Shown: one piece after another, positions 1 to 64,000 of the stretch | Numbering within the stretch: the stretch's first letter is position 1 | Layout: each line of letters starts with the position of its first letter | Assembly (NCBI RefSeq): GCF_003443875.1 | Contig: NZ_CP027482.1 | Coordinates: forward strand, 1,054,001 to 1,118,000 | Source: Aeromicrobium sp. A1-2 | GTDB lineage: Bacteria > Actinomycetota > Actinomycetes > Propionibacteriales > Nocardioidaceae | Direction of reading: 5' to 3' | DNA: 64,000 nt | Program-made: the position numbers and the translations under genes | Notes under the pieces: generated by a model | The model's input: the letters and a program-made list of their open reading frames with translations, nothing else | Database searches by the model: none | What the model was told of the DNA's origin: nothing

Positions 1-790
1 GGACTTCAGCGGGCTGCGGGCTCGGCGGCGGGGCATCGAGATAGCGATTCACCCATGCCGCGAGCACGGAGGCGGCGAACCGCGCGTCTGCCGGTCGGGT
101 GAGCAGGTGGTCCGCGCCGTCGAGAGACACGAACGACTTCGGGTGCACCGCAGCGTCGAAGATGCGGCGCGCGTTGTCGACACCGACCGTCTCGTCGGTG
201 GGTGAGTGCATGACCAGGAGCGCCGCATCCAGCGCTCGGATGCGCTCCGCCTGGGGTTGATCGGAGATGTCGTCAAGGAACTGCTTGCGGATGCGGAACG
301 GTCGGGAAGCCAGGCAGACCTCGGCCTCGCCATTCGTCTCGATCTCCTCGCGGCTCTGGCTGAGCAGGTGCTTCAGGTGCTCGGTGCCCGCCGGAGCTCC
401 GATCGTCGCGACCGCGCGGACCTCGGGGATGTGCTCGGTGGCGGCGATGACCGCTGCGCCGCCGAGCGAGTGGCCCAGGAGGATCGTCGGTGCGGTGTGC
501 TCGGCGCGCAGGTAGTCCGCGGCATTGACCAGGTCTGCGACGTTGGAGCTGAAGTTGGTGTTGGCGAAGTCGCCGTCAGATCCGCCGAGCCCGGTGAAGT
601 CGAAGCGCAGCACGGCGATGTCCAGACCCGCCAGCGCCTTCGCGATCCGCGAGGCGGCCACGACGTCCTTGCCACACGTGAAGCAGTGTGCGAAAAGTGC
701 GTACGCCCGCGGTGGGGCGTCAGGAAGGTCCAGACGGCCGGCCAGCTGGGCGCCGTTCGTGCCCGGGAAGGTGACGTGCTCGCTGTGCAT
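1..790 (-). CDS. alpha/beta hydrolase, probably N-terminal half of a hydrolase-OsmC fusion (partial)
   Basis: The reading frame runs from an ATG at 790 off the left edge, about 263 residues seen. It has the alpha/beta hydrolase fold signature: nucleophile elbow GHSLGG with Ser108, an acid in HSPTDE near residue 208 and the His of GADHLL near 231. The N-terminus (LARCFTC-like AHCFTCGKD at 34-42) matches the actinobacterial proteins in which this esterase-like domain is followed by an OsmC peroxiredoxin domain. That domain would lie outside the window, so the fusion is inference. The enzyme is presumably cytosolic; no signal peptide is visible. The substrate is unknown. Confidence 0.8.
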   Translation of the reverse strand, partial: MHSEHVTFPGTNGAQLAGRLDLPDAPPRAYALFAHCFTCGKDVVAASRIAKALAGLDIAVLRFDFTGLGGSDGDFANTNFSSNVADLVNAADYLRAEHTAPTILLGHSLGGAAVIAATEHIPEVRAVATIGAPAGTEHLKHLLSQSREEIETNGEAEVCLASRPFRIRKQFLDDISDQPQAERIRALDAALLVMHSPTDETVGVDNARRIFDAAVHPKSFVSLDGADHLLTRPADARFAASVLAAWVNRYLDAPPPSPQPAEV

Positions 791-895
791 GGGTCCGAGT
801 CCTCTCGGCGGCGGGAAGCTCCGGCTGCCGTGAGGGTAACCCTGCGGGGTCGTCGGTTCATTCCAGCTCGGGGAAGCGCGGCCCGGTGGCTGGCC

Positions 896-1258
896 TCAGT
901 GACCGAGGTTCGCCAGGTGGCGCGCCAGTGCGGGTAGGTGACTCAGCTCGACGTCACGGGTCGCGGTCACCAGTTGGGCCGGGCCCGTGCCGATCGCCCG
1001 GACCATCGCGTCCAGAGCATCGGCCATCGCGGGATCGGCCAGCTCGTGCTCATATCGCGTCGTGAACTCCGCGTGGCGCTCCGGCTGGTGTCCGTACCAC
1101 CGGCGCAGCTCGTTCGACGGGGCGACCTGGGGGTGCCAGGCTCCGACCCGGGGGTCGTCGCGCCGCATTCCGCGCGGCCACAGACGATCCACGAGCAGCC
1201 GAGCGCCGTGAGCGGTGTCGAGCTCGTCATAGACGCGGCCGATCTGCACATCCAACAC
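896..1258 (-). CDS. DUF488 family protein
   Basis: This 120-aa protein has the DUF488 signature near the start: a YDE motif followed by LLVDRLWPRGM at about residues 21-31. It also has the conserved WYGHxPERxxEF segment in the middle. The length is normal for the short DUF488 form. The family has no established biochemical role and the genes often stand alone. It lies downstream of no obvious partner; the divergent gene begins about 150 bp away, on the other side of a metal/persulfide-type operator. Confidence 0.82.
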   Translation of the reverse strand: MLDVQIGRVYDELDTAHGARLLVDRLWPRGMRRDDPRVGAWHPQVAPSNELRRWYGHQPERHAEFTTRYEHELADPAMADALDAMVRAIGTGPAQLVTATRDVELSHLPALARHLANLGH

Positions 1259-1372
1259 CGTGCGTCACCTCCTGGCTCGACACATCGTCCAGCCAATCAT
1301 CCACCCGGTGGTGCGAGGCGTACGGGACGGGGATCGCCCGGACCCGGGGGATAACCGGGCATACGCTATTCT

Positions 1373-1390
1373 GATACCCCTAGGGGTATC
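1373..1390. promoter_or_regulatory. CsoR/CstR-type palindromic operator
   Basis: A perfect 18-bp palindrome, GATACCCC-TA-GGGGTATC style, lies 17 bp before the start of the 59-aa cysteine protein. It matches the G-tract-containing operators known for CsoR and CstR regulators, and a CsoR-family gene lies within 500 bp. Confidence 0.82.
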
Positions 1391-1407
1391 CAATCGAAGG
1401 AGTTGTC

Positions 1408-1587
1408 ATGTGCCAAGCCGTGAAGTGCCGCCAGTGCGGGAAGACCACCTGGTCCGGATGTGGCCAGCACGTCGATGCCGTCATGGCGGGCGTCGCCAAG
1501 AGCGACCGTTGCCCCGGGCACACCAAGGCCGCGAGCCAGAGCGAGTCGACCAGTGGCGGGTTCCTGTCCCGCCTGCGTCGCCGCTGA
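1408..1587 (+). CDS. small cysteine-rich protein, 59 aa
   Basis: A 59-aa frame starts at ATG 1408 with an AAGGAG ribosome site 7 bp upstream. It has an N-terminal CxxC pair (Cys7, Cys10), further Cys2, Cys18 and Cys35, a GCGQH motif and a basic SRLRRR tail, which suggests metal or sulfur-species binding. Similar short proteins (MC.AV.C..CGKTTW.GCG) recur in Actinobacteria as hypothetical proteins. Its promoter carries a perfect CsoR-type palindrome, so it is probably repressed by the neighbouring regulator, with which it is convergent (10-bp gap). Function unknown. Confidence 0.72.
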   Translation: MCQAVKCRQCGKTTWSGCGQHVDAVMAGVAKSDRCPGHTKAASQSESTSGGFLSRLRRR

Positions 1588-1597
1588 CCGACTCAGG

Positions 1598-3367
<1,770 letters not shown>

Positions 3368-3388
3368 CCGGGTCGCGAGCCGACCGGT

Positions 3389-3429
3389 GCGCCGGGACGT
3401 GGGGCGTTGTGCCCCGCGTGTCCCGGCGC
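3389..3429. terminator. bidirectional stem-loop terminator
   Basis: A long GC-rich inverted repeat, GCGCCGGGAC / GTCCCGGCGC with an inner GGGGC / GCCCC, sits exactly between the converging ends of gdhA and the haloalkane dehalogenase gene. It lacks a clear U-tract, as is common in actinobacteria. Confidence 0.75.
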
Positions 3430-3435
3430 TTCGGG

Positions 3436-4356
3436 TCAGGGCGCGCCGGTGACGAACTCCGCCACGATGTGGCCGAGCTCGGTCCCGGCATCCTCCTGCA
3501 GGAAGTGACCGGCATTGGTGACCACGGGGTGCTCCAGTCCACGGGTCCCGGGCACGAGCTTGCGCAGGATCGGCGCCATCGCGCCGGTGATGGGGTCGCT
3601 GTCGCTGAACGGCGTGAGGAAGGGCTTCTCCCACTGGGTCAGCTGGGCCCACGCCGCGCGGTTGGCGTCGGATGCGGGATCGTCCGGCGTGTTCGGCACG
3701 AGGCTCGGCATGACGCGCGGCCCGGCCTTGGACTCCTCGACCGGGAAAGGTGCGTCGTAGGCCTCTCGCACCTCGGTGCTCATGCCACGGACGCAGCCGG
3801 ACTCGACGAAGCGCCCGACCTGCAGGACCTCGGCCTTCTCGACTGCTTCGCGGAAGCCCCACCAGATGTCGGGCATCCGGTGGTCGCCGGTCGGGAGGCC
3901 GGTGTTGGCCGCAACGATCTTGGCGAAGCGCTCGGGGTTCTCGGCCGCCAGCCGCAGGCCGATCAGCCCGCCCCAGTCCTGGCCGACCAGCGTGACGTCC
4001 TGCAGGTCGAGGCGGTCGAACGCCAGCTCGCGAACCCACTCGACGTGACGCGCGTAGGTGTGGTCGGCTGTGGCCAGCGGCTTGTCGGAGCGCCCGAACC
4101 CGACCAGGTCCGGGGCGATACAGCGGACGCCTGCCTGCACCAGGGCGTCGATGACGTGCCGGTAGAGGAAGGACCACGTCGGCTCGCCGTGCAGCAGCAG
4201 CGCGACGGGGCCGTCCGCTGGACCCGCGTCGATGTACGCCATGCGCAGGGGCGTGCCCGACTCACCGTCGGGCAGGGTGACCTCGGCGTAGGAGGGCTCC
4301 CAGGGGAAGTCGGGGAGGTTGGCGAACTGGTCATCGGGGGTGCGGTAGAGATCCAT
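3436..4356 (-). CDS. haloalkane dehalogenase (DhlA-like subfamily)
   Basis: A 306-aa alpha/beta hydrolase that would cleave carbon-halogen bonds hydrolytically. The nucleophile elbow is GQDWGG, with Asp127 as nucleophile and Trp128 as halide-binding residue. HGEPTW near residue 56 supplies Glu58 for the oxyanion hole, FSDSDP near 250 the acid (Asp252 or 254), and NAGHFLQE His284 the base. A cap domain lies between about 155 and 240. These features match haloalkane dehalogenases rather than epoxide hydrolases. The natural substrate is unknown. The gene is separated by 60 bp from the next gene on the same strand. Confidence 0.9.
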   Translation of the reverse strand: MDLYRTPDDQFANLPDFPWEPSYAEVTLPDGESGTPLRMAYIDAGPADGPVALLLHGEPTWSFLYRHVIDALVQAGVRCIAPDLVGFGRSDKPLATADHTYARHVEWVRELAFDRLDLQDVTLVGQDWGGLIGLRLAAENPERFAKIVAANTGLPTGDHRMPDIWWGFREAVEKAEVLQVGRFVESGCVRGMSTEVREAYDAPFPVEESKAGPRVMPSLVPNTPDDPASDANRAAWAQLTQWEKPFLTPFSDSDPITGAMAPILRKLVPGTRGLEHPVVTNAGHFLQEDAGTELGHIVAEFVTGAP

Positions 4357-4416
4357 GGATCATGTCCTGACGTTGTCGGTGGGGAATCGTGCGGCAAAGA
4401 CTCTCGTGCGGGCGAG

Positions 4417-5145
4417 CTACTTCTTCTGGCGCCGGCTTCCGCCGTGCCAGTCCTCCTGGGTTCCGGCCTCGTCTTCGGCCACGCCCAGCGCCTGGAGCTG
4501 CGGCAGCTCGCGCAGGCTGCGCTTGAGCTCGGAGAACCCGCTGAACTTCGCGAGGCCCACGACGTGGTCCCACAGCTCGGTGGCCTCTTCGTCCGACGGC
4601 AGCCGGCTGATGACCGGGCCGAAGAATGCCGAGCCGTCCGGGGGAGCGATGTGCAGGATCGGGGTGCCCACGTCCTTGCCGGTCAAAGCCAGGGCCTCGT
4701 CCGTGGACGCCTGGATCTGCTCGTCGCGGCTGTCGTCGTCGAGGAAGTCCGCGAAGTCAGGGGACAGGCCAGTCTCGGCCAGGGCTGCCTCGACGAGCTC
4801 TCGGGTCTGGCCCGGGATGTCCCGCGCTGCCTCGGGGGCGACGTCGAAGATCCGCGAGCTGAGGGCGGGGTACAGGCGAGCGACCGCCTCGGGTCCGTGG
4901 GCGTCCAGGACGTGGGCGCACACCCGCAGCATCCGGAGCCCGGCGGTGTGCCCGGCTTCGTACTCCGGTGGGAAGTGCGCGTCGTAGTCGATGTGTTTGT
5001 TGAGCAGGCGCAGCGAGATGAACCGCCACTCGACGGTGTAGTCGCGCTGCTCCTGGACCTTGCGCACCCACTTGCTGGTCATCCAGGCGAACGGGCACAC
5101 AGGATCGAACCAGAAGCGGACGTCCGGCTCGGCTTGGTCGGTCAT
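4417..5145 (-). CDS. DsbA-family mycothiol nitroreductase-like protein (Rv2466c type)
   Basis: A 242-aa thioredoxin-fold protein with the start VRFWFDPVCPFAW, typical of the Rv2466c family. The family members are mycothiol-dependent oxidoreductases in actinobacteria. The active site here is Cys17-Pro-Phe-Ala, so the second cysteine of the CPWC motif is missing and the protein would act as a monothiol. A conserved GTPILHI cis-proline loop is near residue 157. The C-terminus is charged. There is no signal peptide, so it is cytosolic. It is probably co-oriented with, but not necessarily cotranscribed with, the dehalogenase gene downstream. Confidence 0.85.
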   Translation of the reverse strand: MTDQAEPDVRFWFDPVCPFAWMTSKWVRKVQEQRDYTVEWRFISLRLLNKHIDYDAHFPPEYEAGHTAGLRMLRVCAHVLDAHGPEAVARLYPALSSRIFDVAPEAARDIPGQTRELVEAALAETGLSPDFADFLDDDSRDEQIQASTDEALALTGKDVGTPILHIAPPDGSAFFGPVISRLPSDEEATELWDHVVGLAKFSGFSELKRSLRELPQLQALGVAEDEAGTQEDWHGGSRRQKK

Positions 5146-5357
5146 GGGGTTCCCATCATCGTGGTTGGCGGAGGTTGTGGTGAGGTCATCAGAAGTCGAC
5201 GGTTTTCGAGTCTACGGTCCTGGCCCTCAAATAGAACCCTTCGGTAGCAAAGAACCGAGCCTCGTCCGGTCGGGCAGGTGAATTCGCCGAGCCGACCCGC
5301 GACCACCTGCGCGACGACACGGGCTGTCTCGTGCGATGTCAGTGTTCGACTGCCCGG

Positions 5358-6140
5358 TCACCTGGTGGCGATGAAGCTCTGCCGTGCGGGGGAGGCGCCC
5401 AGGTGCAGACCGTGCCTGATCTCGTTCCATCGCCACACCAGGACGAGGGCGATCGCTTCCCTGACGATTGCTGCCGACATCTTCGACGTGCCAGTGGTGC
5501 GGTCCGTGAACGTGATGGGGACCTCCGTGGTGGTGAGCCCGAGCCGGCTTGACCGCCAGCTGTTCTCGATCTGGAAGGAGTATCCGTTCGAGCGTGAGTC
5601 CAGGACATCCAGGCGCTCCAACGACTCGCGCCGGAAGGCACGAAAGCCGGCAGTCGCGTCGTGGATCGTCAGGCCGAGCACGGCTCGGACGTAGGCGTTT
5701 CCCGCCCACGAGATCAGGCGTCGACGGCGGCTCCAGTTGCTCACACCACCACCGGTGACATACCGGGAGCCGATCGCGATGTCACTGGTCTGCAGCGCGG
5801 CGATCAGCTCGGGAATCTTGGCTGGAGGGTGGGAGAGGTCCGCGTCCATCTGGACGATGACGTCGTAGTCACGATCCTGGGCCCAGGCGAACCCGGCTCG
5901 GTAGGCGGCGCCGAGTCCGTCCTTGTCGGGACGGTTGAGCAAGAAGACCTGGGCGGGATAGGAGGGGTGAGCGGTGACGAGGGCTGCTGTGCCGTCGGGG
6001 CTGTTGTCGTCGACGACCAAGATGTCGGCCGAGGGCTCGGCGCGCAGCACCGCGTCGAGCACGATCTCGATGCCATCGGCCTCGTTGAACGTGGGAATGA
6101 TGACGATCGTCCGCGCCGTGGGCCCCGTAGTGGCTGTCAT
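5358..6140 (-). CDS. family 2 glycosyltransferase, polyprenol-phosphate mannose synthase-like
   Basis: A 260-aa GT2 enzyme from ATG 6140 (an in-frame TTG lies at 6170). The order of motifs is that of dolichol/polyprenol-phosphate mannosyltransferases: VIIPTFNEADGI, VVDDNSPDGTA, the DxD-type DADLSHPP and GSRYVTGGGVSNWSRRR, then GYSFQIEN and FTDRTTGTSKM. In actinobacteria these make polyprenyl-phosphomannose, the donor for lipoglycan and protein mannosylation. No C-terminal membrane domain is present, so it is a soluble or peripheral form. It stands divergent to the response regulator. Confidence 0.88.
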   Translation of the reverse strand: MTATTGPTARTIVIIPTFNEADGIEIVLDAVLRAEPSADILVVDDNSPDGTAALVTAHPSYPAQVFLLNRPDKDGLGAAYRAGFAWAQDRDYDVIVQMDADLSHPPAKIPELIAALQTSDIAIGSRYVTGGGVSNWSRRRRLISWAGNAYVRAVLGLTIHDATAGFRAFRRESLERLDVLDSRSNGYSFQIENSWRSSRLGLTTTEVPITFTDRTTGTSKMSAAIVREAIALVLVWRWNEIRHGLHLGASPARQSFIATR

Positions 6141-6256
6141 GGCATCAGCGTGACTCGCCTGACCTGCCAAGGACCTGACTGCACGAGGTGTACCGCGCCG
6201 CCGCCTCGAGTCCGCTCCGCACAGGGCACGATGGGGGACGACCCGGAGGAGGGCCG

Positions 6257-6934
6257 ATGAGAGTGCTGCTCGTCGAGGACGAGGTTCGTCTCGCCGACAC
6301 CATCAAGCGTGGACTCGTCGACCACGGCTTCGTGGTCGACGTCGCCCATGATGGCAATGAAGGTCTCTGGTTGGCGACCGAGAAGACGTTCGACGCGATC
6401 ATCCTGGACATCATGCTGCCGGGGATGAACGGGTACGACGTGCTCAAGGGCATCCGGCAGCACCGGGTGTGGGCTCCCGTGCTGATGCTCACGGCGAAGG
6501 ACGGCGAGTTCGACCAGGTCGACGCCTTCGATCTCGGCGCCGACGACTACCTGACCAAACCGTTCAGCTTCATCGTCCTGCTGGCTCGGGTTCGCGCGCT
6601 GATACGTCGTGGAGCACCCGAGCGTCCGATGATCATGCAAGCGGGCGATCTGAGCCTCGATCCGACGACACATCGCGTGACACGCGCCGGGGCCGACGTG
6701 ACGTTGACACCCAAGGAGTTCGCCCTGCTCCAGTTCTTCATGCAGCATCCCGGAGAAGCGATGACCAAGTCGCACATCCTCGACAACGTGTGGGACGCCG
6801 CGTACGACGGCGACCTCAACGTCGTCGAGGTCTACGTGCGATACCTCCGGCTCAAGCTCGACGTCCCGTTCGGCCGCCATGCACTCGAGACCATCCGCGG
6901 CGTCGGCTATCGGCTGGACCCGGCCGGGGGTTGA
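6257..6934 (+). CDS. OmpR-family response regulator
   Basis: 225 aa from ATG 6257, placed 6 bp after a GGAGG site; a longer in-frame upstream start lacks one. The receiver domain has the acidic pair in VEDE (7-9), phospho-acceptor Asp51 in LDIMLPGMNG, Thr in LTAKD and Lys in YLTKPFSF. A winged-helix trans_reg_C domain follows (LTPKEFALLQFFMQHP ... VVEVYVRYLRLKL). Its likely partner kinase gene is the next one, but on the opposite strand, ending 1 bp after this stop. Confidence 0.93.
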   Translation: MRVLLVEDEVRLADTIKRGLVDHGFVVDVAHDGNEGLWLATEKTFDAIILDIMLPGMNGYDVLKGIRQHRVWAPVLMLTAKDGEFDQVDAFDLGADDYLTKPFSFIVLLARVRALIRRGAPERPMIMQAGDLSLDPTTHRVTRAGADVTLTPKEFALLQFFMQHPGEAMTKSHILDNVWDAAYDGDLNVVEVYVRYLRLKLDVPFGRHALETIRGVGYRLDPAGG

Positions 6935-6935
6935 G

Positions 6936-8354
6936 TCAGGCGTCGGTCGGGTCCGCCGAACCGTCTCGCGGCAGGCGCACGACGAAGCGCGCTCCACCCC
7001 ACTGCGACGTCTCGACGACGACCGAGCCACCGTGGCCGGCGATGATCTCCCGCACGATCGCCAGGCCCAGACCGGTTCCACCCTCGTCACGGTTCCTGCT
7101 CGAGTCGAGTCGGACGAATCGCTCGAAGATGCGGCCACGCTCGGCCTCCGGAACGCCGGGTCCGTCGTCCTCGACCGTGAGGACGGCAGTATCGCCCTCG
7201 GCCGCGATGCTGACCATGACCCGCCCCCGACTGGCCTGTGCCGCGTTCTCGACCAGGTTGCGCACCGCCTGCGAAAGGCTCTGCCCGTCGCCGATCACTC
7301 GCACGATCTCGATCGACGCGGTCACCTGCACGGAGCCGGCCGAGCGGAGTCGTCGCACCTCCTGATCCACGATGTCGTCGAGGTCGACCTGCTCCTGGCT
7401 CAGCAGGAGACCGCGGTCGTCGGCCTTCGCAAGGAGGAGCAGATCATCCACGAGCCGCCTCATCCGCTCGACCTCCAGCGACATCACGGTGCGCATCTCG
7501 GACCAGTCCGAGGCATTCGGGTGGGCATCGGCAATCTCCAGGGACGCCGAGAGTGTGGCGATGGGGCTGCGCAGCTCATGGCTGGCATCGGAGACGAATG
7601 CACGCTGGATCCGCTCTGCGGTCTCCAGCCTCCGGAGCATGTCGTTCATCGTGGTGGCCAGCCGAGCGACCTCGTCGTGAGACTCCGGAACCGGGACGGA
7701 GTCGGCCAGGTCGCCGGCTCGGATCGCCGACACCCGACGTCGAATCGCCTCGACCGGCTGCAGGGCCCGTCCGACGACGATGCACGTGCCGGCCCCGACC
7801 AGCAGGCCCGCGACTGGCACCAGCACCAACAGGTAGGTGATGAGGATCTCGATGGACTCGCTCTGGGGAGCGATCGACGTGGCAACGATGACGGTGTAGG
7901 TCTGGCCGTCGCGGCTGACGCCCTGGGCCGTCACGAGGTAGGCGTCCTTGGTGTGCAGGACGTCCAAGGTGTCGCGTTGCTCGCGAACGACCTGCCCGGG
8001 CGCCGGGCGCAGCTTCGACAGCAAACGATCCGATGCGCGTATCGAGGAACTCGCCACGACCCGCCCGGCCGGGTCGATCAGCTGCGCCACCTGGCTCTCG
8101 ACGGTGTTGTCGGTGAGGTCCTTCTGGATGGTGGCGAGATCGGCGGTGGCAGCGACCCGTGACACCGATTCCGCGCGCGATGCCGCGTTCGCCTCGACGG
8201 TCGAGATCAGGGTGCGCTGGAGCACGATCAGCAGAAGGGTCGAGCCGACGGACGTCCCGATCAGCACCACGACGGTCGCGGCGATGGCAGAACGAGCGCG
8301 CACGCTCGCCGTCAGGCGCCGGACGGCCGAGGGCGCCCTGCGGGTCACGGCCAT
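6936..8354 (-). CDS. HAMP-domain sensor histidine kinase
   Basis: A 472-aa membrane kinase. Transmembrane helices fall at about 22-45 and 170-195, bracketing an extracytoplasmic sensor region of about 120 residues. HAMP (196-248), HisKA with His259 in FVSDASHELRSP, and HATPase_c with N, DDGPGVP and GTGLGLAIVREI boxes follow. It faces the response regulator tail-to-tail with a 1-bp gap, an unusual arrangement for a cognate pair, which normally share an operon. The signal is unknown. Genes around it handle glycans and the envelope, so envelope stress is a plausible but unproven input. Confidence 0.93.
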   Translation of the reverse strand: MAVTRRAPSAVRRLTASVRARSAIAATVVVLIGTSVGSTLLLIVLQRTLISTVEANAASRAESVSRVAATADLATIQKDLTDNTVESQVAQLIDPAGRVVASSSIRASDRLLSKLRPAPGQVVREQRDTLDVLHTKDAYLVTAQGVSRDGQTYTVIVATSIAPQSESIEILITYLLVLVPVAGLLVGAGTCIVVGRALQPVEAIRRRVSAIRAGDLADSVPVPESHDEVARLATTMNDMLRRLETAERIQRAFVSDASHELRSPIATLSASLEIADAHPNASDWSEMRTVMSLEVERMRRLVDDLLLLAKADDRGLLLSQEQVDLDDIVDQEVRRLRSAGSVQVTASIEIVRVIGDGQSLSQAVRNLVENAAQASRGRVMVSIAAEGDTAVLTVEDDGPGVPEAERGRIFERFVRLDSSRNRDEGGTGLGLAIVREIIAGHGGSVVVETSQWGGARFVVRLPRDGSADPTDA

Positions 8355-8370
8355 GAGCAGACGCCCTCCA

Positions 8371-9501
8371 TCAGGTACTGATCATCGATCCTAGTCGGCG
8401 TGGCACCCGCTCACGATCGATGCGCGAGACGGCGCGCTGGTAGAGCACCTCGTGCCTGGCCAGCACCGCTGGCCACGCCATGTCCGGGAGCGTCGAGCGG
8501 TTGTGCTCGGCGATTCTGTGGCGAAGCGGCCGATCGGTGGCGAGCCGTAGGAGCGCGTCGGCCATCTCGTCGTCATTGCGGACCAGAAGTCCCTCGCGGT
8601 CGTCGCGGACGAACTCACCCGTCCCACCTTGACGCATCGCCACTACCGGGACCCCCGCGCACCGCGCCTCCAGCGCGGCGATGCCGAACGACTCCAGTGT
8701 CGCGGGTGCGGCGAAGGTGTCGGCCTGAGCCAGGACGGTCTTGATCTGGTCGCGGGTCAGGGCGCCAGGAAGCTCGATCACGTCGGCCAGGCCCAGTCGG
8801 CGCGCGTCGTCGCGCACGGCGTGCATCTGGTCGCCGTCGCCCACGATCACTGCGCGAAGCCGTTGGGAGGCAGGGAGCTCTGCCCTCACCCGGGCAAGGG
8901 TCGCCACGAGCGAGCGCTGCCGCTTGCGGCGCGCGAACCGGCCGACCGAGACCACCGTGAACACGTTGTCCGGGCCGACGTGCCGGCAGGCCCATTCCTC
9001 GGGGTCGATCCCGTTCGGGAGGATGTGGACCGGCATCCGTTCCCCCATCGCCCGACGCCACGGCGCAGCGGCGGCCTCACTGACGGCGGTGAACGTGGCC
9101 GAGCTGGAGGGGAACCCCGTCAACACGACCCCGGACCGGACCAGGGCGGGCACGTCCGGAACGACCGAGTGGACGGTTGCGAGGGTGGGGGTCGTCCCCC
9201 CGACCGCCCGCACAGCCGTCCACGCGAGGGGAGAGGCGACCGAGAGGTGCGCGTGCACGACGTCGATCCCCAGCTCCGTCCGGAGGTCCTGCACGCGGCC
9301 CCGCGTACCCAGTGCCAGCGGGCCGCAGGACAGGCGTTCGACCGCGAACGGGCGCTGGTCATCTGAATCCGTGCCTGAAGTCCGGGTGAGTACAGCCACG
9401 TCGTGGCCTGCTGCTGCCTGACGCGTCGCCAGGTCGTTGACGTGCATCTCGATGCCTCCCAGCCTCGGCAGGAAGCAGTCCGTGACATGGAGGATCCTCA
9501 T
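8371..9501 (-). CDS. family 4 glycosyltransferase
   Basis: A 376-aa GT-B enzyme. The N-terminus MRILHVTDCFLPRLGGIEMHV carries the acceptor-side GG motif, and the C-terminal half has the donor-binding ESFGIAALEARCAGVPVVA motif (ExxxxxxxE). It is probably a retaining transferase acting on lipid- or polymer-linked sugars at the inner face of the membrane. Its 3' neighbour is a UPF0104 membrane protein whose stop overlaps this start by 4 bp (ATGA), so the two are translationally coupled. Donor and acceptor cannot be told from sequence. Confidence 0.9.
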   Translation of the reverse strand: MRILHVTDCFLPRLGGIEMHVNDLATRQAAAGHDVAVLTRTSGTDSDDQRPFAVERLSCGPLALGTRGRVQDLRTELGIDVVHAHLSVASPLAWTAVRAVGGTTPTLATVHSVVPDVPALVRSGVVLTGFPSSSATFTAVSEAAAAPWRRAMGERMPVHILPNGIDPEEWACRHVGPDNVFTVVSVGRFARRKRQRSLVATLARVRAELPASQRLRAVIVGDGDQMHAVRDDARRLGLADVIELPGALTRDQIKTVLAQADTFAAPATLESFGIAALEARCAGVPVVAMRQGGTGEFVRDDREGLLVRNDDEMADALLRLATDRPLRHRIAEHNRSTLPDMAWPAVLARHEVLYQRAVSRIDRERVPRRLGSMIST

Positions 9502-10532
9502 GCCGCCACCAGCTCATGGGTCGTCGCGCGGTGGTGGCGGAACCAAACCAGCGCGCTGATGCCACCGAGAGGGATCTCCAGCAGGAAGGTGAAGAGCCGG
9601 TACAGCAGGATCCCGGATGCCGCGCCGACAGGATCCACGCCCAGGGCGACGAGGACGGCGACCGATCCGAGCTCGGCGAGGCCGCTGCCGCCGGGTGTGA
9701 AGGGGATGACGGTGATGAGGCGCTCGACCGCGAAGGCGACCGCGATGAAGGTCCACGGCACGTGAGCCCCGACGGCGATCAGGCAGCCTGCCATCAGGAG
9801 TGCCTGCAGGAAGAGATAGGCCAGCACGCCCAGCGTCAGACGAGCCCAACTGGTGGAGACGGTTGCCGAGTTGGCCGCGCGGGTCTCGTGGACCCACGTC
9901 CGGGCCTCAACCCGACGGGGCGACCCGAGGCGTCTGAGCACCGCGTTGATGCCGATGTCCAGACTCCGTCCCAGCCGGTCTGCGACCGTCCTGCTCGAGA
10001 GCGCGACGATCAACGCGATCGTCACCGCCAGAACCACGGCGGTCCCGTAGGCGAGGACACCGTGGAAGGCCGGCGGCAGGTTGACTCCCAGGATCAGGGC
10101 GGCGCTGATCAGCACGGTTCCGACCAGCAGCTTCCCGACGACGTTCCACAGGTTGCTGATCGCCGTGAACGAGGCGAAGGACGCCGGGGAGACCTTCCAG
10201 GATCGGGCCATCACGTACCCGAGACCCACCCCGGCCGCTCCACCGAACGGGGCAACATTCGACACTGCGCTGCCCGAGATGTTCAGGAGCAGCGCTCGCC
10301 GGGTCGTCAGGCCCGGCAGCGCGGCCCGTAGGACGATGGTGTGTACCAGCAGGCCGGCCGCCCACAGCACACCGAGACCCACGAGAGTCACCACCGAGAT
10401 GCCGGCCAGGACGGTAATGATGGCGGACCAGGACATTCCCACCATGACCGGAATCAACGCCGTGAGGCCGACCGAAGCCACCACCGCTGCCGCGGAAAGG
10501 ATGTGCCTGAGCGGACGTGACGTCGAATTCAT
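9498..10532 (-). CDS. UPF0104 / lysylphosphatidylglycerol flippase-like membrane protein
   Basis: A 344-aa polytopic protein from ATG 10532; an upstream in-frame ATG at 10583 is possible. About eight hydrophobic helices are seen, starting at residues 12-32. Signature segments are FGGAAGVGLGYVMARSW and the C-terminal VERLITVIPFTPGGSGLAELG. This is the membrane half of MprF-type proteins and AglD-like families, which move charged lipids or sugars across the membrane. The matching MprF-like catalytic half is encoded divergently at 11410. It forms an operon with the GT4 gene downstream. Confidence 0.86.
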   Translation of the reverse strand: MNSTSRPLRHILSAAAVVASVGLTALIPVMVGMSWSAIITVLAGISVVTLVGLGVLWAAGLLVHTIVLRAALPGLTTRRALLLNISGSAVSNVAPFGGAAGVGLGYVMARSWKVSPASFASFTAISNLWNVVGKLLVGTVLISAALILGVNLPPAFHGVLAYGTAVVLAVTIALIVALSSRTVADRLGRSLDIGINAVLRRLGSPRRVEARTWVHETRAANSATVSTSWARLTLGVLAYLFLQALLMAGCLIAVGAHVPWTFIAVAFAVERLITVIPFTPGGSGLAELGSVAVLVALGVDPVGAASGILLYRLFTFLLEIPLGGISALVWFRHHRATTHELVAA

Positions 10533-10642
10533 GGGAGGGCCTTCCTGGGCAGATCTCGGGTGCTCTTCATCGTGCGGCTTCACTGCTGAGCGCCCGCTGA
10601 GAGCCGATAGCGTGATCCGCGCAGGGATGCCACGCTCAGCCC

Positions 10643-11413
10643 ATGGCCTTCACCGTCGTCTCCTTCCACGCCCACCCCGATGACGAGGCGCTCCTCACCG
10701 GTGGCACCCTGGCGCGTTGCGTGGCGGAGGGACACCGTGTCGTCATCGTCACCGCGACCGACGGCGCGGCCGGCCTCGCTGACGAGCACGACCATCCGCG
10801 TGAACAGCTCGGGTCGATACGGCTGCGTGAGCTCGAGGCCGCTGCTTCGGCGCTGGGGGTCCACCGGGTCGTGGCCCTGGGCTATGCGGACGGAGCTTTC
10901 TCCGACACCCCCGTCGCCGAGGCAGCAGATGCCCTCGCCGCAGTGCTGCGCGAGGAGGGCGCGGACGTTCTGACGACCTACGACCGCGCCGGCGGCTATG
11001 GGCATCCCGATCACGTTCACGTGCATCGTGTCGGTGCAGCGGCGGCCCGTCGCGCCTGCACCCCGGTCGTGCTCGAGGCGACGGTCGACCGCTCCCTGCT
11101 GATGCGGGCGACCGCCTTGATGAGGATGCTCCCGGGACGCCTGCCCGTCAGCTCGGCGTCCTTCGCCCAGTCGTACTCCGCACCGTCGGAGATCACCCAC
11201 CGCGTCGACGTCCGCCCGCAGGTCGGCGCCAAGCGCGCTGCGCTCGCGGCGCACCTCAGCCAGTCCACGGGGGCGCAGACCCGAACGGTCCGGTTCCTGC
11301 TCGCAGTGCCCACCGTCGTGGGCCGCCGCGTCCTGGGTCACGAGTGGTTCATCGAACAAGGTCGCCCCGTGACCGAGCACCCGATCGATGACATCTTTGC
11401 GAGCCTGAGATGA
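10643..11413 (+). CDS. PIG-L family N-deacetylase
   Basis: A 256-aa zinc-dependent deacetylase of the LmbE/PIG-L family. Metal ligands are seen in HAHPDDEALL (residues 9-18) and in GYGHPDHVHVH near 117. Relatives include MshB and Mca, acting on GlcNAc-inositol or mycothiol conjugates, and other deacetylases acting on glycolipids. Which of these applies is not clear; the envelope-type neighbours favour a sugar-lipid substrate. It is the first gene of a three-gene operon: its stop overlaps the next start by 4 bp (ATGA). Confidence 0.88.
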   Translation: MAFTVVSFHAHPDDEALLTGGTLARCVAEGHRVVIVTATDGAAGLADEHDHPREQLGSIRLRELEAAASALGVHRVVALGYADGAFSDTPVAEAADALAAVLREEGADVLTTYDRAGGYGHPDHVHVHRVGAAAARRACTPVVLEATVDRSLLMRATALMRMLPGRLPVSSASFAQSYSAPSEITHRVDVRPQVGAKRAALAAHLSQSTGAQTRTVRFLLAVPTVVGRRVLGHEWFIEQGRPVTEHPIDDIFASLR

Positions 11414-13134
11414 GGCGGCGGACCGCCAGTCGGACCGCCGGTGCCGATCTGATGCCTCGCACCTCCTCGGGCCGGTCCTGGGGGGTCCGAGACCGGAGCC
11501 GGCGGGTGGCCGCTACTGCCGCCTGCGCGGTCGGCGGGCTCGGGCTGGTGTCGGCCGTGTTCGCGCCGGCACGTGACCACCTGCAGTCCGTCATCGACGT
11601 CGTCCCTGCGTTGTCGCCGGACTCGGCCGGCGTCACGCTGGTGTTCGTCTCATTCGCCCTCGTCCTGATGGCTCGCGGGCTCCGGCGCGGCCTTCGAGCG
11701 GCGTGGACGGCCACCCTGGTCCTGCTGGTTGCCTCGGTCAGCATCCACGTCCTGCACGAGGACGTGACACTCTCGGTCGTTCCGCCGGCGGCGGCCGCAC
11801 TGTGGCTCGCGACCCGTCGTGCCTGCTTCCCGGTCGTTCAGTCCGGCACCGCGATCAGGCGGGCCATCGCCATCGCGGCAGGGGGGATCTTCTCGGCGCT
11901 CGCTGCGTCCACGGTCCTGGCGGCGGCACTCGACCAGGGCGGTGTCACGGCGACCGGATCTGCGGCACTGCGGCTCAGCGGCATGAGCGCCGTCCCGCTC
12001 GGCTACGGCGGACGGTTCGCCACTCCTGCGCTCATCGCGGTCGGACTGTGCGTGCTCACCATGGCCTTGTGGTCGTTGCTGTCACCGCGGGAGAGTGCCC
12101 CGGCGACTGTGGGCGACCGGGACACGGCGGAGGCCCGGGCCCGCGAGATCGTCGCCGCCTACGGTGGCGACACGCTGGCGTACTTCGCCCTCCGCGACGA
12201 CAAGCAGTGGTTCTTCGAGGGATCGAGCCTGGTGGCGTATGCCGTGCGGGGTGGCGTCTGCGTCGTCGCGCCCGACCCGATCGGTCCCGTGGCCGAGCGG
12301 GAGCAGACGTGGACGGCGTTCACGACATTCGCCGAGTCCCACGGGTGGACCGTGAGCCTCCTGGGCGCCTCGGCCGACTGGTTGCCCGTCTACGAGGCGA
12401 GTGGGCTGCACCCGGTCTACCTCGGCGACGAGGCGATCATCGACTGCCAGGGCTTCAGCCGGGAAGGACGCGCGATGCGGTCGGTGCGGCAGGCCCACAG
12501 CCGGGTCCGACGCGCCGGCTACTCCGTCACCCTGGTCGATCCTGCATTGATGAGTGTCGACCTCCGCGACCGGCTCGGGTCGATCGCCACCCTGTGTCGG
12601 CACGGATCCTTCGAGCGCGGCTTCTCGATGACGCTCTCGCGGCTCTTCGACCCCCGGGATGCCGGGCTGGTCATGTCGATCGCGATCGACACGGACGGGA
12701 CGCCGCAAGCCTTCATCCAATGGGTCCCCTGCGAAGGTGGGTGGTCGCTCGACGTCATGCGTCGCAACACCGACTCCACCCTGACGAACGGGATCATCGA
12801 CTACCTGATCGTCGAGTCGGTCGAGGCGTTCCGGGCGCAGGGCTTCGCCCGGATCGGCCTCAACTTCGCCGTGTTCCGGAGCATCGTCAGTGGTGAGAAC
12901 ACGACCTGGTTCGGACGAACGGTCCGCCGCGCGATCCAGGGCGCCGCGTCGCAGACGCAGATCGAGTCCTTGTGGCGATTCAACGCCAAGTTCTCGCCGC
13001 AGTGGACTCCCCGCTACGCCGTGCTCGGAAGCGCGGACGCGATGGCTGCCCAGAGCATCGTGATGGCAGGGGCGGAAGGGCTCAGCGAGCTTCCGGTCGT
13101 CGGCCGGTTCATGACCGGGATGGCGCGATGCTGA
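11410..13134 (+). CDS. MprF-like DUF2156 protein with N-terminal membrane domain
   Basis: 574 aa. The N-terminal 230 residues contain about six hydrophobic segments (near 35-55, 70-90, 97-115, 118-133, 155-180, 196-222). The rest is the DUF2156 domain, a tandem GNAT-like fold that in MprF transfers aminoacyl groups from tRNA to phosphatidylglycerol; segments such as KQWFFEG, VAPDPIGP and QGFARIGLNFAVFRS mark it. Some DUF2156 proteins are not proven aminoacyl transferases, so the reaction is inferred. It overlaps the upstream deacetylase (4 bp) and downstream transporter (7 bp). Confidence 0.87.
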   Translation: MRRRTASRTAGADLMPRTSSGRSWGVRDRSRRVAATAACAVGGLGLVSAVFAPARDHLQSVIDVVPALSPDSAGVTLVFVSFALVLMARGLRRGLRAAWTATLVLLVASVSIHVLHEDVTLSVVPPAAAALWLATRRACFPVVQSGTAIRRAIAIAAGGIFSALAASTVLAAALDQGGVTATGSAALRLSGMSAVPLGYGGRFATPALIAVGLCVLTMALWSLLSPRESAPATVGDRDTAEARAREIVAAYGGDTLAYFALRDDKQWFFEGSSLVAYAVRGGVCVVAPDPIGPVAEREQTWTAFTTFAESHGWTVSLLGASADWLPVYEASGLHPVYLGDEAIIDCQGFSREGRAMRSVRQAHSRVRRAGYSVTLVDPALMSVDLRDRLGSIATLCRHGSFERGFSMTLSRLFDPRDAGLVMSIAIDTDGTPQAFIQWVPCEGGWSLDVMRRNTDSTLTNGIIDYLIVESVEAFRAQGFARIGLNFAVFRSIVSGENTTWFGRTVRRAIQGAASQTQIESLWRFNAKFSPQWTPRYAVLGSADAMAAQSIVMAGAEGLSELPVVGRFMTGMARC

Positions 13135-13976
13135 CAGGGATCGTGGCAGCGGTTCTCGCAGCCCTCGGCTATGGCGTGGCGACAGTCCTGCAGTCGCAGG
13201 CAGTGGCGCCGGCCGGCACGCCCGGCCGTGTGCTCGGCCGCCTGTTCGCGGTGGGAGTCGTCGTCGACGGCGCCTCGTGGCTGGTGTCGCTCGCGGCGTT
13301 CCGGCACCTGTCGCTGGCCGCCGCACAGGCAGTGCTCGCATCGTCGGTCGCGGTGACGGCCGTCATCGTGGAGTCCGGCTCGCGCACGCGAGTCGCGCGA
13401 AGAACCTGGGTCGCTGGGGGGCTGTTCGTGCTCGGCTCCACCCTGATCGCATCCGCCGCGGGCCCGGTCACGGCCCGCCACGTGACCCTTGCCTCGCTGG
13501 GTCTTGCCGCCGCTGTGCTCGCAGTGGTGGGCCTCCTGACGGCGAGGGCATACCGGAACGGGTCGGCGATGCTGTTGTCGGTGCTGGCCGGCGCCGCCTT
13601 CACCGGTACTGCCGTGTACGGAGGGCTGCTTCAGCTGTCGATGCACATGTCGTTCGCCGCATTGTTCGACGTCGGCCTGGTGCTCGGCTTCTCAGGCCTC
13701 GGGCTGCTGGCCTTTGCCCGTGCCCTCACACAAGGGTTCGAAGCGCGTGTCGCCGCCGTCATGTGGACCACCGAACTGGTCCTAGCGGTCGTGGCTGGCG
13801 TGCTAGTGCTCGGGGACCCGCTACATCCGATGTCCTCGGTCGCTGCTCTGATCGGCGTTGGCGCAGCTGTCGTCGCATGCGGGATGCTCGGCGTGGATCG
13901 CCCGTCGACCGCCTCCAGCACAGTGCACCTCCCTGTTTCGGGAGCATCTGGGCCCGCGATGCGCATCGGAACATAG
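13128..13976 (+). CDS. DMT-superfamily (EamA-like) membrane transporter
   Basis: A 282-aa protein of about nine to ten hydrophobic helices, starting MLTGIVAAVLAALGYGVATVLQ at ATG 13128, which overlaps the upstream stop. The small-residue-rich helices and the inner repeat resemble the drug/metabolite transporter or EamA group. Location is the cytoplasmic membrane. It is the last gene of the PIG-L/DUF2156 operon, so it could export or flip a product of that pathway; the substrate is unknown. The C-terminal 30 residues are a soluble tail. Confidence 0.8.
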   Translation: MLTGIVAAVLAALGYGVATVLQSQAVAPAGTPGRVLGRLFAVGVVVDGASWLVSLAAFRHLSLAAAQAVLASSVAVTAVIVESGSRTRVARRTWVAGGLFVLGSTLIASAAGPVTARHVTLASLGLAAAVLAVVGLLTARAYRNGSAMLLSVLAGAAFTGTAVYGGLLQLSMHMSFAALFDVGLVLGFSGLGLLAFARALTQGFEARVAAVMWTTELVLAVVAGVLVLGDPLHPMSSVAALIGVGAAVVACGMLGVDRPSTASSTVHLPVSGASGPAMRIGT

Positions 13977-13985
13977 GCTGGGCCC

Positions 13986-14342
13986 ATGGTGGCCAACGGG
14001 AGTCGCAAGGCGAGGTACGCCAAGCGGCGCAAGCGCCGGATGGACAGCGTCGAGCACGACCTGAGCCCGGAGCAGTGGAGTGCCGTGCAGGAGGCGTGGG
14101 GCGGGTGCGCCTACTGCGGCGTGACCGACAAGCCCCTGCAGCGGGACTGCGTGCTGCCCATCTCACGCGGCGGCCGCTACACCCTCGACAACATCGCCCC
14201 CGCATGTGCCTCGTGCAATGCGAGCAAGTGCAACGACGAGGTCACCGGCTGGCTCCGGCGCAAGAAGTACGACGAGAGCGCATTCCTGCTCCGGCACCTC
14301 GAGGTGCGCAAACTACTGGCTCGCGCCTTTCCCGTCGTCTAG
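13986..14342 (+). CDS. HNH-type nuclease-like protein with Cys replacing first His
   Basis: A 118-aa basic protein. It has the CAYCG and CASCNASK zinc knuckles and a conserved ISRGGRYTLDNIAPAC segment of HNH nucleases. At the usual catalytic position (DHxxP) it reads RDCVLP, so the first histidine is Cys. I recall a similar Cys form in other actinobacterial proteins, so it may be a stable subfamily. Whether it cuts DNA is therefore uncertain. The N-terminus is strongly basic (RKARYAKRRKRR), consistent with nucleic acid binding. It starts 10 bp after the transporter gene and may share its transcript. Confidence 0.82.
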   Translation: MVANGSRKARYAKRRKRRMDSVEHDLSPEQWSAVQEAWGGCAYCGVTDKPLQRDCVLPISRGGRYTLDNIAPACASCNASKCNDEVTGWLRRKKYDESAFLLRHLEVRKLLARAFPVV

Positions 14343-14386
14343 CTGCGGTTGGCCCGCACCCAGGACTGCGCCGCTCGCGGCGGCTG

Positions 14387-14788
14387 TCAGAAGACCGTGC
14401 GTTCGCCCTTGGTCCAGCGTGCGGCATCGGGGATGTCCATCGCCAGCGAGAGGCCGTTGACCACGAGCAGGACGTAGAGGTAGATCTCGTAGGTCGTCGA
14501 CATGTCGTCGGAGTGGCGAAGCAGCGCAAAGACGACCACAGGCATCAGGGGGACCCAGGCGAGGACGTGGGGGACACCCATGACGCTGGTGAAGCGGCGG
14601 TGGCGCACCAGCAACGCGACGTTGGGTAGCAGACCGGCGAACACCAGCGCGGCGATCGGGATCGCGAACGGCTCATCGAGGAACAGCAGGATGGCCAGAT
14701 TCGCCGGCACCAGGGCCAGGCACAGCCACACCAGGACCCTCGCGGGCATCTGGAGGGCCGAATCGCGCAGCTCGGTGAGAAGACTCAT
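14387..14788 (-). CDS. hypothetical four-helix membrane protein
   Basis: A 133-aa protein from ATG 14788 with about four hydrophobic helices (residues 17-36, 40-61, 72-90, 99-117) and a short cytosolic C-tail ending KGERTVF. No catalytic motif is seen and I do not recognise a family with a known role. It is convergent with the HNH-like gene and 89 bp upstream of nothing on the same strand, so it probably has its own promoter. Confidence 0.7.
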   Translation of the reverse strand: MSLLTELRDSALQMPARVLVWLCLALVPANLAILLFLDEPFAIPIAALVFAGLLPNVALLVRHRRFTSVMGVPHVLAWVPLMPVVVFALLRHSDDMSTTYEIYLYVLLVVNGLSLAMDIPDAARWTKGERTVF

Positions 14789-14877
14789 GGCGAGGACCCT
14801 AGCGTGGGAGCAGGGTGCCAAGAACCGCGCGTCGACCGCAGGGCTCGCCTCGGCAGTGGTGCTCCGGGTGGCGGGGC

Positions 14878-15513
14878 TCAGCGGCCGTCGGTCAGTGGGG
14901 GTTCGGTCGCGGCGACGACCTCGTCGTAGCTGACATCGGGAGCCAGCTCGCGCAGCACCAGCCCGTCGTCGGTGACGTCGATGACGGCCAGGTCGGTGAT
15001 GATGCGGTCGACCACGCCGCGCCCGGTCAGCGGCAACGAGCATTCGTTGACGATCTTGGCCGAGCCGTCGCGAGCGACGTGCTCCATCAGCACGATGACT
15101 CGTCCTGCGCCGTGGACGAGGTCCATCGCTCCACCCGGACCCTTGACCATTTTGCCGGGGATCATCCAGTTGGCGATGTCGCCGGTCACGGACACCTGCA
15201 TGGCGCCGAGGATGGCGGCGTCGATCTTGCCGCCGCGGATCATCCCGAAGCTCATGGCCGAGTCGAAGAAGGCCGTGCCGGGCAACGTGGTCACGGTCTC
15301 CTTGCCGGCATTGATCAGGTCAGGATCGACGTTGGCCTCGGTGGGGTAGGGGCCGACACCGAGGATCCCGTTCTCGGACTGCAGAACGACGCTGCGGCCC
15401 TCGGGGACGTAGTTGGGGACCAGTGTGGGGAGCCCGATGCCGAGGTTGACGTACGACCCGTCGGCAAGCTCCAGCGCCGCTCGGGCGGCCATCTCGGTGC
15501 GTGTCAGTGCCAT
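14878..15513 (-). CDS. 3-oxoacid CoA-transferase subunit B
   Basis: A 211-aa class I CoA-transferase beta subunit starting at ATG 15513. The catalytic glutamate lies in the SENGILG motif (about residue 47). [11 protein letters not shown] and the conserved [18 protein letters not shown] segment also fit. With subunit A, 1 bp away, it would swap CoA between succinyl- or acetyl-CoA and a 3-oxoacid or related acid. The neighbouring divergent acyl-CoA dehydrogenase genes suggest use in carboxylic-acid degradation. Substrate is not predictable. Confidence 0.93.
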
Positions 15514-15514
15514 G

Positions 15515-16288
15515 TCAGGCCTCCTCGGTGATGGTGCGCTTCTCGATGCGTTTTTCGATGTCGGTGCCGACCTCGACGATGCGGTTGACGTACACCCCGG
15601 GGAGGTGGACGTCGTCCGGATCGATGTCGCCGGGCTCGACCAGCTCCTCGACCTGGGCGATGCAGATCCGGCCGGCCATGGCAGCAAGTGGGGAGAAGTT
15701 GCGGGCCGCCTTGTTGAACACGAGGTTGCCGTGGCGGTCGCCGCGCCACGCGTGCACCAGTGCGAAGTCGGTGGAGATGGCGTCCTCGAGGACGAAGTCG
15801 TGCGCCGTGCCGTTGACGTCGAAGCTGCGCACCTCTTTGGCCGGCGATGCCATCTCGACCGATCCGTTGGGTGCATATCGCCGGGGCAGGCCGCCCTCGG
15901 AGACCTGGGTGCCCACGCCAGTCTGTGTGAAGAACGCTGCGATGCCGGAGCCGCCCGCGCGCAGCTTTTCTGCCAACGTGCCCTGGGGGGTCAGCTCGAC
16001 CTCGAGCTCGCCGGTCAGGAACTGACGTTCGAACTCCTTGTTCTCACCCACGTAGGACGAGGTCATCTTGCGGATCCGTTGTGCCCGCAGCAGTACGCCC
16101 AGGCCCCAGTCGTCCACTCCGCAGTTGTTGCTGACGACGCTCATGTCGTCGGCACCCTGGGCCAGGAGGGCTTCGATCAGCACCATGGGATTTCCGCTCA
16201 GGCCGAACCCGCCGACCGCGATGGACGAGCCGCTCGCGATGTCGGCCACGGCTTCACTCGCGCTCGCGACTGTCTTGTCGATACTCAT
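15515..16288 (-). CDS. 3-oxoacid CoA-transferase subunit A
   Basis: A 257-aa alpha subunit from ATG 16288, preceded by GGGAG at good spacing; the frame extends upstream without such a site. It has the glycine-rich CoA-binding segment [16 protein letters not shown] (27-42) and [27 protein letters not shown] fits SCOT/ScoA-type proteins. It ends 1 bp before subunit B starts, so the two are cotranscribed. It lies divergent to the acyl-CoA dehydrogenase operon, with a broken VOC gene between. Confidence 0.93.
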
Positions 16289-16379
16289 GCGGATGCTCCC
16301 TCGCTGCTGGATGCCTGTAGTCCGGACAATACCGATGGAACGTCCCCCAGAGTCGATCGGTCGGCGAGACGACCCAATG

Positions 16380-16640
16380 TCAGGTGTGATGCTGGACGAT
16401 GTTGAGCAGGTTGCCGTCGGGCGCACGGACGAAGAAGCGCGTGACGTTCCGCTCCTCGGTGGTCAGGGATGCACGATCTCGAAGCCTCGCTCCCGCGCCT
16501 CGGCGTACGCAGCCTCGATGTCGTCGACCTTGACCGAGAGCACGGGGTTCTCGGGCGCCGAGGCATCCCGCTCCTGACCGTCGGTGGCCGGTCACGATGA
16601 TCCCCGCGCGTTCGTCGAGCCGTCGAGAGGGCCCCGTCCG
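16380..16640 (-). pseudogene. broken VOC (glyoxalase-fold) family gene
   Basis: Two frames carry consecutive pieces of one VOC domain. One frame reads VLSVKVDDIEAAYAEAR and ends GFEIVHP followed by a stop. The next frame continues LTTEERNVTRFFVRAPDG and NLLNIVQHH. One missing base at about 16465 explains the break. Further upstream a second shift seems to separate AGIIVTG from DGQERDASAP. The N-terminal half of the domain is missing. The remnant sits between the CoA-transferase and acyl-CoA dehydrogenase operons. A sequencing error could cause one shift but not the missing half. Confidence 0.75.
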
Positions 16641-16689
16641 GCCGGTGCCGTTGGGCACTGTTGCTTTCGACACGGGTTGGGTATCGTAG

Positions 16690-16705
16690 GTGAAGATGAG
16701 TTCAC
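16690..16705. promoter_or_regulatory. inverted repeat and -10-like box before acyl-CoA dehydrogenase operon
   Basis: GTGAA-N6-TTCAC is followed after 4 bp by GATAAT (16710-16715), a good -10 match, about 75 bp before the GTG start at 16791. A repressor of the TetR or similar type binding here would block the promoter. The regulator gene is not in sight. Confidence 0.4.
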
Positions 16706-16790
16706 GTTCGATAATTCGCGAGCTCGTGCGGGAGGCGCGGCCCCCTGTGAGGCGCCCCGATCGAACACCAGTCCCGGAAGGTGGTTGACC

Positions 16791-17960
16791 GTGGTCGACC
16801 TGCACGCAGAAGTTGCCACGTTGGTCCAACGCTTTGATCTGGATACCGTCGATCGGGCGGAATTCCTGGGTGCCCGATTCGATGCCGGGCTCGCCTGGGT
16901 CCATTTCCCACTCGGGCGCGGGGGACTGGGCCTGCCGCGGAACGAGCAGGTCGTGGTCGAGCGGCTGCTGGGGGCGGCAGGCGCGCCGCCGCCAGATTTT
17001 GGACGCAACAGCATCGGCCTCGGAATGGCTGCTCCGACACTCGTCGAGTTCGGCACCCCAGAGCAGCAGGACCGGTATCTGCGGCCCCTCTTCACCGGCG
17101 AAGAGATCTGGTGCCAGCTGTTCAGCGAGCCGGGGGCGGGATCGGATCTTGCTGCGGTGGCCACCAAGGCAGTTCCCGACGGCGAGGCCTGGACGGTCAA
17201 CGGGCAGAAGGTCTGGACCTCCAGCGCTCACAACGCCCAGCGTGCCATCCTGCTGGCGCGCACGGATCCGACGGTCGTCAAACATGCCGGACTGAGCTAC
17301 TTCGTCGTCGACATGAGTGATCCAGGTGTCGAGGTTCGGGCCTTGCGGCAGATCACCGGTGAAGCCGAGTTCAACGAGGTGTTCCTCAACGATGTGCGGA
17401 TTCCGGACACCGACCGGATCGGCCAGATCGGTGAAGGGTGGCGCGTTGCCACGACGACGCTCAACAACGAACGGGTCGCGATCGGCAGCGGGGCCGATCG
17501 CGAAGCTGGACAGATCGGCGTCATCACCCAACGCTGGCGGACGGATCCAAGCATCAGGTCCGAGGCCGAGCACGACCGACTCATGCGGTGGTGGGTCGAG
17601 ACCGAAGTCACGCGACTCGCCGGTGAGCGACTGCGGCAGCAGCTGGCCATCGGCCAACCAGGTCCGGAGAGCTCAGCCATGAAACTGGCATTCGCGAGCC
17701 AGGCGCAGAAGGTTTCTGGCTTCGCCCTGGAGCTGGATCCTGACGCGGGTCTGCTGTACGACGACTGGACCATGGTGCGGACCGCCTCGGCGACGTTCCT
17801 CGGTCGAGGGCCGGGGTTTCGCTATCTGCGGGCCAAGGGCAACTCGATCGAGGGTGGAACCTCCGAGATCATGCGCAACGTGGTGTCCGAGCGCGTGCTC
17901 GGGTTGCCGGCCGACCACCGACCCGACAAAGGGATCCCCTTCAACGAAGTGCCACGATGA
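16791..17960 (+). CDS. acyl-CoA dehydrogenase, catalytic-type subunit
   Basis: 389 aa from GTG 16791, which has GGAAGG upstream; the longer open frame before it overlaps the VOC remnant. FAD/acyl binding segments are seen: WCQLFSEPGAGSDLA, VNGQKVWTSSA and the C-terminal RAKGNSIEGGTSEIMRN, which carries a Glu in the position of the catalytic base. It overlaps the next gene by 4 bp. Paired genes of this kind, as in steroid-degrading FadE enzymes, form alpha2beta2 heterotetramers with one active site type. Its substrate is probably a branched or polycyclic acyl-CoA, but that is inference. Confidence 0.92.
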   Translation: MVDLHAEVATLVQRFDLDTVDRAEFLGARFDAGLAWVHFPLGRGGLGLPRNEQVVVERLLGAAGAPPPDFGRNSIGLGMAAPTLVEFGTPEQQDRYLRPLFTGEEIWCQLFSEPGAGSDLAAVATKAVPDGEAWTVNGQKVWTSSAHNAQRAILLARTDPTVVKHAGLSYFVVDMSDPGVEVRALRQITGEAEFNEVFLNDVRIPDTDRIGQIGEGWRVATTTLNNERVAIGSGADREAGQIGVITQRWRTDPSIRSEAEHDRLMRWWVETEVTRLAGERLRQQLAIGQPGPESSAMKLAFASQAQKVSGFALELDPDAGLLYDDWTMVRTASATFLGRGPGFRYLRAKGNSIEGGTSEIMRNVVSERVLGLPADHRPDKGIPFNEVPR

Positions 17961-19015
17961 GCGATCTTCTCTACTCCGACGTCGAGGAGTCCTTGCGCGC
18001 CAGCGTGCGGGGCGCCCTGGACCGGCATGTCACGACTGATCTCGTCGCTGCGCTCTACGACGACCCCGACACCGATGTGTCGGCGGTGTGGCGTGCGCTC
18101 GCGAACGACCTCGGGCTGGCAGGCCTGCTGATCCCCGAGTCCTTGGGCGGCGCGGGCGCGACTGCCCGTGAGGCCGGTGTCGTCCTGGAAGAGCTCGGCC
18201 GTGCCGTCGCACCGGTCCCGTTCCTCACGAGTGCGGTGATCGCGACGTGCACCCTGCTGGCTGCCGGTGACGACGCCGTCCTGCCCGGACTGGCAGAGGG
18301 TCGACAGGCCGTCCTGGTGCTGCCGTGGTCGGCTCGGGCGGGGGAGTGGACGGCACCACAAGGGCGGGTTGCGCCGGTTGCTGGCGCTGACCGTGCTGAC
18401 GTCTTCTTGGTGCCGGTTCACGACGGCGACCGTTTGGAGCTGCGACGCTTCGACTCCGCAGACGTGGAGCTGCTGACGTCCTTGGACATGAGTCGTCCCC
18501 TCTGTGCCGTGACGGTGCTCGGAACCGGCGAGCTCGTCGCCGAGGGCGATGCGGCGCAGGCCGCGATCGATGCGGGGCTGTCGGCTGGCGCAGCGCTGCT
18601 GGCATCCGAACAGGTGGGGCTGGCGCAGAGATGCCTCGAGACAACCGTCGAGTACACCAAGAACCGGGTCCAGTTCGCGCGGCCCATCGGCTCTTTCCAG
18701 GCCATCAAGCACCGATTGGCAGACCTGTATCTGGAAGTGGCCCAGGCGCAGGCGGCCGCCCGCCATGCGGCCGACACGTTGGCGCGCGGCGATGACGACG
18801 CACCCGTGGCGCAGGCCGTGGCGCAGGCCTACTGCTCCGACGTGGCAGTGCACGCGGCCGAGGAAGCTCTGCAGCTACACGGCGGGATCGGGATGACGTG
18901 GGAGCACGGCATCCACCTGTACCTGAAACGGGCCAAGTCCGACCAATTGGCCCTGGGCACTCCGGCAGCCCACCGGCACGACCTCGCCGGGCTTGTTGAC
19001 CTGCCCGTCACCTGA
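17957..19015 (+). CDS. acyl-CoA dehydrogenase-like partner subunit, apparently lacking catalytic Glu
   Basis: A 352-aa shorter relative. It keeps the fold (LGLAGLLIPESLGGAG; TVEYTKNRVQFARPIGSFQAIKHRLAD; LHGGIGMTWEHGIHLYLKRAK). Where the active partner has IEGGTSEI, this one reads LALGTPAAHRH, so the catalytic Glu is absent. That is typical of the non-catalytic half of heteromeric FadE enzymes. ATGA overlap with the upstream gene implies balanced translation. The following SDR gene starts 34 bp later and likely shares the transcript. Confidence 0.88.
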   Translation: MSDLLYSDVEESLRASVRGALDRHVTTDLVAALYDDPDTDVSAVWRALANDLGLAGLLIPESLGGAGATAREAGVVLEELGRAVAPVPFLTSAVIATCTLLAAGDDAVLPGLAEGRQAVLVLPWSARAGEWTAPQGRVAPVAGADRADVFLVPVHDGDRLELRRFDSADVELLTSLDMSRPLCAVTVLGTGELVAEGDAAQAAIDAGLSAGAALLASEQVGLAQRCLETTVEYTKNRVQFARPIGSFQAIKHRLADLYLEVAQAQAAARHAADTLARGDDDAPVAQAVAQAYCSDVAVHAAEEALQLHGGIGMTWEHGIHLYLKRAKSDQLALGTPAAHRHDLAGLVDLPVT

Positions 19016-19049
19016 CCACAGACCGTTCACCAACAAGGAGTATCGACAC

Positions 19050-19820
19050 ATGGACACCAGCTCACTTTTCAGCCTCGAAGGCCGAGTCGCCCTGATCACG
19101 GGTGGCTCCCGGGGAATCGGCCGAATGATCGCCGAAGGCTTTCTGTCGCAAGGCGCTCGCGTCTACATCTCGGCTCGCAAGGCCGAAGCCTGTGATGCTG
19201 CTGCCGAGGAGATGTCGGAGCTGGGCACCTGTGTATCGCTGCCAGCCGATGTGTCGACCGCGGACGGCATCGCCGATCTGGTCGCGCGCTACCGGGAGCA
19301 CGAGTCGGGTCTGGACATCCTGGTCAACAACGCCGGAGCTGCCTGGGGCGCGCCGTTCGACGAGTTCCCCGAGAGCGGCTGGGACAAGGTCATGGACCTG
19401 AACGTCAAGTCGTTGTTCTTCCTGACCCAGGCGCTCAAGTCCGATCTGGTCGCGGCCAGCGAGGACCACCTCGCCAAGGTCATCAACATCGCCTCGATCG
19501 ACGGCATCTCGCTCAACCCGCAGGAAACGTACTCCTATCACGCCAGCAAGGCGGGTGTGATCCAGCTGACCCGAAGGATGGCGATTCGCCTGATCGAGGA
19601 CCGCATCGTCGTGAGCGGCATCGCGCCGGGCGCCTTTGCGTCGGACATGAACAAGGACGCACGTGACAGCGCCGAGGAGATCAAGCACGACATTCCCTCC
19701 GGCCGTATCGGTGAGCCCGAGGACATGGCGGCGGCCGCGATCTACCTGGCATCGCGCGCCGGTGACTACGTCGTGGGCTCGACCATCACGGTCGATGGAG
19801 GAGTGACGCACGCCCGGTGA
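19050..19820 (+). CDS. short-chain dehydrogenase/reductase
   Basis: 256 aa from ATG 19050, with AAGGAG 9 bp upstream; an in-frame ATG at 18993 overlaps the preceding stop and is rejected. It has the classical SDR cofactor motif TGGSRGIG, NNAG, the catalytic Ser in NIASIDG and YSYHASK (Tyr/Lys). The C-terminal VGSTITVDGGVTHAR is also typical. It is likely the oxidoreductase step following acyl-CoA desaturation by the two upstream genes. The exact substrate and whether NAD or NADP is used remain open. Confidence 0.92.
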   Translation: MDTSSLFSLEGRVALITGGSRGIGRMIAEGFLSQGARVYISARKAEACDAAAEEMSELGTCVSLPADVSTADGIADLVARYREHESGLDILVNNAGAAWGAPFDEFPESGWDKVMDLNVKSLFFLTQALKSDLVAASEDHLAKVINIASIDGISLNPQETYSYHASKAGVIQLTRRMAIRLIEDRIVVSGIAPGAFASDMNKDARDSAEEIKHDIPSGRIGEPEDMAAAAIYLASRAGDYVVGSTITVDGGVTHAR

Positions 19821-19858
19821 CGAGCAGAACCGTCGACGGATGGGGCGACCGCTCGCTC

Positions 19859-20713
19859 CTAGGGTGCGGAGCGGACAACCGCGACCGGGCAGCCGGTGAG
19901 GTGCAGCATCTTGTGGGTGACTGATCCGACCGCGAGCCCGTGGAAGCCGCCGCGTCCCCGTGAGCCGAGAACCAGCAGGTCCGAGCGGTGGGATGCTTCG
20001 ACCAACGAGTGGAGGGGCGCTATCCGGTGCACGTCCAGCACCACCTCGACGTCGGGATACTGCTCGCGCAGGGCAGCGATCTGTTTCTCCACGTCCTGGC
20101 GACGCGCGGCGACCTCCTCGTTGTCGGTCGGCACGGGGAGCAGCAGATGCGTCGGCCACCCCTGCGGTAGTCCGAGGGCGCTGATGACCATCACCTGCGA
20201 ACCGTGGAGCTGTGCTTCGTGGAATGCGAAGGCAAGCGCCGCCGCGGAGTCGGGCGACCCGTCGGTGCCCACCGCGACCCGGTGGTGCCCGGTGGTGACG
20301 TGGCAGACCACCACGACGGGGCAGGGGGAGTGGCCGACGACCTGGAGGACCGTGGAGCCGAGTAGCACGTTGCCGATGTCCTCTCCCTTGGCGCCGAGGA
20401 CGATCATCTGTGCTTGCTCGGACTCGGCGATCATCGCTCCGGCTGGTGTCGTCATCGGGAGATCCGTGGAGATCTGGACGTCGGGGTTGACCTCACCTGC
20501 GAGCGACACCGCCTCGTCCATGATCTGGTGCCCTCGGGCCTCCGCTATCTCGAACCGGCCGGGCGGGAAGAAGGGGATGTCTCCTTCGTACCGCGGCAGC
20601 GTGTGCACGATGCGGAGAGGACTCTCACGCAACGATGCTTCGTGGCTCGCCCAGACGAGCGCGCTCACGCTTCGCCCCGTGCCGTCCACGCCGACGACTA
20701 TCGGATCGGACAT
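19859..20713 (-). CDS. tandem universal stress protein
   Basis: 284 aa from ATG 20713, chosen for the strong GGAGGAG site 5 bp upstream. Two Usp domains are fused (about 1-140 and 148-284), each with the ATP-binding GxxGx9GS motif: GAKGEDIGNVLLGST and GSRGRGGFHGLAVGS. Such two-domain proteins are common in actinobacteria and are often under DosR control; no DosR box was identified here. It is convergent with the SDR gene and probably monocistronic. Confidence 0.93.
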   Translation of the reverse strand: MSDPIVVGVDGTGRSVSALVWASHEASLRESPLRIVHTLPRYEGDIPFFPPGRFEIAEARGHQIMDEAVSLAGEVNPDVQISTDLPMTTPAGAMIAESEQAQMIVLGAKGEDIGNVLLGSTVLQVVGHSPCPVVVVCHVTTGHHRVAVGTDGSPDSAAALAFAFHEAQLHGSQVMVISALGLPQGWPTHLLLPVPTDNEEVAARRQDVEKQIAALREQYPDVEVVLDVHRIAPLHSLVEASHRSDLLVLGSRGRGGFHGLAVGSVTHKMLHLTGCPVAVVRSAP

Positions 20714-20844
20714 GTGCTCTCCTCCAAGTTTCGGCATACCTTCCGGTTTCAGGCTAGGCCGATGCAGGGGCGGTTCCTAGGGTCGAAGGGCCCATCCGCT
20801 CGGGTGCTGGTCCCAAGCCTGTCCGGGGCCCGTCAGCTTGCGGA

Positions 20845-21408
20845 TCAGCAGTTGGCCTCGAGTGTGGCCGAGCTCCGGTCACCGTGGGTTCTCGTCGGGC
20901 CAATGGCACGTAGGTCGAGCGTTCCGTTCACCTGACGGCCTGAGGCGGTCAGGTCGACGGTGTCGCTGGGCACGCTGTAGATCATCTTCGCGTTCTTGCC
21001 CTGGTCGTCGAAGTCACCCTCGACCAGGCCGGACATGACGGGCTCGTCATCGGTGAGCCCGGCCCTGCCCATCGACATGCCGAACTGTCCGTCGGCCGTG
21101 CGGCCCGAGAGGTCGTATCCGTTGCTGAGAGGGAAGCCGGAGGGATCCGTGTCCTGGGTATCGCAGCTGGACATCACGAACTCGTACACCGTGCCGTCGG
21201 CAATCGTGAGGGTCGCGCGACCAGAACTGGCCTGCTCAGGTTCGGACGTTTCGCCATCGGTGGTGTCTGGTGCTTGCACGCTCTCGGTTGGTGTCGCGGC
21301 CGAATCATCTGAGCTCCCACAGGCCGCGACGACCGTGGCGAGGCCGAGCACCAGCGCAGGCAAGCCAGCAAGGCGTCGGAAAGAACGATTGGACGGGCGA
21401 GAATTCAT
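20845..21408 (-). CDS. hypothetical lipoprotein
   Basis: A 187-aa exported protein with a lipobox: hydrophobic stretch LPALVLGLATVVAAC with Cys30, followed by a disordered acidic/Thr linker (31-65). The mature domain (about 66-187) is rich in polar residues and has the phrase LTIADGTVYEFVMSSCDTQ; a similar beta-rich domain occurs in mycobacterial LpqH-like 19-kDa lipoproteins. I assign that resemblance with caution. It is attached to the outer face of the membrane. It sits directly left of the glnA-type integration array, in presumably native DNA. Confidence 0.75.
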   Translation of the reverse strand: MNSRPSNRSFRRLAGLPALVLGLATVVAACGSSDDSAATPTESVQAPDTTDGETSEPEQASSGRATLTIADGTVYEFVMSSCDTQDTDPSGFPLSNGYDLSGRTADGQFGMSMGRAGLTDDEPVMSGLVEGDFDDQGKNAKMIYSVPSDTVDLTASGRQVNGTLDLRAIGPTRTHGDRSSATLEANC

Positions 21409-21500
21409 CGAACCACGCTAGCCCAGGGGGACCGCTCGCGAGGCGGTTCGACGAAGCTGCGTGCTGTCCGGCCGACGCGCGCGGGCGCAGAACAACGAAG

Positions 21501-21555
21501 AACGGCCCCGACACTGGAACACGTCCGAAGACGTCTTCACAGGTCAGGGGCCGTT
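21501..21555. terminator. stem-loop at left end of the array
   Basis: AACGGCCCC (21501-21509) pairs with GGGGCCGTT (21547-21555). An inner palindrome GAAGACGTCTTC lies at 21527-21538. A second short hairpin, GAGGG/CCCTC, follows before the core at 21590. In the pre-insertion chromosome this would have followed the glnA stop and acted as its terminator. Confidence 0.65.
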
Positions 21556-21589
21556 TTCGGCAACTACTGACAGAGGGTCTAGGCCCTCG

Positions 21590-21606
21590 GATCAGATGTC
21601 GTAATA
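21590..21606 (-). repeat. att core, copy 1 (glnA 3'-end duplicate)
   Basis: GATCAGATGTCGTAATA, identical to the end of glnA at 34550 (it encodes the last residues YYDI and the stop on the minus strand). It marks the distal boundary of the integrated array. Confidence 0.88.
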
Positions 21607-21623
21607 GTGACGACTTACCCCGT

Positions 21624-21641
21624 CTGACCTGCACAAACGTT
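21624..21641 (-). repeat. inverted arm-type repeat near left end of element A
   Basis: CTGACCTGCACAAACGTT; its complement matches 17 of 18 bases of the sequence at 26059-26076 near the left end of element B, in the opposite orientation. Both lie 17 to 35 bp inside the att cores. Similar AGGTCAG strings also occur in the stem-loops before each core. Likely an integrase arm-binding site. Confidence 0.55.
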
Positions 21642-21646
21642 GATCC

Positions 21647-22621
21647 TCAGGGTGCTGGGTACGCTCTGGGTGCGCTCGGCGTGGTGCTCCAGACCAGTTT
21701 CGAGGGGTCCCAGAGCGCTTCATCCGATCCTTTGTCGAGGGCTGGGTCGATGAATGCGGCGACCAGTTCGGCGGCTGTTGCGGCTGTGTAGGTCTCGGCG
21801 GTCGGCACGCCCTTCGCGGTGCCTGGGTAGGTGCGGTGCCAGTCCTCGGGGATGTCGATGTGGTCGAACGGTGCAAGTCCGCTGAGCAGTCGCTTGGCCT
21901 CGATCGCGGCGTGTAGTTCGGTCAGCTCCACGCTCTGGAACTGAGCGAGCACGACGAGGTCGACCAGGTCCTTGACACGGCTGCTTCGCTTGCCGCCCGG
22001 GTAGGTGTCGACCGTGGCGCAGACCTTGTCGCCGATCTGGTCGACGACGGGGTAGAGCCGGTAGGGGTGGGTGACCAAGGGGCGGCGTAGATGCAGGCGG
22101 TTGGCAGGCTCGACGGCCTCGACCTCACCGACCGGCGTGGGCCCCACGACGACGTCGACGGTGATTGTCTCGACCTGGACGTCGTCGTCGGTCTCAATGC
22201 ACGCGAAGACAAAACGGCGGGTTGCGACGCCAGGCTGGTTGTCACCCTGGCCGGTGGGTGCAGTGCGGATGAGCCGGAAGGTGAGGTGGTCACCGAGGTC
22301 GACGGCCACCAGTTCGGAGAGAGCGCGTTCGGCCTCGGCGAGATCGGTGGAGTGCAGCGTGGCCAGGTCGACGTCCTTGGTGGTGCGCGAACGAGGCACT
22401 CGGGCGAGCATGCTCATGCCGCCTTTGAGCAGCCACTCTGATTCCTCGCCGTCAGCGAAGACGCGGGAGAGGAATCTGTCGAAGCGAGCCTGCTTGATCT
22501 GGGCGCTGACCGACGCGGCGCTGACCCCTGGGCCAGCCTGAGCGGCGGCCTTCTTCGCGGCGTCCTTGATGGCCAGCTCCAGTGAACGCCAGTCGCCGTA
22601 GGGTTCAGCCGGCTCAGTCAC
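21647..22621 (-). CDS. AbiEii/AbiGii-family nucleotidyltransferase toxin
   Basis: A 324-aa protein starting at GTG 22621, which overlaps the antitoxin stop by 8 bp. The nucleotidyltransferase core is visible as LLKGGMSML (67-73) and RTTKDVDLAT (79-88), the Gly-Gly/Ser and DxD metal-binding motifs of AbiEii. In type IV AbiE systems this protein is the bacteriostatic toxin and works against phage by abortive infection or stabilises mobile elements. It ends close to the left att site, typical cargo position. Confidence 0.88.
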   Translation of the reverse strand: MTEPAEPYGDWRSLELAIKDAAKKAAAQAGPGVSAASVSAQIKQARFDRFLSRVFADGEESEWLLKGGMSMLARVPRSRTTKDVDLATLHSTDLAEAERALSELVAVDLGDHLTFRLIRTAPTGQGDNQPGVATRRFVFACIETDDDVQVETITVDVVVGPTPVGEVEAVEPANRLHLRRPLVTHPYRLYPVVDQIGDKVCATVDTYPGGKRSSRVKDLVDLVVLAQFQSVELTELHAAIEAKRLLSGLAPFDHIDIPEDWHRTYPGTAKGVPTAETYTAATAAELVAAFIDPALDKGSDEALWDPSKLVWSTTPSAPRAYPAP

Positions 22622-23270
22622 GGTCCCAGCCTTCCGGATGGACCCCGGCGAGCTCGAAGAGGTCGTTGGCCAGCGCGCTGCCGGTGGTCTTGCGTCGGTT
22701 GGCAATGGGGGAGAGGTGGTCGACCAGACGGTCCGGAGCCACGAGTTTGTCGGCACGGACCGCGTCGCGCAGAGCATCGGCCACCAGCGAGGCATCGGTG
22801 CCGATGTCGACCAGGTCGGCGATGGTCCGCTCGACGGTCAGGGTGGGTAGTCCGGCGACGGGTATGACGTCGTCACGGCTCAGCGTCCGGATGCGCAGAC
22901 GCACACCGGGCAGCCGGGTGCCTTTGCGGCTGGGGACGATGAAGTCGTAACCGGAGGGGAAGAAGTCGCCGATGTCGTGCGCGATGGCTGCGGTCGTACC
23001 CGCGGCCACGATCGCAGCGACACCGGTAGCGGCACGGGGTGCGGACGCGCCTCCGAGTGCCAGCCAGGTCGCATAGATCGACTCGTGCTCTTGGGCTGGC
23101 GATCCTGCCATCCGGTAGACCCCTTGGGCTAGGCGCTCGATGGCCCCGGTGCTCGCCATCCGGGAGAGTTGCTTGCGGGCAATGCCGGCAGCTTCGGCCT
23201 GAGCGGTCGTGAACAGACCCCACCGCCGTTCCGCGATGGACCCGAGCGCTACCAGCGTCGAATCTGCCAT
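22614..23270 (-). CDS. AbiEi-type antitoxin with N-terminal winged helix
   Basis: 218 aa from ATG 23270. The N-terminal 60 residues form a winged-helix (GLFTTAQAEAAGIARKQLSRMASTGAIERLAQGVYRM), as in AbiEi antitoxins, followed by a domain with DIGDFFPSGYDFIVPSRKG and VTVERTIADLVDIG-like segments. It would neutralise the toxin and repress the shared promoter. The short region upstream (23271-23310) is the only place for that promoter. Operon order antitoxin then toxin, overlapping, is standard. Confidence 0.87.
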   Translation of the reverse strand: MADSTLVALGSIAERRWGLFTTAQAEAAGIARKQLSRMASTGAIERLAQGVYRMAGSPAQEHESIYATWLALGGASAPRAATGVAAIVAAGTTAAIAHDIGDFFPSGYDFIVPSRKGTRLPGVRLRIRTLSRDDVIPVAGLPTLTVERTIADLVDIGTDASLVADALRDAVRADKLVAPDRLVDHLSPIANRRKTTGSALANDLFELAGVHPEGWDRD

Positions 23271-23310
23271 GACAACGATTGTACCCACTTCCGGGAACAA
23301 ATGTTGTCCT

Positions 23311-23738
23311 CTAGTCATGGCCGGGCTCGTCTTCATCGTCATCCTCAGCGACGTCGTCATCGGCCAAGGTGTCGGGGTGGGTGCCGAAGACTGAGTCGAT
23401 GGCACGCTTGGTGCGCTCTGAACTTCCCTCCATGAGATGCGTGTAGGTCCGCAGGGTGAAGCCGGGGTCGGCGTGCCCGAGATATTCGCTGACGGCCCTG
23501 ATCGTCCCGCCCTCATAGGCGCCGCGCTGGCGAAGAAGTGGCGCAGTGCGTGGCAGCTGTTCTCGCGCAGGTCGGGGATGCCGGCCCTCATCAGCGCAGG
23601 GCGCCAAATGTAGGTGTTGAAGTAGCTGCGGTTCAGCGCCTTCCTCTCCCGCGTCACCAGCAGCAACGATGTGGTCGTGGCTTTCCCGTCAGGAACGATC
23701 TTGTCAGCGATGCAGGGGATCGAGCCTGACATCGGCAC
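23311..23738 (-). pseudogene. tyrosine recombinase, C-terminal fragment, frameshifted
   Basis: One frame reads LLLVTRERKALNRSYFN and then SCHALRHFFAS, giving the box II H-x-x-R-H motif. After that the reading shifts: the second frame continues RAVSEYLGHADPGFTLRTYTHLM with the catalytic GH and Tyr, and ends in an acidic tail. The N-terminal domain and box I Arg are missing. So this was an integrase of a glnA-type element and is no longer functional. Confidence 0.85.
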
Positions 23739-23774
23739 TGCGAACCAGGCCGACTGAGAATCTCGGCCGGCAAG

Positions 23775-23918
23775 TCAGGGCCGGTATAGGGGAGTGGTCG
23801 ACAACCTCGGGTCGCTGACGGTAATCCGGGGCCGGCCCCGGCGTACCCGCAGCACATCGGACCAGGAGTCGAACCACTTGCCCCTCGTCGGCCGGTACCA
23901 GTCCTGAGGCGTCCTCAT
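23775..23918 (-). CDS. small open frame after tetR, 47 aa
   Basis: A 47-residue frame (MRTPQDWYRPTRGKW...) starts inside the tetR stop (ATGA overlap) and ends TTPLYRP. It is rich in Trp, Arg and Pro and has no family I recognise. The overlap is the only support, and it may be a remnant of a longer gene or a chance frame. Confidence 0.25.
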   Translation of the reverse strand: MRTPQDWYRPTRGKWFDSWSDVLRVRRGRPRITVSDPRLSTTPLYRP

Positions 23919-24484
23919 CCCTCCAGCAGCCGAGCGGCTGCAGATCGGGCGGCGGCGACCGCGTCGAGCCCGGGCGCCGTGCCCCGCAGGCTGAGCACCC
24001 CTTCGTGCAGGCACATCAGCTGGACCGCCAGGGCGCCCTCGCCGGAGAAGCCGCCTGCGCGCAGCGAGTCGGCGAAGAGCTCGAGGAGCCACTGCTTCTC
24101 GGCCAGCACGACGCCTCGACCGGGGTGCTCGGGCTCGGGCAGCTCAGCGAGGGCGTTGACGAAGGCGCACCCACGCTCGGCCCCCTGCAACCAGGTCGCG
24201 AGAGCGTCGAAGGGCGCTAGCACCCGCGCCACCGGGTCCGCGGCGTCGTCGCGCCGCGCCTCCACGAGCGAGCGCCACCTCCGGTCGCGCTCGAGCAGGT
24301 ACGCCGCGACGAGCTGCTGCTTCGAGCCGAACCGGTCGTAGAGGGTTCGCTTGGTCACGCCCGAGCGCTGCGCCACCAGGTCGACGCCGACCGACGTGAT
24401 GCCCTGCTCGTAGAAGAGCACGGCAGCAGCGTCGAGGATGCGACGGGCAGCGGGAGTCAGCTGGTCGGGGTCGGGCACGTCCAC
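23915..24484 (-). CDS. TetR-family regulator
   Basis: A 189-aa repressor with a canonical N-terminal helix-turn-helix: RRILDAAAVLFYEQGITSVGVDLVAQRSGVTKRTLYDRFGSKQQLVAAYL (14-63). The C-terminal ligand domain has CAFVNALAELPEPEHPG, close to AcrR/YxaF-type regulators of oxidoreductases. It is divergent from the quinone oxidoreductase gene, with 70 bp between start codons, and probably represses both. Confidence 0.9.
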   Translation of the reverse strand: MDVPDPDQLTPAARRILDAAAVLFYEQGITSVGVDLVAQRSGVTKRTLYDRFGSKQQLVAAYLLERDRRWRSLVEARRDDAADPVARVLAPFDALATWLQGAERGCAFVNALAELPEPEHPGRGVVLAEKQWLLELFADSLRAGGFSGEGALAVQLMCLHEGVLSLRGTAPGLDAVAAARSAAARLLEG

Positions 24485-24485
24485 A

Positions 24486-24514
24486 TTGACCTCACAGATC
24501 GGTATACCTACAGT
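24486..24514 (+). promoter_or_regulatory. promoter and TetR-type operator
   Basis: TTGACC, 17 bp, TACAGT form a good -35/-10 pair reading toward the oxidoreductase. The spacer contains the palindrome GGTATACC, and two ACAGATC repeats (about 24495 and 24522) flank the -10. A TetR protein from the divergent gene is the expected ligand. Confidence 0.6.
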
Positions 24515-24554
24515 GGAACTTACAGATCAGTGAAGTCTAGGTGAGGAGCAGATC

Positions 24555-25622
24555 GTGGACCAGCAGCAGATCCCCCGCACGATGCATGCCGCGGTGCTGA
24601 CCCGGCACGGCGGGCCCGAGGCCGTCGAGCTTCGGGAAGTCCCCACACCTGAGCCGGGCCCCGGCGAGGTGCTCGTGCGCGTGGGCGCCGCCGGGCTCAA
24701 CAACACCGACCTGTGGACCCGCGAGGGCGCCTACGGCAGCAGCGCCGAGGACCCCGACGCCCGCTCGGGCTGGCGCGGACCGATCGACTTCCCCCGCATC
24801 CAGGGCGGCGACGTAGCCGGCGTCGTGGTCGCAGCCGGTCCGGATGCACCGGCGGACCTGGTGGGTCGCAGGGTGCTGGTGGACCCCGCGACGCGCTACG
24901 ACCGCAACGGGCCTGACGCGCACCCGACCCACATTCTCGGCAGCGAGGACGACGGCGGGTTCGCCGAGTTCGTGGTCGTCGACGCCACGCGGGCCCACGT
25001 CGTCGACGACTCCCCGCTCAGCGACGTCGAGCTGGCCGCGCTGCCCATCGCCTACGGCACCGCCCTGGGCATGCTCGAGCGCGGTCGCGCGGCGAGCGGC
25101 GACACCGTGGTGGTCACCGGCTCCTCCGGCGGGGTGGGCCTCGCGGCCGTGCAGCTCGCCGCGGCCCGGGGCGCTCGCGTCGTGGCGGTCACCAGCGGCG
25201 TGCACGCTGAGGCGGTGCGCGCCGCTGGCGCTCACGCCACCGTCGACCGCACCAGGGGGGACCTGCGCGACGCGCTCGCCGAGGCCTGCCCCGAGGGCGT
25301 CGACGTGGTCGTCGACGTGGTCGCCGGCCCATTTGTCGCCCAGGCCCTGGGATTGCTGCGCGACGGTGGCCGGTGGGTGGTCGCGGGGGCGCTCGGCGGG
25401 CACCTGCTCGAGCTCGACGTGCGCCGCCTCTACCTGGCCAGCGTCGCCCTGGTCGGCTCGACCATGCACACGCCCGCCCACTTCGAGACCCTGGTCGACC
25501 TGGCCCGGCGCGGCGATCTGCGCCCCGTGGTGGCTCGTACCTACGACCTCGCCGATCTGGCCGCCGCGCACGCCGACCTGGAGGGGCGAGGCCTCGTCGG
25601 CAAGCTGGTCGTCACACCCTGA
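24555..25622 (+). CDS. quinone oxidoreductase-type medium-chain dehydrogenase
   Basis: 355 aa from GTG 24555, with GAGGAG 6 bp upstream. It has a GroES-like N-terminal half (GPGEVLVRVGAAGLNNTDLWTREGAYG; GGDVAGVVVAAG) and a Rossmann half (VTGSSGGVGLAAVQLAAARGARVVAVTS). No zinc-binding cysteine set is seen, fitting the zinc-less quinone oxidoreductase group. Substrates may be quinones or reactive aldehydes/enones; control by the divergent TetR protein would make it inducible. It is a passenger gene inside element A. Confidence 0.9.
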   Translation: MDQQQIPRTMHAAVLTRHGGPEAVELREVPTPEPGPGEVLVRVGAAGLNNTDLWTREGAYGSSAEDPDARSGWRGPIDFPRIQGGDVAGVVVAAGPDAPADLVGRRVLVDPATRYDRNGPDAHPTHILGSEDDGGFAEFVVVDATRAHVVDDSPLSDVELAALPIAYGTALGMLERGRAASGDTVVVTGSSGGVGLAAVQLAAARGARVVAVTSGVHAEAVRAAGAHATVDRTRGDLRDALAEACPEGVDVVVDVVAGPFVAQALGLLRDGGRWVVAGALGGHLLELDVRRLYLASVALVGSTMHTPAHFETLVDLARRGDLRPVVARTYDLADLAAAHADLEGRGLVGKLVVTP

Positions 25623-25723
25623 CCTCGGTCTCGCGCTGGGCGGCGCTCGTGCGCCGCACGAGTCGGCACTCGTACCTGGCCCTCATCACCAGAGGCGTTC
25701 GAGTTGGCTGACGGTTTGGTGCC

Positions 25724-25843
25724 TCAGGCTGCGCCGTCGTAGTCGAGGTCATGCCAGCGCGTTTCGTCGGCGGACAACTTCAGTGCGGTATCGATACCGA
25801 TGTTGGCCGTTAGTTCTTCTGGGGAGTGAACGGAGAGGCCCAT
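25724..25843 (-). CDS. very small open frame near right end of element A, 39 aa
   Basis: A 39-residue frame starts at ATG 25843 and reads MGLSVHSPEELTANIG, ending WHDLDYDGAA. The composition is protein-like (acidic, mixed) and the codons are not GC-biased at random, but there is no good ribosome site. No family is recognised; it may be the truncated end of a larger element gene. Apart from this frame and the att structures, 25623-26401 holds no gene I can support. Confidence 0.25.
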   Translation of the reverse strand: MGLSVHSPEELTANIGIDTALKLSADETRWHDLDYDGAA

Positions 25844-25915
25844 ACCTATGAGGTGCGCGAGCCCTCGCCGAGCAGTTGAAGTGCTTTAGGGGTGCACTGG
25901 GTACGCAGGCAACGG

Positions 25916-25975
25916 AAAACGGCGACTGACAACGGAAGGCATCGAAAGACGTTTCCGCAGGTCAGTCGCCGTTTT
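25916..25975. terminator. stem-loop before att copy 2
   Basis: AAAACGGCGACTGAC (25916-25930) and GTCAGTCGCCGTTTT (25961-25975) are a perfect 15-bp inverted repeat. Its arms end in T-tracts on each strand, so it can terminate in both directions. A second hairpin, GAGGG/CCCTC (25991-26005), leads into the core at 26008. Confidence 0.75.
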
Positions 25976-26007
25976 CGACAACTACTGGCAGAGGGTGAAA
26001 ACCCTCG

Positions 26008-26024
26008 GATCAGATGTCGTAATA
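26008..26024 (-). repeat. att core, copy 2 (junction of elements A and B)
   Basis: GATCAGATGTCGTAATA again, identical to copies at 21590 and 34550. It is the shared boundary of the two tandem elements. Confidence 0.88.
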
Positions 26025-26058
26025 CAGCCGGAGTTCCAACGCAACGGCAGGTCGCTAC

Positions 26059-26076
26059 AACGTTTCTGCAGGTCAG
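26059..26076 (+). repeat. arm-type repeat near left end of element B
   Basis: AACGTTTCTGCAGGTCAG; 17 of 18 bases match the complement of 21624-21641. Likely integrase arm site, 35 bp inside the core. Confidence 0.55.
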
Positions 26077-26139
26077 AGAGCTGCGAGGATGAGACGAGCT
26101 TAGCCGCTGGGCGTCAGATAGGTGTGGTTTAGGCCCCCC

Positions 26140-26161
26140 GCTGGGGGAAAACTGGGGGAAC
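26140..26161 (+). repeat. terminal direct repeat of element B, left copy
   Basis: GCTGGGGGA-N5-GGGGGAAC. The same 22-bp pattern, differing only in the 5-bp spacer, is at 34476-34497. Both lie within 135 bp of an att core and in the same orientation. Confidence 0.6.
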
Positions 26162-26401
26162 GGGCGCATGGCCAAGTCTCTGCTCAGTCGGGCAAAAATG
26201 TCCAGAGCCAACGCGCCGCAGTCGCTGATCGAGATGGTGTCGTACTCCCATCTCGTTCGACTATAAGCGTTGCGAGGTCCTAGAGGCCCGAGCGGCTGAG
26301 GCACCGCCGAGGAACGTGGGCACCGGAGTCTCCCTCTCGATCTATTCGAGACAGAGGCGTGTCCGTTCGACCCGCGAGGGTGAGAACGGACGCCGAGGTC
26401 G

Positions 26402-27163
26402 CTATCTCGACACCGACCGGGCGAGGAGGCCGATGGAGCAGTCGTCGTCCGTCGCCTCCCGAATCTGGTGGTCCATGATTCGTTTGAGCTTCTTCTTGTA
26501 TGCAGGGTTGGCTACCGCATAGGTGGGCGCGTCAGCCACGAGCCGAAACAGTGTCTTGCACGCCCGGGCCAGCGTCTGGCGCTCGTAGTTGAACAGGCTG
26601 TCGGCAGTGCCGTCCGACATCAACACGAAGCCTGAATAGCCTTCGAGGTTGCCGCGAACAACTTGCATGGATGCTGCGGCGTCCCTCGATGTCACAAACG
26701 TGGTCACGTTGGCGAACTCGCCATTGTCAGGCGACGTGACGACTTCAAGTTCTCCGACACGTTCCGCTCCTATGACGCCATCGCCAATGTGGGCAGCAAA
26801 GAATGATTCGTCCGACAAAGCCACACATAGGAATGTCGAAGCTAGATCCTTCAGCTCGCAATCAAGTCGGGCGGCAACAACCCTCAACTGGTCGATGAGG
26901 TGTTCCAGGAGAGTGCTGCCATCGAGGATGTCAACCATCGTCTGGCCCGGACTGAGAAAGTCGAGAACGAAATTGCACCCCGCCGAAACCACTGTCTGAG
27001 CGCCATGTTCCGAGTATCGTGCTGAGCCCGCACCGTCGGCCAGGCAGAGGACCTGGACGCCGTGGCGGGCGTCGTAATTGAACCGATCCTGGCCCGGTTT
27101 GCCGTCGAGCACATGGCTCTTGCCACGCACCTGATAAGCAAACTCGCGCCACCTACTCATCAT
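26402..27163 (-). CDS. PP2C-type protein phosphatase (TerY-P triad component)
   Basis: A 253-aa metal-dependent Ser/Thr phosphatase. Metal-binding acidic motifs are seen in order: the GQDRF opening (24-28), LADGAGSA with Asp43, AAHIGDGVIG, LMSDGTADSL, and the final ATDDDCSIGLLA. The usual length of PP2C cores fits. It starts 5 bp after the vWA stop, so it is the last gene of the operon. By analogy with TerY-P triads it would reverse phosphorylation set by the kinase gene upstream. Confidence 0.88.
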   Translation of the reverse strand: MMSRWREFAYQVRGKSHVLDGKPGQDRFNYDARHGVQVLCLADGAGSARYSEHGAQTVVSAGCNFVLDFLSPGQTMVDILDGSTLLEHLIDQLRVVAARLDCELKDLASTFLCVALSDESFFAAHIGDGVIGAERVGELEVVTSPDNGEFANVTTFVTSRDAAASMQVVRGNLEGYSGFVLMSDGTADSLFNYERQTLARACKTLFRLVADAPTYAVANPAYKKKLKRIMDHQIREATDDDCSIGLLARSVSR

Positions 27164-27168
27164 CAGTC

Positions 27169-27951
27169 TCAGCCTTGGAACATCTCTTTGTAGTTCTTGT
27201 ACTTGTCGAGCTTGCTGGGGGTGACGTCCTGCTTGAGGGTCTCAACAGGCACCAACTCCTCGATGTCCTCTGGCTCGATCTCAGGGCCAGCCTCAGACCC
27301 CTCGGACGCCGACCGGGACATCGAATCCGAGAGAACCTTGAAGAACTCCTTGAACGACGAGAGGCCCTCCAGTTGCAGCGGAGGAATCTCAGGGCTGAAG
27401 TCGACGAGCGTCTCCCAGTCGAGCTCCCCGTCGACACCGTCACCGATTGCAATCGTGATGACGGTCAACTTCTTCTGGTCAGCCATCTCCTGAACTTGCT
27501 GGATGACTCGAGGCTCGTCCTTGACCCCGACGTTGGAGCCCCCGTCGGTCATCAGAACGAGTGTCGGGCGCGCAGCGCGCCGCCCGCCGGCGGCCGCCTT
27601 GTAGTAATTGCGCCTCTTTGCAAGCAACTCAAGAGCAGCATTTACTGCCCCGCTGATGTTCGTCCCGTCTCCCTTCAAATCCAGCTGGAAGTTCCGGTCG
27701 ACCGAATCGATGCTGGCGAATGGTTGAACCACCTCGGCTGTGCCGCTGAACGCAATCAAGCACAAATCAGCGCCGTACCGAGTACGTGGGTCGGCTTCAA
27801 TGTCGTCGTAGAACCTCTTGAGAGCTGCTTCAAGGTCGGGCTTCTTCGTGCCTTCGCTCATGGACCCGCTGCGGTCTACGCAGATGGCGATGGGGATGAG
27901 TTTCGACCGATTGTTCGCCATGTCCTCATCGAGGATTTTGGTGCGCGCCAT
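27169..27951 (-). CDS. TerY-like vWA domain protein
   Basis: A 260-aa protein, mostly one vWA domain. The MIDAS metal site is visible: D26-R-S28-G-S30, the Thr in GDGTNISG and the Asp in LMTDGGSNVG. No signal peptide or membrane helix, so it is cytosolic. A C-terminal acidic tail (215-245, with SEGSEAGPEIEPED) may carry phosphosites. In the TerY-P triad such proteins work with a kinase and a PP2C phosphatase, which are exactly its neighbours on both sides. Confidence 0.9.
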   Translation of the reverse strand: MARTKILDEDMANNRSKLIPIAICVDRSGSMSEGTKKPDLEAALKRFYDDIEADPRTRYGADLCLIAFSGTAEVVQPFASIDSVDRNFQLDLKGDGTNISGAVNAALELLAKRRNYYKAAAGGRRAARPTLVLMTDGGSNVGVKDEPRVIQQVQEMADQKKLTVITIAIGDGVDGELDWETLVDFSPEIPPLQLEGLSSFKEFFKVLSDSMSRSASEGSEAGPEIEPEDIEELVPVETLKQDVTPSKLDKYKNYKEMFQG

Positions 27952-27988
27952 CGGCTTTCCCTTCTCTAGTGACGATGTTTGTGCCCGG

Positions 27989-30310
27989 TCACGGGTTTCT
28001 AAACCATCTTGTGATCCTCTGGCCGAGGGACTCCGTCTGTGACGCTGAGGGGCGTCCTATGTCGGCCGGCTTCTTCGGCATTGAGGTTGTGCCTGACCTG
28101 GGCAGGGTTGCAGGCCGTGAGCTGCCAGGCGAGGAGACGCACCTAGGGTCGGAATGCTTATGTACCGGGCGGATAGCAATCCCGCGTTCATTGAGCCAAT
28201 CGATCTCACCCAGAGTGATGTATGGCTTCCCACACCGCTCGCACAGTCGGGTGAGATCCAGTGAGTGCCGCCGAGCGCGCTCTGCGTCCTTGGCGGATTG
28301 CTCCGCCACCCGCCTGACTCGGTCTGCCTCCCGCTGGGCCCGATCGGCCGCTCGCTTGGCGCGATCGGCCTCTTCTACGTCGGCTCGGCGACAAGGCCAG
28401 CAGATTCCAGCTTCAAGTGTTTCGGGCTCCCGGGGTTCTCCACAGGTTTGGCAGTTCGGAAGACATTTATTGCAAGCCGACGGAGTTCTGAACTCCTTCG
28501 CCGGGCCCTCGCCAATGCTGTACTGCGCAATGAGCTTCGCTCCTGCACACTGGGGGCAATCCAGCAGTTCTGCACCGAGTTCAGCTTTTCGACGGATGGG
28601 GAAGATCTTTAGTGACTCTGGATCGACGCTACGGTCGCTGAGCGTAGTCTTGAACTTCTCAAACGCTTCGATCCATTCATCGACAGTTTTCCGGTGTCCG
28701 TTGCTATACCGATCGCCATCGCGGTGGAACGAGTGCCAGAAGTTCCCCTTCAGTTCCCGGGACAGGTGGCTCCAGACGTAGAGCCAACGCAAGGGCGGTT
28801 GAAGATCCCGTTCGGATTTGCCGTCGAATCCGTATGGGAACAACCCGGACTTGATGTTCTGGGTCGTGTCGTCCGAGCCGCTATTCTCGTAAGGGAAAGT
28901 ACCGGTCATCATGATCATGAAAAGTAAGACCGCAATGGCGAAGTACTCGTGCTCTATCGACCGCAGTCCTTGAACGCCGCCTAGGATCTCTGGTGCAGTG
29001 AACTCGTCCCATCCCACGGGGCACGGGTAGCCCTCTACTTGGACCGAGTCGATGTCGATTATCCATGCGTCTTTCTGTTTTCCCAGCATGACGTTGTTCG
29101 GATTGATGTCGCCGATGAGAATGTTGAGATCGTGCAGCGCCTTGACCCGCTTGAGGAAGGACAGGCAGACGTCAACAAGGTCGCGGCGTGTCCAATCCGG
29201 ATACAGACGATCAAGTTCTTGGGGGATGAAGATGGTGTCGTTGAGCACGTTGGCACCTTGGGCGCGGCGCATTGTAAAACCGACGAACTCGCCCTCGTAA
29301 CTGACGGTCGACTCGGGAAAGCAGATGCCAGGTAGCCACACTTTGTGTTGAACCATGAGCTCAACCTTCTGCTTGCGGTGTGTGGTCAACTTGCCCTTCT
29401 TGAAGATCTTTGCGACAAGATGAGGCTCCCCGTCGACTTCGTAGACGCTTCCTTCCTTGCCCCTAGAGATACGTTCTCCGAGCACTAGGTTGCCGTTCGA
29501 CCCGGGTCGTTGGAAACTTGCCTCATCGCCTTCGCCGGGGAAACTCTCTACTTGTATTGCCTGGTCAGGCGGCTTGATCGCGGCAGATGGCGCGAAGGGG
29601 TTTGCGGGCGGTTGACGCCTGCGATTCTGTGCCTTCTTCGCCGGAGTTGTCTGTTTGGATTGCGGACGCAGATCAAAGGCATCGGGCCACTCCTTGAGCG
29701 TAGAAGACAGCCGATCGTATTCATCGGCCTTGCCCGGCTTGTCGGCAAGAGTCCTTTTCTTGTTCATGCCCTTGCTAAACATGAACGCAGGATTCTCGAC
29801 CTCTACGAGCCCATCGGCGGTTGCGACGCCGGCCAGGTGTGTCGTGTTCTCTTTCTGGCCGAGGAGCCGAACCTCAAGCTTCACGGTGATGTCGGCAGAC
29901 AAGAACAGGACTTCCCAGTCCATCTCGGTTGCGATTTTGGCGATGGTGCTGAATTCGGGGTCAGCTCCAAAGTCTTTGATGCCTCCGAAGTCTGTCGTTG
30001 CGAGACCATCGCAGACGAGATCCTGAACTAAGTCCTTCGCGAGCTTCGCGCGTTTTGCCAACTCGGGGTCCCGCAGTGCGCGCCGATCGGACGTTTGGTT
30101 CGTCAACTCGTTGAGGACTGCCCTTGGGATGACCAATGGATTGCTCTCGAGCGCCTCCGCACAGTTCACGACCATCTGCGGCATGCCGCCTGCGTAACCC
30201 TCTCTATTTTCTAAGAGCGCCGAGGTGTCAACGACGATCCTGCGATTGCCTCGCAGGTACTCCGTTGGGTCGATAAGTGACACCGCGTACTCATCGCTGT
30301 CCTCTGTCAT
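27989..30310 (-). CDS. PIN nuclease - protein kinase - zinc-ribbon fusion
   Basis: 773 aa from ATG 30310; a GTG at 30355 would add 15 residues and overlap the upstream gene. Domains: PIN (about 22-180) with VVDTSALLE Asp28, NELT Glu68 and FLSAD Asp140; linker; protein kinase (about 275-560) with a Gly loop ERISRGKEGSVY, K301, catalytic GDINPNN Asp401, DID 419-421 and APE-like 439-441. Then a CxxC-rich region (CPQC, CNKC, CQTCG, CWPC), an Arg/Ala coiled coil, another zinc knuckle (CERCG) and a basic tail. Kinase and zinc parts fit the TerY-P kinase; the N-terminal PIN resembles that of PhoH-like proteins and is unusual here. Confidence 0.87.
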   Translation of the reverse strand: MTEDSDEYAVSLIDPTEYLRGNRRIVVDTSALLENREGYAGGMPQMVVNCAEALESNPLVIPRAVLNELTNQTSDRRALRDPELAKRAKLAKDLVQDLVCDGLATTDFGGIKDFGADPEFSTIAKIATEMDWEVLFLSADITVKLEVRLLGQKENTTHLAGVATADGLVEVENPAFMFSKGMNKKRTLADKPGKADEYDRLSSTLKEWPDAFDLRPQSKQTTPAKKAQNRRRQPPANPFAPSAAIKPPDQAIQVESFPGEGDEASFQRPGSNGNLVLGERISRGKEGSVYEVDGEPHLVAKIFKKGKLTTHRKQKVELMVQHKVWLPGICFPESTVSYEGEFVGFTMRRAQGANVLNDTIFIPQELDRLYPDWTRRDLVDVCLSFLKRVKALHDLNILIGDINPNNVMLGKQKDAWIIDIDSVQVEGYPCPVGWDEFTAPEILGGVQGLRSIEHEYFAIAVLLFMIMMTGTFPYENSGSDDTTQNIKSGLFPYGFDGKSERDLQPPLRWLYVWSHLSRELKGNFWHSFHRDGDRYSNGHRKTVDEWIEAFEKFKTTLSDRSVDPESLKIFPIRRKAELGAELLDCPQCAGAKLIAQYSIGEGPAKEFRTPSACNKCLPNCQTCGEPREPETLEAGICWPCRRADVEEADRAKRAADRAQREADRVRRVAEQSAKDAERARRHSLDLTRLCERCGKPYITLGEIDWLNERGIAIRPVHKHSDPRCVSSPGSSRPATLPRSGTTSMPKKPADIGRPSASQTESLGQRITRWFRNP

Positions 30311-30321
30311 TCGATGCACGC

Positions 30322-32835
30322 TCAGTGCGAGTTTCCAGGCAATGGGGTAGCCCACGGCGCGTCTAGGACGTTCCCTCCTGCCGAGTCGTACTTGGGCGTA
30401 TCGGATTTTGCATCAACGAGCGGCGTGGAGACTGGGGGTGCCTGCGGTTTTGGCGTCTTCATCGACTGGCGCGGCTTGTGGGACCCCAGCCCGCTCGCTT
30501 GCTCAGGTTGGTCTAATGGATCGCCACCGACCGCTTGGACCGCAGCCTTGATTTGGTCAATCAGGTCCTTCTTTTTGCTGTCGATGGCAACGCCCGTGTC
30601 TTCGCCGAGGATGTAGTCGCGGTATTCCTTGATGAGACTGCGAATGACGAGATGCTTGAAGTTCTCTTCGTCCTTGCGGTATAGGAAGTCGTTGAAGAAG
30701 GAGATGCTCACCGACAGATACTCATGGAACCTGTCGTCGTGCTCGAGGAGTGAGTTACGGATGGCGTTGTTCGCTTCCGTGGCGATTCGCGTCAAGTAGT
30801 CCCGAAGGCGTCCTAGTTGATGCTCGTAGTTTCCAACCACTCCAAGGACTTCGCGGATGTTCTCCACCCCGTGCTTGGGTGATCCCGGCTTCAGCTCAAA
30901 GTCCTCGCTCGGGTTAGCAAGTTCCTTGAGGTGATTAGAAATCTGCAAGAACACGTTGTTACGGAAGCTGAATTTCACGTCGCTCAGCAGTTCAAGGGCT
31001 GAATCCAAGTCATCGTCCTGAACCGTGCCGCCGAACTCAACCGCAATGCTGTGGATCACGACGTCAGGGTTTTCATCGGGGTTGACGTGGAGCTTTCTAT
31101 GGAGCTCGCCTGTGTTGTCGAAGAAAATGCGAATAACGTCGTTCTTGAATTGCGTGACTTGATCGTCGTAGAACACGTCGAGCCCGCTGTATTGGGCGAT
31201 GATCTCCCGGCGAAGCCGTTGAGTCTCGTTTCGATACCAGTTGTAGTAGTCCTTTTGTCCGCGTGCTCCGGCCTCCCACTGGTCGCGACCCATAAAGAAT
31301 CCGTCCTGAATCCAGCCATCTGACCGCGAATGAATTCGTTCGACGTCCGCATCGAAGGCTGCGTACCAATCACTGTGCTCGTCGGCCTGGTCGTCCAGCT
31401 TCTTCTGGAAGGCGTTGTACTCATGGATGAGATCGCGGGCGATGCGGCTAATCTGCCGGAGGAGGAGAGCCTCCGGAATCGGGATCAGGCGGAGAAGTTC
31501 GGTTAGTGTGCGGTTCAACCCCTCCAGCGTCCCTGTTACGTCGGCTTCCCCGGCTTCGCTGGCCAGAGCGTAGGCGAAAACCTCTTGGTCCATCGTGGGC
31601 AACCGGTCGCTGACTCGTTGCAGGAGCGTGTCGAATAGTTCTGCCACTGATGTGTCGTCGATGGCCGTGTACTCGAGAACGTCGATGGGGTCGTAGCTAG
31701 CGCTATTGATTTTGCGCTCAAAATCATCCCTAAGAGTTTCTACAGTCTCGCTAAGACCTTCGGTGACGTTGATGCCGGCCGTGATCAAGTCGCCTCGACG
31801 TTTGATGCCAGGTTGAATGCGTCGGAGGTGATCGATGTTGCTAGCAATACCTTGCTTTGCGTATCCCTCTGCGTCGGTGGGTCGCATGATCGGGAAGATC
31901 TGGTCGACGCCGTCGTTGAGACCGTGCAGATGCATGTCGGCGACGGAAGCGCCGATCTCGCCCAATCCAGGCAGGTCAACGAGGCCAACCTTGACTCCCT
32001 CAAGCCCAGGGAAGGGGCAAAAGATCTTCACAGATTTGACCGCGATGTAGGAGCGGTTCGCTGGTGCTCCCGTGGCTTCCTCGGCGTCGAGGTCATCCTT
32101 GGTCGGGTAGGCGACGTAGCTGCGGAGGTCACCCAGGGGTACTTGTCTTACGGTGCCAGTGAGGAGCGACTCGTACGTGCTGAGGCTCTTCTGCGCGTCG
32201 AGGAGTCTGCCAAGGCTGTCAGTGCTGACAGAGTCGACGTTTGCCCCAAGAGTTTCGGGGAAGTCAGCCGAGCGCAGTCCGGCCAAGGTGTCTATCGATA
32301 AGGGAATGTCAACGTGTTTGTTGACAATCGCAAGAAGCGGCTGGACGTACTCAGTAATGAACGTCTTCTGGTCGCGGAAGTTCACCTCAGCGCTCTCGTC
32401 TGAACTGTTGAAGATTTCCGAACGCACCGCCGTCACCGGGAGGCCCTTGCCGGTGGGTATTTGCGTGTCGGTCAGGCCAGAGAACTTCTGTAGTGTTGAG
32501 GACTTGCCCACACGGGCTTCGCCGGAGACTCCGATGTTGACGGTCTCTCGGCTGAAGCGAACCCGAAGTGCATCCAACGTGCCCTCGCGAGCAGCGAACG
32601 AGACGAGTAGTCGGTTCAGGTCGTCGATTGCGCCGTCGATCCGGTGGAGGGCGTCCTGGTCCTTCTCGATCTCCTTGAGTTCAGCGAGCAGAGAAAGCAA
32701 GCGTTCGACGTCGCTCTTGCGGCGCGCTGCATCGTCGACCTCGCGCTGCACGGCGGGGAGAAGACTGCGGCGAGTGGCCAAGATGCCATCGACACGATCA
32801 ACGAGCCCGCGCAACTGCTCGCTGTTGATACTCAA
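30322..32835 (-). CDS. dynamin-like large GTPase
   Basis: 837 aa from TTG 32835, with GGGAGG 4 bp upstream; this start overlaps the integrase stop (TTGA). An N-terminal coiled coil (1-80) precedes a GTPase domain: P-loop GEARVGKS (105-112), a switch I Thr in the following TGKGLPVT, and G3 motif DLPGLG (287-292). The remaining 450 residues are helical, as in the stalk of bacterial dynamins, and the last 70 are low-complexity. Bacterial dynamin-like proteins remodel membranes and some protect against phage lysis. It is the first cargo gene of the operon. Confidence 0.85.
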   Translation of the reverse strand: MSINSEQLRGLVDRVDGILATRRSLLPAVQREVDDAARRKSDVERLLSLLAELKEIEKDQDALHRIDGAIDDLNRLLVSFAAREGTLDALRVRFSRETVNIGVSGEARVGKSSTLQKFSGLTDTQIPTGKGLPVTAVRSEIFNSSDESAEVNFRDQKTFITEYVQPLLAIVNKHVDIPLSIDTLAGLRSADFPETLGANVDSVSTDSLGRLLDAQKSLSTYESLLTGTVRQVPLGDLRSYVAYPTKDDLDAEEATGAPANRSYIAVKSVKIFCPFPGLEGVKVGLVDLPGLGEIGASVADMHLHGLNDGVDQIFPIMRPTDAEGYAKQGIASNIDHLRRIQPGIKRRGDLITAGINVTEGLSETVETLRDDFERKINSASYDPIDVLEYTAIDDTSVAELFDTLLQRVSDRLPTMDQEVFAYALASEAGEADVTGTLEGLNRTLTELLRLIPIPEALLLRQISRIARDLIHEYNAFQKKLDDQADEHSDWYAAFDADVERIHSRSDGWIQDGFFMGRDQWEAGARGQKDYYNWYRNETQRLRREIIAQYSGLDVFYDDQVTQFKNDVIRIFFDNTGELHRKLHVNPDENPDVVIHSIAVEFGGTVQDDDLDSALELLSDVKFSFRNNVFLQISNHLKELANPSEDFELKPGSPKHGVENIREVLGVVGNYEHQLGRLRDYLTRIATEANNAIRNSLLEHDDRFHEYLSVSISFFNDFLYRKDEENFKHLVIRSLIKEYRDYILGEDTGVAIDSKKKDLIDQIKAAVQAVGGDPLDQPEQASGLGSHKPRQSMKTPKPQAPPVSTPLVDAKSDTPKYDSAGGNVLDAPWATPLPGNSH

Positions 32836-34106
32836 GATGCCTCCCGCTCAGAATGTGGAGGCAAGTCTGTCAGCGAGGTCCGACACCTTCTGGATCGAAC
32901 CGGGACCAAGACGCCAAACCGCTGCACGCTCAAGGGCAAGAAATCGCGGCCGTCACGCGAGCAGCCGTTCGGTGCCATTTGATCGTCCTTCACTACCTGG
33001 GCCAGTCGGTCGGCGGATGGCATAGGAGTACGGCCCAACCGCGTCCCGAGTCTATCGATTTCGCGTGCGTATGGGAGGAGACTCGGAAAGATGGGAAGGT
33101 GCTCAGTTCCACGTACGTACGCATCGGAATTTTCGCCTGTCGCCTGCTCGGCGAGGGCGGCGTCGCGTCGGGCCCGCACCTCGTCGCGCAGCGCGTAGCC
33201 GGTGAAGGAAGTTCGCGCGATCGGCACGACGCGGCGCTTCTTGCCCTTGGGAAGGGTGAGGCGGGACGCCCGGCTGCCGGCGTTCGCGCCTGCGTCGACC
33301 TGGTAATCGATGTGGACATGGCAGAAGCTGTGGTCGGCACACCCGTCCAGATGGATGTCGTGAACGTCGAGCTGAAACTGCTCACCCCAGCGGGCGCCGA
33401 CGTTTGCGGCGAACTCGACCGATAGGCGGCCCCAGGCGGGGAAGCATCGGTGCAGCCGGTTTCCCAGCCCGACGGCGAGATCGGCGCTGGGTGCGTCCTC
33501 GTTGCTGATGTAGTCCAGGCCGTCGCCGCTGCGGTGAACGCTGGTCTCCCTCAGCGGGCGAATGCGAGAAGGTTTGCTGGGTGCCGGCCGCACTCCGGCA
33601 CGGGGCAATAGTTCGGCTTGCTCGGGGGAGAAGTACCGCTTTGGACTCTGGTAGCCCCAGTAGAGGAGGCCGCGGAGAGCAGTCGTGTTCGCCCGGACCA
33701 TGTTGTCGGTGCCTCCCCGTGCTCGCATGCGGTCCAGGACCGAACGGGTGATGTCCATGGCTTGCAGGTGCTCGTCACCGGCGATGCTTCTGGCGAGGCT
33801 GCGACGGATTTGGTTCTTCTGTGCCTTCTGCCAGGTCCGCCGCTTCCTGTAGGGGCTTCGGCCCTCGGTGAGGAACTCCTCGACGATGTCCTGCAGCGTC
33901 ACGACCGCGAACGGGCTCGCGGCCCGCGACAGGCGGACTGCCAGCTCTGTGGCCTTGGCGCGCGCCTCTTCGATCGATCGGCCAGCCGTGGTGTCTCCGC
34001 GGGAGCCGTCGGGCTCAATCCACTTGAGACGGTAATAGCCCTTCGCGCTCGGAGCGTAGATGGCGACGAGGCCGACAGTCTGGATCGGCGCGTTGCGCGA
34101 GCTCAC
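32832..34106 (-). CDS. tyrosine integrase-like protein, box II not visible
   Basis: 424 aa from GTG 34106, overlapping the excisionase stop (GTGA). The N-terminal arm/core-binding region (60-200) and the box I segment GARWGEQFQLDV with the catalytic Arg are present, as is PKGKKRRVVPI with the beta-hairpin Lys. Past about residue 330 the expected HxLRH, GH and Tyr motifs are not found in any of the three minus frames. So the recombinase is probably inactive, or the end has been replaced. Its stop still abuts the GTPase start exactly, so the present end is part of the operon. Confidence 0.75.
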   Translation of the reverse strand: MSSRNAPIQTVGLVAIYAPSAKGYYRLKWIEPDGSRGDTTAGRSIEEARAKATELAVRLSRAASPFAVVTLQDIVEEFLTEGRSPYRKRRTWQKAQKNQIRRSLARSIAGDEHLQAMDITRSVLDRMRARGGTDNMVRANTTALRGLLYWGYQSPKRYFSPEQAELLPRAGVRPAPSKPSRIRPLRETSVHRSGDGLDYISNEDAPSADLAVGLGNRLHRCFPAWGRLSVEFAANVGARWGEQFQLDVHDIHLDGCADHSFCHVHIDYQVDAGANAGSRASRLTLPKGKKRRVVPIARTSFTGYALRDEVRARRDAALAEQATGENSDAYVRGTEHLPIFPSLLPYAREIDRLGTRLGRTPMPSADRLAQVVKDDQMAPNGCSRDGRDFLPLSVQRFGVLVPVRSRRCRTSLTDLPPHSEREAS

Positions 34107-34417
34107 GCTGTCACCGCCCTCTTCGTGCGGGGCTTGTAGGTGCTGGCTTTCACCTTCGTGTCGGCGGCGCGGATGGGCGACGGCGTGGGGCGCGCCGTCG
34201 GGTTCTTGCGACGACTCGGACGGCTGCGGTCGGCGACGGGTAGCGCGCTGAACCAGGCGAGGACCTCGTCCCGGAGCCAGAGGTTGCTCGAGAAGCCAGC
34301 CTTGGGCTTCGGGAAGGTGGTGCCGTAGGTGTGTTCGCGGGCGCGGTCGACGCTCAAGAGGAGGACGGTGGCGACGTGGTCGATGGTCCAGATGGGGGAG
34401 TTCAGGTCGATGTTCAT
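34103..34417 (-). CDS. excisionase-like small DNA-binding protein
   Basis: 104 aa from ATG 34417 (a TTG at 34462 would extend it). The N-terminal part is a MerR-like winged helix of the HTH_17/Xis type: WTIDHVATVLLLSVDRAREHTYG and then NLWLRDEVLAWFSALP. The C-terminal 40 residues are basic and disordered (RRKNPTARPTPSP). It overlaps the integrase start by 3 bp, the usual xis-int order. It would steer recombination at the glnA att sites. Confidence 0.78.
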   Translation of the reverse strand: MNIDLNSPIWTIDHVATVLLLSVDRAREHTYGTTFPKPKAGFSSNLWLRDEVLAWFSALPVADRSRPSRRKNPTARPTPSPIRAADTKVKASTYKPRTKRAVTA

Positions 34418-34466
34418 GGACCGGACGGTGTGGATCAGCGCGGAGACGCCAATCGTGCACAACGAA

Positions 34467-34513
34467 ACAGCCCCTGCTGGGGGATTCCCGGGGGAACCAC
34501 CAACAGGGGCTGT
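34467..34513. terminator. stem-loop before att copy 3, downstream of glnA
   Basis: ACAGCCCCTGCTGG (34467-34480) pairs with CCAACAGGGGCTGT (34500-34513), one mismatch. A second hairpin GGGCA/TGCCC lies at 34530-34546. It would terminate glnA transcripts and, from the other side, readthrough into glnA. Confidence 0.65.
34476..34497 (+). repeat. terminal direct repeat of element B, right copy
   Basis: GCTGGGGGA-N5-GGGGGAAC, same as 26140-26161 except in the spacer, and lying in the loop of the stem-loop at 34467-34513. Confidence 0.6.
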
Positions 34514-34549
34514 GCGTCTGCGCAGGTCAGGGCAGGTTTCTGCCCCTTT

Positions 34550-34566
34550 GATCAGATGTCGTAATA
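34550..34566 (-). repeat. att core, copy 3 (glnA 3' end)
   Basis: GATCAGATGTCGTAATA, forming the last codons and stop of glnA. The insertion leaves the glnA reading frame intact. Confidence 0.9.
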
Positions 34567-35973
34567 GAGCTCGAACTCGTGCGGGTGCGGCCGCAGCTGC
34601 ACGGGCAGGATCTCCTCGGTGCGCTTGTACTCGATCCAGGTCTCGATCAGGTCGGGCGTGAATACGTCACCGGCCGTCAGGAACTCGTGATCGGCCTCGA
34701 GCGCGTCGAGCACGTCGTTGAGGGAGGTCGGCACCATGTCGATGGCTTCGTACTCCTCGGGCGGCAGCTCGTAGATGTTCTTGTCGATCGGGGCAGGCGG
34801 CTCGATCTTGTTCTTGATGCCGTCGATGCCGGCCAGCAGCAACGCCGAGAAGGCGAGGTACGGGTTGGCCGACGGGTCGGGGCAACGGAACTCGATGCGC
34901 TTGGCCTTGGGGTTCGAGCCGGTGATCGGGATGCGGACGCAGGCCGAGCGGTTGCGGGCCGAGTACACGAGCGCGATGGGGGCCTCGAAGCCCGGCACCA
35001 GGCGGCGGTACGAGTTGACCGACGGGTTGGTGAAGGCCAGCAGCGACGGCGCGTGCTTGAGGATGCCACCGATGTAGTGACGCGCCATGTCGGACAGTCC
35101 ACCGTAGCCGGTCTCGTCGTAGAACAGCGGCTTGCCGTCGTTCCAGATCGACTGGTGCACGTGCATGCCCGAACCGTTGTCACCGAAGATCGGCTTCGGC
35201 ATGAACGTGACGGTCTTGTCGTTGGCCCACGCCGTGTTGCGCACGATGTACTTGAACTTCATGACGTCGTCCGCAGCCTTGAGCAGCGTGTCGAAGCGGT
35301 AGTTGATCTCGGCCTGACCGCCGGTGCCGACCTCGTGGTGTCCGCGCTCGAGCGTGAGCCCCGCGTCGGTGAGGTTGCTCATCATGTCGTTGCGGAGGTC
35401 CGCGGTGCGGTCCGTCGGTGCAACCGGGAAGTAGCCGCCCTTGTAGCGGACCTGGTAGCCACGGTTCTCGTCGACCGCGTCGCCGGTGGACCATGCGGCT
35501 TCGCTCGACTGGATCTCGTAGAACGACTTGTTGGCGGCGGTCCCGTAGTTGACCCGGTCGAAGATGTAGAACTCCGCCTCGGGCGCGAAGAAGGCAGTGT
35601 CACCGATGCCGGTGGTCGCGAGGTAGGCCTCGGCCTTGCGGGCGATGTTGCGCGGATCGCGGGAGTACGCCTCGCCGGTGATCGGGTCGTGCACGAAGAA
35701 GTCCATCGCGATGGTCTTGCGCGCCTTGAACGGATCGATGTACGCGGTCTTGACGTCCGGGAAGAGCACCATGTCGGACTGGTCAATGGTCTGGAATCCG
35801 CGGATCGAGGAGCCGTCGAAAGCCACTCCGCTCTCGACCATGGCGGCGTCGAACGTCGATGCCGGCAGGGTGACCTGCTGCTGGATGCCGGGCAAGTCGG
35901 TGAAACGGACGTCGAGGTACTCGACACCTTCGTCCTTGATGAACTTGAACAGCTCGTCGGCATTGCCGAACAT
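34552..35973 (-). CDS. glnA: glutamine synthetase type I
   Basis: A 473-aa GlnA that makes glutamine from glutamate, ammonium and ATP. Signatures: FDGSSIRGF near residue 53, [24 protein letters not shown] (ATP/glutamate binding), [23 protein letters not shown], and adenylylation-site region NIYELPPEE with the conserved Tyr near 393. The C-terminus YYDI and its stop double as the att core of the neighbouring elements. A four-part GlnR box lies about 90 bp upstream, so transcription is nitrogen-regulated. Confidence 0.98.
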
Positions 35974-36061
35974 GTGGCCTCCTCGGCCGCTCTGCGGCCT
36001 TAAGTTGTCGATGGCAGGTGAGTGCGTCGCTGCACCGTACGGCTGACGTTACGGTCGGGCA

Positions 36062-36099
36062 GTTTCCCGACCGTCACTGGTTTGTTTCAAGCATGTTAC
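36062..36099 (-). promoter_or_regulatory. GlnR-binding box of glnA
   Basis: Reading on the minus strand toward glnA: GTAAC-N6-GAAAC-N6-GTGAC-N6-GAAAC, at 36099 down to 36062. This is the canonical double a/b-site GlnR box known from Streptomyces and relatives, with each spacer exactly 6 bp. It is 89 bp from the glnA start. The divergent RDD gene begins 46 bp on the other side and could also be affected. Confidence 0.85.
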
Positions 36100-36144
36100 A
36101 AGTCTGCGTGTCGGGTCCGTGGGGCGCGTCGGTAGGCTCACCGC

Positions 36145-36504
36145 GTGCAGACCGTCTCCCTGGGCCGCCGATTCGGCGCGCTGTTCATTGACTGGATCAT
36201 TGCGGTGCTCACCGCGGCCGCCATCACCGGCACGTCGTACGCCGGTTCCGGTGCGTCGGGCTCGTTCGTCCCGCTCGCGGCATTCTTCGTCGAGACGACC
36301 CTGTTGGTCGGCTTGCTGGGTACCACGATCGGCAAGCGGATCTTCGGCATGCGGGTCGAAGGGCCGGACGGGCGCAGCATCGGCCTGCTGCGGGCAGCGG
36401 TGCGTACTGCGCTGCTGTGCCTGGTGATTCCAGCCATCGTCATGACCGAGGACAAGCGTGGACTCCACGAGATCGCGTCGCGATCCCGTGTCACCCGGTT
36501 CTAG
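36145..36504 (+). CDS. RDD family membrane protein
   Basis: A 119-aa protein with the RDD hallmark: SLGRRFGALFIDWIIAVL at the start, containing the Arg-Asp pattern, followed by TIGKRIFGMRVEGPDG. Three to four hydrophobic helices (12-32, 45-66, 88-106) are seen. Function is not established for this family. It is divergent from glnA, sharing the intergenic region that holds the GlnR box, and ends 6 bp from the convergent DUF4191 gene. Confidence 0.85.
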   Translation: MQTVSLGRRFGALFIDWIIAVLTAAAITGTSYAGSGASGSFVPLAAFFVETTLLVGLLGTTIGKRIFGMRVEGPDGRSIGLLRAAVRTALLCLVIPAIVMTEDKRGLHEIASRSRVTRF

Positions 36505-36510
36505 CGGGTG

Positions 36511-37218
36511 TCAGCCGCGCATGGCCTTGCGTGAGCCCTTCATGCTCGTCGGCACGGGGCCGCGAGGCATGGGAGCAGCCGGACGCGTCGCGTCGAGGGC
36601 CTTGAGCTTGTAGAGCACGCCAGTCATCTGCGCGGGCTTGATGTTCTTGGGAAGCTTCTGCATGTGCTTGACGAGCTTGGTGAGCTTGACCTGGCCCACT
36701 TCGTTGCCGACGATCACGTCGAGGACGGGGATCTCCTCACCAGCGATCCGCGCGTGCTTCTTCTTCTCCGCGATCAGCAGCTGGCGTACGCCATTGGGGT
36801 TGCCCTCGCCGACCAGCACGATGCCGGGACGACCGACGACGCGGTGCACGACGTCCTGGTTGCGGTTGAACGCGACGGCGGGCTTGAGCTCCCAGCCCTT
36901 GCGGAGCATCTGGAGCGCGCCCGCAGCGGCACCCTTCTGGCCCTCGACCTGCGCGTAGGCGGCCTTCTCGGCGCGCCGCCCAAAGACGATGAGCACACCT
37001 AGGATGCCGATCAGCAGGCTGAAGACGATTGTGATGATCAGCCCGAAAACTCCGGTGCCGAAAACGAAGTAGCCCAGCGCAGCCGCGACGCCGCCGGTCA
37101 GGAGGAAGGTCAGCAGCAGGATCAGACCGATGTTGCGGTCACTGCGCTTGGTGATCGTGTACGCCTGGCGCATCTGGCCCAGACGGCCCTTGGCGGGCGC
37201 GGGGGTGGCATTCGACAT
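36511..37218 (-). CDS. DUF4191 family membrane protein
   Basis: A 235-aa protein with two adjacent hydrophobic helices (about 31-51 and 55-77) after a basic N-terminus (KGRLGQMRQAYTITKRSD). The C-terminal domain is cytosolic and basic. The family is confined to actinobacteria and has no known activity; the gene regularly sits next to lipA, as here (10-bp gap). A role in lipoylation or in membrane support is only guesswork. Confidence 0.88.
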   Translation of the reverse strand: MSNATPAPAKGRLGQMRQAYTITKRSDRNIGLILLLTFLLTGGVAAALGYFVFGTGVFGLIITIVFSLLIGILGVLIVFGRRAEKAAYAQVEGQKGAAAGALQMLRKGWELKPAVAFNRNQDVVHRVVGRPGIVLVGEGNPNGVRQLLIAEKKKHARIAGEEIPVLDVIVGNEVGQVKLTKLVKHMQKLPKNIKPAQMTGVLYKLKALDATRPAAPMPRGPVPTSMKGSRKAMRG

Positions 37219-37228
37219 ACGAGGCAGT

Positions 37229-38179
37229 CTACGTCGCTGTGCGCGTCGACATGCTCCCGCGTCCGGACTCGATGGCCTGCTTGTAGAGCGTGCCGGCTCG
37301 GTACGACGATCGGACCAGGGGGCCGGACATGACCCCGGCGAAGCCGATCTCGTCGGCCTCGGTCTTGAGCTCGACGAACTCTTCGGGCTTGACCCACCGC
37401 TCGACGGGGTGATGGCGCACCGACGGACGGAGGTACTGCGTGATCGTGATCAGGTCGCAACCCGCCTCGTGCAGGTCGTTCAGCGCCTGAGAGACCTCCT
37501 CGCGGGTCTCGCCCATGCCGAGGATCAGGTTGGACTTGGTCACCAGGCCGTAGTCGCGGGCCTGGGTGATGACGTCGAGCGACCGCTCGTAGCGGAACGC
37601 CGGCCGGATGCGCTTAAAGATGCGGGGCACGGTCTCCACGTTGTGCGCCAGGACCTCGGGACGCGAGTCGAAGACCTGGGTCAAGAGCTCGGGGATCCCG
37701 TTGAAGTCCGGGATCAGGTTCTCGACGCCCGTGCCGGGGTTGAGCTCATGGATCTTGCGCACGGTCTCGGCGTAGAGCCAGGCGCCGCCGTCGGGCACGT
37801 CGTCACGGGCGACACCCGTGATCGTGGCATATCGGAGCTCCATCTTCTGGACGCTCTCGGCGACGCGGCGGGGCTCGTCCCGGTCGATCGGATCGGGCTT
37901 GCCGGTATCGATCTGGCAGAAGTCGCACCGGCGCGTGCACTGCTCGCCACCGATCAGGAAGGTGGCCTCGCGGTCTTCCCAGCACTCGAAGATGTTGGGA
38001 CAACCAGCTTCCTGACAGACCGTGTGCAGACCCTCACCCTTGACGAGCTTCATCAGCTCGTTGTACTCGGGACCCATCTTCGCCCGGGTCTTGATCCACG
38101 CGGGCTTCTTCTCGATGGGGGTCTCGGCATTGCGGACTTCCAGACGCAACATCTTGCGTCCCTCAGGTGCGATAGTCAC
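37229..38179 (-). CDS. lipA: lipoyl synthase
   Basis: A 316-aa radical-SAM enzyme that inserts two sulfurs into octanoyl groups on lipoyl domains. Both cluster sites are visible: auxiliary [12 protein letters not shown] (CX4CX5C) and radical-[11 protein letters not shown] (CX3CX2C). It starts 9 bp after lipB, so the two act in one operon. The lipoyl targets include SucB and the glycine cleavage system, both partly encoded nearby (sucB, gcvT). Confidence 0.97.
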
Positions 38180-38188
38180 AAAGTCACC

Positions 38189-38911
38189 CTACGCCTGTTG
38201 CCCAGACGCCAGACCAAGCACCAGTACGGCGGGATGGTCGGCCTGCTGGAGGTCCGGCCACGGCTCGTACGGCTGCCACATGAGCAGCTCCTGCAAGTGC
38301 GGGGCGACGGCCTCGGCTGCCGTCGCGACCGCGACCCGCCGGCCCAGCTCGGCGGTCAACGAGGTGACGCCTGCGTCGGCGATCCCGCACGGGACGAACC
38401 GTTCGTAGTAGCCCAGGTCGACATCGGCGTTGAGACTGAATCCGTGCATCGTGACACCGCGGGCAACCCGGATGCCGATCGCGCCGATCTTCCGCTCGAT
38501 CCGGCCAGGTGCCTTGGGCAGCCACACGCCGGAACGGCCGGGCACGCGTCCGGTCTCGACCCCGAGGTCGTGGCACGCCCGGATCAGGGCTTCCTCGACG
38601 CGCCGGACGTAATCGACGACGAGCACGTGGGACGGCAGCTTGGTGATGGGGTAGCCGACGAGCTGGCCCGGGCCGTGGAACGTGATCTTGCCGCCGCGAT
38701 CGACATCGACGACCGGGGTGCCGTCGAACGGGCGCTCGTGGCGCTCGGTGCGGCGTCCGGCGGTGTAGACGGCCGGGTGCTCGAGGAACATCGCGGTGTC
38801 GGGAATCTCGTCGGCGACACGCTGGGCATGCAGCCCGCGTTGGATCTCCCAGGCGTCGAGGTAGTCGATGGCTCCGTCGCCATACCAGTCTTCGATGATC
38901 TGCAGCGTCAC
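38189..38911 (-). CDS. lipB: lipoyl(octanoyl) transferase
   Basis: A 240-aa transferase that moves octanoyl from ACP to lipoyl domains. It has the [12 protein letters not shown] and [17 protein letters not shown] segments of LipB, and the catalytic cysteine/lysine set appears near [13 protein letters not shown] (Cys) and IGAIGIRV (Lys). It leads the lipB-lipA-DUF4191 operon. The length and start at 38911 are typical. Confidence 0.96.
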
Positions 38912-38978
38912 GTATCCAGCCTAGCCTCCCTGTGGATGACCGGCGGCGCGCCTTCGGCAGCCGCGGCACAGTGGGCGG

Positions 38979-39425
38979 ATGGACTGGTTGTGGGTGCTGA
39001 TCGTCGCGCTGCGGTCGGTCTCGCCCGCACCGGCGGACCACTGGGCCTCGACTCTCGCCGTGCTCGACCACGAACGGGCCGCGGCCTTCGCGCGGGCCGA
39101 TGCCAAGCTCCTGGACCGCGTCTACGTGCGGGGCAGCGAGGCCCGGAGAGTCGACGCCGCGATGATCGCCGACCACCGCCGCCGCGGCGCCAGGGTCGTC
39201 GGCGCCGAGCTACGGATCCTGTCGTGTCGCGTGCTGTCGGCCTCCGGCTCGCGGGTCAGGCTCGACGTCGTCGATCGGCTCGCGCCCGCACAGGTCGTCT
39301 GGGCCGATGGTTCGTCGACCGCGCTGCCCTACGACGAGCCGTCGCGACGGGTCATCACGCTCCTGCGCACCGCTGGGGGCTGGCGGGTCGCGACGGCCAG
39401 TCCTCGCCCAGTGACCCGTCGCTGA
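38979..39425 (+). CDS. hypothetical protein, 148 aa
   Basis: The N-terminus is hydrophobic (MDWLWVLIVALRSVSPAPADH), either a signal peptide or an anchor. The rest looks like an NTF2-like or nuclear transport factor-type fold: repeated short helices then LRILSCRVLSASGSRVRLDVVDRLAPAQVVWADG. No catalytic residues are obvious. It is divergent from lipB and ends at a bidirectional terminator. Confidence 0.62.
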   Translation: MDWLWVLIVALRSVSPAPADHWASTLAVLDHERAAAFARADAKLLDRVYVRGSEARRVDAAMIADHRRRGARVVGAELRILSCRVLSASGSRVRLDVVDRLAPAQVVWADGSSTALPYDEPSRRVITLLRTAGGWRVATASPRPVTRR

Positions 39426-39430
39426 GTTCG

Positions 39431-39458
39431 CGGCTCACGTCGAGATGCCCGTGAGCCG
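39431..39458. terminator. bidirectional stem-loop terminator
   Basis: CGGCTCACG (39431-39439) and CGTGAGCCG (39450-39458) are perfectly paired, located between the convergent ends of the hypothetical gene and the TIGR01777 gene. Confidence 0.65.
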
Positions 39459-39463
39459 GGGAG

Positions 39464-40354
39464 TCATCGCAGGGCGGCCTCGAGCGTCGAGCCGATGTCG
39501 GGCTCCGAGAAGGTGAATCCTGCGTCGGTCAGTGCCCGGGGCGCGATCCGCAGCGAACCGAGCAGGTCCGCAGAGATGCCGCCGAGTGCGAGCTTGAGTG
39601 CGAAGGCGGGTGCGGCGAGGAAGGTGGGGCGGTGCACGGCAGCGCCGAGCGCATCGGTGAACTCGGCGTTGGTGACGGCTGTAGGCGCCGCGAAGTTGAA
39701 CGGTCCGCTCAGGTCGGGGGACTCGATCAGCATCTCAACTCCACGCACCCAGTCGTGCACCGAGATGAACGACATGTACTGGCGGCCGCTACCCAGCCGG
39801 GCACCCCCACCGAGCTTCCACACCGGGACCATCAGGCCGAGGATTCCCTCATTGCCGTCGAGCACGAGCGACGTGCGAACGAAGCACACGCGAGCGCCTG
39901 CCTCGATCGCCGGTGAAGCAGCGGCCTCCCACTGACGGACGACGTCAGGCAGGAAGCCTTCGCCGGCGCTGCTCGACTCGGTCAGGAGTTCGTCACCGCG
40001 GTCGGTCCCGTAGTAGGACATGCCGGACGCCGAGATCATGGCCGGTGGTGTCGGTGAAGCCGCGATGGCTTTGGCCAAGGTGCCGGTCGTCGTCGTGCGG
40101 GACGTCACGATCTCCTGCGCACGGGCGCGGGTGCGCGGCCACTTGGAGACCGAGGACCCCGAGAGATTGACCACGACATCGGCGCGGTCGATCACGATCT
40201 GATCGATCCGTCCGGTGCTGGGGTCCCACGTCGACGAGTCATCGGCGGGCTGGCCCGAGCGCACCAGGCGGGTGACCTGGTGGCCGCGGGCCCGAAGGTG
40301 AGCGGTCAGTGCCGTGCCGAGGAAACCGGACGCACCACCGATGACGATCTGCAT
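39464..40354 (-). CDS. TIGR01777-family NAD-dependent epimerase-like protein
   Basis: 296 aa from ATG 40354. It has the nucleotide-binding GGASGFLGTALTAHLRARGHQV start, the LSGSSV segment, a catalytic-like SGMSYYGTDRG (Ser, Tyr) and FAAPTAVTNAEFTDALG, all of the TIGR01777/YfcH group. Function is unknown for the family, which is often found near lipoate or cell-division genes. It begins 4 bp after the sucB stop and is therefore likely cotranscribed with lpdA and sucB. Confidence 0.9.
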   Translation of the reverse strand: MQIVIGGASGFLGTALTAHLRARGHQVTRLVRSGQPADDSSTWDPSTGRIDQIVIDRADVVVNLSGSSVSKWPRTRARAQEIVTSRTTTTGTLAKAIAASPTPPAMISASGMSYYGTDRGDELLTESSSAGEGFLPDVVRQWEAAASPAIEAGARVCFVRTSLVLDGNEGILGLMVPVWKLGGGARLGSGRQYMSFISVHDWVRGVEMLIESPDLSGPFNFAAPTAVTNAEFTDALGAAVHRPTFLAAPAFALKLALGGISADLLGSLRIAPRALTDAGFTFSEPDIGSTLEAALR

Positions 40355-40358
40355 TCGG

Positions 40359-42203
40359 TCAGGACCCGAGCTCACCCTCGAAGGAGCCACCCTCGAGACG
40401 GTCCTTGATCGCGGTCAGGAAACGGGCCGCGTCGGCACCATCGACGATGCGGTGGTCGTAGGTCAGCGCGAAGTAGACCATCTGACGGACTGCGATGCTC
40501 TCGCCGATGTGCGGATCGGTGATGACGACCGGCCGCTTGACGACCGCGCCGGTGCCGAGGATTGCGACCTGCGGCTGGTTGATGATCGGCGTGTCGAACA
40601 GGGCGCCACGGCTGCCGGTGTTGGTCAGCGTGAAGGTTCCGCCCGACAGCTCGTCCGGCAGGATCTTGTTGTTGCGGGTGCGGTCAGCGACATCGGCGAT
40701 CTTGCGCGCGATTCCAGCGATGTTGAGATCGCCCGCGTCCCGGATGACCGGTACGAGCAGGCCCTTGGGCGTCTCGACTGCGACACCGAGGTGCTCGCCG
40801 GCCGGGTAGGTCACGGTGCCGGCCTCGAGGTCGAGCGAGGAGTTGACCTGCGGGTAGGTCTTGAGCGCCTCGATCGCGGCCTTGGCGAAGAACGGCAGGA
40901 ACGAGAGCTTGACCCCCTCGCGCTCGAAGAACGCGTCCTTGGTCCGCGCCCGAAGACGGGCGATCTCGGTGACGTCGATCTCGACGACTGTCGTCAGCTG
41001 GGCCGAGACCTGCAGCGATTCGTGCATGCGGGTTGCGATGGTCCGGCGCAGACGGCTGAGCTTCTCGGTCTTGCCGCGCAACGGCGAGGGATCGAGATTG
41101 CCCGAGGCAGGCGCATCGGTCGCCGCCGCTGGCGCAGACTCTGCGGCCGGGGCGGACTTCTCCACGGCGTCGAGCACATCCTGCTTGCGGATCCGGCCAC
41201 CGACACCGGTGCCGGTCACGGCAGCCAGGTCGACGTCGTGCTGCTTGGCGAGCTTGCGGACGATGGGCGTGACGTAGGTGTCGCCGCCGCCGTTGGACTC
41301 GGCCCGCGGTGCCGCAGGGGCAGGTGTTGCGGCGGGCTCGGGCTGGGCCTGCGACTCGGGCTGGGCCGGCTCGGGTGTTGGAACGGGTGCAGGCTCCGGG
41401 GTCACAGCTGGCTCCGGGGCGGCAGCGGGCTCGGGTGCAGGCTCAGGCTCGGCCTCCGGTGCGGGTGCCTCTTCGGGCTCCGCGGCAGGCTGGGCGTCGG
41501 CCGTACCGATGATGGCGAGCTCGGCGCCGACCTCGACGGTCTCGTCCTCGGCGACCTTGATCTCCAGCAGTTTGCCGGCGACGGGTGACGGGATCTCGGT
41601 GTCGACCTTGTCGGTCGAGATCTCCAGCAGCGGCTCGTCGACGGCGACGTCGTCACCGACCTGCTTGAGCCACTGGGTCACGGTGCCCTCGGTGACACTT
41701 TCGCCCAGTGCAGGCAGGGTCACCGCGGTGCCGCCGGACGTCGGCTTGGCCTCGGCCTGGGGTGCTGGTGCGTTCTCGGCGGCGGCCTGCTCGGCCTCCG
41801 CGCTGCCCTCCGGTGCGGGGGAGCGCTCCTCGGAAGCGCTCGATGCCACGGGCTGCTCTGCCGGGGTCTCGTCGGCAGGCGCCTGCTCGGCGGGTACCTC
41901 TTCTGAGACGTTCTCCTCCGAGACCGGCGCCTCGGCGGGGGCTGCGTCGCCATCGGCGCTCTCACCCTCGTCACCGATGATCGCGAGCACGGCGCCAACC
42001 TCGACCGTGTCGTCCTCGTTGGCCTTGATCTCGAGCAGGACTCCGGCGACGGGCGACGGGATCTCCGTGTCGACCTTGTCGGTGGAGATCTCGAGCAGTG
42101 GCTCGTCGACGGCGACTGTGTCACCGACCTGCTTGAGCCATTGCGTGACGGTGCCCTCGGTGACGCTTTCGCCGAGAGCGGGAAGTGTGACAGACGTGGC
42201 CAT
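40359..42203 (-). CDS. sucB: 2-oxoglutarate dehydrogenase E2 (dihydrolipoamide succinyltransferase), two lipoyl domains
   Basis: 614 aa with two near-identical lipoyl domains (1-80 and about 158-235), each with the lipoylated Lys in STDKVDTEI (Lys43 and Lys199). Ala/Pro/Glu-rich linkers follow, then a peripheral subunit-binding domain ([15 protein letters not shown]) and the catalytic domain ending in [16 protein letters not shown] with the active-site His/Asp. It supplies the E2 core for 2-oxoglutarate or pyruvate dehydrogenase; actinobacteria often use one E2 for both. Downstream of lpdA by 21 bp, a clear operon. Confidence 0.95.
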
Positions 42204-42224
42204 GATGTCCTCTGGTTCTCCGGG

Positions 42225-43625
42225 TCAGGCGTGTGAGTGGAGGGGCTTGCCGGCAAGTGCGAGTGCCGCTTCGCCGAGTGCTTCGTTCTGGGTGGGGTGC
42301 GCGTGGATGAACTGGGCGACGTCCTCGGGATAGGCCTCCCAGTTGACCATCAGCGATGCTTCGCCGACCTGCTCGCCGTAGCGGGAGCCGATCATGTGGA
42401 CGCCGACAATCGGGCCGTCCTTCTGGCGCACGAGCTTGACGATGCCGGTGGTCTTGAGGATCTGCGACTTGCCGTTGCCGCCCAGGTTGTACTCCTGGAT
42501 CTCGACGTTGTCGTCGCCGAACTTCTCACGTGCCTGCGGCTCGGTGATGCCGACCGAGGCGATCTCGGGCTCGCAGTAGGTGACGCGAGGGATGCCTGAG
42601 TCGATGACCGGCTGCGGGTTGAGTCCGGCGATCTCCTCGGCGACGAAGATGCCGTGGGCGAAGCCGCGGTGCGCGAGCTGAAGCCCGGGCACCAGGTCGC
42701 CGACGGCGAAGACGCCCTTGACGTTGGTCGCGAGCCGCTCATTGGTCGGCACCCAGCCACGATCGACCGTGACGCCGGCCTCCTCGTAGCCCAGGCCTGA
42801 GGAGTTGGGCCCACGGCCCACCGCCACCAGAACCAGGTCGGTCTCGATCGTGTCGCCGTTCTCCAGCGACACCGTGACGCCCTCGTCGGTCTGCTTGACC
42901 CCGGAGAACTTGATGCCGGTCTTGAAGTTGATCTTGCGCTTGCGGAACGCGCGCTCGAGCTGCTTGCTGAGCGCGGGATCCTCCAGCGGGACGAGCGTGG
43001 GGAGGGCCTCGATGATCGTGACGTCGGCCCCGAAGGACTTCCAGACCGACGCGAACTCCACGCCGATGACGCTGCCACCGATGATGACGACCTTTTCCGG
43101 CACCTCGCTCATCGTGAGCGCCTCGTCGCTGGTGATGACGCGTCCGCCGATCTCCAGCCCGGGCAGGGTGCGGGCGTAGGAGCCGCTCGCGAGCACGATG
43201 TTGGTGCCGGTGTAACGCTCGCCAGCCACCTCGATGGTGCCGCCGCCGTCAGGCGAGGTCTCGACGAGCTCGCCCTCGCCCTCGACCACGGTGATGCCAC
43301 CGGCCTTGATCAGGCCCTGCAGACCCTTGTACATGCGGGCGACGACATCGTCCTTGTAGGCGTTGACACCATTCATGTCGATGCCCTCGAACGTCGACTT
43401 GACGCCGAACTGCTCGCTCTCGCGCGCCGTGTCCGCGACCTCGGCCGCGTGCAGCAGGGCCTTGGTCGGGATGCAGCCGTTGTGCAGGCACGTGCCGCCC
43501 AGCTTGCCCTTCTCGACCAGTGCCACGGTCTTGCCAAGCTGTACGGCGCGCAGTGCGCAGGCATAGCCTCCGCTGCCGCCGCCGAGAATCACAATGTCGA
43601 AGTTGTTGCCGGCGCCGTCCGCCAC
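42225..43625 (-). CDS. lpdA: dihydrolipoyl dehydrogenase (E3)
   Basis: 466 aa. FAD-binding GGGSGGYACALRA at the start, redox-active disulfide GGTCLHNGCIPTK (Cys46 and Cys51 region), NAD-binding GGSVIGVEFA and the C-terminal HAHPTQNEAL dyad (His-Glu) are all present. It reoxidises dihydrolipoyl groups of E2 and of the glycine cleavage H-protein. First gene in lpdA-sucB-TIGR01777. Confidence 0.97.
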   Translation of the reverse strand: MADGAGNNFDIVILGGGSGGYACALRAVQLGKTVALVEKGKLGGTCLHNGCIPTKALLHAAEVADTARESEQFGVKSTFEGIDMNGVNAYKDDVVARMYKGLQGLIKAGGITVVEGEGELVETSPDGGGTIEVAGERYTGTNIVLASGSYARTLPGLEIGGRVITSDEALTMSEVPEKVVIIGGSVIGVEFASVWKSFGADVTIIEALPTLVPLEDPALSKQLERAFRKRKINFKTGIKFSGVKQTDEGVTVSLENGDTIETDLVLVAVGRGPNSSGLGYEEAGVTVDRGWVPTNERLATNVKGVFAVGDLVPGLQLAHRGFAHGIFVAEEIAGLNPQPVIDSGIPRVTYCEPEIASVGITEPQAREKFGDDNVEIQEYNLGGNGKSQILKTTGIVKLVRQKDGPIVGVHMIGSRYGEQVGEASLMVNWEAYPEDVAQFIHAHPTQNEALGEAALALAGKPLHSHA

Positions 43626-43729
43626 GGTGTCCTCCCAAGGATCGCTCTCGACCTCATCTTGTCACTCCGGACCATGAACCTGCCACCGGGGTTGATCGGG
43701 CGTGCCCGTCGATCGGGCACACTTGTGCC

Positions 43730-44302
43730 ATGGGAATCTTCCGCGGCCGAAAGGTCAGGACCGCTGGTGGTGCTGTCGTCTCCGACCGCAACGCCGGCCG
43801 CGCCGATCTGGATGCGCTGCGCGCCTTCGCCGAGTCGCGCAAGGGGGTCGAGGCGTACATCGAGCCCAAGACGTCGGTGACCCAGACGACGTTGCTCCTG
43901 GTCGCGGGCGACGGCGAGTCGATCCGCCGCCGCGTGGCGTCACCGCAGGCGGCCCGCGACTTCTCTCGCAAGAAGCTCAACGTCCCGGTCTACGACGCCA
44001 ACCTGGTCGGTGTCCCGACCCGCAAGCGCGAGTACGACCTGCGCAAGGCCAAGGGGGCGACGCCGCCGACCCGGACCACGGCCTCACCGCCGCCGAGACA
44101 GACTCCCAAGGAGCTTGCCGCGATCATGACCCTCGAGTCGATTGCCGGCGTCGAGCCGTTGCCGAGCGCGCCGTCGTTCGACCAGCTTATGAGGGTCTAC
44201 AAGAAGGCGCGTTCGCGGTCGCACCCCGATCGCGTCGGCGGCGCGAGGGAACGATGGGACACCGTCGAAGAGGCCGCGCGGACCCTGGGCCTGCCGGACT
44301 GA
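43730..44302 (+). CDS. hypothetical protein with a J-domain-like C-terminal HPD segment
   Basis: 190 aa from ATG 43730. The N-terminal half has a basic patch and a conserved EPKTSVTQTTLLLVAGDGE segment of no known family. After a proline/threonine linker (residues 107-125) the last 60 residues read FDQLMRVYKKARSRSHPDRVGGARERWDTVEEAARTLG, with an HPD tripeptide and helix spacing like DnaJ domains. So a co-chaperone role via DnaK contact is possible. Known homologues are annotated as hypothetical. Its divergent neighbour is lpdA. Confidence 0.72.
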   Translation: MGIFRGRKVRTAGGAVVSDRNAGRADLDALRAFAESRKGVEAYIEPKTSVTQTTLLLVAGDGESIRRRVASPQAARDFSRKKLNVPVYDANLVGVPTRKREYDLRKAKGATPPTRTTASPPPRQTPKELAAIMTLESIAGVEPLPSAPSFDQLMRVYKKARSRSHPDRVGGARERWDTVEEAARTLGLPD

Positions 44303-44317
44303 GGTCCCCGACCCGTC

Positions 44318-45676
44318 CTAGTGCCAGCCGGTCGGATCGAGCCCGCCGGGCACCTCGGCCGCGGCGTCGTACGGCGTCCGAGTGAAGACGAACGACGCCA
44401 GCACGAGCCGGGTGGCATCTCCCGCGCTGTCGCGCTCTGCGACGAGTGGCTCACCGCGGTAGTAGCCGTCGAGGCCGGTCCAGCCGTCCACGTCCACGTC
44501 CGGGCCGAACCGGGCGCCGCGCCCCTCGCCGGGTGTGCCCAGCCGGAGCCGACCGTCCGACTCGAGCGTCAGCCGGAACTCGTACGTCCCCCAGAACCAC
44601 GGCCCGACCAGGTCGAGTGCCGCGCTCTGGGCTCCGTCCGCGTGCCACGGGGCCGGGAGGGTCGGCTCGCGCTCGGCGAACAGGTCCAGCAGTTCGGAGG
44701 TCGCAGGGCCGAGGCCGCTCGTGGCGTTGGTCATCAGCACGACCCCGTCGCCCGTGGCGACGTCGACCCGCATGGTTGCGAGGAAACCGGGCATGGACCC
44801 GCCGTGCCCCGCGAACCTGCGGCCTGCCACGTTCCACGTCTGCCAGCCGAGCCCGTGCGCGCCGGTCCATGCGGCGTCAACCATGTCGTTGACAGCGATG
44901 GGGCGCAGCATCTCGGCGAGGGTGCGGGGGGCGAGGACGTCCTGGGTGTGCCCCGCGAGGAATGCCGCCCACACCGCCAGGTCCTGGACCGTCGACCACA
45001 GCTGGCCGGCCGGAGACATCGCGCCCGCATCGTGCTCAGGCTCGGCGTGCAGCAGATCTGCAAGCGGGTGCACCGCGAGCCCGGGTGCGGCTGGGGTCTC
45101 GGGGCGGAGAGTCGTGCGGGACATGCCCAGCGGCGCCAGGATCCCGATGCGGACGGCGTCCTGCCACGGCTGCTCGCGGAGCCTGGCGATGAGCTCGCCC
45201 AGCACCGCATAGCCGACGTTGGAGTAGTGGAACGTCGTGCCGGGCGTCGCGCGCAGGGCAGGAGCGCTGGCCACCAGGTCGGTCCATGAACCGCCCTGGC
45301 TCCGTTCCCACCACTGACCATCGGACTCGGCCTGCAGGCCGGACGTGTGGGTCAGCAGCTGAGCGATCGTGACCTGCGGGAACGGCACCTCGGGCAGGTG
45401 AGTCCCGATCGTGTCCCCGAGGTCGAGCCGGCCCTCGTCGCGCAACCGCATGACCTCGACGCCCACGAAGGTCTTGGAGATCGACCCGATCCGGTACTGG
45501 GTGTCGGTCGACGCGACCGGGCCATCGACCCGGCCGTCGATGGCTCCGATCGCCTCGGACCAGACGAGCTGGCCATCGCGCACGATGCCTGCGGTGATCG
45601 AAGGCAGGCGCTGCTTCGACTGCTCGACCGCGAGCCGGTGGGACAGGGCGCGGGCCGTGGAGTGGTCGATCGTCAT
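44318..45676 (-). CDS. serine beta-lactamase-like hydrolase
   Basis: 452 aa from ATG 45676, overlapping the pepA stop (ATGA). It has the class C-type SxxK (S65-I-S-K68) and the YxN in FHYSNVGY near 153, with a third motif GHGG (HxG) near 316. The C-terminal 120 residues form an extra beta domain of the sort seen in EstB-type esterases and D-aminopeptidases. No signal peptide is seen, so it is probably cytosolic and acts on small peptides or esters. Coupled translation with the aminopeptidase supports a peptide substrate. Confidence 0.87.
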   Translation of the reverse strand: MTIDHSTARALSHRLAVEQSKQRLPSITAGIVRDGQLVWSEAIGAIDGRVDGPVASTDTQYRIGSISKTFVGVEVMRLRDEGRLDLGDTIGTHLPEVPFPQVTIAQLLTHTSGLQAESDGQWWERSQGGSWTDLVASAPALRATPGTTFHYSNVGYAVLGELIARLREQPWQDAVRIGILAPLGMSRTTLRPETPAAPGLAVHPLADLLHAEPEHDAGAMSPAGQLWSTVQDLAVWAAFLAGHTQDVLAPRTLAEMLRPIAVNDMVDAAWTGAHGLGWQTWNVAGRRFAGHGGSMPGFLATMRVDVATGDGVVLMTNATSGLGPATSELLDLFAEREPTLPAPWHADGAQSAALDLVGPWFWGTYEFRLTLESDGRLRLGTPGEGRGARFGPDVDVDGWTGLDGYYRGEPLVAERDSAGDATRLVLASFVFTRTPYDAAAEVPGGLDPTGWH

Positions 45677-47124
45677 CGAGTCGTGGACAACTCCGTCGCG
45701 AGCCTGACGAGCGTGCGTACGCCGACACCGGTGCCGCCGACCGGGGTGTAGTCCGTCGCGCCGCCCTCGTTGAACGACGGCCCGGCGATGTCGATGTGTG
45801 CCCACGAGATGTCGCCCACGAACTCGCGCAGGAACGCTGCTGCGAACAGGGCGCCGCCGTACGGCTTGGGATTGTGCTGACGGAGGTCGGCGATGCTCGA
45901 GGAGGTGACCTTGCCTTTCATCTCCTCGGTGATCGGGAGGCGCCACATCGACTCGCCCGCCACGCGCGAGGCGGCCAGGACGGTCTCACCGAGCTCGTCG
46001 TCGTTGCTCATGACGCCGCTGGTCAGCTCGCCGAGCGCCACGACGCAGGCTCCGGTCAGGGTTGCGACGTCGACGATGTGATCGGGCTTGGCCTCCGCGG
46101 CGAGCGCAAGGCCGTCGGCGAGGACCAGTCGACCCTCGGCGTCGGTGTTGTGCACCTCAACGGTTGCTCCACTGCGCATGTGGAGCACGTCGCCCGGACG
46201 GGTTGCGCCGCCGCTCGGCATGTTCTCGGCGAGGCAGGCGTACGCCGTGATCTTGATCGGCAGTCCGAGCCGGGCGATCGCGACGGTCGCCGCGACGACC
46301 GCGGCGGCTCCGGCCATGTCGAGCTTCATGGTCTGCATCGAGGCCCCGGGCTTGATCGAGAGTCCGCCCGAGTCGAAGGTGATGCCCTTGCCAACCAGCG
46401 CGAGGTGGGCGACAGCGTCGGCCGGCTCGTACGACAGAGTCACGAGTCGGGGTGGGCTGTCCGAGCCCTGACCCACGCCGAGGATCCCGCCGCACTTCTC
46501 CTTGGCAAGCCGCCTCTCGTCCCACACCGAGACCCTGACGTCGGTGCCGGCGTGCGCCGTGATGGCCTCGGCGAAGGCGCCGGGTCGCAGGTCGCCAGGA
46601 GGCGTGTTGACCCAGTCGCGGGCGACGTTGACCGCCTCTGCGACGGTGGCCGCGCGCTCGACTGCCTTGGTCGCGGTGGTCTGCCGGGCGAACGGGCTGA
46701 GGATCACGATCGACGTCAGGACCTTCTTCTTGGCATCCTTCTTGGCCGACTTGTAGGTCTCGAAGACGTATCCACCCAGCGCGACGCCCTCGGCGATTGC
46801 CTCGACCTCGTCGACACCGGCCGGGTGCAGGGCCAGCGCGATGCTGGTTGCGTTCTTGGCGGCGCGGACGCCTCGCGCGGCAGCCCGACGCAGGTCTTCG
46901 GCCGTGGGCGCCTCAGGCAGCGCGACGGCCACGACGGTGGACGCCTTGATGCCGTCCCCGCCCGGGAACGTCACGGTCTGCCCCTTCTCGCCGGTGAATC
47001 CCAGCAGGTCGAGGATGGCGGCGAACTCTCCCTTGTCCTCGTCGCCGCGGATCCCGAGGATCAGCGCGTCGGCTTGGGCAGTGGTCGGCTTGGCAGTGCT
47101 GAGGCTGACAGAAGGCGAAGGCAT
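45673..47124 (-). CDS. pepA: leucyl aminopeptidase (M17)
   Basis: 483 aa from ATG 47124, with an in-frame GTG 9 bp upstream. The metalloprotease core is visible: [15 protein letters not shown] (Lys, Asp) and the M17 signature [12 protein letters not shown]. It is a cytosolic hexameric exopeptidase with two metal ions. Coupled to the downstream serine hydrolase gene by a 4-bp overlap, and divergent from gcvT. Confidence 0.96.
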
Positions 47125-47182
47125 GTCTGTCACTCTATGGTCGCGAGCTCGTCGAGCGCGACCACCCTCTAGGTTGGCTGGT

Positions 47183-48283
47183 ATGGACCTGTTGCATTCG
47201 CCATTGCACGACCGTCATGTCGCCCTGGGCGCCAAGCTCGCCGAGTTCGGGGGGTGGGAGATGCCCTTGGAGTACGCCGGCGGGAGAGTGCTCGCCGAGC
47301 ACAAGGCAGTCCGAGAGGCGGTCGGCCTGTTCGACGTCAGCCACCTCGGCAAGGCGCTCGTGCGGGGATCCGGCGCTGCGGAGTTCGTCAACACGTGCTT
47401 CACCAACGACCTGGGACGCATCGATAGCGGCAAGGCCCAGTACACGTTGTGCTGTGACGAGGACGGCGGCACGGTCGACGATCTGATCGCCTACCTGCGC
47501 AGCGACTTCGAGGTCTTCCTGATCCCCAACGCTGCCAACACGGCCTCAGTGGTCGCACGACTCGAGGCGGCGGCGCCGACCGGCATCGAGGTCGTCGACC
47601 AGCACCGCGACTTCGCCGTGCTCGCGATCCAGGGCCCGTTCAGCGATGAGGTGCTGACCTCGCTCGACCTGCCCGTCGACCACGAGTACATGTCGTTCGC
47701 CGATGCGACCATCGCGGGCCACGACATCACGGTGTGCCGCACGGGCTACACGGGTGAGCGCGGCTACGAGCTGGTTGTTCCGTCTGCATCGGCCGGCGAG
47801 GTGTGGGACGCCGTCATTGCCGCGGGGCAGGCACACGGCATCCGGGCCTGCGGTCTCGGCGCGCGTGACACGTTGCGTACCGAGATGGGCTACCCGCTGC
47901 ACGGGCACGAGCTGTCTGCCGAGATCAGCCCCGTCATGGCCCGGGCAGGTTGGGCGGTCGGCTGGAAGAAGCCGGCATTCTGGGGCAAGGCGGCGTTGGA
48001 GCGACAGCGCGAGGAGAAGGTCGTGCGTACGCTCCGCGGTCTCCTCTCGCAAGGGCGGGGCATCCCACGCCCGGGCATGAGAGTGCTCGATGCTGAAGGC
48101 AGGGAGCTTGGTGAGATCACCTCCGGCACGTTCTCGCCCACGCTGCGTCAGGGGATCGCCTTGGCGCTGCTCGAGCGGTCGGTCGAGGATGGCGCGACCG
48201 TCGTGGTGGACGTCCGTGGCCGCTCGGAGGCGTTCACCGTCACCAAGCCGCCCTTCGTGCAGCCGTCCACCAAGTCCAGCTAG
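47183..48283 (+). CDS. gcvT: glycine cleavage T-protein (aminomethyltransferase)
   Basis: 366 aa from ATG 47183. It has the usual opening [31 protein letters not shown], the folate-site Asp in [16 protein letters not shown], the [12 protein letters not shown] motif and the C-terminal barrel. It takes the aminomethyl group from lipoylated H-protein to tetrahydrofolate. H- and P-protein genes are not in the window. No glycine riboswitch is seen upstream; the intergenic space to pepA is only about 60 bp. Confidence 0.95.
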
Positions 48284-48343
48284 CCCGCGCGGCGGACTCG
48301 CTAGGGTGGTGCGCCACACCCGTTCGACCACAGGAGCAGTGCG

Positions 48344-48544
48344 ATGAGCTGGACATGGACGTTGGAGACCTCACTGGGTGAAGTCACCGGGCGCTCGGAG
48401 GTCTTCGAGAGTCGTGGAGACGCCGAGTCGTGGGTCGGCGAGGCGTTCGGAGAACTGCTCGAACAGGGCGTCGACCAGGTACGGCTGTTCGACGGTGAGA
48501 CCCAGATCTACGGGCCGATGTCACTCCACGCCGAAAACAACTGA
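48344..48544 (+). CDS. conserved hypothetical small protein, 66 aa
   Basis: A short acidic protein, starting MSWTWTLETSLGEVTGRSEVFESRGDAESWVGEAFGELLEQG and ending with VDQVRLFDGETQIYGPMSLH. The beta-hairpin/helix/hairpin layout and clean start (GGAGCAG upstream) argue for a real gene, and similar proteins are widespread in actinobacteria. No function known. Runs parallel to gcvT, 60 bp after it. Confidence 0.65.
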   Translation: MSWTWTLETSLGEVTGRSEVFESRGDAESWVGEAFGELLEQGVDQVRLFDGETQIYGPMSLHAENN

Positions 48545-48572
48545 CCCACGGGCTCAAGGACCCGGGCTCGTC

Positions 48573-49121
48573 CTAGTAGCGGCTGGCCAGTGCCTCGCCG
48601 CGCTTGAGCTGCGGCTTCGGCAGGCGGAACCTGCGCAGCTGCGTGCTGCGCAGCACGGTGTACGCGATCGAGCCGCCGATCTCGTCAGGATCGAATCGCG
48701 CCTTGAGCTGCTTGCGCAGCCCGCGCACCAGGATGATCTCGTCGAGCACAGTCCCGATGATCACGAACGGGTAGAGCACGAATGTCGCAGCCGCGCTCCA
48801 CTGGGCGCCGGCGCCGACGATGCTCAGCAGCAGGATCAGGACCAGGAAGATCAGCAGGAACTCGGCGAAGTTCCAGCGGCGGTCGACATAGTCACGGCAG
48901 AACTTGCGTACCGGACCGCGCTCGCGAGCCGGGAGGAACTTCTCGTCGCCGGTCTTGAGCGCTTCGCGCTGCTTAAGCCGCAGCTCCTCGCGGGCCGCGC
49001 GCTCGCGCTTGACCTGGTCCTTGCGGGACACCGGAACCTTCATCTGCTTCTTGCGGGCCGCCTCGGCCTGCTTGCGACTGGGCGTCGCGCGCCCTTTGCC
49101 TGACTCCGTCTCGTCTACCAC
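48573..49121 (-). CDS. DUF3043 family membrane protein
   Basis: 182 aa from GTG 49121, chosen for GGTAGGG 8 bp before it; starts at 49130 and 49178 are possible. It has the DUF3043 pattern: a basic N-terminus (GKGRATPSRKQAEAARK), RERGPVRKFCRDYVDRRWNFAEF, then two hydrophobic helices in the middle. The family is specific to actinobacteria and of unknown role, often beside gcvT or PspA genes. Confidence 0.88.
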   Translation of the reverse strand: MVDETESGKGRATPSRKQAEAARKKQMKVPVSRKDQVKRERAAREELRLKQREALKTGDEKFLPARERGPVRKFCRDYVDRRWNFAEFLLIFLVLILLLSIVGAGAQWSAAATFVLYPFVIIGTVLDEIILVRGLRKQLKARFDPDEIGGSIAYTVLRSTQLRRFRLPKPQLKRGEALASRY

Positions 49122-49234
49122 CCGGGTCACCCTACCCGTAGGCTGGAGAGCATGAACGAGCGTCTGCGAGCGGGTCACGATACGGGAGTCGTGCTGCCGT
49201 CTCGGTGCTGTCGATTGGTCACGCAGGTGACCCG

Positions 49235-49960
49235 ATGAGCCTGGGCAGCCGCATCGCGACGATCTTCCGGTCCTGGCGATTCAGGGGCGACGACGTCGAT
49301 GGTCTGAAGGACCGGCTCGACGAGACGTACCGGACCCAGACCGCACTCCTTCGTCAGGTACGCCGCGGGGTCGCCGATGTTGCAACGAGCCGCAAGCGGG
49401 TCGAGCTCCAGCTCGTGGCCCTGACCCAGCAGTCCGCACAGCTCGACGACGAAGCGCGTCAGGCGGTCGCCCGGGGTGACGACGACGGCGCACGCTCGGT
49501 GCTGACCCGCAAGGTCGCTATCGAAAAGGCTGCGCAGGACCTCACCGCACGGCACGCCGATCTCAAGTCCGAGGAGAACAACCTGACGGCAACTGCGCTC
49601 AAGGTTGAGCGCGACGTCGAGGCATTCCGCGTCCGCAAGGACACCCTGGCGGCCCGGCACACCGCAGCCGCAGCCCGTGCGGAGATCAACAGTGCGACCT
49701 CGGGCATCAACTCGTCGGTCAGCGACGTGGGCCAGGCCATGGCGTCCGCGGAGCGGCGCACGCGTGAGCTCGAGGCGACCGCTGATGCCGTCGACGAGCT
49801 CGTGGCCGACGGGATCGTGGGCCGGCCGGGGGAGAGCGCCGACGCTGCGCTCGGTCGGCAGTTCGACGCGGCACTGGACGATGCCGAGGTCGATCGCCAG
49901 CTCGAGCAGATTTCAGGTCACGGGAAGGACGACGATGGCACGGACACGCTTCCGAAGTGA
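49235..49960 (+). CDS. pspA: PspA/IM30 family envelope-stress protein
   Basis: 241 aa from ATG 49235 (a GTG at 49205 is upstream). Almost entirely coiled coil with no membrane span, as in PspA/ESCRT-III-like proteins: RQVRRGVADVATSRKRVELQLVALTQQ, then AKKR-type heptads. These proteins sit on the inner face of the membrane and repair it under stress. The stop overlaps the htpX start region by 26 bp, so they are one operon with pspAB. Confidence 0.9.
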   Translation: MSLGSRIATIFRSWRFRGDDVDGLKDRLDETYRTQTALLRQVRRGVADVATSRKRVELQLVALTQQSAQLDDEARQAVARGDDDGARSVLTRKVAIEKAAQDLTARHADLKSEENNLTATALKVERDVEAFRVRKDTLAARHTAAAARAEINSATSGINSSVSDVGQAMASAERRTRELEATADAVDELVADGIVGRPGESADAALGRQFDAALDDAEVDRQLEQISGHGKDDDGTDTLPK

Positions 49961-50834
49961 CCGCGGTCTGACGCTGCGGATGGGCGGCGTCGGCCTGGGC
50001 CTGGGCCTCCTCTACGTTGCGTTCGGTGCAGTGCTGCTGACCGCCACTCCGCTGGGCGGATTCGGCATCGTGATCGTGCTCGCGATGGCTTGGGGCCAGT
50101 GGTACTTCTCAGACTCCCTGGCGCTGAAGTCGATGGGTGCCAAGATCGTCCAACCCGAGCAGGCACCTGAGCTGCACGCCATGATCGACCGGCTCTGCGC
50201 GCTCGCCGACATGCCCAAGCCACGGGTCGCCGTAGCGGTGACCGACATGCCCAATGCCTTCGCGACCGGTCGCTCGCCCCGACACTCCGCAGTGTGCGTC
50301 ACGACCGGCATCATGCAGCGACTCGACGCCGACGAGCTCGAGGGCGTGCTGGCGCACGAGCTCTCGCACGTGGCCAACCGTGACGTCACCGTCATGACCG
50401 TCGCGTCCTCGCTGGGGTTGCTCGCGGGTTTCATCACGCGGTGGGGCATGTATGCCGGCAACATCTTCGGCGGGCGGAACAACAGGAACAACGGCGCGGT
50501 GTTTCTCGTGGTGTTCCTGGTCAGCATGGCGGTGTACTTCCTGAGCTTCATCCTGACCCGCTCGCTGTCGCGCTATCGCGAGCTGAGCGCCGACCGCAGC
50601 GGGGCGTACCTGACCGGTCGGCCGTCGAAGCTGTCCTCTGCGCTGGTCAAGATCTCCGGCGACATGGCACGGATCCCCAACAGCGACCTGCGCGAGGGCC
50701 AGGCGATCAGCGCCTTCTTCTTCGCCCCGGCAATCAACCGGCAGTCCATCGGCGCACTGTTCTCCACGCACCCGCCTCTCCAGCAGCGGCTCGACCAGCT
50801 CGCGCAGGTCAGCGCCGAGCTCTCGGAGCGCTAA
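49935..50834 (+). CDS. htpX: HtpX-type membrane zinc metalloprotease
   Basis: 299 aa from ATG 49935. It has two N-terminal hydrophobic helices, the zinc site HELSHVANRD (Glu-His-His) and the third ligand in YRELSADRSG. A further transmembrane pair lies near 155-200. It is a quality-control protease in the cytoplasmic membrane. It is translationally coupled to pspA (26-bp overlap) and to pspAB (adjacent). Confidence 0.94.
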   Translation: MARTRFRSDRGLTLRMGGVGLGLGLLYVAFGAVLLTATPLGGFGIVIVLAMAWGQWYFSDSLALKSMGAKIVQPEQAPELHAMIDRLCALADMPKPRVAVAVTDMPNAFATGRSPRHSAVCVTTGIMQRLDADELEGVLAHELSHVANRDVTVMTVASSLGLLAGFITRWGMYAGNIFGGRNNRNNGAVFLVVFLVSMAVYFLSFILTRSLSRYRELSADRSGAYLTGRPSKLSSALVKISGDMARIPNSDLREGQAISAFFFAPAINRQSIGALFSTHPPLQQRLDQLAQVSAELSER

Positions 50835-51404
50835 GTGGGCATCTTCGACTCGCTGCTGGGCCGCAGCAAGCCGCCACCGGCCGACCTTGACGTCCTGTTT
50901 GCCGTGCCACAGGCCGCGCTGTCCCTGCAGACCGAAGGATTCACCACCTCCGGCTCGGGCTCGGTCTGCTTCCGTGACGTCGAGGGCAAGGCGGACGACG
51001 CTGTGATGGCCGAGGCGGAGCAGCTCATCCTGGCCGGGACAGGGGCGACGGTCGCCCGCAGCGAGGACCGGTTCGGATTCCACTGGCTCACGGTGGCACG
51101 TGCTGATCACGACGTGTCGGGCCTCGTGACCGACCTGCACGCCGTCAACAGCTCGCTGGTGGACGCGGGTTTCGGCTCTGCGTTGCTGTGCTCGACGATC
51201 GGTTTCGCCACCCCCGACGGCATGCCGCTCGGCCTGGTCTACCTCTACAAGCGCGGCACGTTCTACCCGTTCGCGCCGCTGGCGGGGGACAAGCGCGACA
51301 ACGCGCTGGAGCTGCAGGTCAGGGGAGTCGTCGGCGAAGACGTGCCGGTCGAGCCAGATCTCACCAAGTGGCTCGCGATCTGGGGAGCACCGGGGTTGAC
51401 CTAG
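50835..51404 (+). CDS. pspAB: PspA-associated protein PspAB
   Basis: 189 aa, GTG directly after the htpX stop. The start MGIFDSLLGRSKPPPADLDVLFAVPQAALSL and the YLYKRGTFYPFAP segment are those of PspAB. In actinobacteria the genes pspA, pspAA, htpX and pspAB are often grouped; the small pspAA gene is not seen here. Function is linked to the Psp response but not known in detail. Confidence 0.88.
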   Translation: MGIFDSLLGRSKPPPADLDVLFAVPQAALSLQTEGFTTSGSGSVCFRDVEGKADDAVMAEAEQLILAGTGATVARSEDRFGFHWLTVARADHDVSGLVTDLHAVNSSLVDAGFGSALLCSTIGFATPDGMPLGLVYLYKRGTFYPFAPLAGDKRDNALELQVRGVVGEDVPVEPDLTKWLAIWGAPGLT

Positions 51405-51440
51405 GAGACGTCGTGGGCGCCGTCGCGATAGGTTGGCCAA

Positions 51441-52712
51441 GTGACGTTCGCCGCGCTGTCCCGTGACCAGATCCAAGCTCTGCTCGACGAGCAGACCGCC
51501 GCCTACCGCACATTGCAGAAGTCGGGTCTCAAGCTCGACCTGACCCGCGGCAAGCCCTCGCCGGAGCAGCTCGACCTGTCGAACGACCTGCTGTCGTTGC
51601 CCGGTCAGGACTTCACCGACGCGGCCGGGACGGACACCCGAAATTACGGGGGGCTCACGGGTCTGGCTGAGCTCCGTGAGATCTTCGCGCCAATCATGCA
51701 GGTTCCCGTCGCCCAGGTCGTCGCCGGTGACAACGCGAGCCTCGCGATGATGCACGACAACTTGGTCTTCGCGCTGTTCCACGGCGTGGCGGACTCCGAG
51801 CAGCCCTGGGGAGTCGAGGAAGCGGTCAAGTTCATCTGCCCCGTTCCCGGCTACGACCGACACTTCGCCCTGTTGGAGGAGTACGGCATCGAGATGCTCC
51901 CGGTCGATCTGCTCGACGACGGGCCCGACGTCGACGCCGTGCGTGAGCTGGTCAAGGATCCCGCAGTCAAGGGCATGTGGCTCGTTCCGACGTACTCCAA
52001 CCCGACCGGGTCGGTCGTGAGCGAGGCGGTTGCCGCCGAGCTCGCCGCGATGGAGACCGCAGCGCCGGACTTCCGGATCTTCTGGGACAACGCCTACGCG
52101 GTGCACCACCTGACCGAGCAGCAGACCAAGACCGCCGACATCCTGGGCTTGTGCTCGGCGTCGGGGCACCCCAACCGGGCCGTGATCTTCGCATCGACCT
52201 CCAAGATCACCTTCGCCGGCTCCGGTGTCTGCTTCCTGGGCAGCTCCCCGGACAACATCGCGTGGTACCTCGGCCATCTCGGCAAGCGCACGATCGGCCC
52301 GGACAAGGTCAATCAGCTCCGCCACGCCCGGCACCTAGGTGACGTCGACGGGGTTCACGCCCTGATGGACCGTCACCGCGCGATCCTCGCTCCGAAATTC
52401 CAGGCCGTCGTTGACATCCTGAAGGCCCGACTCGGCGAGCACGCCGTCGCGAGCTGGACCGAGCCCAAGGGTGGCTACTTCGTGAGCCTGGACGTCCTCG
52501 ACGGCACCGCCACGCGCGTCATCCAGCTGGCTCGTGAGGCCGGGGTAGCCATGACGCCGGCCGGAGCCGCGTTCCCATATGGCGACGACCCGCGCGACCG
52601 CAACATCCGGATCGCTCCGTCCTACCCGTCCCCGGACGAGCTGGCGGCCGCGATCGACGTGCTGGCGACCTGCGTGCTCATCGCCACAGCCGAGCAAGCC
52701 CTCGCCCAGTAG
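51441..52712 (+). CDS. aminotransferase class I/II, aspartate-type (MocR-like group Ic)
   Basis: 423 aa. The PLP lysine lies in FASTSKITFAG; the substrate carboxylate-binding Arg in RNIRIAPSYPS. TRGKPSPEQLDLS and YGGLTGLAELREIF are typical of the actinobacterial subgroup Ic aspartate aminotransferases (C. glutamicum AspT type), which differ from classical AspC. The reaction is most likely aspartate plus 2-oxoglutarate to oxaloacetate plus glutamate. Its start is 36 bp after pspAB. Confidence 0.92.
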   Translation: MTFAALSRDQIQALLDEQTAAYRTLQKSGLKLDLTRGKPSPEQLDLSNDLLSLPGQDFTDAAGTDTRNYGGLTGLAELREIFAPIMQVPVAQVVAGDNASLAMMHDNLVFALFHGVADSEQPWGVEEAVKFICPVPGYDRHFALLEEYGIEMLPVDLLDDGPDVDAVRELVKDPAVKGMWLVPTYSNPTGSVVSEAVAAELAAMETAAPDFRIFWDNAYAVHHLTEQQTKTADILGLCSASGHPNRAVIFASTSKITFAGSGVCFLGSSPDNIAWYLGHLGKRTIGPDKVNQLRHARHLGDVDGVHALMDRHRAILAPKFQAVVDILKARLGEHAVASWTEPKGGYFVSLDVLDGTATRVIQLAREAGVAMTPAGAAFPYGDDPRDRNIRIAPSYPSPDELAAAIDVLATCVLIATAEQALAQ

Positions 52713-52754
52713 CCACCGGCTCAGCGGGGACGTGAGCGTGCGGGGGGTGAGGGG

Positions 52755-53870
52755 ATGAGAATCCTGGTCGCGCCGGACGCCTTCGGCGGCACGCTGTCCG
52801 CGCCCGAGGCGGTCAAGGCCATCATCGAGGGCTGGCACCGGCATGCTCCGGGCGATGTGCTGACCGCTGCCGCGATGGCCGACGGCGGTCCGGGATTCGT
52901 CGATGTCCTGCACCAGGGCATCGGCGGCGCGCTGGCCGCCGTGACGGTACGTGGCCCGGTCGGCCTCGAGGTGCCGGTCACGCTCCTGCACGCCGACGGC
53001 ACGGCATATGTCGAGAGCGCCCAGGCGTGCGGACTCCACCTCGTCGACCCGCCGGACCCGACCCACTCATCGACGTATGGCGTGGGCCAGGCCGTCGACG
53101 CTGCCGTCGCGGCGGGCGCCACGCGCATCGTCGTCGGACTCGGCGGCAGCGCGACCAACGACGGGGGAGCAGGGCTGCTTGCGGCCCTCGGCGCCACCGC
53201 GGACGTGCCGCTCGACGCCGGTCCGTCAGGACTGTCCGGCATCACCGAGATCGATCTCTCAGCGGCGCAGGGTCGTCTCGCGGACATCGAGCTGGTCATT
53301 GCCGCCGACGTCGACCTCGGCCTGCTGGGCATGTTCGGCGCGACCAAGACCTTCGGCCCGCAGAAAGGGCTGTCCGACGAGCAGATCATTGCCGTGGACG
53401 GGGTGCTCGACCGATATGTCGTCGCGTGCTGTGGCCCGACCCCTGCCGAGCGACGCATCGCGGACGCCAAGGGCGCGGGCGCCGCCGGTGGCCTGGGCTT
53501 CGCCCTGATGCTGCTCGGCGGGCACGTCGTGTCGGGCATCGATCTGGTGGCCGAGGCCGTGGGTCTCACGACGCAGGCTGCCGAGCACGACCTGGTCGTG
53601 ACCGGTGAAGGCACCTACGACTTCTCCTCGCGCGCCGGCAAGGTCGCCTTCGGCGTGGCGACGGTCGCCGCCGCGGCGGCTCGCCCGTGCATCGTCCTGG
53701 CCGGACAGGTCAGTGTCGGTTCCCGGGAGATGCGGGCGATGGGCATCGAGAGCGCGTACGCCGTGGCCGATGTCGTCGGTCTCGAGTCGTCGATGCGCGA
53801 GCCCTTCGCTGGGCTCGCGACGCTGGCCGAGCGCGTTGCCCGCACGTGGTCGCCCCGCGCCGTGGAGTGA
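52755..53870 (+). CDS. glycerate kinase (type 1)
   Basis: 371 aa. GlxK/GarK-type: VAPDAFGGTLSAPEAVKAI at the start (family has FKGSLSA-like motif), the AMADGGPGF catalytic loop, VGLGGSATNDGGAGLLAALGA and the GEGTYDFSSRAGKV segment near the end. It phosphorylates glycerate to 2- or 3-phosphoglycerate; which product is unknown. It is followed by the iron-sulfur gene on the same strand, as in mycobacterial synteny. Confidence 0.93.
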   Translation: MRILVAPDAFGGTLSAPEAVKAIIEGWHRHAPGDVLTAAAMADGGPGFVDVLHQGIGGALAAVTVRGPVGLEVPVTLLHADGTAYVESAQACGLHLVDPPDPTHSSTYGVGQAVDAAVAAGATRIVVGLGGSATNDGGAGLLAALGATADVPLDAGPSGLSGITEIDLSAAQGRLADIELVIAADVDLGLLGMFGATKTFGPQKGLSDEQIIAVDGVLDRYVVACCGPTPAERRIADAKGAGAAGGLGFALMLLGGHVVSGIDLVAEAVGLTTQAAEHDLVVTGEGTYDFSSRAGKVAFGVATVAAAAARPCIVLAGQVSVGSREMRAMGIESAYAVADVVGLESSMREPFAGLATLAERVARTWSPRAVE

Positions 53871-53964
53871 CGGCGTACGATGGAATGGAATCGCCACGGT
53901 CCCTGTTGACATCGTGACGAGACCACGGACCAGATTGCTGCACCGAATTTTGGGGAGGACCCAC

Positions 53965-54333
53965 ATGACGATCGAGACTGAACAGTCCACCGTCGAGACC
54001 GCACCTGCCACGGAAGTGACCCTCAGCGAGGGCGCCGCCGAGAAGGTGAGCAGCCTGCTCGCGCAGGAAGGTCGCGATGACCTCTCGCTCCGCATCGCGG
54101 TGCAGCCCGGCGGTTGTTCCGGACTGCGTTACCAGCTCTTCTTCGACGAGCGTTCGCTCGACGGCGACCAGATCTTCGAGTTCGGTGGCGTCAAGGTCGT
54201 TGTCGACCGGATGAGCCTCCCGTACCTCGGCGGCGCGACGATCGACTTCGTCGACACGATCGAGAAGCAGGGCTTCACGATCGACAACCCCATGGCCACC
54301 GGCTCGTGCGCCTGCGGTGACTCGTTCCACTGA
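53965..54333 (+). CDS. erpA: ErpA/HesB-type iron-sulfur insertion protein
   Basis: 122 aa from ATG 53965. It has all three conserved cysteines of the A-type carriers: GGCSGLRY near 51 and the C-terminal CACGDSF. It delivers Fe-S clusters to target proteins, which here include the Rieske and radical-SAM enzymes nearby. The symbol is by resemblance to mycobacterial Rv2204c-like ErpA, which has the same neighbours. Confidence 0.92.
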   Translation: MTIETEQSTVETAPATEVTLSEGAAEKVSSLLAQEGRDDLSLRIAVQPGGCSGLRYQLFFDERSLDGDQIFEFGGVKVVVDRMSLPYLGGATIDFVDTIEKQGFTIDNPMATGSCACGDSFH

Positions 54334-54357
54334 CGCACTGAGAGTTACTTCATACGA

Positions 54358-54382
54358 CGGCCTCCCGCATTGCGGGAGGCCG
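54358..54382. terminator. strong bidirectional terminator after erpA
   Basis: A perfect 12-bp inverted repeat, CGGCCTCCCGCA/TGCGGGAGGCCG, followed by TTGTCT. It separates erpA from adoK. Confidence 0.85.
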
Positions 54383-54399
54383 TTGTCTATGGTGTTGGG

Positions 54400-55374
54400 G
54401 TGCACCTCGCCATCACCGGATCAATCGCCACTGACCACCTCATGACCTTCCCGGGCAAGTTCGCCGATTCACTCGTGCCGGACCAGCTCGACAAGATCTC
54501 GCTGTCCTTCCTCGTGGAGGACCTCGACGTACGTCGCGGGGGGTGTGCCGCGAACATCACCTACGCGCTGGCCAAGCTGGGCCACCGCGCGCTGCTCGTC
54601 GGCGCTGTCGGCCGCGACTTCGAGGCCGAGTACCGCGGCTGGCTCGACGCGGCGGGTGTTGACACCTCCGGCGTCCTGGTCTCGGAGACCCGGCACACCG
54701 CGCGCTTCGTCTGCACGACCGACACCGACATGGCACAGATCGCCACCTTCTACGCCGGTGCGATGTCCGAGTCACGCGATATCGATCTGCTAGCCGCCGG
54801 TGACGGCTTCGACCTCGTCCTGGTCGGCCCCGACGACCCCGAGGGCATGCTGCGGCACACCAACACGTGCCGCGAGCACGGCATCCCGTTTGCGGCCGAC
54901 GTCTCGCAGCAGCTGGCCTGGGCCGAGGGCGACGTCATCCGAGAGCTGATCGACGGCGCGACCTACCTGTTCAGCAATGACTACGAGGCTGCGCTGATCG
55001 AGCAGAAGACCGGCTGGTCCTCCGCAGACGTCCAGGCGCACGTCGTGACCCGCATCGTGACCCGCGGCAAGGACGGCGTCACGGTCTATCCGGCCGACGG
55101 CGACTCGATCCATGTCGACGCGATCGAGGGCATCGTCGCGGTCGACCCGACCGGCGTCGGTGACAGCTTCCGCGCCGGATTCCTCGCCGGCGTCGCAGCG
55201 GGTCTGGACTTCGAACGATCCGCACAGATCGGCTGCACGATCGCGGCCAGCGTCGTCGAGACGGTTGGCACCCAGGAGTACCAGCTGGACCGCGACGGCT
55301 TCCTCAAGCGCATCGGTTCGGCGTACGGCGAGACTGCTCGTAGCGAGATCGACGCCGCGCTCTCCCTGACGTGA
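54400..55374 (+). CDS. adoK: adenosine kinase, PfkB family
   Basis: 324 aa from GTG 54400, just after the terminator. It matches the M. tuberculosis AdoK (Rv2202c) in length and segments: the AITGSIATDHLMTFPG start, RRGGCAANITYALAKLG, and the PfkB signature VDPTGVGDSFRAGFL with the catalytic Asp. The enzyme salvages adenosine to AMP. Conserved synteny with ctaC, erpA and glycerate kinase supports the name. Confidence 0.92.
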   Translation: MHLAITGSIATDHLMTFPGKFADSLVPDQLDKISLSFLVEDLDVRRGGCAANITYALAKLGHRALLVGAVGRDFEAEYRGWLDAAGVDTSGVLVSETRHTARFVCTTDTDMAQIATFYAGAMSESRDIDLLAAGDGFDLVLVGPDDPEGMLRHTNTCREHGIPFAADVSQQLAWAEGDVIRELIDGATYLFSNDYEAALIEQKTGWSSADVQAHVVTRIVTRGKDGVTVYPADGDSIHVDAIEGIVAVDPTGVGDSFRAGFLAGVAAGLDFERSAQIGCTIAASVVETVGTQEYQLDRDGFLKRIGSAYGETARSEIDAALSLT

Positions 55375-55452
55375 CAGACCACTTCCCTCGTCCTGCACAA
55401 CACAGGCTGACCTCAGCGCAACCACCCGGTCGCGCTGAAGTAAGGTGCTCTC

Positions 55453-56319
55453 GTGTCATCACGTGACAAACATGGTCCAGAAAGGCGCCCCGTGGCCCGG
55501 ATGAAGTTGGCGGTTCTCGCCGTTGCCGCCGTCGCATTGAGCGGCTGTTCCCCGATCGACGATTCGGACATCAAGCGGCTTGCGCTGCCTGTCGCCGGAA
55601 GCGATCGCTCTCAGTCGATGTGGGACCTGTGGTTGGGTGCCTGGATCGCCGCACTCGCCATCTTCCTGCTGGTCTTCGGCCTGATCGTCTACGCGATGAT
55701 CCGCTACCGCCGGCGCAGCGACGACGAGGTCCCGGTCCAGACCCGCTACAACCTGCCTATCGAGGCGCTCTACACGTTCGCCCCGGTCATCATCGTTGCG
55801 GTCTTCTTCTTCCACGCCGTGACGTCGCAGAACGACATGCTGCGCGACGTGGAGAACCCCGACCATGTCGTCGAGGTCGTCGGCAGCAAGTGGCAGTGGG
55901 CGTTCAACTACATCGACGAGCCCGCAACGCAGGGTGACGACGTCTTCGACATCGGCACGACCGAGGACCCGACCGAGTTGTGGCTTCCGGTCAACGAGTC
56001 CGTGCGTTTCCGTCTGCGGTCACCTGATGTCATCCACTCGTTCTGGGTCCCGGAGTTCTACTTCAAGATGGACGTCATCCCGGGCCAGAAGAATCACTTC
56101 GACATGACACCGACCCGGGAAGGCGTCTTCACCGGGCGCTGCGCCGAGTTGTGTGGCCTCTACCACTCGCGGATGATCTTCAAGGTCCACGTGGTGTCCA
56201 AGGCCGAGTACGACGCACACCTGGTCGAGCTCAAGGACAGCGGCGAGATCGGGGCCCCCCAGGGCGCGAAGGAAGCCAGGACCATTGCCGGGCTCAACGA
56301 GAACGAGAGTGAGGACTAG
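55453..56319 (+). CDS. ctaC: cytochrome c oxidase subunit II
   Basis: 288 aa. Signal region with lipobox LSGC (residue 32), two transmembrane helices (about 57-82 and 100-118), then the CuA domain: SKWQWAFNY and the copper motif [12 protein letters not shown]. It takes electrons from the bc1 complex, probably via the fused cytochrome c of QcrC, since actinobacteria lack soluble cytochrome c. It starts the ctaC-ctaD-ctaF operon. Confidence 0.96.
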
Positions 56320-56324
56320 GTCTG

Positions 56325-58079
56325 ATGGCCACCACCACCGCAGCATTCGAGACACCGCGCGAGACGACGCGCGAGCGCACTCTCGGGCAGAAGGTCGTCA
56401 CAGTCCTGACGACAACCGATCACAAGGTGATCGGCAACATGTACCTGATCACCTCGTTCGCCTTCTTCATCATCGGAGGCATCCTGGCGCTGCTGATCCG
56501 CGCCGAGCTCGCTCAGCCGGGCACGCAGCTGGTCGATGACGAGACGTACAACCAGCTCTTCACGATGCACGGCACGATCATGTTGCTGATGTTCGCCACG
56601 CCGCTGTTCTTCGGCTTCGCGAACGCCATCATGCCGCTGCAGATCGGTGCGCCTGACGTGTCGTTCCCGCGGCTCAACATGTTCAGCTACTGGCTCTACC
56701 TGTTCGGCTCGACGATCGTGGTGTCGGGCTTCTTCGTGCCCGGTGGCGCGGCGAGCTTCGGCTGGTTCGCCTACGCACCGCTGAGCGATGCGGTCAACTC
56801 GCCGGGTATCGGTGGAGACCTGTGGGTCATGGGCCTGTGGATGTCCGGCCTCGGCACGATCCTGGGTGCAGTCAACTTCATCACCACGATCTTCACGATG
56901 CGCGCGCCCGGCATGACGATGTTCCGCATGCCGATCTTTGTGTGGAACACCTTGATCACCAGCATGCTCGTGATCATCGCGTTCCCGATCTTCGCGGCTG
57001 CGTTGCTAGCCCTCGAGGCCGACCGCCGACTCGGTGCCCATGTTTTCGACGCCGCCAACGGTGGGCCGATCCTGTGGCAGCACCTGTTCTGGTTCTTCGG
57101 TCACCCAGAGGTCTACATCATCGCGTTGCCGTTCTTCGGCATCGTCAGCGAGATCCTTCCGGTCTTCTCCCGCAAGCCGATCTTCGGCTACATGGGTCTG
57201 GTCGGCGCGACCCTGATGATCGCCGCCCTGTCGGTGGCGGTGTGGGCCCACCACATGTTCGTGACCGGTTCGGTCGACCTGGCGTTCTTCTCCTTCATGT
57301 CGTTCCTGATCGCGGTGCCTACCGGAGTCAAGTTCTTCAACTGGATCGGCACGTTGTGGGGCGGATCTCTGTCCTTCGACACGCCGCTGATCTTCTCGCT
57401 GGGCTTCCTCACGACCTTCCTGTTCGGCGGTCTCACCGGCGTGATCCTGGCGGCTCCGACCTTGGACTTCCAGGTTTCCGACACGTACTTCGTCGTGGCG
57501 CACTTCCACTACGTCGTGTTCGGCACCGTGGTGTTCGCGATGTTCGCCGGTTTCTACTACTGGTGGCCCAAGCTCACCGGTCGCATGCTCGACGAGAAGC
57601 TCGGCAAGATTCACTTCTGGCTTCTGTTCATCGGCTTCCACCTGACGTTCCTGGTGCAGCACTGGCTGGGCGTCGAGGGCTTCCCGCGTCGCTACGCTGA
57701 CTATGGCCCCAACGACGGATTCACCACGCTCAACGAGATCTCGTCGATCGGCGCGTTCCTGCTGGGCGCCTCAACGTTGCCGTTCTTCTACAACGTGTGG
57801 AAGTCCCGCAAGTCCCCGCTCGTGGGGCTGGACGACCCCTGGGGCTGGGGCCGCTCGCTGGAGTGGGCCACGTCCTCACCCCCGCCGCGCCACAACTTCG
57901 AGTCACTGCCGCGCATCCGTTCCGAGAGCCCAGCTTTCGACCTCCACCACCCGGAGATCGCAGCACTCGAGCTGGCGCACAATCCGGGGGAGTCGTCGGC
58001 CCTGGCCGATGCTCCGGACGTCAGCGGCAAGAATTCCCAGGCCAACGGCCGGGCGAACGACGACACGGAAGGTCGCTGA
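56325..58079 (+). CDS. ctaD: cytochrome c oxidase subunit I
   Basis: 584 aa, 12-helix aa3-type subunit. The low-spin heme His is in [12 protein letters not shown]; the CuB and Tyr region is [14 protein letters not shown]; the binuclear pair HH appears in [18 protein letters not shown] carries the heme ligands. The K and D channel residues are in place. Long C-terminal soluble tail (520-584), common in actinobacteria. It begins 5 bp after ctaC. Confidence 0.97.
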
Positions 58080-58082
58080 GCC

Positions 58083-58478
58083 ATGAAGGCCGAGTACTGG
58101 ACAATCATCTCGACCGGGATCTTCTTCGCCTTGGTTGCGCCGATCTACTGGGTGCTCACCAAGGACCCCACCGGCACCACGGCTCTGGCGATGACGTTCC
58201 TGCTGACCGCGCTGCTGGGCTTCTACCTCGGTGTCGTCGCCAAGCAGATCCCCGATCGTCCTGAGGACCGCAGCGACGGTGAGATCGCCGATGGTGCGGG
58301 TGAACAGGGCTTCTTCCCCCCGTACAGCTGGTGGCCGCTCTGCGCCGCGGCTGCGGTCGGCGTTGTCGTGCTGGGTGTCGTGATCGGTTGGTGGCTGTTC
58401 ATCATCGGAGCAGGCCTGGTCGGCCTCACCGTGATCGGTTGGGTGTTCGAGTACTACCGCGGCATCCACGCGCACTGA
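58083..58478 (+). CDS. ctaF: cytochrome c oxidase subunit IV (actinobacterial)
   Basis: 131 aa with about four hydrophobic helices (5-25, 32-55, 82-103, 105-124). It has the MKAEYWTIISTGIFFA start and the C-terminal VIGWVFEYYRGIHAH characteristic of the small actinobacterial subunit IV. It completes the aa3 oxidase in the bc1-aa3 supercomplex. It begins 3 bp after ctaD. Confidence 0.93.
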   Translation: MKAEYWTIISTGIFFALVAPIYWVLTKDPTGTTALAMTFLLTALLGFYLGVVAKQIPDRPEDRSDGEIADGAGEQGFFPPYSWWPLCAAAAVGVVVLGVVIGWWLFIIGAGLVGLTVIGWVFEYYRGIHAH

Positions 58479-58535
58479 TTGGCCGTGCCCTCCACGGATT
58501 CTGGAAGCGTCACACCGACCCTTTAGGATGACGTG

Positions 58536-59711
58536 GTGAGGGAACTTCGTCTGTCTGCCCTGGTCGCGTGTGCGGCGATCTTCGTGGTGTCTGCGTGCAC
58601 CGCCGACGGCGTGACCGATGCGCTGAGCCCCGAGCCGGCCAAGGATCCTGCGGTCCTGACCGCGAACGTCAAGGCCAAGGCCAGCGACGTGCCGGTCAGC
58701 ACAGTCGTATCGGTCAAGGTCGAGCACGGCGATGTCACGAGCGGCAAGCTGGTCACCAAGGACGGCAAGTCGAAGGTGCCAGGCCGGGTCGCGGGTGACT
58801 CGTGGACCGCGAGCGAGCGGCTCGAGCCGGACACTGCCTACTCCCTCGAGGTCAGCGCACGCGGCGAGGACGGCGAGCGCCAGCAGCTCTCCCGCAGCTT
58901 CAGCACGCAGGCGCTCACACTGGCCCAGCAGACCTATCCTGCGGTCGCCCCGTTGCAGGGTGAGACGGTCGGAGTGGGCATGCCGGTCATCGTGACGTTC
59001 GACGTGCCCGTCGAGAACAAGGCGCTGTTCGAGCGCAACATGCAGGTGCAGTCGACCCCGGCCGTCGACGAGGGCTCGTGGACGTGGTTCAACTCCCGCG
59101 AGGCCCACTACCGTCCGCGCGACTACTGGCCGGCGCACGCCAAGGTCGAGGTCAATCTTCAGCTCAACGGCCTCCCGGCTGGCGGCGGAATCTTCGGCCA
59201 GCAAGACCAGACGATCGACTTCGCGGTCGGCAGCGAGCGGATCACCGTGGTCGACGTCGCCAAGCACCAGCTCAAGTACTCCGTCGACGGCAAGGTCGTC
59301 AAGAAGATCCCGGTGACGACGGGGGACAGCAGCCACGCGACGCGCAGCGGCACCAAGATCATCATGGAGAAGTTTTCGTCGGTCGACATGGATGCCGCCA
59401 CGACGGGCGTCGACTCCGAGGACCCCGGCTACTACAACATCAAGGACGTCCGCTGGGCGATGCGGGTGACCAACTCCGGGGAGTTCCTGCATGCAGCGCC
59501 GTGGTCGGTCGGCTCGCAGGGCTCGGCCAACGTCAGTCACGGCTGCACCGGCATGAGCACCGCCAACGCCCACTGGCTCTACACGCACTCGCGGCGCGGC
59601 GACGTCATCAGCTTCATCAACAGCCCGCGTGAGCTCGAGGACCGCAACGGCTGGACCGACTGGAACGTGAAGTGGTCGACCTGGGAAGCCGGCTCGGCGC
59701 TCACGTCCTGA
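58536..59711 (+). CDS. L,D-transpeptidase lipoprotein
   Basis: 391 aa from GTG 58536 (GTG 58533 also possible). A lipobox FVVSAC (Cys about 20) anchors it outside. Two Ig-like domains (about 45-130 and 140-225) precede a YkuD catalytic domain with HAAPWSVGSQGSANVSHGCTGMS, containing His and nucleophile Cys. This is the LdtMt2-type architecture, which makes 3-3 crosslinks in peptidoglycan. Cys-His geometry is intact. It sits between ctaF and the convergent qcrB gene. Confidence 0.93.
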   Translation: MRELRLSALVACAAIFVVSACTADGVTDALSPEPAKDPAVLTANVKAKASDVPVSTVVSVKVEHGDVTSGKLVTKDGKSKVPGRVAGDSWTASERLEPDTAYSLEVSARGEDGERQQLSRSFSTQALTLAQQTYPAVAPLQGETVGVGMPVIVTFDVPVENKALFERNMQVQSTPAVDEGSWTWFNSREAHYRPRDYWPAHAKVEVNLQLNGLPAGGGIFGQQDQTIDFAVGSERITVVDVAKHQLKYSVDGKVVKKIPVTTGDSSHATRSGTKIIMEKFSSVDMDAATTGVDSEDPGYYNIKDVRWAMRVTNSGEFLHAAPWSVGSQGSANVSHGCTGMSTANAHWLYTHSRRGDVISFINSPRELEDRNGWTDWNVKWSTWEAGSALTS

Positions 59712-59925
59712 TCGCCTACTCGGCCCGACCGAGCCCTACGGGATGGCGGCCGCGGTCTGGCACAGCGCGCTCTGGCTGTCAGCGCTCCGGCCCACGGGCG
59801 TGAGCGGTGAAAACCTGAAGCGGCTGCCCTCGCGCTACGGATAGCAGCTCGCCTGCGCCTGTGCGGGACCGCCTGGTCGTGGACTGTCGGACGGACACAG
59901 GCGAGTACGTCGTCCTGGCAGGACG

Positions 59926-59962
59926 ACCGAGCCCCCGCCAGCAGTGCTGACGGGGGCTCGGT
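59926..59962. terminator. stem-loop terminator downstream of qcrB
   Basis: ACCGAGCCCCCG (59926-59937) pairs with CGGGGGCTCGGT (59951-59962), 10 bp after the qcrB stop on the minus strand and 215 bp beyond the transpeptidase gene. The 59712-59925 stretch has no supported gene. Confidence 0.8.
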
Positions 59963-59971
59963 GTCGAACGA

Positions 59972-61675
59972 TCAGTGGACGCGGGGGATACCGGTCTCCG
60001 ACACGCCCTGGAAGTCGTCGCCGAGCTCCACCGGATGACCGTCGTGGTCCCTGAGATGCTCGTCGGCGTGGTGCACGTCTTCCACGGTTGGCTTGTCGAT
60101 CGCGCCGTCGTAGTAGAACGCTCGCGCCTTGGCCCGGAGCCGGTCCATGCGACCGTTCGGCGCCGCAACACCATTGTGGTCAGTCTCGGCCGGAGCCTCG
60201 AGCACGGGTCGGCGATCGTGGGCCGTCAGCGAGTACTGCGACGCGACCGGCAGGGGAGCGTGGCGCTCGGAGAAGCCGCCATCAGGCGACCGTTCCAGCA
60301 CGCCGGTCTCGTAGCCGTGCAGGATGCGGTTGGCATCCGCTCGCTGCAGTCCGATGCAGATCCGCTTGGTCACCATGAACGCAATGACCGGCAGGATGAA
60401 CAGACCGAACCGCAGGAACCAGGTGATCGCGTAGATGTCCATGTGGAACTGGGTCGCGATGATGTCGTTGCCGCCGGCGATCCACAGGACTGCGTAAGCC
60501 GTCATGCCGGCAACACCGAGACCGGTGCGGACCGGGGCATTGCGCGGGCGCTCCAGCAGGTGGTGTTCACGCTTGTCGCCGGTCATGAACCGCTCGATGA
60601 ACGGCCAGGCACCCAGCACCACGAACAACGTTGTCATGGCGCCGGCAGCCGGGATCAGGACGTTCCAGCTCCAGGTGTAGTTGAGGAACGTGGTCTCGAA
60701 GTTCGGCATAAGACGCACCGCACCCTCGGAGAAGCCCATGTACCAGTCCGGCTGGGATCCGGCCGTGACCTCGGACGGGTTGTAGGGGCCGTAGACCCAC
60801 ACCGGGTTGATCTGGATCAGCGCACCCATCAGCGCGGTGAAGCCGAACACGACGAAGAAGAATCCGCCGGCCTTGGCCGCGTACACCGGGAGCATCGGAT
60901 AGCCGACGACGTTCTCCTCGGTGCGTCCGGGTCCGGCCCACTGCGTGTGCTTGTGGAAGACCAGGAGCAGCATGTGGGCGCCGATCAGGCCCAGCAGCAG
61001 CGCCGGGATCAGCAGGATGTGTGCCATGTAGAGGCGGGGGACGATCACGTCTCCGGGGAACTCGCCCCCGAACACGAAGTACTCCAGGTACGAGCCCACG
61101 ATCGGGATCGAACGGAGCAGACCGTCGACGAAGCGAAGACCGGTGCCCGACAGCAGGTCATCGGGGAGCGAGTAGCCCGCGAAGCCTTCGACCAGGCCCA
61201 TCGACAGCAGACCGACACCGATCAGCCAGTTGATCTCACGCGGCTTGCGGTATGCGCCGGTGAAGAACACCCGGAGCATGTGCAGGATCATGGCGGCCAC
61301 GAACAGTGCTGCGGCCCAGTGGTGGATCTGCCGGATCAGCAGCCCGCCGCGGATGTCGAACGAGATGCGCAGCGTCGATTCGAACGCCTGTGACATCTCG
61401 ACACCGTTGAGCGGCGTGTAGGAGCCGTTGTAGCGGACCTCGCCCATGCTGGGCACGAACCAGAACGTCAGGAAGACGCCGGTCAGGAGCAGGACGACGA
61501 AGCTCCACAGCGCGATCTCGCCGAGCATGAAGGACCAGTGCTCGGGAAAGACCTTGCGGAGGTTCTTCTTGGCGATCGTGGCCAGGCTCAGCCGGTCGTC
61601 GAGCCACTCGACGGGGCCGGATGCCTTCTTGCCCAGACCGGTCTCCTGGATGGGCGTGTACTCATCCGTACTCAT
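59972..61675 (-). CDS. qcrB: cytochrome bc1 complex cytochrome b subunit
   Basis: 567 aa. Eight-plus helices with the two His pairs that bind the b hemes in RQIHHWAAALFVAAMILHM and AHILLIPALLLGLIGAHMLLLVFHKH, and the quinol-site PE(W)-like segment. A long cytosolic C-terminal extension (about 430-567) is typical of actinobacteria. The start ATG overlaps the end of qcrA by 4 bp. It is the target of inhibitors such as telacebec in mycobacteria. Confidence 0.97.
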   Translation of the reverse strand: MSTDEYTPIQETGLGKKASGPVEWLDDRLSLATIAKKNLRKVFPEHWSFMLGEIALWSFVVLLLTGVFLTFWFVPSMGEVRYNGSYTPLNGVEMSQAFESTLRISFDIRGGLLIRQIHHWAAALFVAAMILHMLRVFFTGAYRKPREINWLIGVGLLSMGLVEGFAGYSLPDDLLSGTGLRFVDGLLRSIPIVGSYLEYFVFGGEFPGDVIVPRLYMAHILLIPALLLGLIGAHMLLLVFHKHTQWAGPGRTEENVVGYPMLPVYAAKAGGFFFVVFGFTALMGALIQINPVWVYGPYNPSEVTAGSQPDWYMGFSEGAVRLMPNFETTFLNYTWSWNVLIPAAGAMTTLFVVLGAWPFIERFMTGDKREHHLLERPRNAPVRTGLGVAGMTAYAVLWIAGGNDIIATQFHMDIYAITWFLRFGLFILPVIAFMVTKRICIGLQRADANRILHGYETGVLERSPDGGFSERHAPLPVASQYSLTAHDRRPVLEAPAETDHNGVAAPNGRMDRLRAKARAFYYDGAIDKPTVEDVHHADEHLRDHDGHPVELGDDFQGVSETGIPRVH

Positions 61676-62724
61676 GACTTATTGTCCAACTTCTTCTGGT
61701 CGCGCGCCAGTTCGGGATAGCTCGGAGCGACGATCTCGGGGAAGTCGCTCACGGCGACGATGTAGCCCTCGGAGTCCAGCGCGAGGGGCAGCTGGGGGAG
61801 CGGCCGATGCGCCGGGCCGAACGTCACGCGGCCGTTGTCGGCCAGGTCGAACGTCGACTGGTGGCACGGGCACAGCACGTGGTGGGTCTGCTGCTCGTAC
61901 AGGCTGATCGGGCAACCGACGTGGGTGCAGATCTTGGAGTAGCACAGGATGCCGTCGATGCCCCAGTTCTCGCGGCCCTTCGACGGCGTGACGTCCTCGG
62001 GTCGCATGCGAACGACGATGACGGCAGCCTTGGACTTGGCCTGCAGGAGCTCGGTGCCGTGCAGGAGCGGCTCGCCCTCCTCGTCGGTCTCGTACATGAT
62101 CGCCGGCTCGGCGTTGACGAGCTGACCGACCTGCAGGTCCGAAGGCTTGATCGGGGTGCCGGAGACGTCGTTGACGACTCGCATGCCCTTCTTCCACACC
62201 GTCTCGCGCTGCTCGCCGTCGGGCAGCGGGCCCAGGTCGCGGAGCATGATGATCGCCGGCAGGCCCAGGAAGCCGAGAGCGCCGAAGAGGCTGTTGCGGA
62301 TCATCGGGCGGCGGCCGAAGCCGGACTCGGAGATTCCCGCATTGAGGTCTTCGAGGACCGCAGCGCGGTCTTCCTGCGACGAGGCCGAGGGATGACGCAT
62401 CTCGACCATCTCGTGGTCACCCATGAGCTTCTTGGCCCACTGGATGATCCCGACGCCCATCAGCAGCATTGCGCCGCCGAGGGTCGAGCCGAGGGCGAAG
62501 TTCATGGCTGACCAGCCCAAGAACACCTGGTCCTTGTCGATCATGATGTAGGCGACGCAGAATCCGACCAGCAGCAGCATTGCCACGGTGAACATGGCGG
62601 AGATCTGCCGTTCGGCACGGCGCTCCTGCGCGGGGTCGACGTCGGTCGGGCGGTACTGGTGCTCCGGGAGGCCCGGGTCCTTGACCGGCTCTGCGTCAGG
62701 CAGGCGATCCAGCTCGTCTGTCAT
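61672..62724 (-). CDS. qcrA: Rieske iron-sulfur subunit of bc1 complex
   Basis: 350 aa. Three N-terminal transmembrane helices (about 44-63, 78-100, 145-162), as in actinobacterial QcrA, then the Rieske domain with the [2Fe-2S] ligands CTHVGC and CPCHQS. It overlaps both neighbouring genes by 4 bp, so ctaE-qcrC-qcrA-qcrB is one unit. It passes electrons from quinol to the cytochrome cc subunit. Confidence 0.97.
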   Translation of the reverse strand: MTDELDRLPDAEPVKDPGLPEHQYRPTDVDPAQERRAERQISAMFTVAMLLLVGFCVAYIMIDKDQVFLGWSAMNFALGSTLGGAMLLMGVGIIQWAKKLMGDHEMVEMRHPSASSQEDRAAVLEDLNAGISESGFGRRPMIRNSLFGALGFLGLPAIIMLRDLGPLPDGEQRETVWKKGMRVVNDVSGTPIKPSDLQVGQLVNAEPAIMYETDEEGEPLLHGTELLQAKSKAAVIVVRMRPEDVTPSKGRENWGIDGILCYSKICTHVGCPISLYEQQTHHVLCPCHQSTFDLADNGRVTFGPAHRPLPQLPLALDSEGYIVAVSDFPEIVAPSYPELARDQKKLDNKS

Positions 62725-63557
62725 TTCTTCTTCACCCTCGCTCCGTGTGCACCGATCCAGATGGCAGCGAGCACAAGTCCGCCCATGCCGATGATCCAGG
62801 TGAACATGCCGTCGACGACGGGGCCGAGGCCGCCGCCGCCCACTCCGCCGTAGTTCGGCTGGCTCTGGATCGCCTTGACGTACGCAATGACGTTGCTCTT
62901 GTCCTCAGGCGTGATGACCTCGTCGGAGAAGACCGGCATCTGCTGAGGCCCGGTGATCATGGCCTCGGCGATGTGTTTGGTGCTGACACCCTTGAGTGTC
63001 GGGGCGTACTTGCCGCCCGGCATCGCGCCGCCGGCACCGACGGAGTTGTGGCATGCCGTGCAGTTGGTGCGGAAGAACTCGCCGCCCTCGGAGATCTGCT
63101 CGGCGGTCTTGCCTGAGATGTCGGTGTACTCCTTGCCCGGGATGACCGGGCCGGGGGCCAGCGACGCGATGTAGGCAGCGAGCTGCTTGGTCTCCTCGGC
63201 GTCATACTCGGGCGCCTTGCGCGGGGCCTGCGGGGCGCTCCTGGCCATCGGCATGCGGCCGGTGCCCACCTGGAAGTCGACAGCAGCGGCGCCGACACCG
63301 ACCAGCGTCGGGCCGTAGTTGCCGCCGCGCTTGGTCTCGATGCCGCCGGCGTTCTTGCCGTGACAGCTTGCGCAGCCGATGAGGAACAGTTGGCGGCCGG
63401 CTTCAACATCCTGTGAGGATGCCGTCTCGGCAATTGCGGGCTTTGGCGCGAACGCCGTGTAAGCCCCTCCGACGACGACAAGTCCCATGAGGAGGACGAC
63501 AAGACCGGCGAGTGGATGCCGGCGTCTGGTGGACAGTTTCCGCACCGAAAACCTCAT
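62721..63557 (-). CDS. qcrC: di-heme cytochrome c subunit of bc1 complex
   Basis: 278 aa from ATG 63557 (MRFSVRKLSTRRRHP); the frame goes farther up but without homology. A signal-anchor (20-40) and two heme c sites, CASCHG and CTACHN, are followed by a C-terminal transmembrane helix (250-270). Having two hemes, it replaces the soluble cytochrome c that this group lacks, wiring bc1 directly to the oxidase. Its stop overlaps qcrA by 4 bp. Confidence 0.96.
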   Translation of the reverse strand: MRFSVRKLSTRRRHPLAGLVVLLMGLVVVGGAYTAFAPKPAIAETASSQDVEAGRQLFLIGCASCHGKNAGGIETKRGGNYGPTLVGVGAAAVDFQVGTGRMPMARSAPQAPRKAPEYDAEETKQLAAYIASLAPGPVIPGKEYTDISGKTAEQISEGGEFFRTNCTACHNSVGAGGAMPGGKYAPTLKGVSTKHIAEAMITGPQQMPVFSDEVITPEDKSNVIAYVKAIQSQPNYGGVGGGGLGPVVDGMFTWIIGMGGLVLAAIWIGAHGARVKKK

Positions 63558-63615
63558 TCCTGAAAGTAGTACAAGTCTAGCCGCGAGTACCGCGGTGAAC
63601 CGAGTGGGGGGAGCG

Positions 63616-64000
63616 TTACTTGATGAGGTAGATCGTCGCGAACAGACCGACCCAGACGATGTCCACGAAGTGCCAGTAGTACGACACGACGATCGCGGAG
63701 ATTGCCTGCTCATGCGTGAACTTGCGGGCGGCGAACGTGCGCCCGATCACCAGGAGGAACGCGATCAGACCCCCGATGACGTGCAGACCGTGGAATCCGG
63801 TCGCAAGGTAGAACAGGCTGCCGTAGGGCGAGCTGGAGATCGTGACGTGCTCGGTGACCAACGCGGCGTACTCGGTGGCCTGGCCGGCGATGAAGATCGC
63901 GCCCATGAAGTAGGTCAGGATGAACCACTCGCGCATGCCCCACAGCTTGATCTGGCTGAGCTTGCCACTGCGGCCGGGCTTGCCCCGCTCTGCGGCGAAG
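63616..64000 (-). CDS. ctaE: cytochrome c oxidase subunit III (partial)
   Basis: The C-terminal about 127 residues are seen; the N-terminus lies beyond the right edge. It has helices with [23 protein letters not shown], the conserved [17 protein letters not shown] and [20 protein letters not shown], hallmarks of CoxIII. It is first in ctaE-qcrC-qcrA-qcrB, 58 bp upstream of qcrC. The operon supplies bc1 plus the last oxidase subunit. Confidence 0.96.

Follow-up and report, generated by a model that had tools for sequence, protein, structure and literature searches.

A mobile TerY-P-type operon of Aeromicrobium with an added PIN domain and an exchangeable dynamin-like GTPase: a candidate phosphorylation-controlled conflict module

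Here we show that an island of Aeromicrobium sp. A1-2 carries four intact minus-strand genes, located at 26402-32835 of the window (the whole stretch of 64,000 nucleotides analysed), which encode a dynamin-like GTPase, a PIN-kinase-zinc ribbon protein, a vWA protein, and a PP2C phosphatase. Judged from gene content across loci, PIN, kinase, vWA, and PP2C make up the conserved unit, with the dynamin as an exchangeable partner. From comparative sequence analysis we tentatively read the operon as a mobile conflict module under phosphorylation control, most likely directed against phages, in which a tag-docked switch would control an RNase; we give this reading close to an even chance. Published accounts of TerY-P triads, in the portions available, place them in several defence contexts and treat what they sense and act on as hypothesis.

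The four genes are adjacent, as the initial annotation stated, with gaps of 11 bp between dynamin and PIN-kinase and 5 bp between vWA and PP2C, and have a GC content of 57-59%. A scan for promoters and terminators gave sites no more numerous than in shuffled sequences. The last three genes do form the TerY-P triad proposed for them (vWA, PP2C, and a kinase with a C-terminal zinc ribbon), to which the PIN domain and the dynamin are both additional, and their assignment to a mobile element is borne out by an 8.5-kb island (island A) with direct repeats at both ends, sited at the 3' end of glnA. Features are summarized in Table 1.

Table 1. Positions, within the window, of the operon, its domains, and the surrounding mobile and defence features.
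Feature	Position	Strand	Remarks
Direct repeat 3, distal boundary of island B	21584..21610		
AbiEii and AbiEi genes, neighbouring island B	21647..23738	-	
Direct repeat 2, where island A ends and island B starts	26002..26028		
PP2C phosphatase, 253 aa	26402..27163	-	ADGAGS, GDG, SDG, DD motifs
vWA protein, 260 aa	27169..27951	-	MIDAS DRSGS (aa 26), T in GTNIS (aa 96), D in MTDGG (aa 134)
PIN-kinase-zinc ribbon protein, 773 aa from ATG	27989..30310	-	catalytic residues conserved
Amphipathic helix at the C-terminus, basic and aromatic, aa 762-771	27998..28027	-	tail ..RITRWFRNP
Zinc-ribbon cysteine pairs, aa 585-693	28232..28558	-	
Kinase domain, aa ~262-557	28640..29527	-	K301, D401, N406, D421
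PIN domain, aa ~22-163	29822..30247	-	acids D28, E68, D117, D140
Dynamin-like GTPase, 837 aa	30322..32835	-	G1, G3, predicted helical bundle
Dynamin C-terminal tail motif PWATPLP, aa 827-833	30337..30357	-	
Tyrosine-integrase-like stretch (P0005 aa 136-415)	33216..34055	-	PHROG_1 profile positions 117-343 of 611
Weak excisionase-like ORF	34103..34462	-	PHROG_66, E 0.0015
Direct repeat 1, glnA 3' end (glnA 34552-35973, minus strand), outer end of island A	34544..34570		

The PIN domain retains the four acidic active-site residues of a PIN nuclease, D28 and E68 being found in 20/21 rows (one gap each) and D117 and D140 in 21/21, and PIN_4 matches 23/48 relatives at E <= 0.01. The kinase domain (Pkinase, E 1e-9) keeps K301, D401, N406, and D421 in 48/48 rows, and the part C-terminal to it comprises cysteine pairs (kept in 45-46 of 48 rows), a long helix, and an aromatic tail. 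A GTG start at 30355 was dropped because the database protein begins at the ATG and relatives start around there. Weak kinase matches were uninformative, as was the structure search for the PIN part, since kinases occupied the list. The C-terminal aromatic helix is possibly a membrane or docking tail; L010, L036, and L037 lack the Trp tail of other fused PIN-kinases, and a hydrophobic C-terminal tail occurs in 45/67 split-type kinases but not in P0191, P0192, and P0194, which make up three of the four dynamin-linked ones. The vWA protein (VWA, E 5e-12) is TerY-like, with DxSxS, T, and D of the MIDAS all in place, and the phosphatase matches PP2C_2 at E 6e-43.

Conserved motifs and the predicted fold place the first gene product in the dynamin superfamily: a GTPase domain with G1 (GEARVGKS, aa 105) and G3 (DLPG, aa 287), its residues kept in 82/82 aligned dynamin rows, is followed C-terminally by a predicted helical bundle with a long stalk, and the tail from aa 772 onwards has low confidence in the predicted structure. 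The canonical G4 motif is N/TKxD; here an invariant N356 lies, as judged by eye, near the expected G4 place, with no KxD after it. A PDB sequence search gave nothing useful, and a structure search with the predicted fold returned membrane dynamins and mitofusin as nearest. A transmembrane dynamin was ruled out, no transmembrane-like or hydrophobic segment being found in its sequence. The earlier designation of the protein as a membrane effector survives as one possible reading and not as the sole one; it may also be a tagged substrate or sensor.

Profile searches combined with a co-occurrence check reveal that vWA and PP2C accompany PIN and kinase in 11/11 loci read (Actinomycetota, Bacillota, and Fusobacteriota), where the profiles for vWA, PP2C, GTPase, and the third gene came from a subset of the loci later scanned with them. 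Outside this count stand L034, a large phage contig on which PP2C and a short fragment of a kinase occur and vWA was not found, and L028, a contig that stops within the dynamin, with NYN and kinase genes upstream and neither vWA nor PP2C found. The dynamin is exchangeable and present in 3/11 loci, and the full four-gene set is therefore the less common form. Rare adjacency elsewhere, which the initial annotation had held out as evidence against a system, is not the case for PIN, kinase, vWA, and PP2C, because the components recur together in Demequina rhizosphaerae (L008), where the dynamin gene overlaps PIN by 4 bp, and in Clostridia bacterium MS499-83 (L010).

The distribution of the cassette is rare and patchy: the dynamin profile matches 1/396 genomes of the phylum, namely the window's own, and in the family of the genome carrying L092, that genome alone matched (1/197). 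PIN-kinase matches were found in 49 plasmid records, three of which were opened; a search of phage records with the PIN-kinase gave a single partial match, and scans of viral contigs gave no relatives with the dynamin alignment, one with the fused-kinase alignment, and none with the split-kinase alignment. The dynamins of the window and Demequina are 73-77% identical, whereas their kinases, vWA, and PP2C proteins are merely 33-35% identical; the Demequina triad shares 72-75/83/63% identity with that of the dynamin-less locus L092. A single clade of dynamin-linked kinases was rejected (p-AU 8e-29), and core types are intermixed on the dynamin tree (p-AU 1e-4).

At the sequence level, dynamin tails co-vary with kinase core type, as described by motifs that were defined post hoc on data already seen and with 7/9 tag assignments depending on contigs of equal length. 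The PWATPLP-type tail is common to the four other dynamins linked to window-clade kinases (5/5), and PWxTP[LI]P occurs in 5/7 dynamins linked to fused PIN-kinases, those of P0042 and L010, which lack it, being divergent. SKIxxW is present in 4/4 dynamins linked to split PIN and kinase, and P0026, a dynamin with no kinase link, bears neither motif. The tail peptides of the window and Demequina dynamins read PWATPLPGNSH and SKIAGWNVAP, respectively; of two dynamins on metagenome contigs, P0013 (SKIQSW) is predicted to belong to the split type and P0009 (PWATPLP) to the fused type. Of 45 operon members in 11 loci, four carry KIxxW, each encoded immediately upstream of a stand-alone PIN gene; in each of these four split-type loci that upstream gene, dynamin or not, is the sole KIxxW member. 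As first defined, SKIxx[FWY] occurred in 0/2 new loci, and the relaxed KIxxW alone holds. Together, these patterns suggest that in related operons a short end-tag plugs partners into the kinase/phosphatase switch. The vWA tail was rejected as a split-type tag, a G[IL]xxW ending being found with fused and split kinases alike.

In the mechanism we propose, the core would be a PIN ribonuclease that is either fused to a zinc-ribbon Ser/Thr kinase or made from a gene next to it, with the TerY-like vWA as controller and the PP2C phosphatase for resetting. The dynamin-like GTPase would be an exchangeable input partner plugged into this core via the motif at its disordered tail tip, which the matching kinase type may recognise or phosphorylate (PWxTPLP for the window clade, KIxxW for split PIN/kinase). 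Infection or envelope damage would trigger GTP-dependent dynamin assembly, perhaps at the membrane, clustered tails would recruit and activate the kinase, phosphorylation would release PIN so that it cleaves RNA and halts growth, after which PP2C would reset the switch. Somewhat more doubtful is the broader reading of a plug-in immune switch, whose core would take unrelated sensors or substrates, dynamin included, via a terminal peptide tag; with at least two kinase clades having their own tags (PWxTPLP or KIxxW), dynamins would therefore have changed tag on changing core. The tag rule, if true, would name substrates or sensors of TerY-P kinases from sequence alone, allow a two-way specificity test by tag swap between kinase types, and tie a dynamin to an RNase under phospho-regulation. 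Such a rule would also imply a peptide-tag route for part swapping between defence modules, and open the role of the window's dynamin family in bacterial conflict to direct testing.

The dynamin could instead be no membrane machine but a scaffold, driven by GTP, that works together with PIN on RNA or ribosomes. Consistent with this, in relatives the place of the window type's tag tail is taken by a C-terminal S1 RNA-binding domain (PF00575), and the lack of a hydrophobic segment fits as well. Kinase linkage was seen in 0/32 S1-bearing versus 9/30 close non-S1 dynamins (the window's own included; 0.24 at shifted lengths), where S1 status is a Pfam flag (the tail of P0029 is S1-like although unflagged) and metagenomic linkage means contigs of equal length. 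This comparison used 95 of 120 dynamins among the matches listed (234 found) and 173 kinases, of which 53 came from one search and 120 were among the matches listed of 611. The nearest folds and the many kinase C-termini that appear membrane-seeking argue against such a scaffold, and we consider it unlikely.

Direct repeat 2 lies within 97 bp that share 81% identity with 21510-21606, and the remainder of the PHROG_1 profile has no match in the P0005 frame. Island B carries AbiE in tandem with island A, a type I restriction system occupies the same site in a sister genome, and GmrSD lies ~6 kb from the triad in L038; such nearby defence genes are circumstantial support for a defence role. Under a general stress or xenobiotic response, by comparison, the triad would sense metal or damage, PIN would trim RNA, growth would slow, and phage defence would be secondary. 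Passages of PMC11090510 involve TerY-P triads in tellurite resistance and hypothesise metal-sensing switches, and part of PMC4978471 links them to repair of xenobiotic damage. However, TerD-family genes gave 0 matches in the window's genome (G000), with 2/14 control genomes matching, and the small island beside AbiE, the restriction system at its site in a sister genome, and the scattered occurrence of the cassette also make a stress role distinctly unlikely. PIN domains are common toxins, and the island is small and retains an integrase-like remnant, as would befit an addiction or exclusion module in which kinase, PP2C, and vWA restrain a PIN toxin for maintenance of the element; this is quite improbable given that the operon showed no recognisable small antitoxin-like gene, that the partners are conserved enzymes, and that the exchange of dynamin between cores would be left unexplained. 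The loci without dynamin (8/11) and the close relatives L009 and L011, with an S1-like end and no triad in the DNA examined, would fit an independent dynamin co-located in a defence island, a very remote prospect against the tight spacing or overlap with PIN, an association that persists across different core types, and the tail/kinase co-variation.

The phosphorylation-controlled conflict module preferred here was compared with known systems. The initial annotation had proposed a candidate new system, and our literature search gave no name for the set, a PIN-added TerY-P triad with a tagged dynamin. With TerY-P triads it shares a MIDAS vWA, PP2C, a Ser/Thr kinase followed by a zinc ribbon, organization in one operon, and mobile or defence contexts; it differs in the N-terminal PIN of the kinase (elsewhere a separate PIN gene), in the upstream tagged partner, here a dynamin, and in a genome without TerD. 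The stand-alone TerY-P defence system (Gao et al. 2020), as described in portions of PMC11090510 and PMC7699616, likewise combines vWA, phosphatase, and kinase, but that kinase has an OB-fold end, whereas the window kinase has no C-terminal OB-fold, ends in zinc ribbons and an aromatic tail, and is accompanied by PIN and dynamin. In DO-GTPase GAP1-N2 systems of actinobacteria, according to part of PMC7159879, a GTPase gene is also linked to kinase-zinc ribbon, PP2C, and vWA; in contrast, the window GTPase is dynamin-like without a DO-GTPase match, and membership was rejected as DO-GTPase and GAP1 genes were absent from the Pfam names of ORFs scanned at 19.0-40.4 kb (P0001 and P0005 having no Pfam match). 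CoCoNuT types II and III-A, in passages of PMC11090510, similarly employ an associated TerY-P triad module and are predicted to act on RNA; membership was rejected here too, no McrBC-like GTPase/nuclease or CnuH helicase gene being found by the triad among the flanking ORFs scanned. PADLOC at E <= 0.001 gave no match for dynamin, vWA, or PP2C and partial matches only for the kinase, and its LeoBC profile matched the dynamin at E 0.015 over 91 aa only. LeoBC/Eleos are dynamin superfamily GTPases in a phage-related setting. The same holds for DynA of B. subtilis, a bacterial dynamin linked to phage resistance in part of PMC8844932. The window dynamin differs from these in belonging to a separate sequence family and in being coupled to a kinase/phosphatase/RNase module.

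PIN and kinase domains were found together at 11 loci (the window, L008, L010, L035, L036, L037, L038, L039, L092, L098 and L099), and at all 11 the vWA and PP2C genes belong to the same gene run. PIN and kinase form a single fused gene at seven loci, and at the remaining four (L008, L092, L098 and L099) a separate PIN gene precedes the kinase, an arrangement referred to here as split. A dynamin is present at three of the 11. Close dynamins are rare: a profile search of 396 genomes of the phylum returned the window's own alone, and a single-protein search was positive in seven of 296 genomes of the class, own included, the other six at no more than 37% identity. The PIN-kinase was recovered from three of 245 genomes of the family and three of 196 of the order, own included in both counts. 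PHROG families match the window kinase, vWA and PP2C. Features of the loci compared are summarized in the table.

Features of the window and of loci read in other genomes
Locus	Position	Content	Remarks
Window, island A as read here	26.0-34.55 kb	operon, integrase-like stretch, weak excisionase-like ORF	
Window, island B as read here	21584-26028	AbiEii/AbiEi, TetR regulator, zinc dehydrogenase	second island, same glnA site
Window, 17-bp sequence	21590, 26008, 34550	exactly three copies	third copy at the glnA 3' end
L008, Demequina rhizosphaerae		split PIN and kinase	
L010, Clostridia bacterium MS499-83		fused PIN-kinase, four-gene set	
L010	3495-6047	serine recombinase and extra protein kinase	upstream of the four-gene set
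L035, Paenarthrobacter plasmid		fused PIN-kinase	
L036, Lysinibacillus plasmid		fused PIN-kinase	
L037, Fusobacterium vincentii		fused PIN-kinase	record NZ_CP084075.1, 2.1 Mb, filed as a plasmid; reads like a chromosome
L037	7472-8380	HTH protein with PIN-like second half (profile match)	directly upstream of the PIN-kinase triad
L034	7094-8982	PP2C adjoining kinase-like fragment	large phage contig (316 kb, IMG/VR)
L009	7968-10517	dynamin	C-terminal end S1-like, judged by eye
L011	2266-5043	dynamin	C-terminal end S1-like, judged by eye
L028, Eggerthellales	3350-8112	weak NYN match, protein kinase, dynamin start	dynamin interrupted by contig end

Sequence comparison indicates that the dynamin has changed cores. 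Between the window and Demequina the dynamins share 73-77% identity, against 35% for the kinase, 33% for vWA and 34% for PP2C. The Demequina triad instead resembles that of L092 (kinase 72-75%, vWA 83%, PP2C 63%), where the dynamin position is occupied by an unrelated 570-aa protein, P0180. For metagenomic sequences, dynamin-kinase linkage was deduced, among the matches listed, from contigs of equal size, with shifted sizes as the control. Such pairing was obtained for nine of 30 close dynamins lacking an S1 domain, own included, versus a mean of 0.24 at shifted sizes, for none of 32 S1-bearing dynamins (0.30 expected), and for one of 33 more distant dynamins (0.13 expected). A single clade of dynamin-linked kinases was rejected on the kinase tree, on which L010 is a long branch (at least three changes, p-AU 8e-29), and the dynamin tree intermixes fused and split core types (p-AU 1e-4).

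The dynamin ends differ according to core type. Seven dynamins were linked to fused PIN-kinases, those of the window and L010 by locus and P0012, P0014, P0022, P0025 and P0042 by equal-size contigs. The motif PWxTP[LI]P lies near the end of all five that accompany window-clade kinases (window, P0012, P0014, P0022, P0025), and is absent from the two divergent ones, P0042 and L010 (2/7); the predicted structure of the window dynamin finishes in a low-confidence tail. All four split-linked dynamins (L008 by locus; P0010, P0016 and P0028 by equal-size contigs) end in SKIxxW, and neither group carries the motif of the other. The sister dynamins P0012 and P0013 (support 100/99) differ in their tails. 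P0180 holds four copies of SKIxx[FWY], versus a mean of 0.008 and a maximum of one in 5000 shuffles. In this original definition the motif is absent from two additional split loci, L098 and L099, where the gene next upstream of PIN starts MGKIVGW (from an inner Met) and MRKIVGWG, respectively. The relaxed form KIxxW, set after these two loci had been seen, occurs in four of 45 operon members across all 11 loci and in four of 125 mechanically picked ORFs of at least 150 aa from nine loci; in both counts, every gene that carries it immediately precedes an unfused PIN gene. A still looser KIxx[FWY] matched three further members, at L036 and L037, and SKIxGY is present in five split-type kinases. 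P0180 and the corresponding partner protein of L099 resemble each other in a short C-terminal segment (36 residues, E 1e-6); the dynamin therefore appears to take the place of a partner that bears the tag.

The kinase tails offer hints that these proteins may work at the membrane. A basic aromatic helix resembling RITRWFRNP closes all 17 window-group kinases, own included, and a Trp falls within the last 16 residues in 28 of 48 relatives, versus about 20% expected from composition. The Trp tail is missing in L010, L036 and L037. Helical moments of the kinase C-termini are high in many, not all. Among split-type kinases, 45 of 67 have a hydrophobic tail (6% in shuffles); it was seen by eye in L008 and is absent from the dynamin-linked P0191, P0192 and P0194. 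The separate PIN proteins of L008, L092, L098 and L099 each carry a WW pair near the C-terminus (4/4), reminiscent of the window-type Trp tail.

A scan of genome contigs gave 22 dynamin loci. No triad was found in the flanking DNA examined around the close dynamins of L009 and L011. P0031-P0036 and others belong to the same dynamin family and are flagged by Pfam as having an S1 RNA-binding domain (PF00575) at the C-terminus. L028 may follow the same principle with a different nuclease. The distant dynamin branch is a constant operon of dynamin, GTPase (partly DO-GTPase2-like) and a third protein: the downstream GTPase gene is adjacent at 17 of 17 loci (L012-L027, L029), including 11 of 11 outside the profile, which was built from some distant loci, and the third gene is present at 16, the seventeenth being cut by a contig end. 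In a DO-GTPase2 Pfam scan of five downstream GTPases, L015 scored above the cut-off, L013 matched below it, and three had no match. The records containing this operon are labelled as actinobacteria, spirochaetes, Prochloron, Deltaproteobacteria and others.

We interpret the window as carrying a tandem pair of islands at glnA, of which A holds the operon and B spans 21.6-26.0 kb. The 17-bp sequence was found in none of 100 shuffles. When DNA downstream of glnA was compared in 20 genomes of the same genus, the post-glnA bases of three (L072, L074, L085) matched the window from 26028 to about 25900, past the second repeat copy, and those of L072 and L085 additionally matched sequence past the third copy. 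In L073 and L089 the match instead extends about 40 bp beyond glnA and so covers the adjoining end of island A. The remaining 15 gave no further post-glnA alignment of at least 100 bp, except one stretch in L084. A 97-bp stretch (81%) is common to the far ends of both islands and resembles post-glnA sequence in some relatives. The glnA 3' end looks like an integration hotspot in the genus, judging from downstream DNA of L076, L084, L090 and L072: L076 carries a type I restriction system as cargo at this site, L084 has a phage integrase gene downstream, and extra repeat-like copies lie 4.7 and 5.1 kb away in L084 and L090.

In the simplest reading, kinase, PP2C and vWA would form a phospho-switch controlling the PIN RNase. 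Its input would come from an interchangeable partner protein, whose tag may be a substrate or a docking site; in the window this partner is the dynamin, which might signal damage to the envelope or assemble at membranes.

With respect to known systems, no publication on the PIN-TerY-P-dynamin set was found among the matches listed, subscription journals lying mostly outside the literature search, and the available portions of PMC3710099, PMC7824862 and PMC12839542 hold nothing on it. PADLOC gave no match to the dynamin, vWA or PP2C at E <= 0.001, and partial matches only to the kinase. In the portions available of the following sources, the TerY-P triad is defined in PMC11090510, which reports that CoCoNuTs employ it and that it also occurs as an independent defence system whose kinase has an OB-fold; TerY-P is reported to act against T7-like phages (PMC7699616) and forms an island in Helicobacter (PMC4978471); and in the DO-GTPase systems of PMC7159879, 10% of one type include a kinase, in many cases bearing a zinc ribbon, along with PP2C and vWA.
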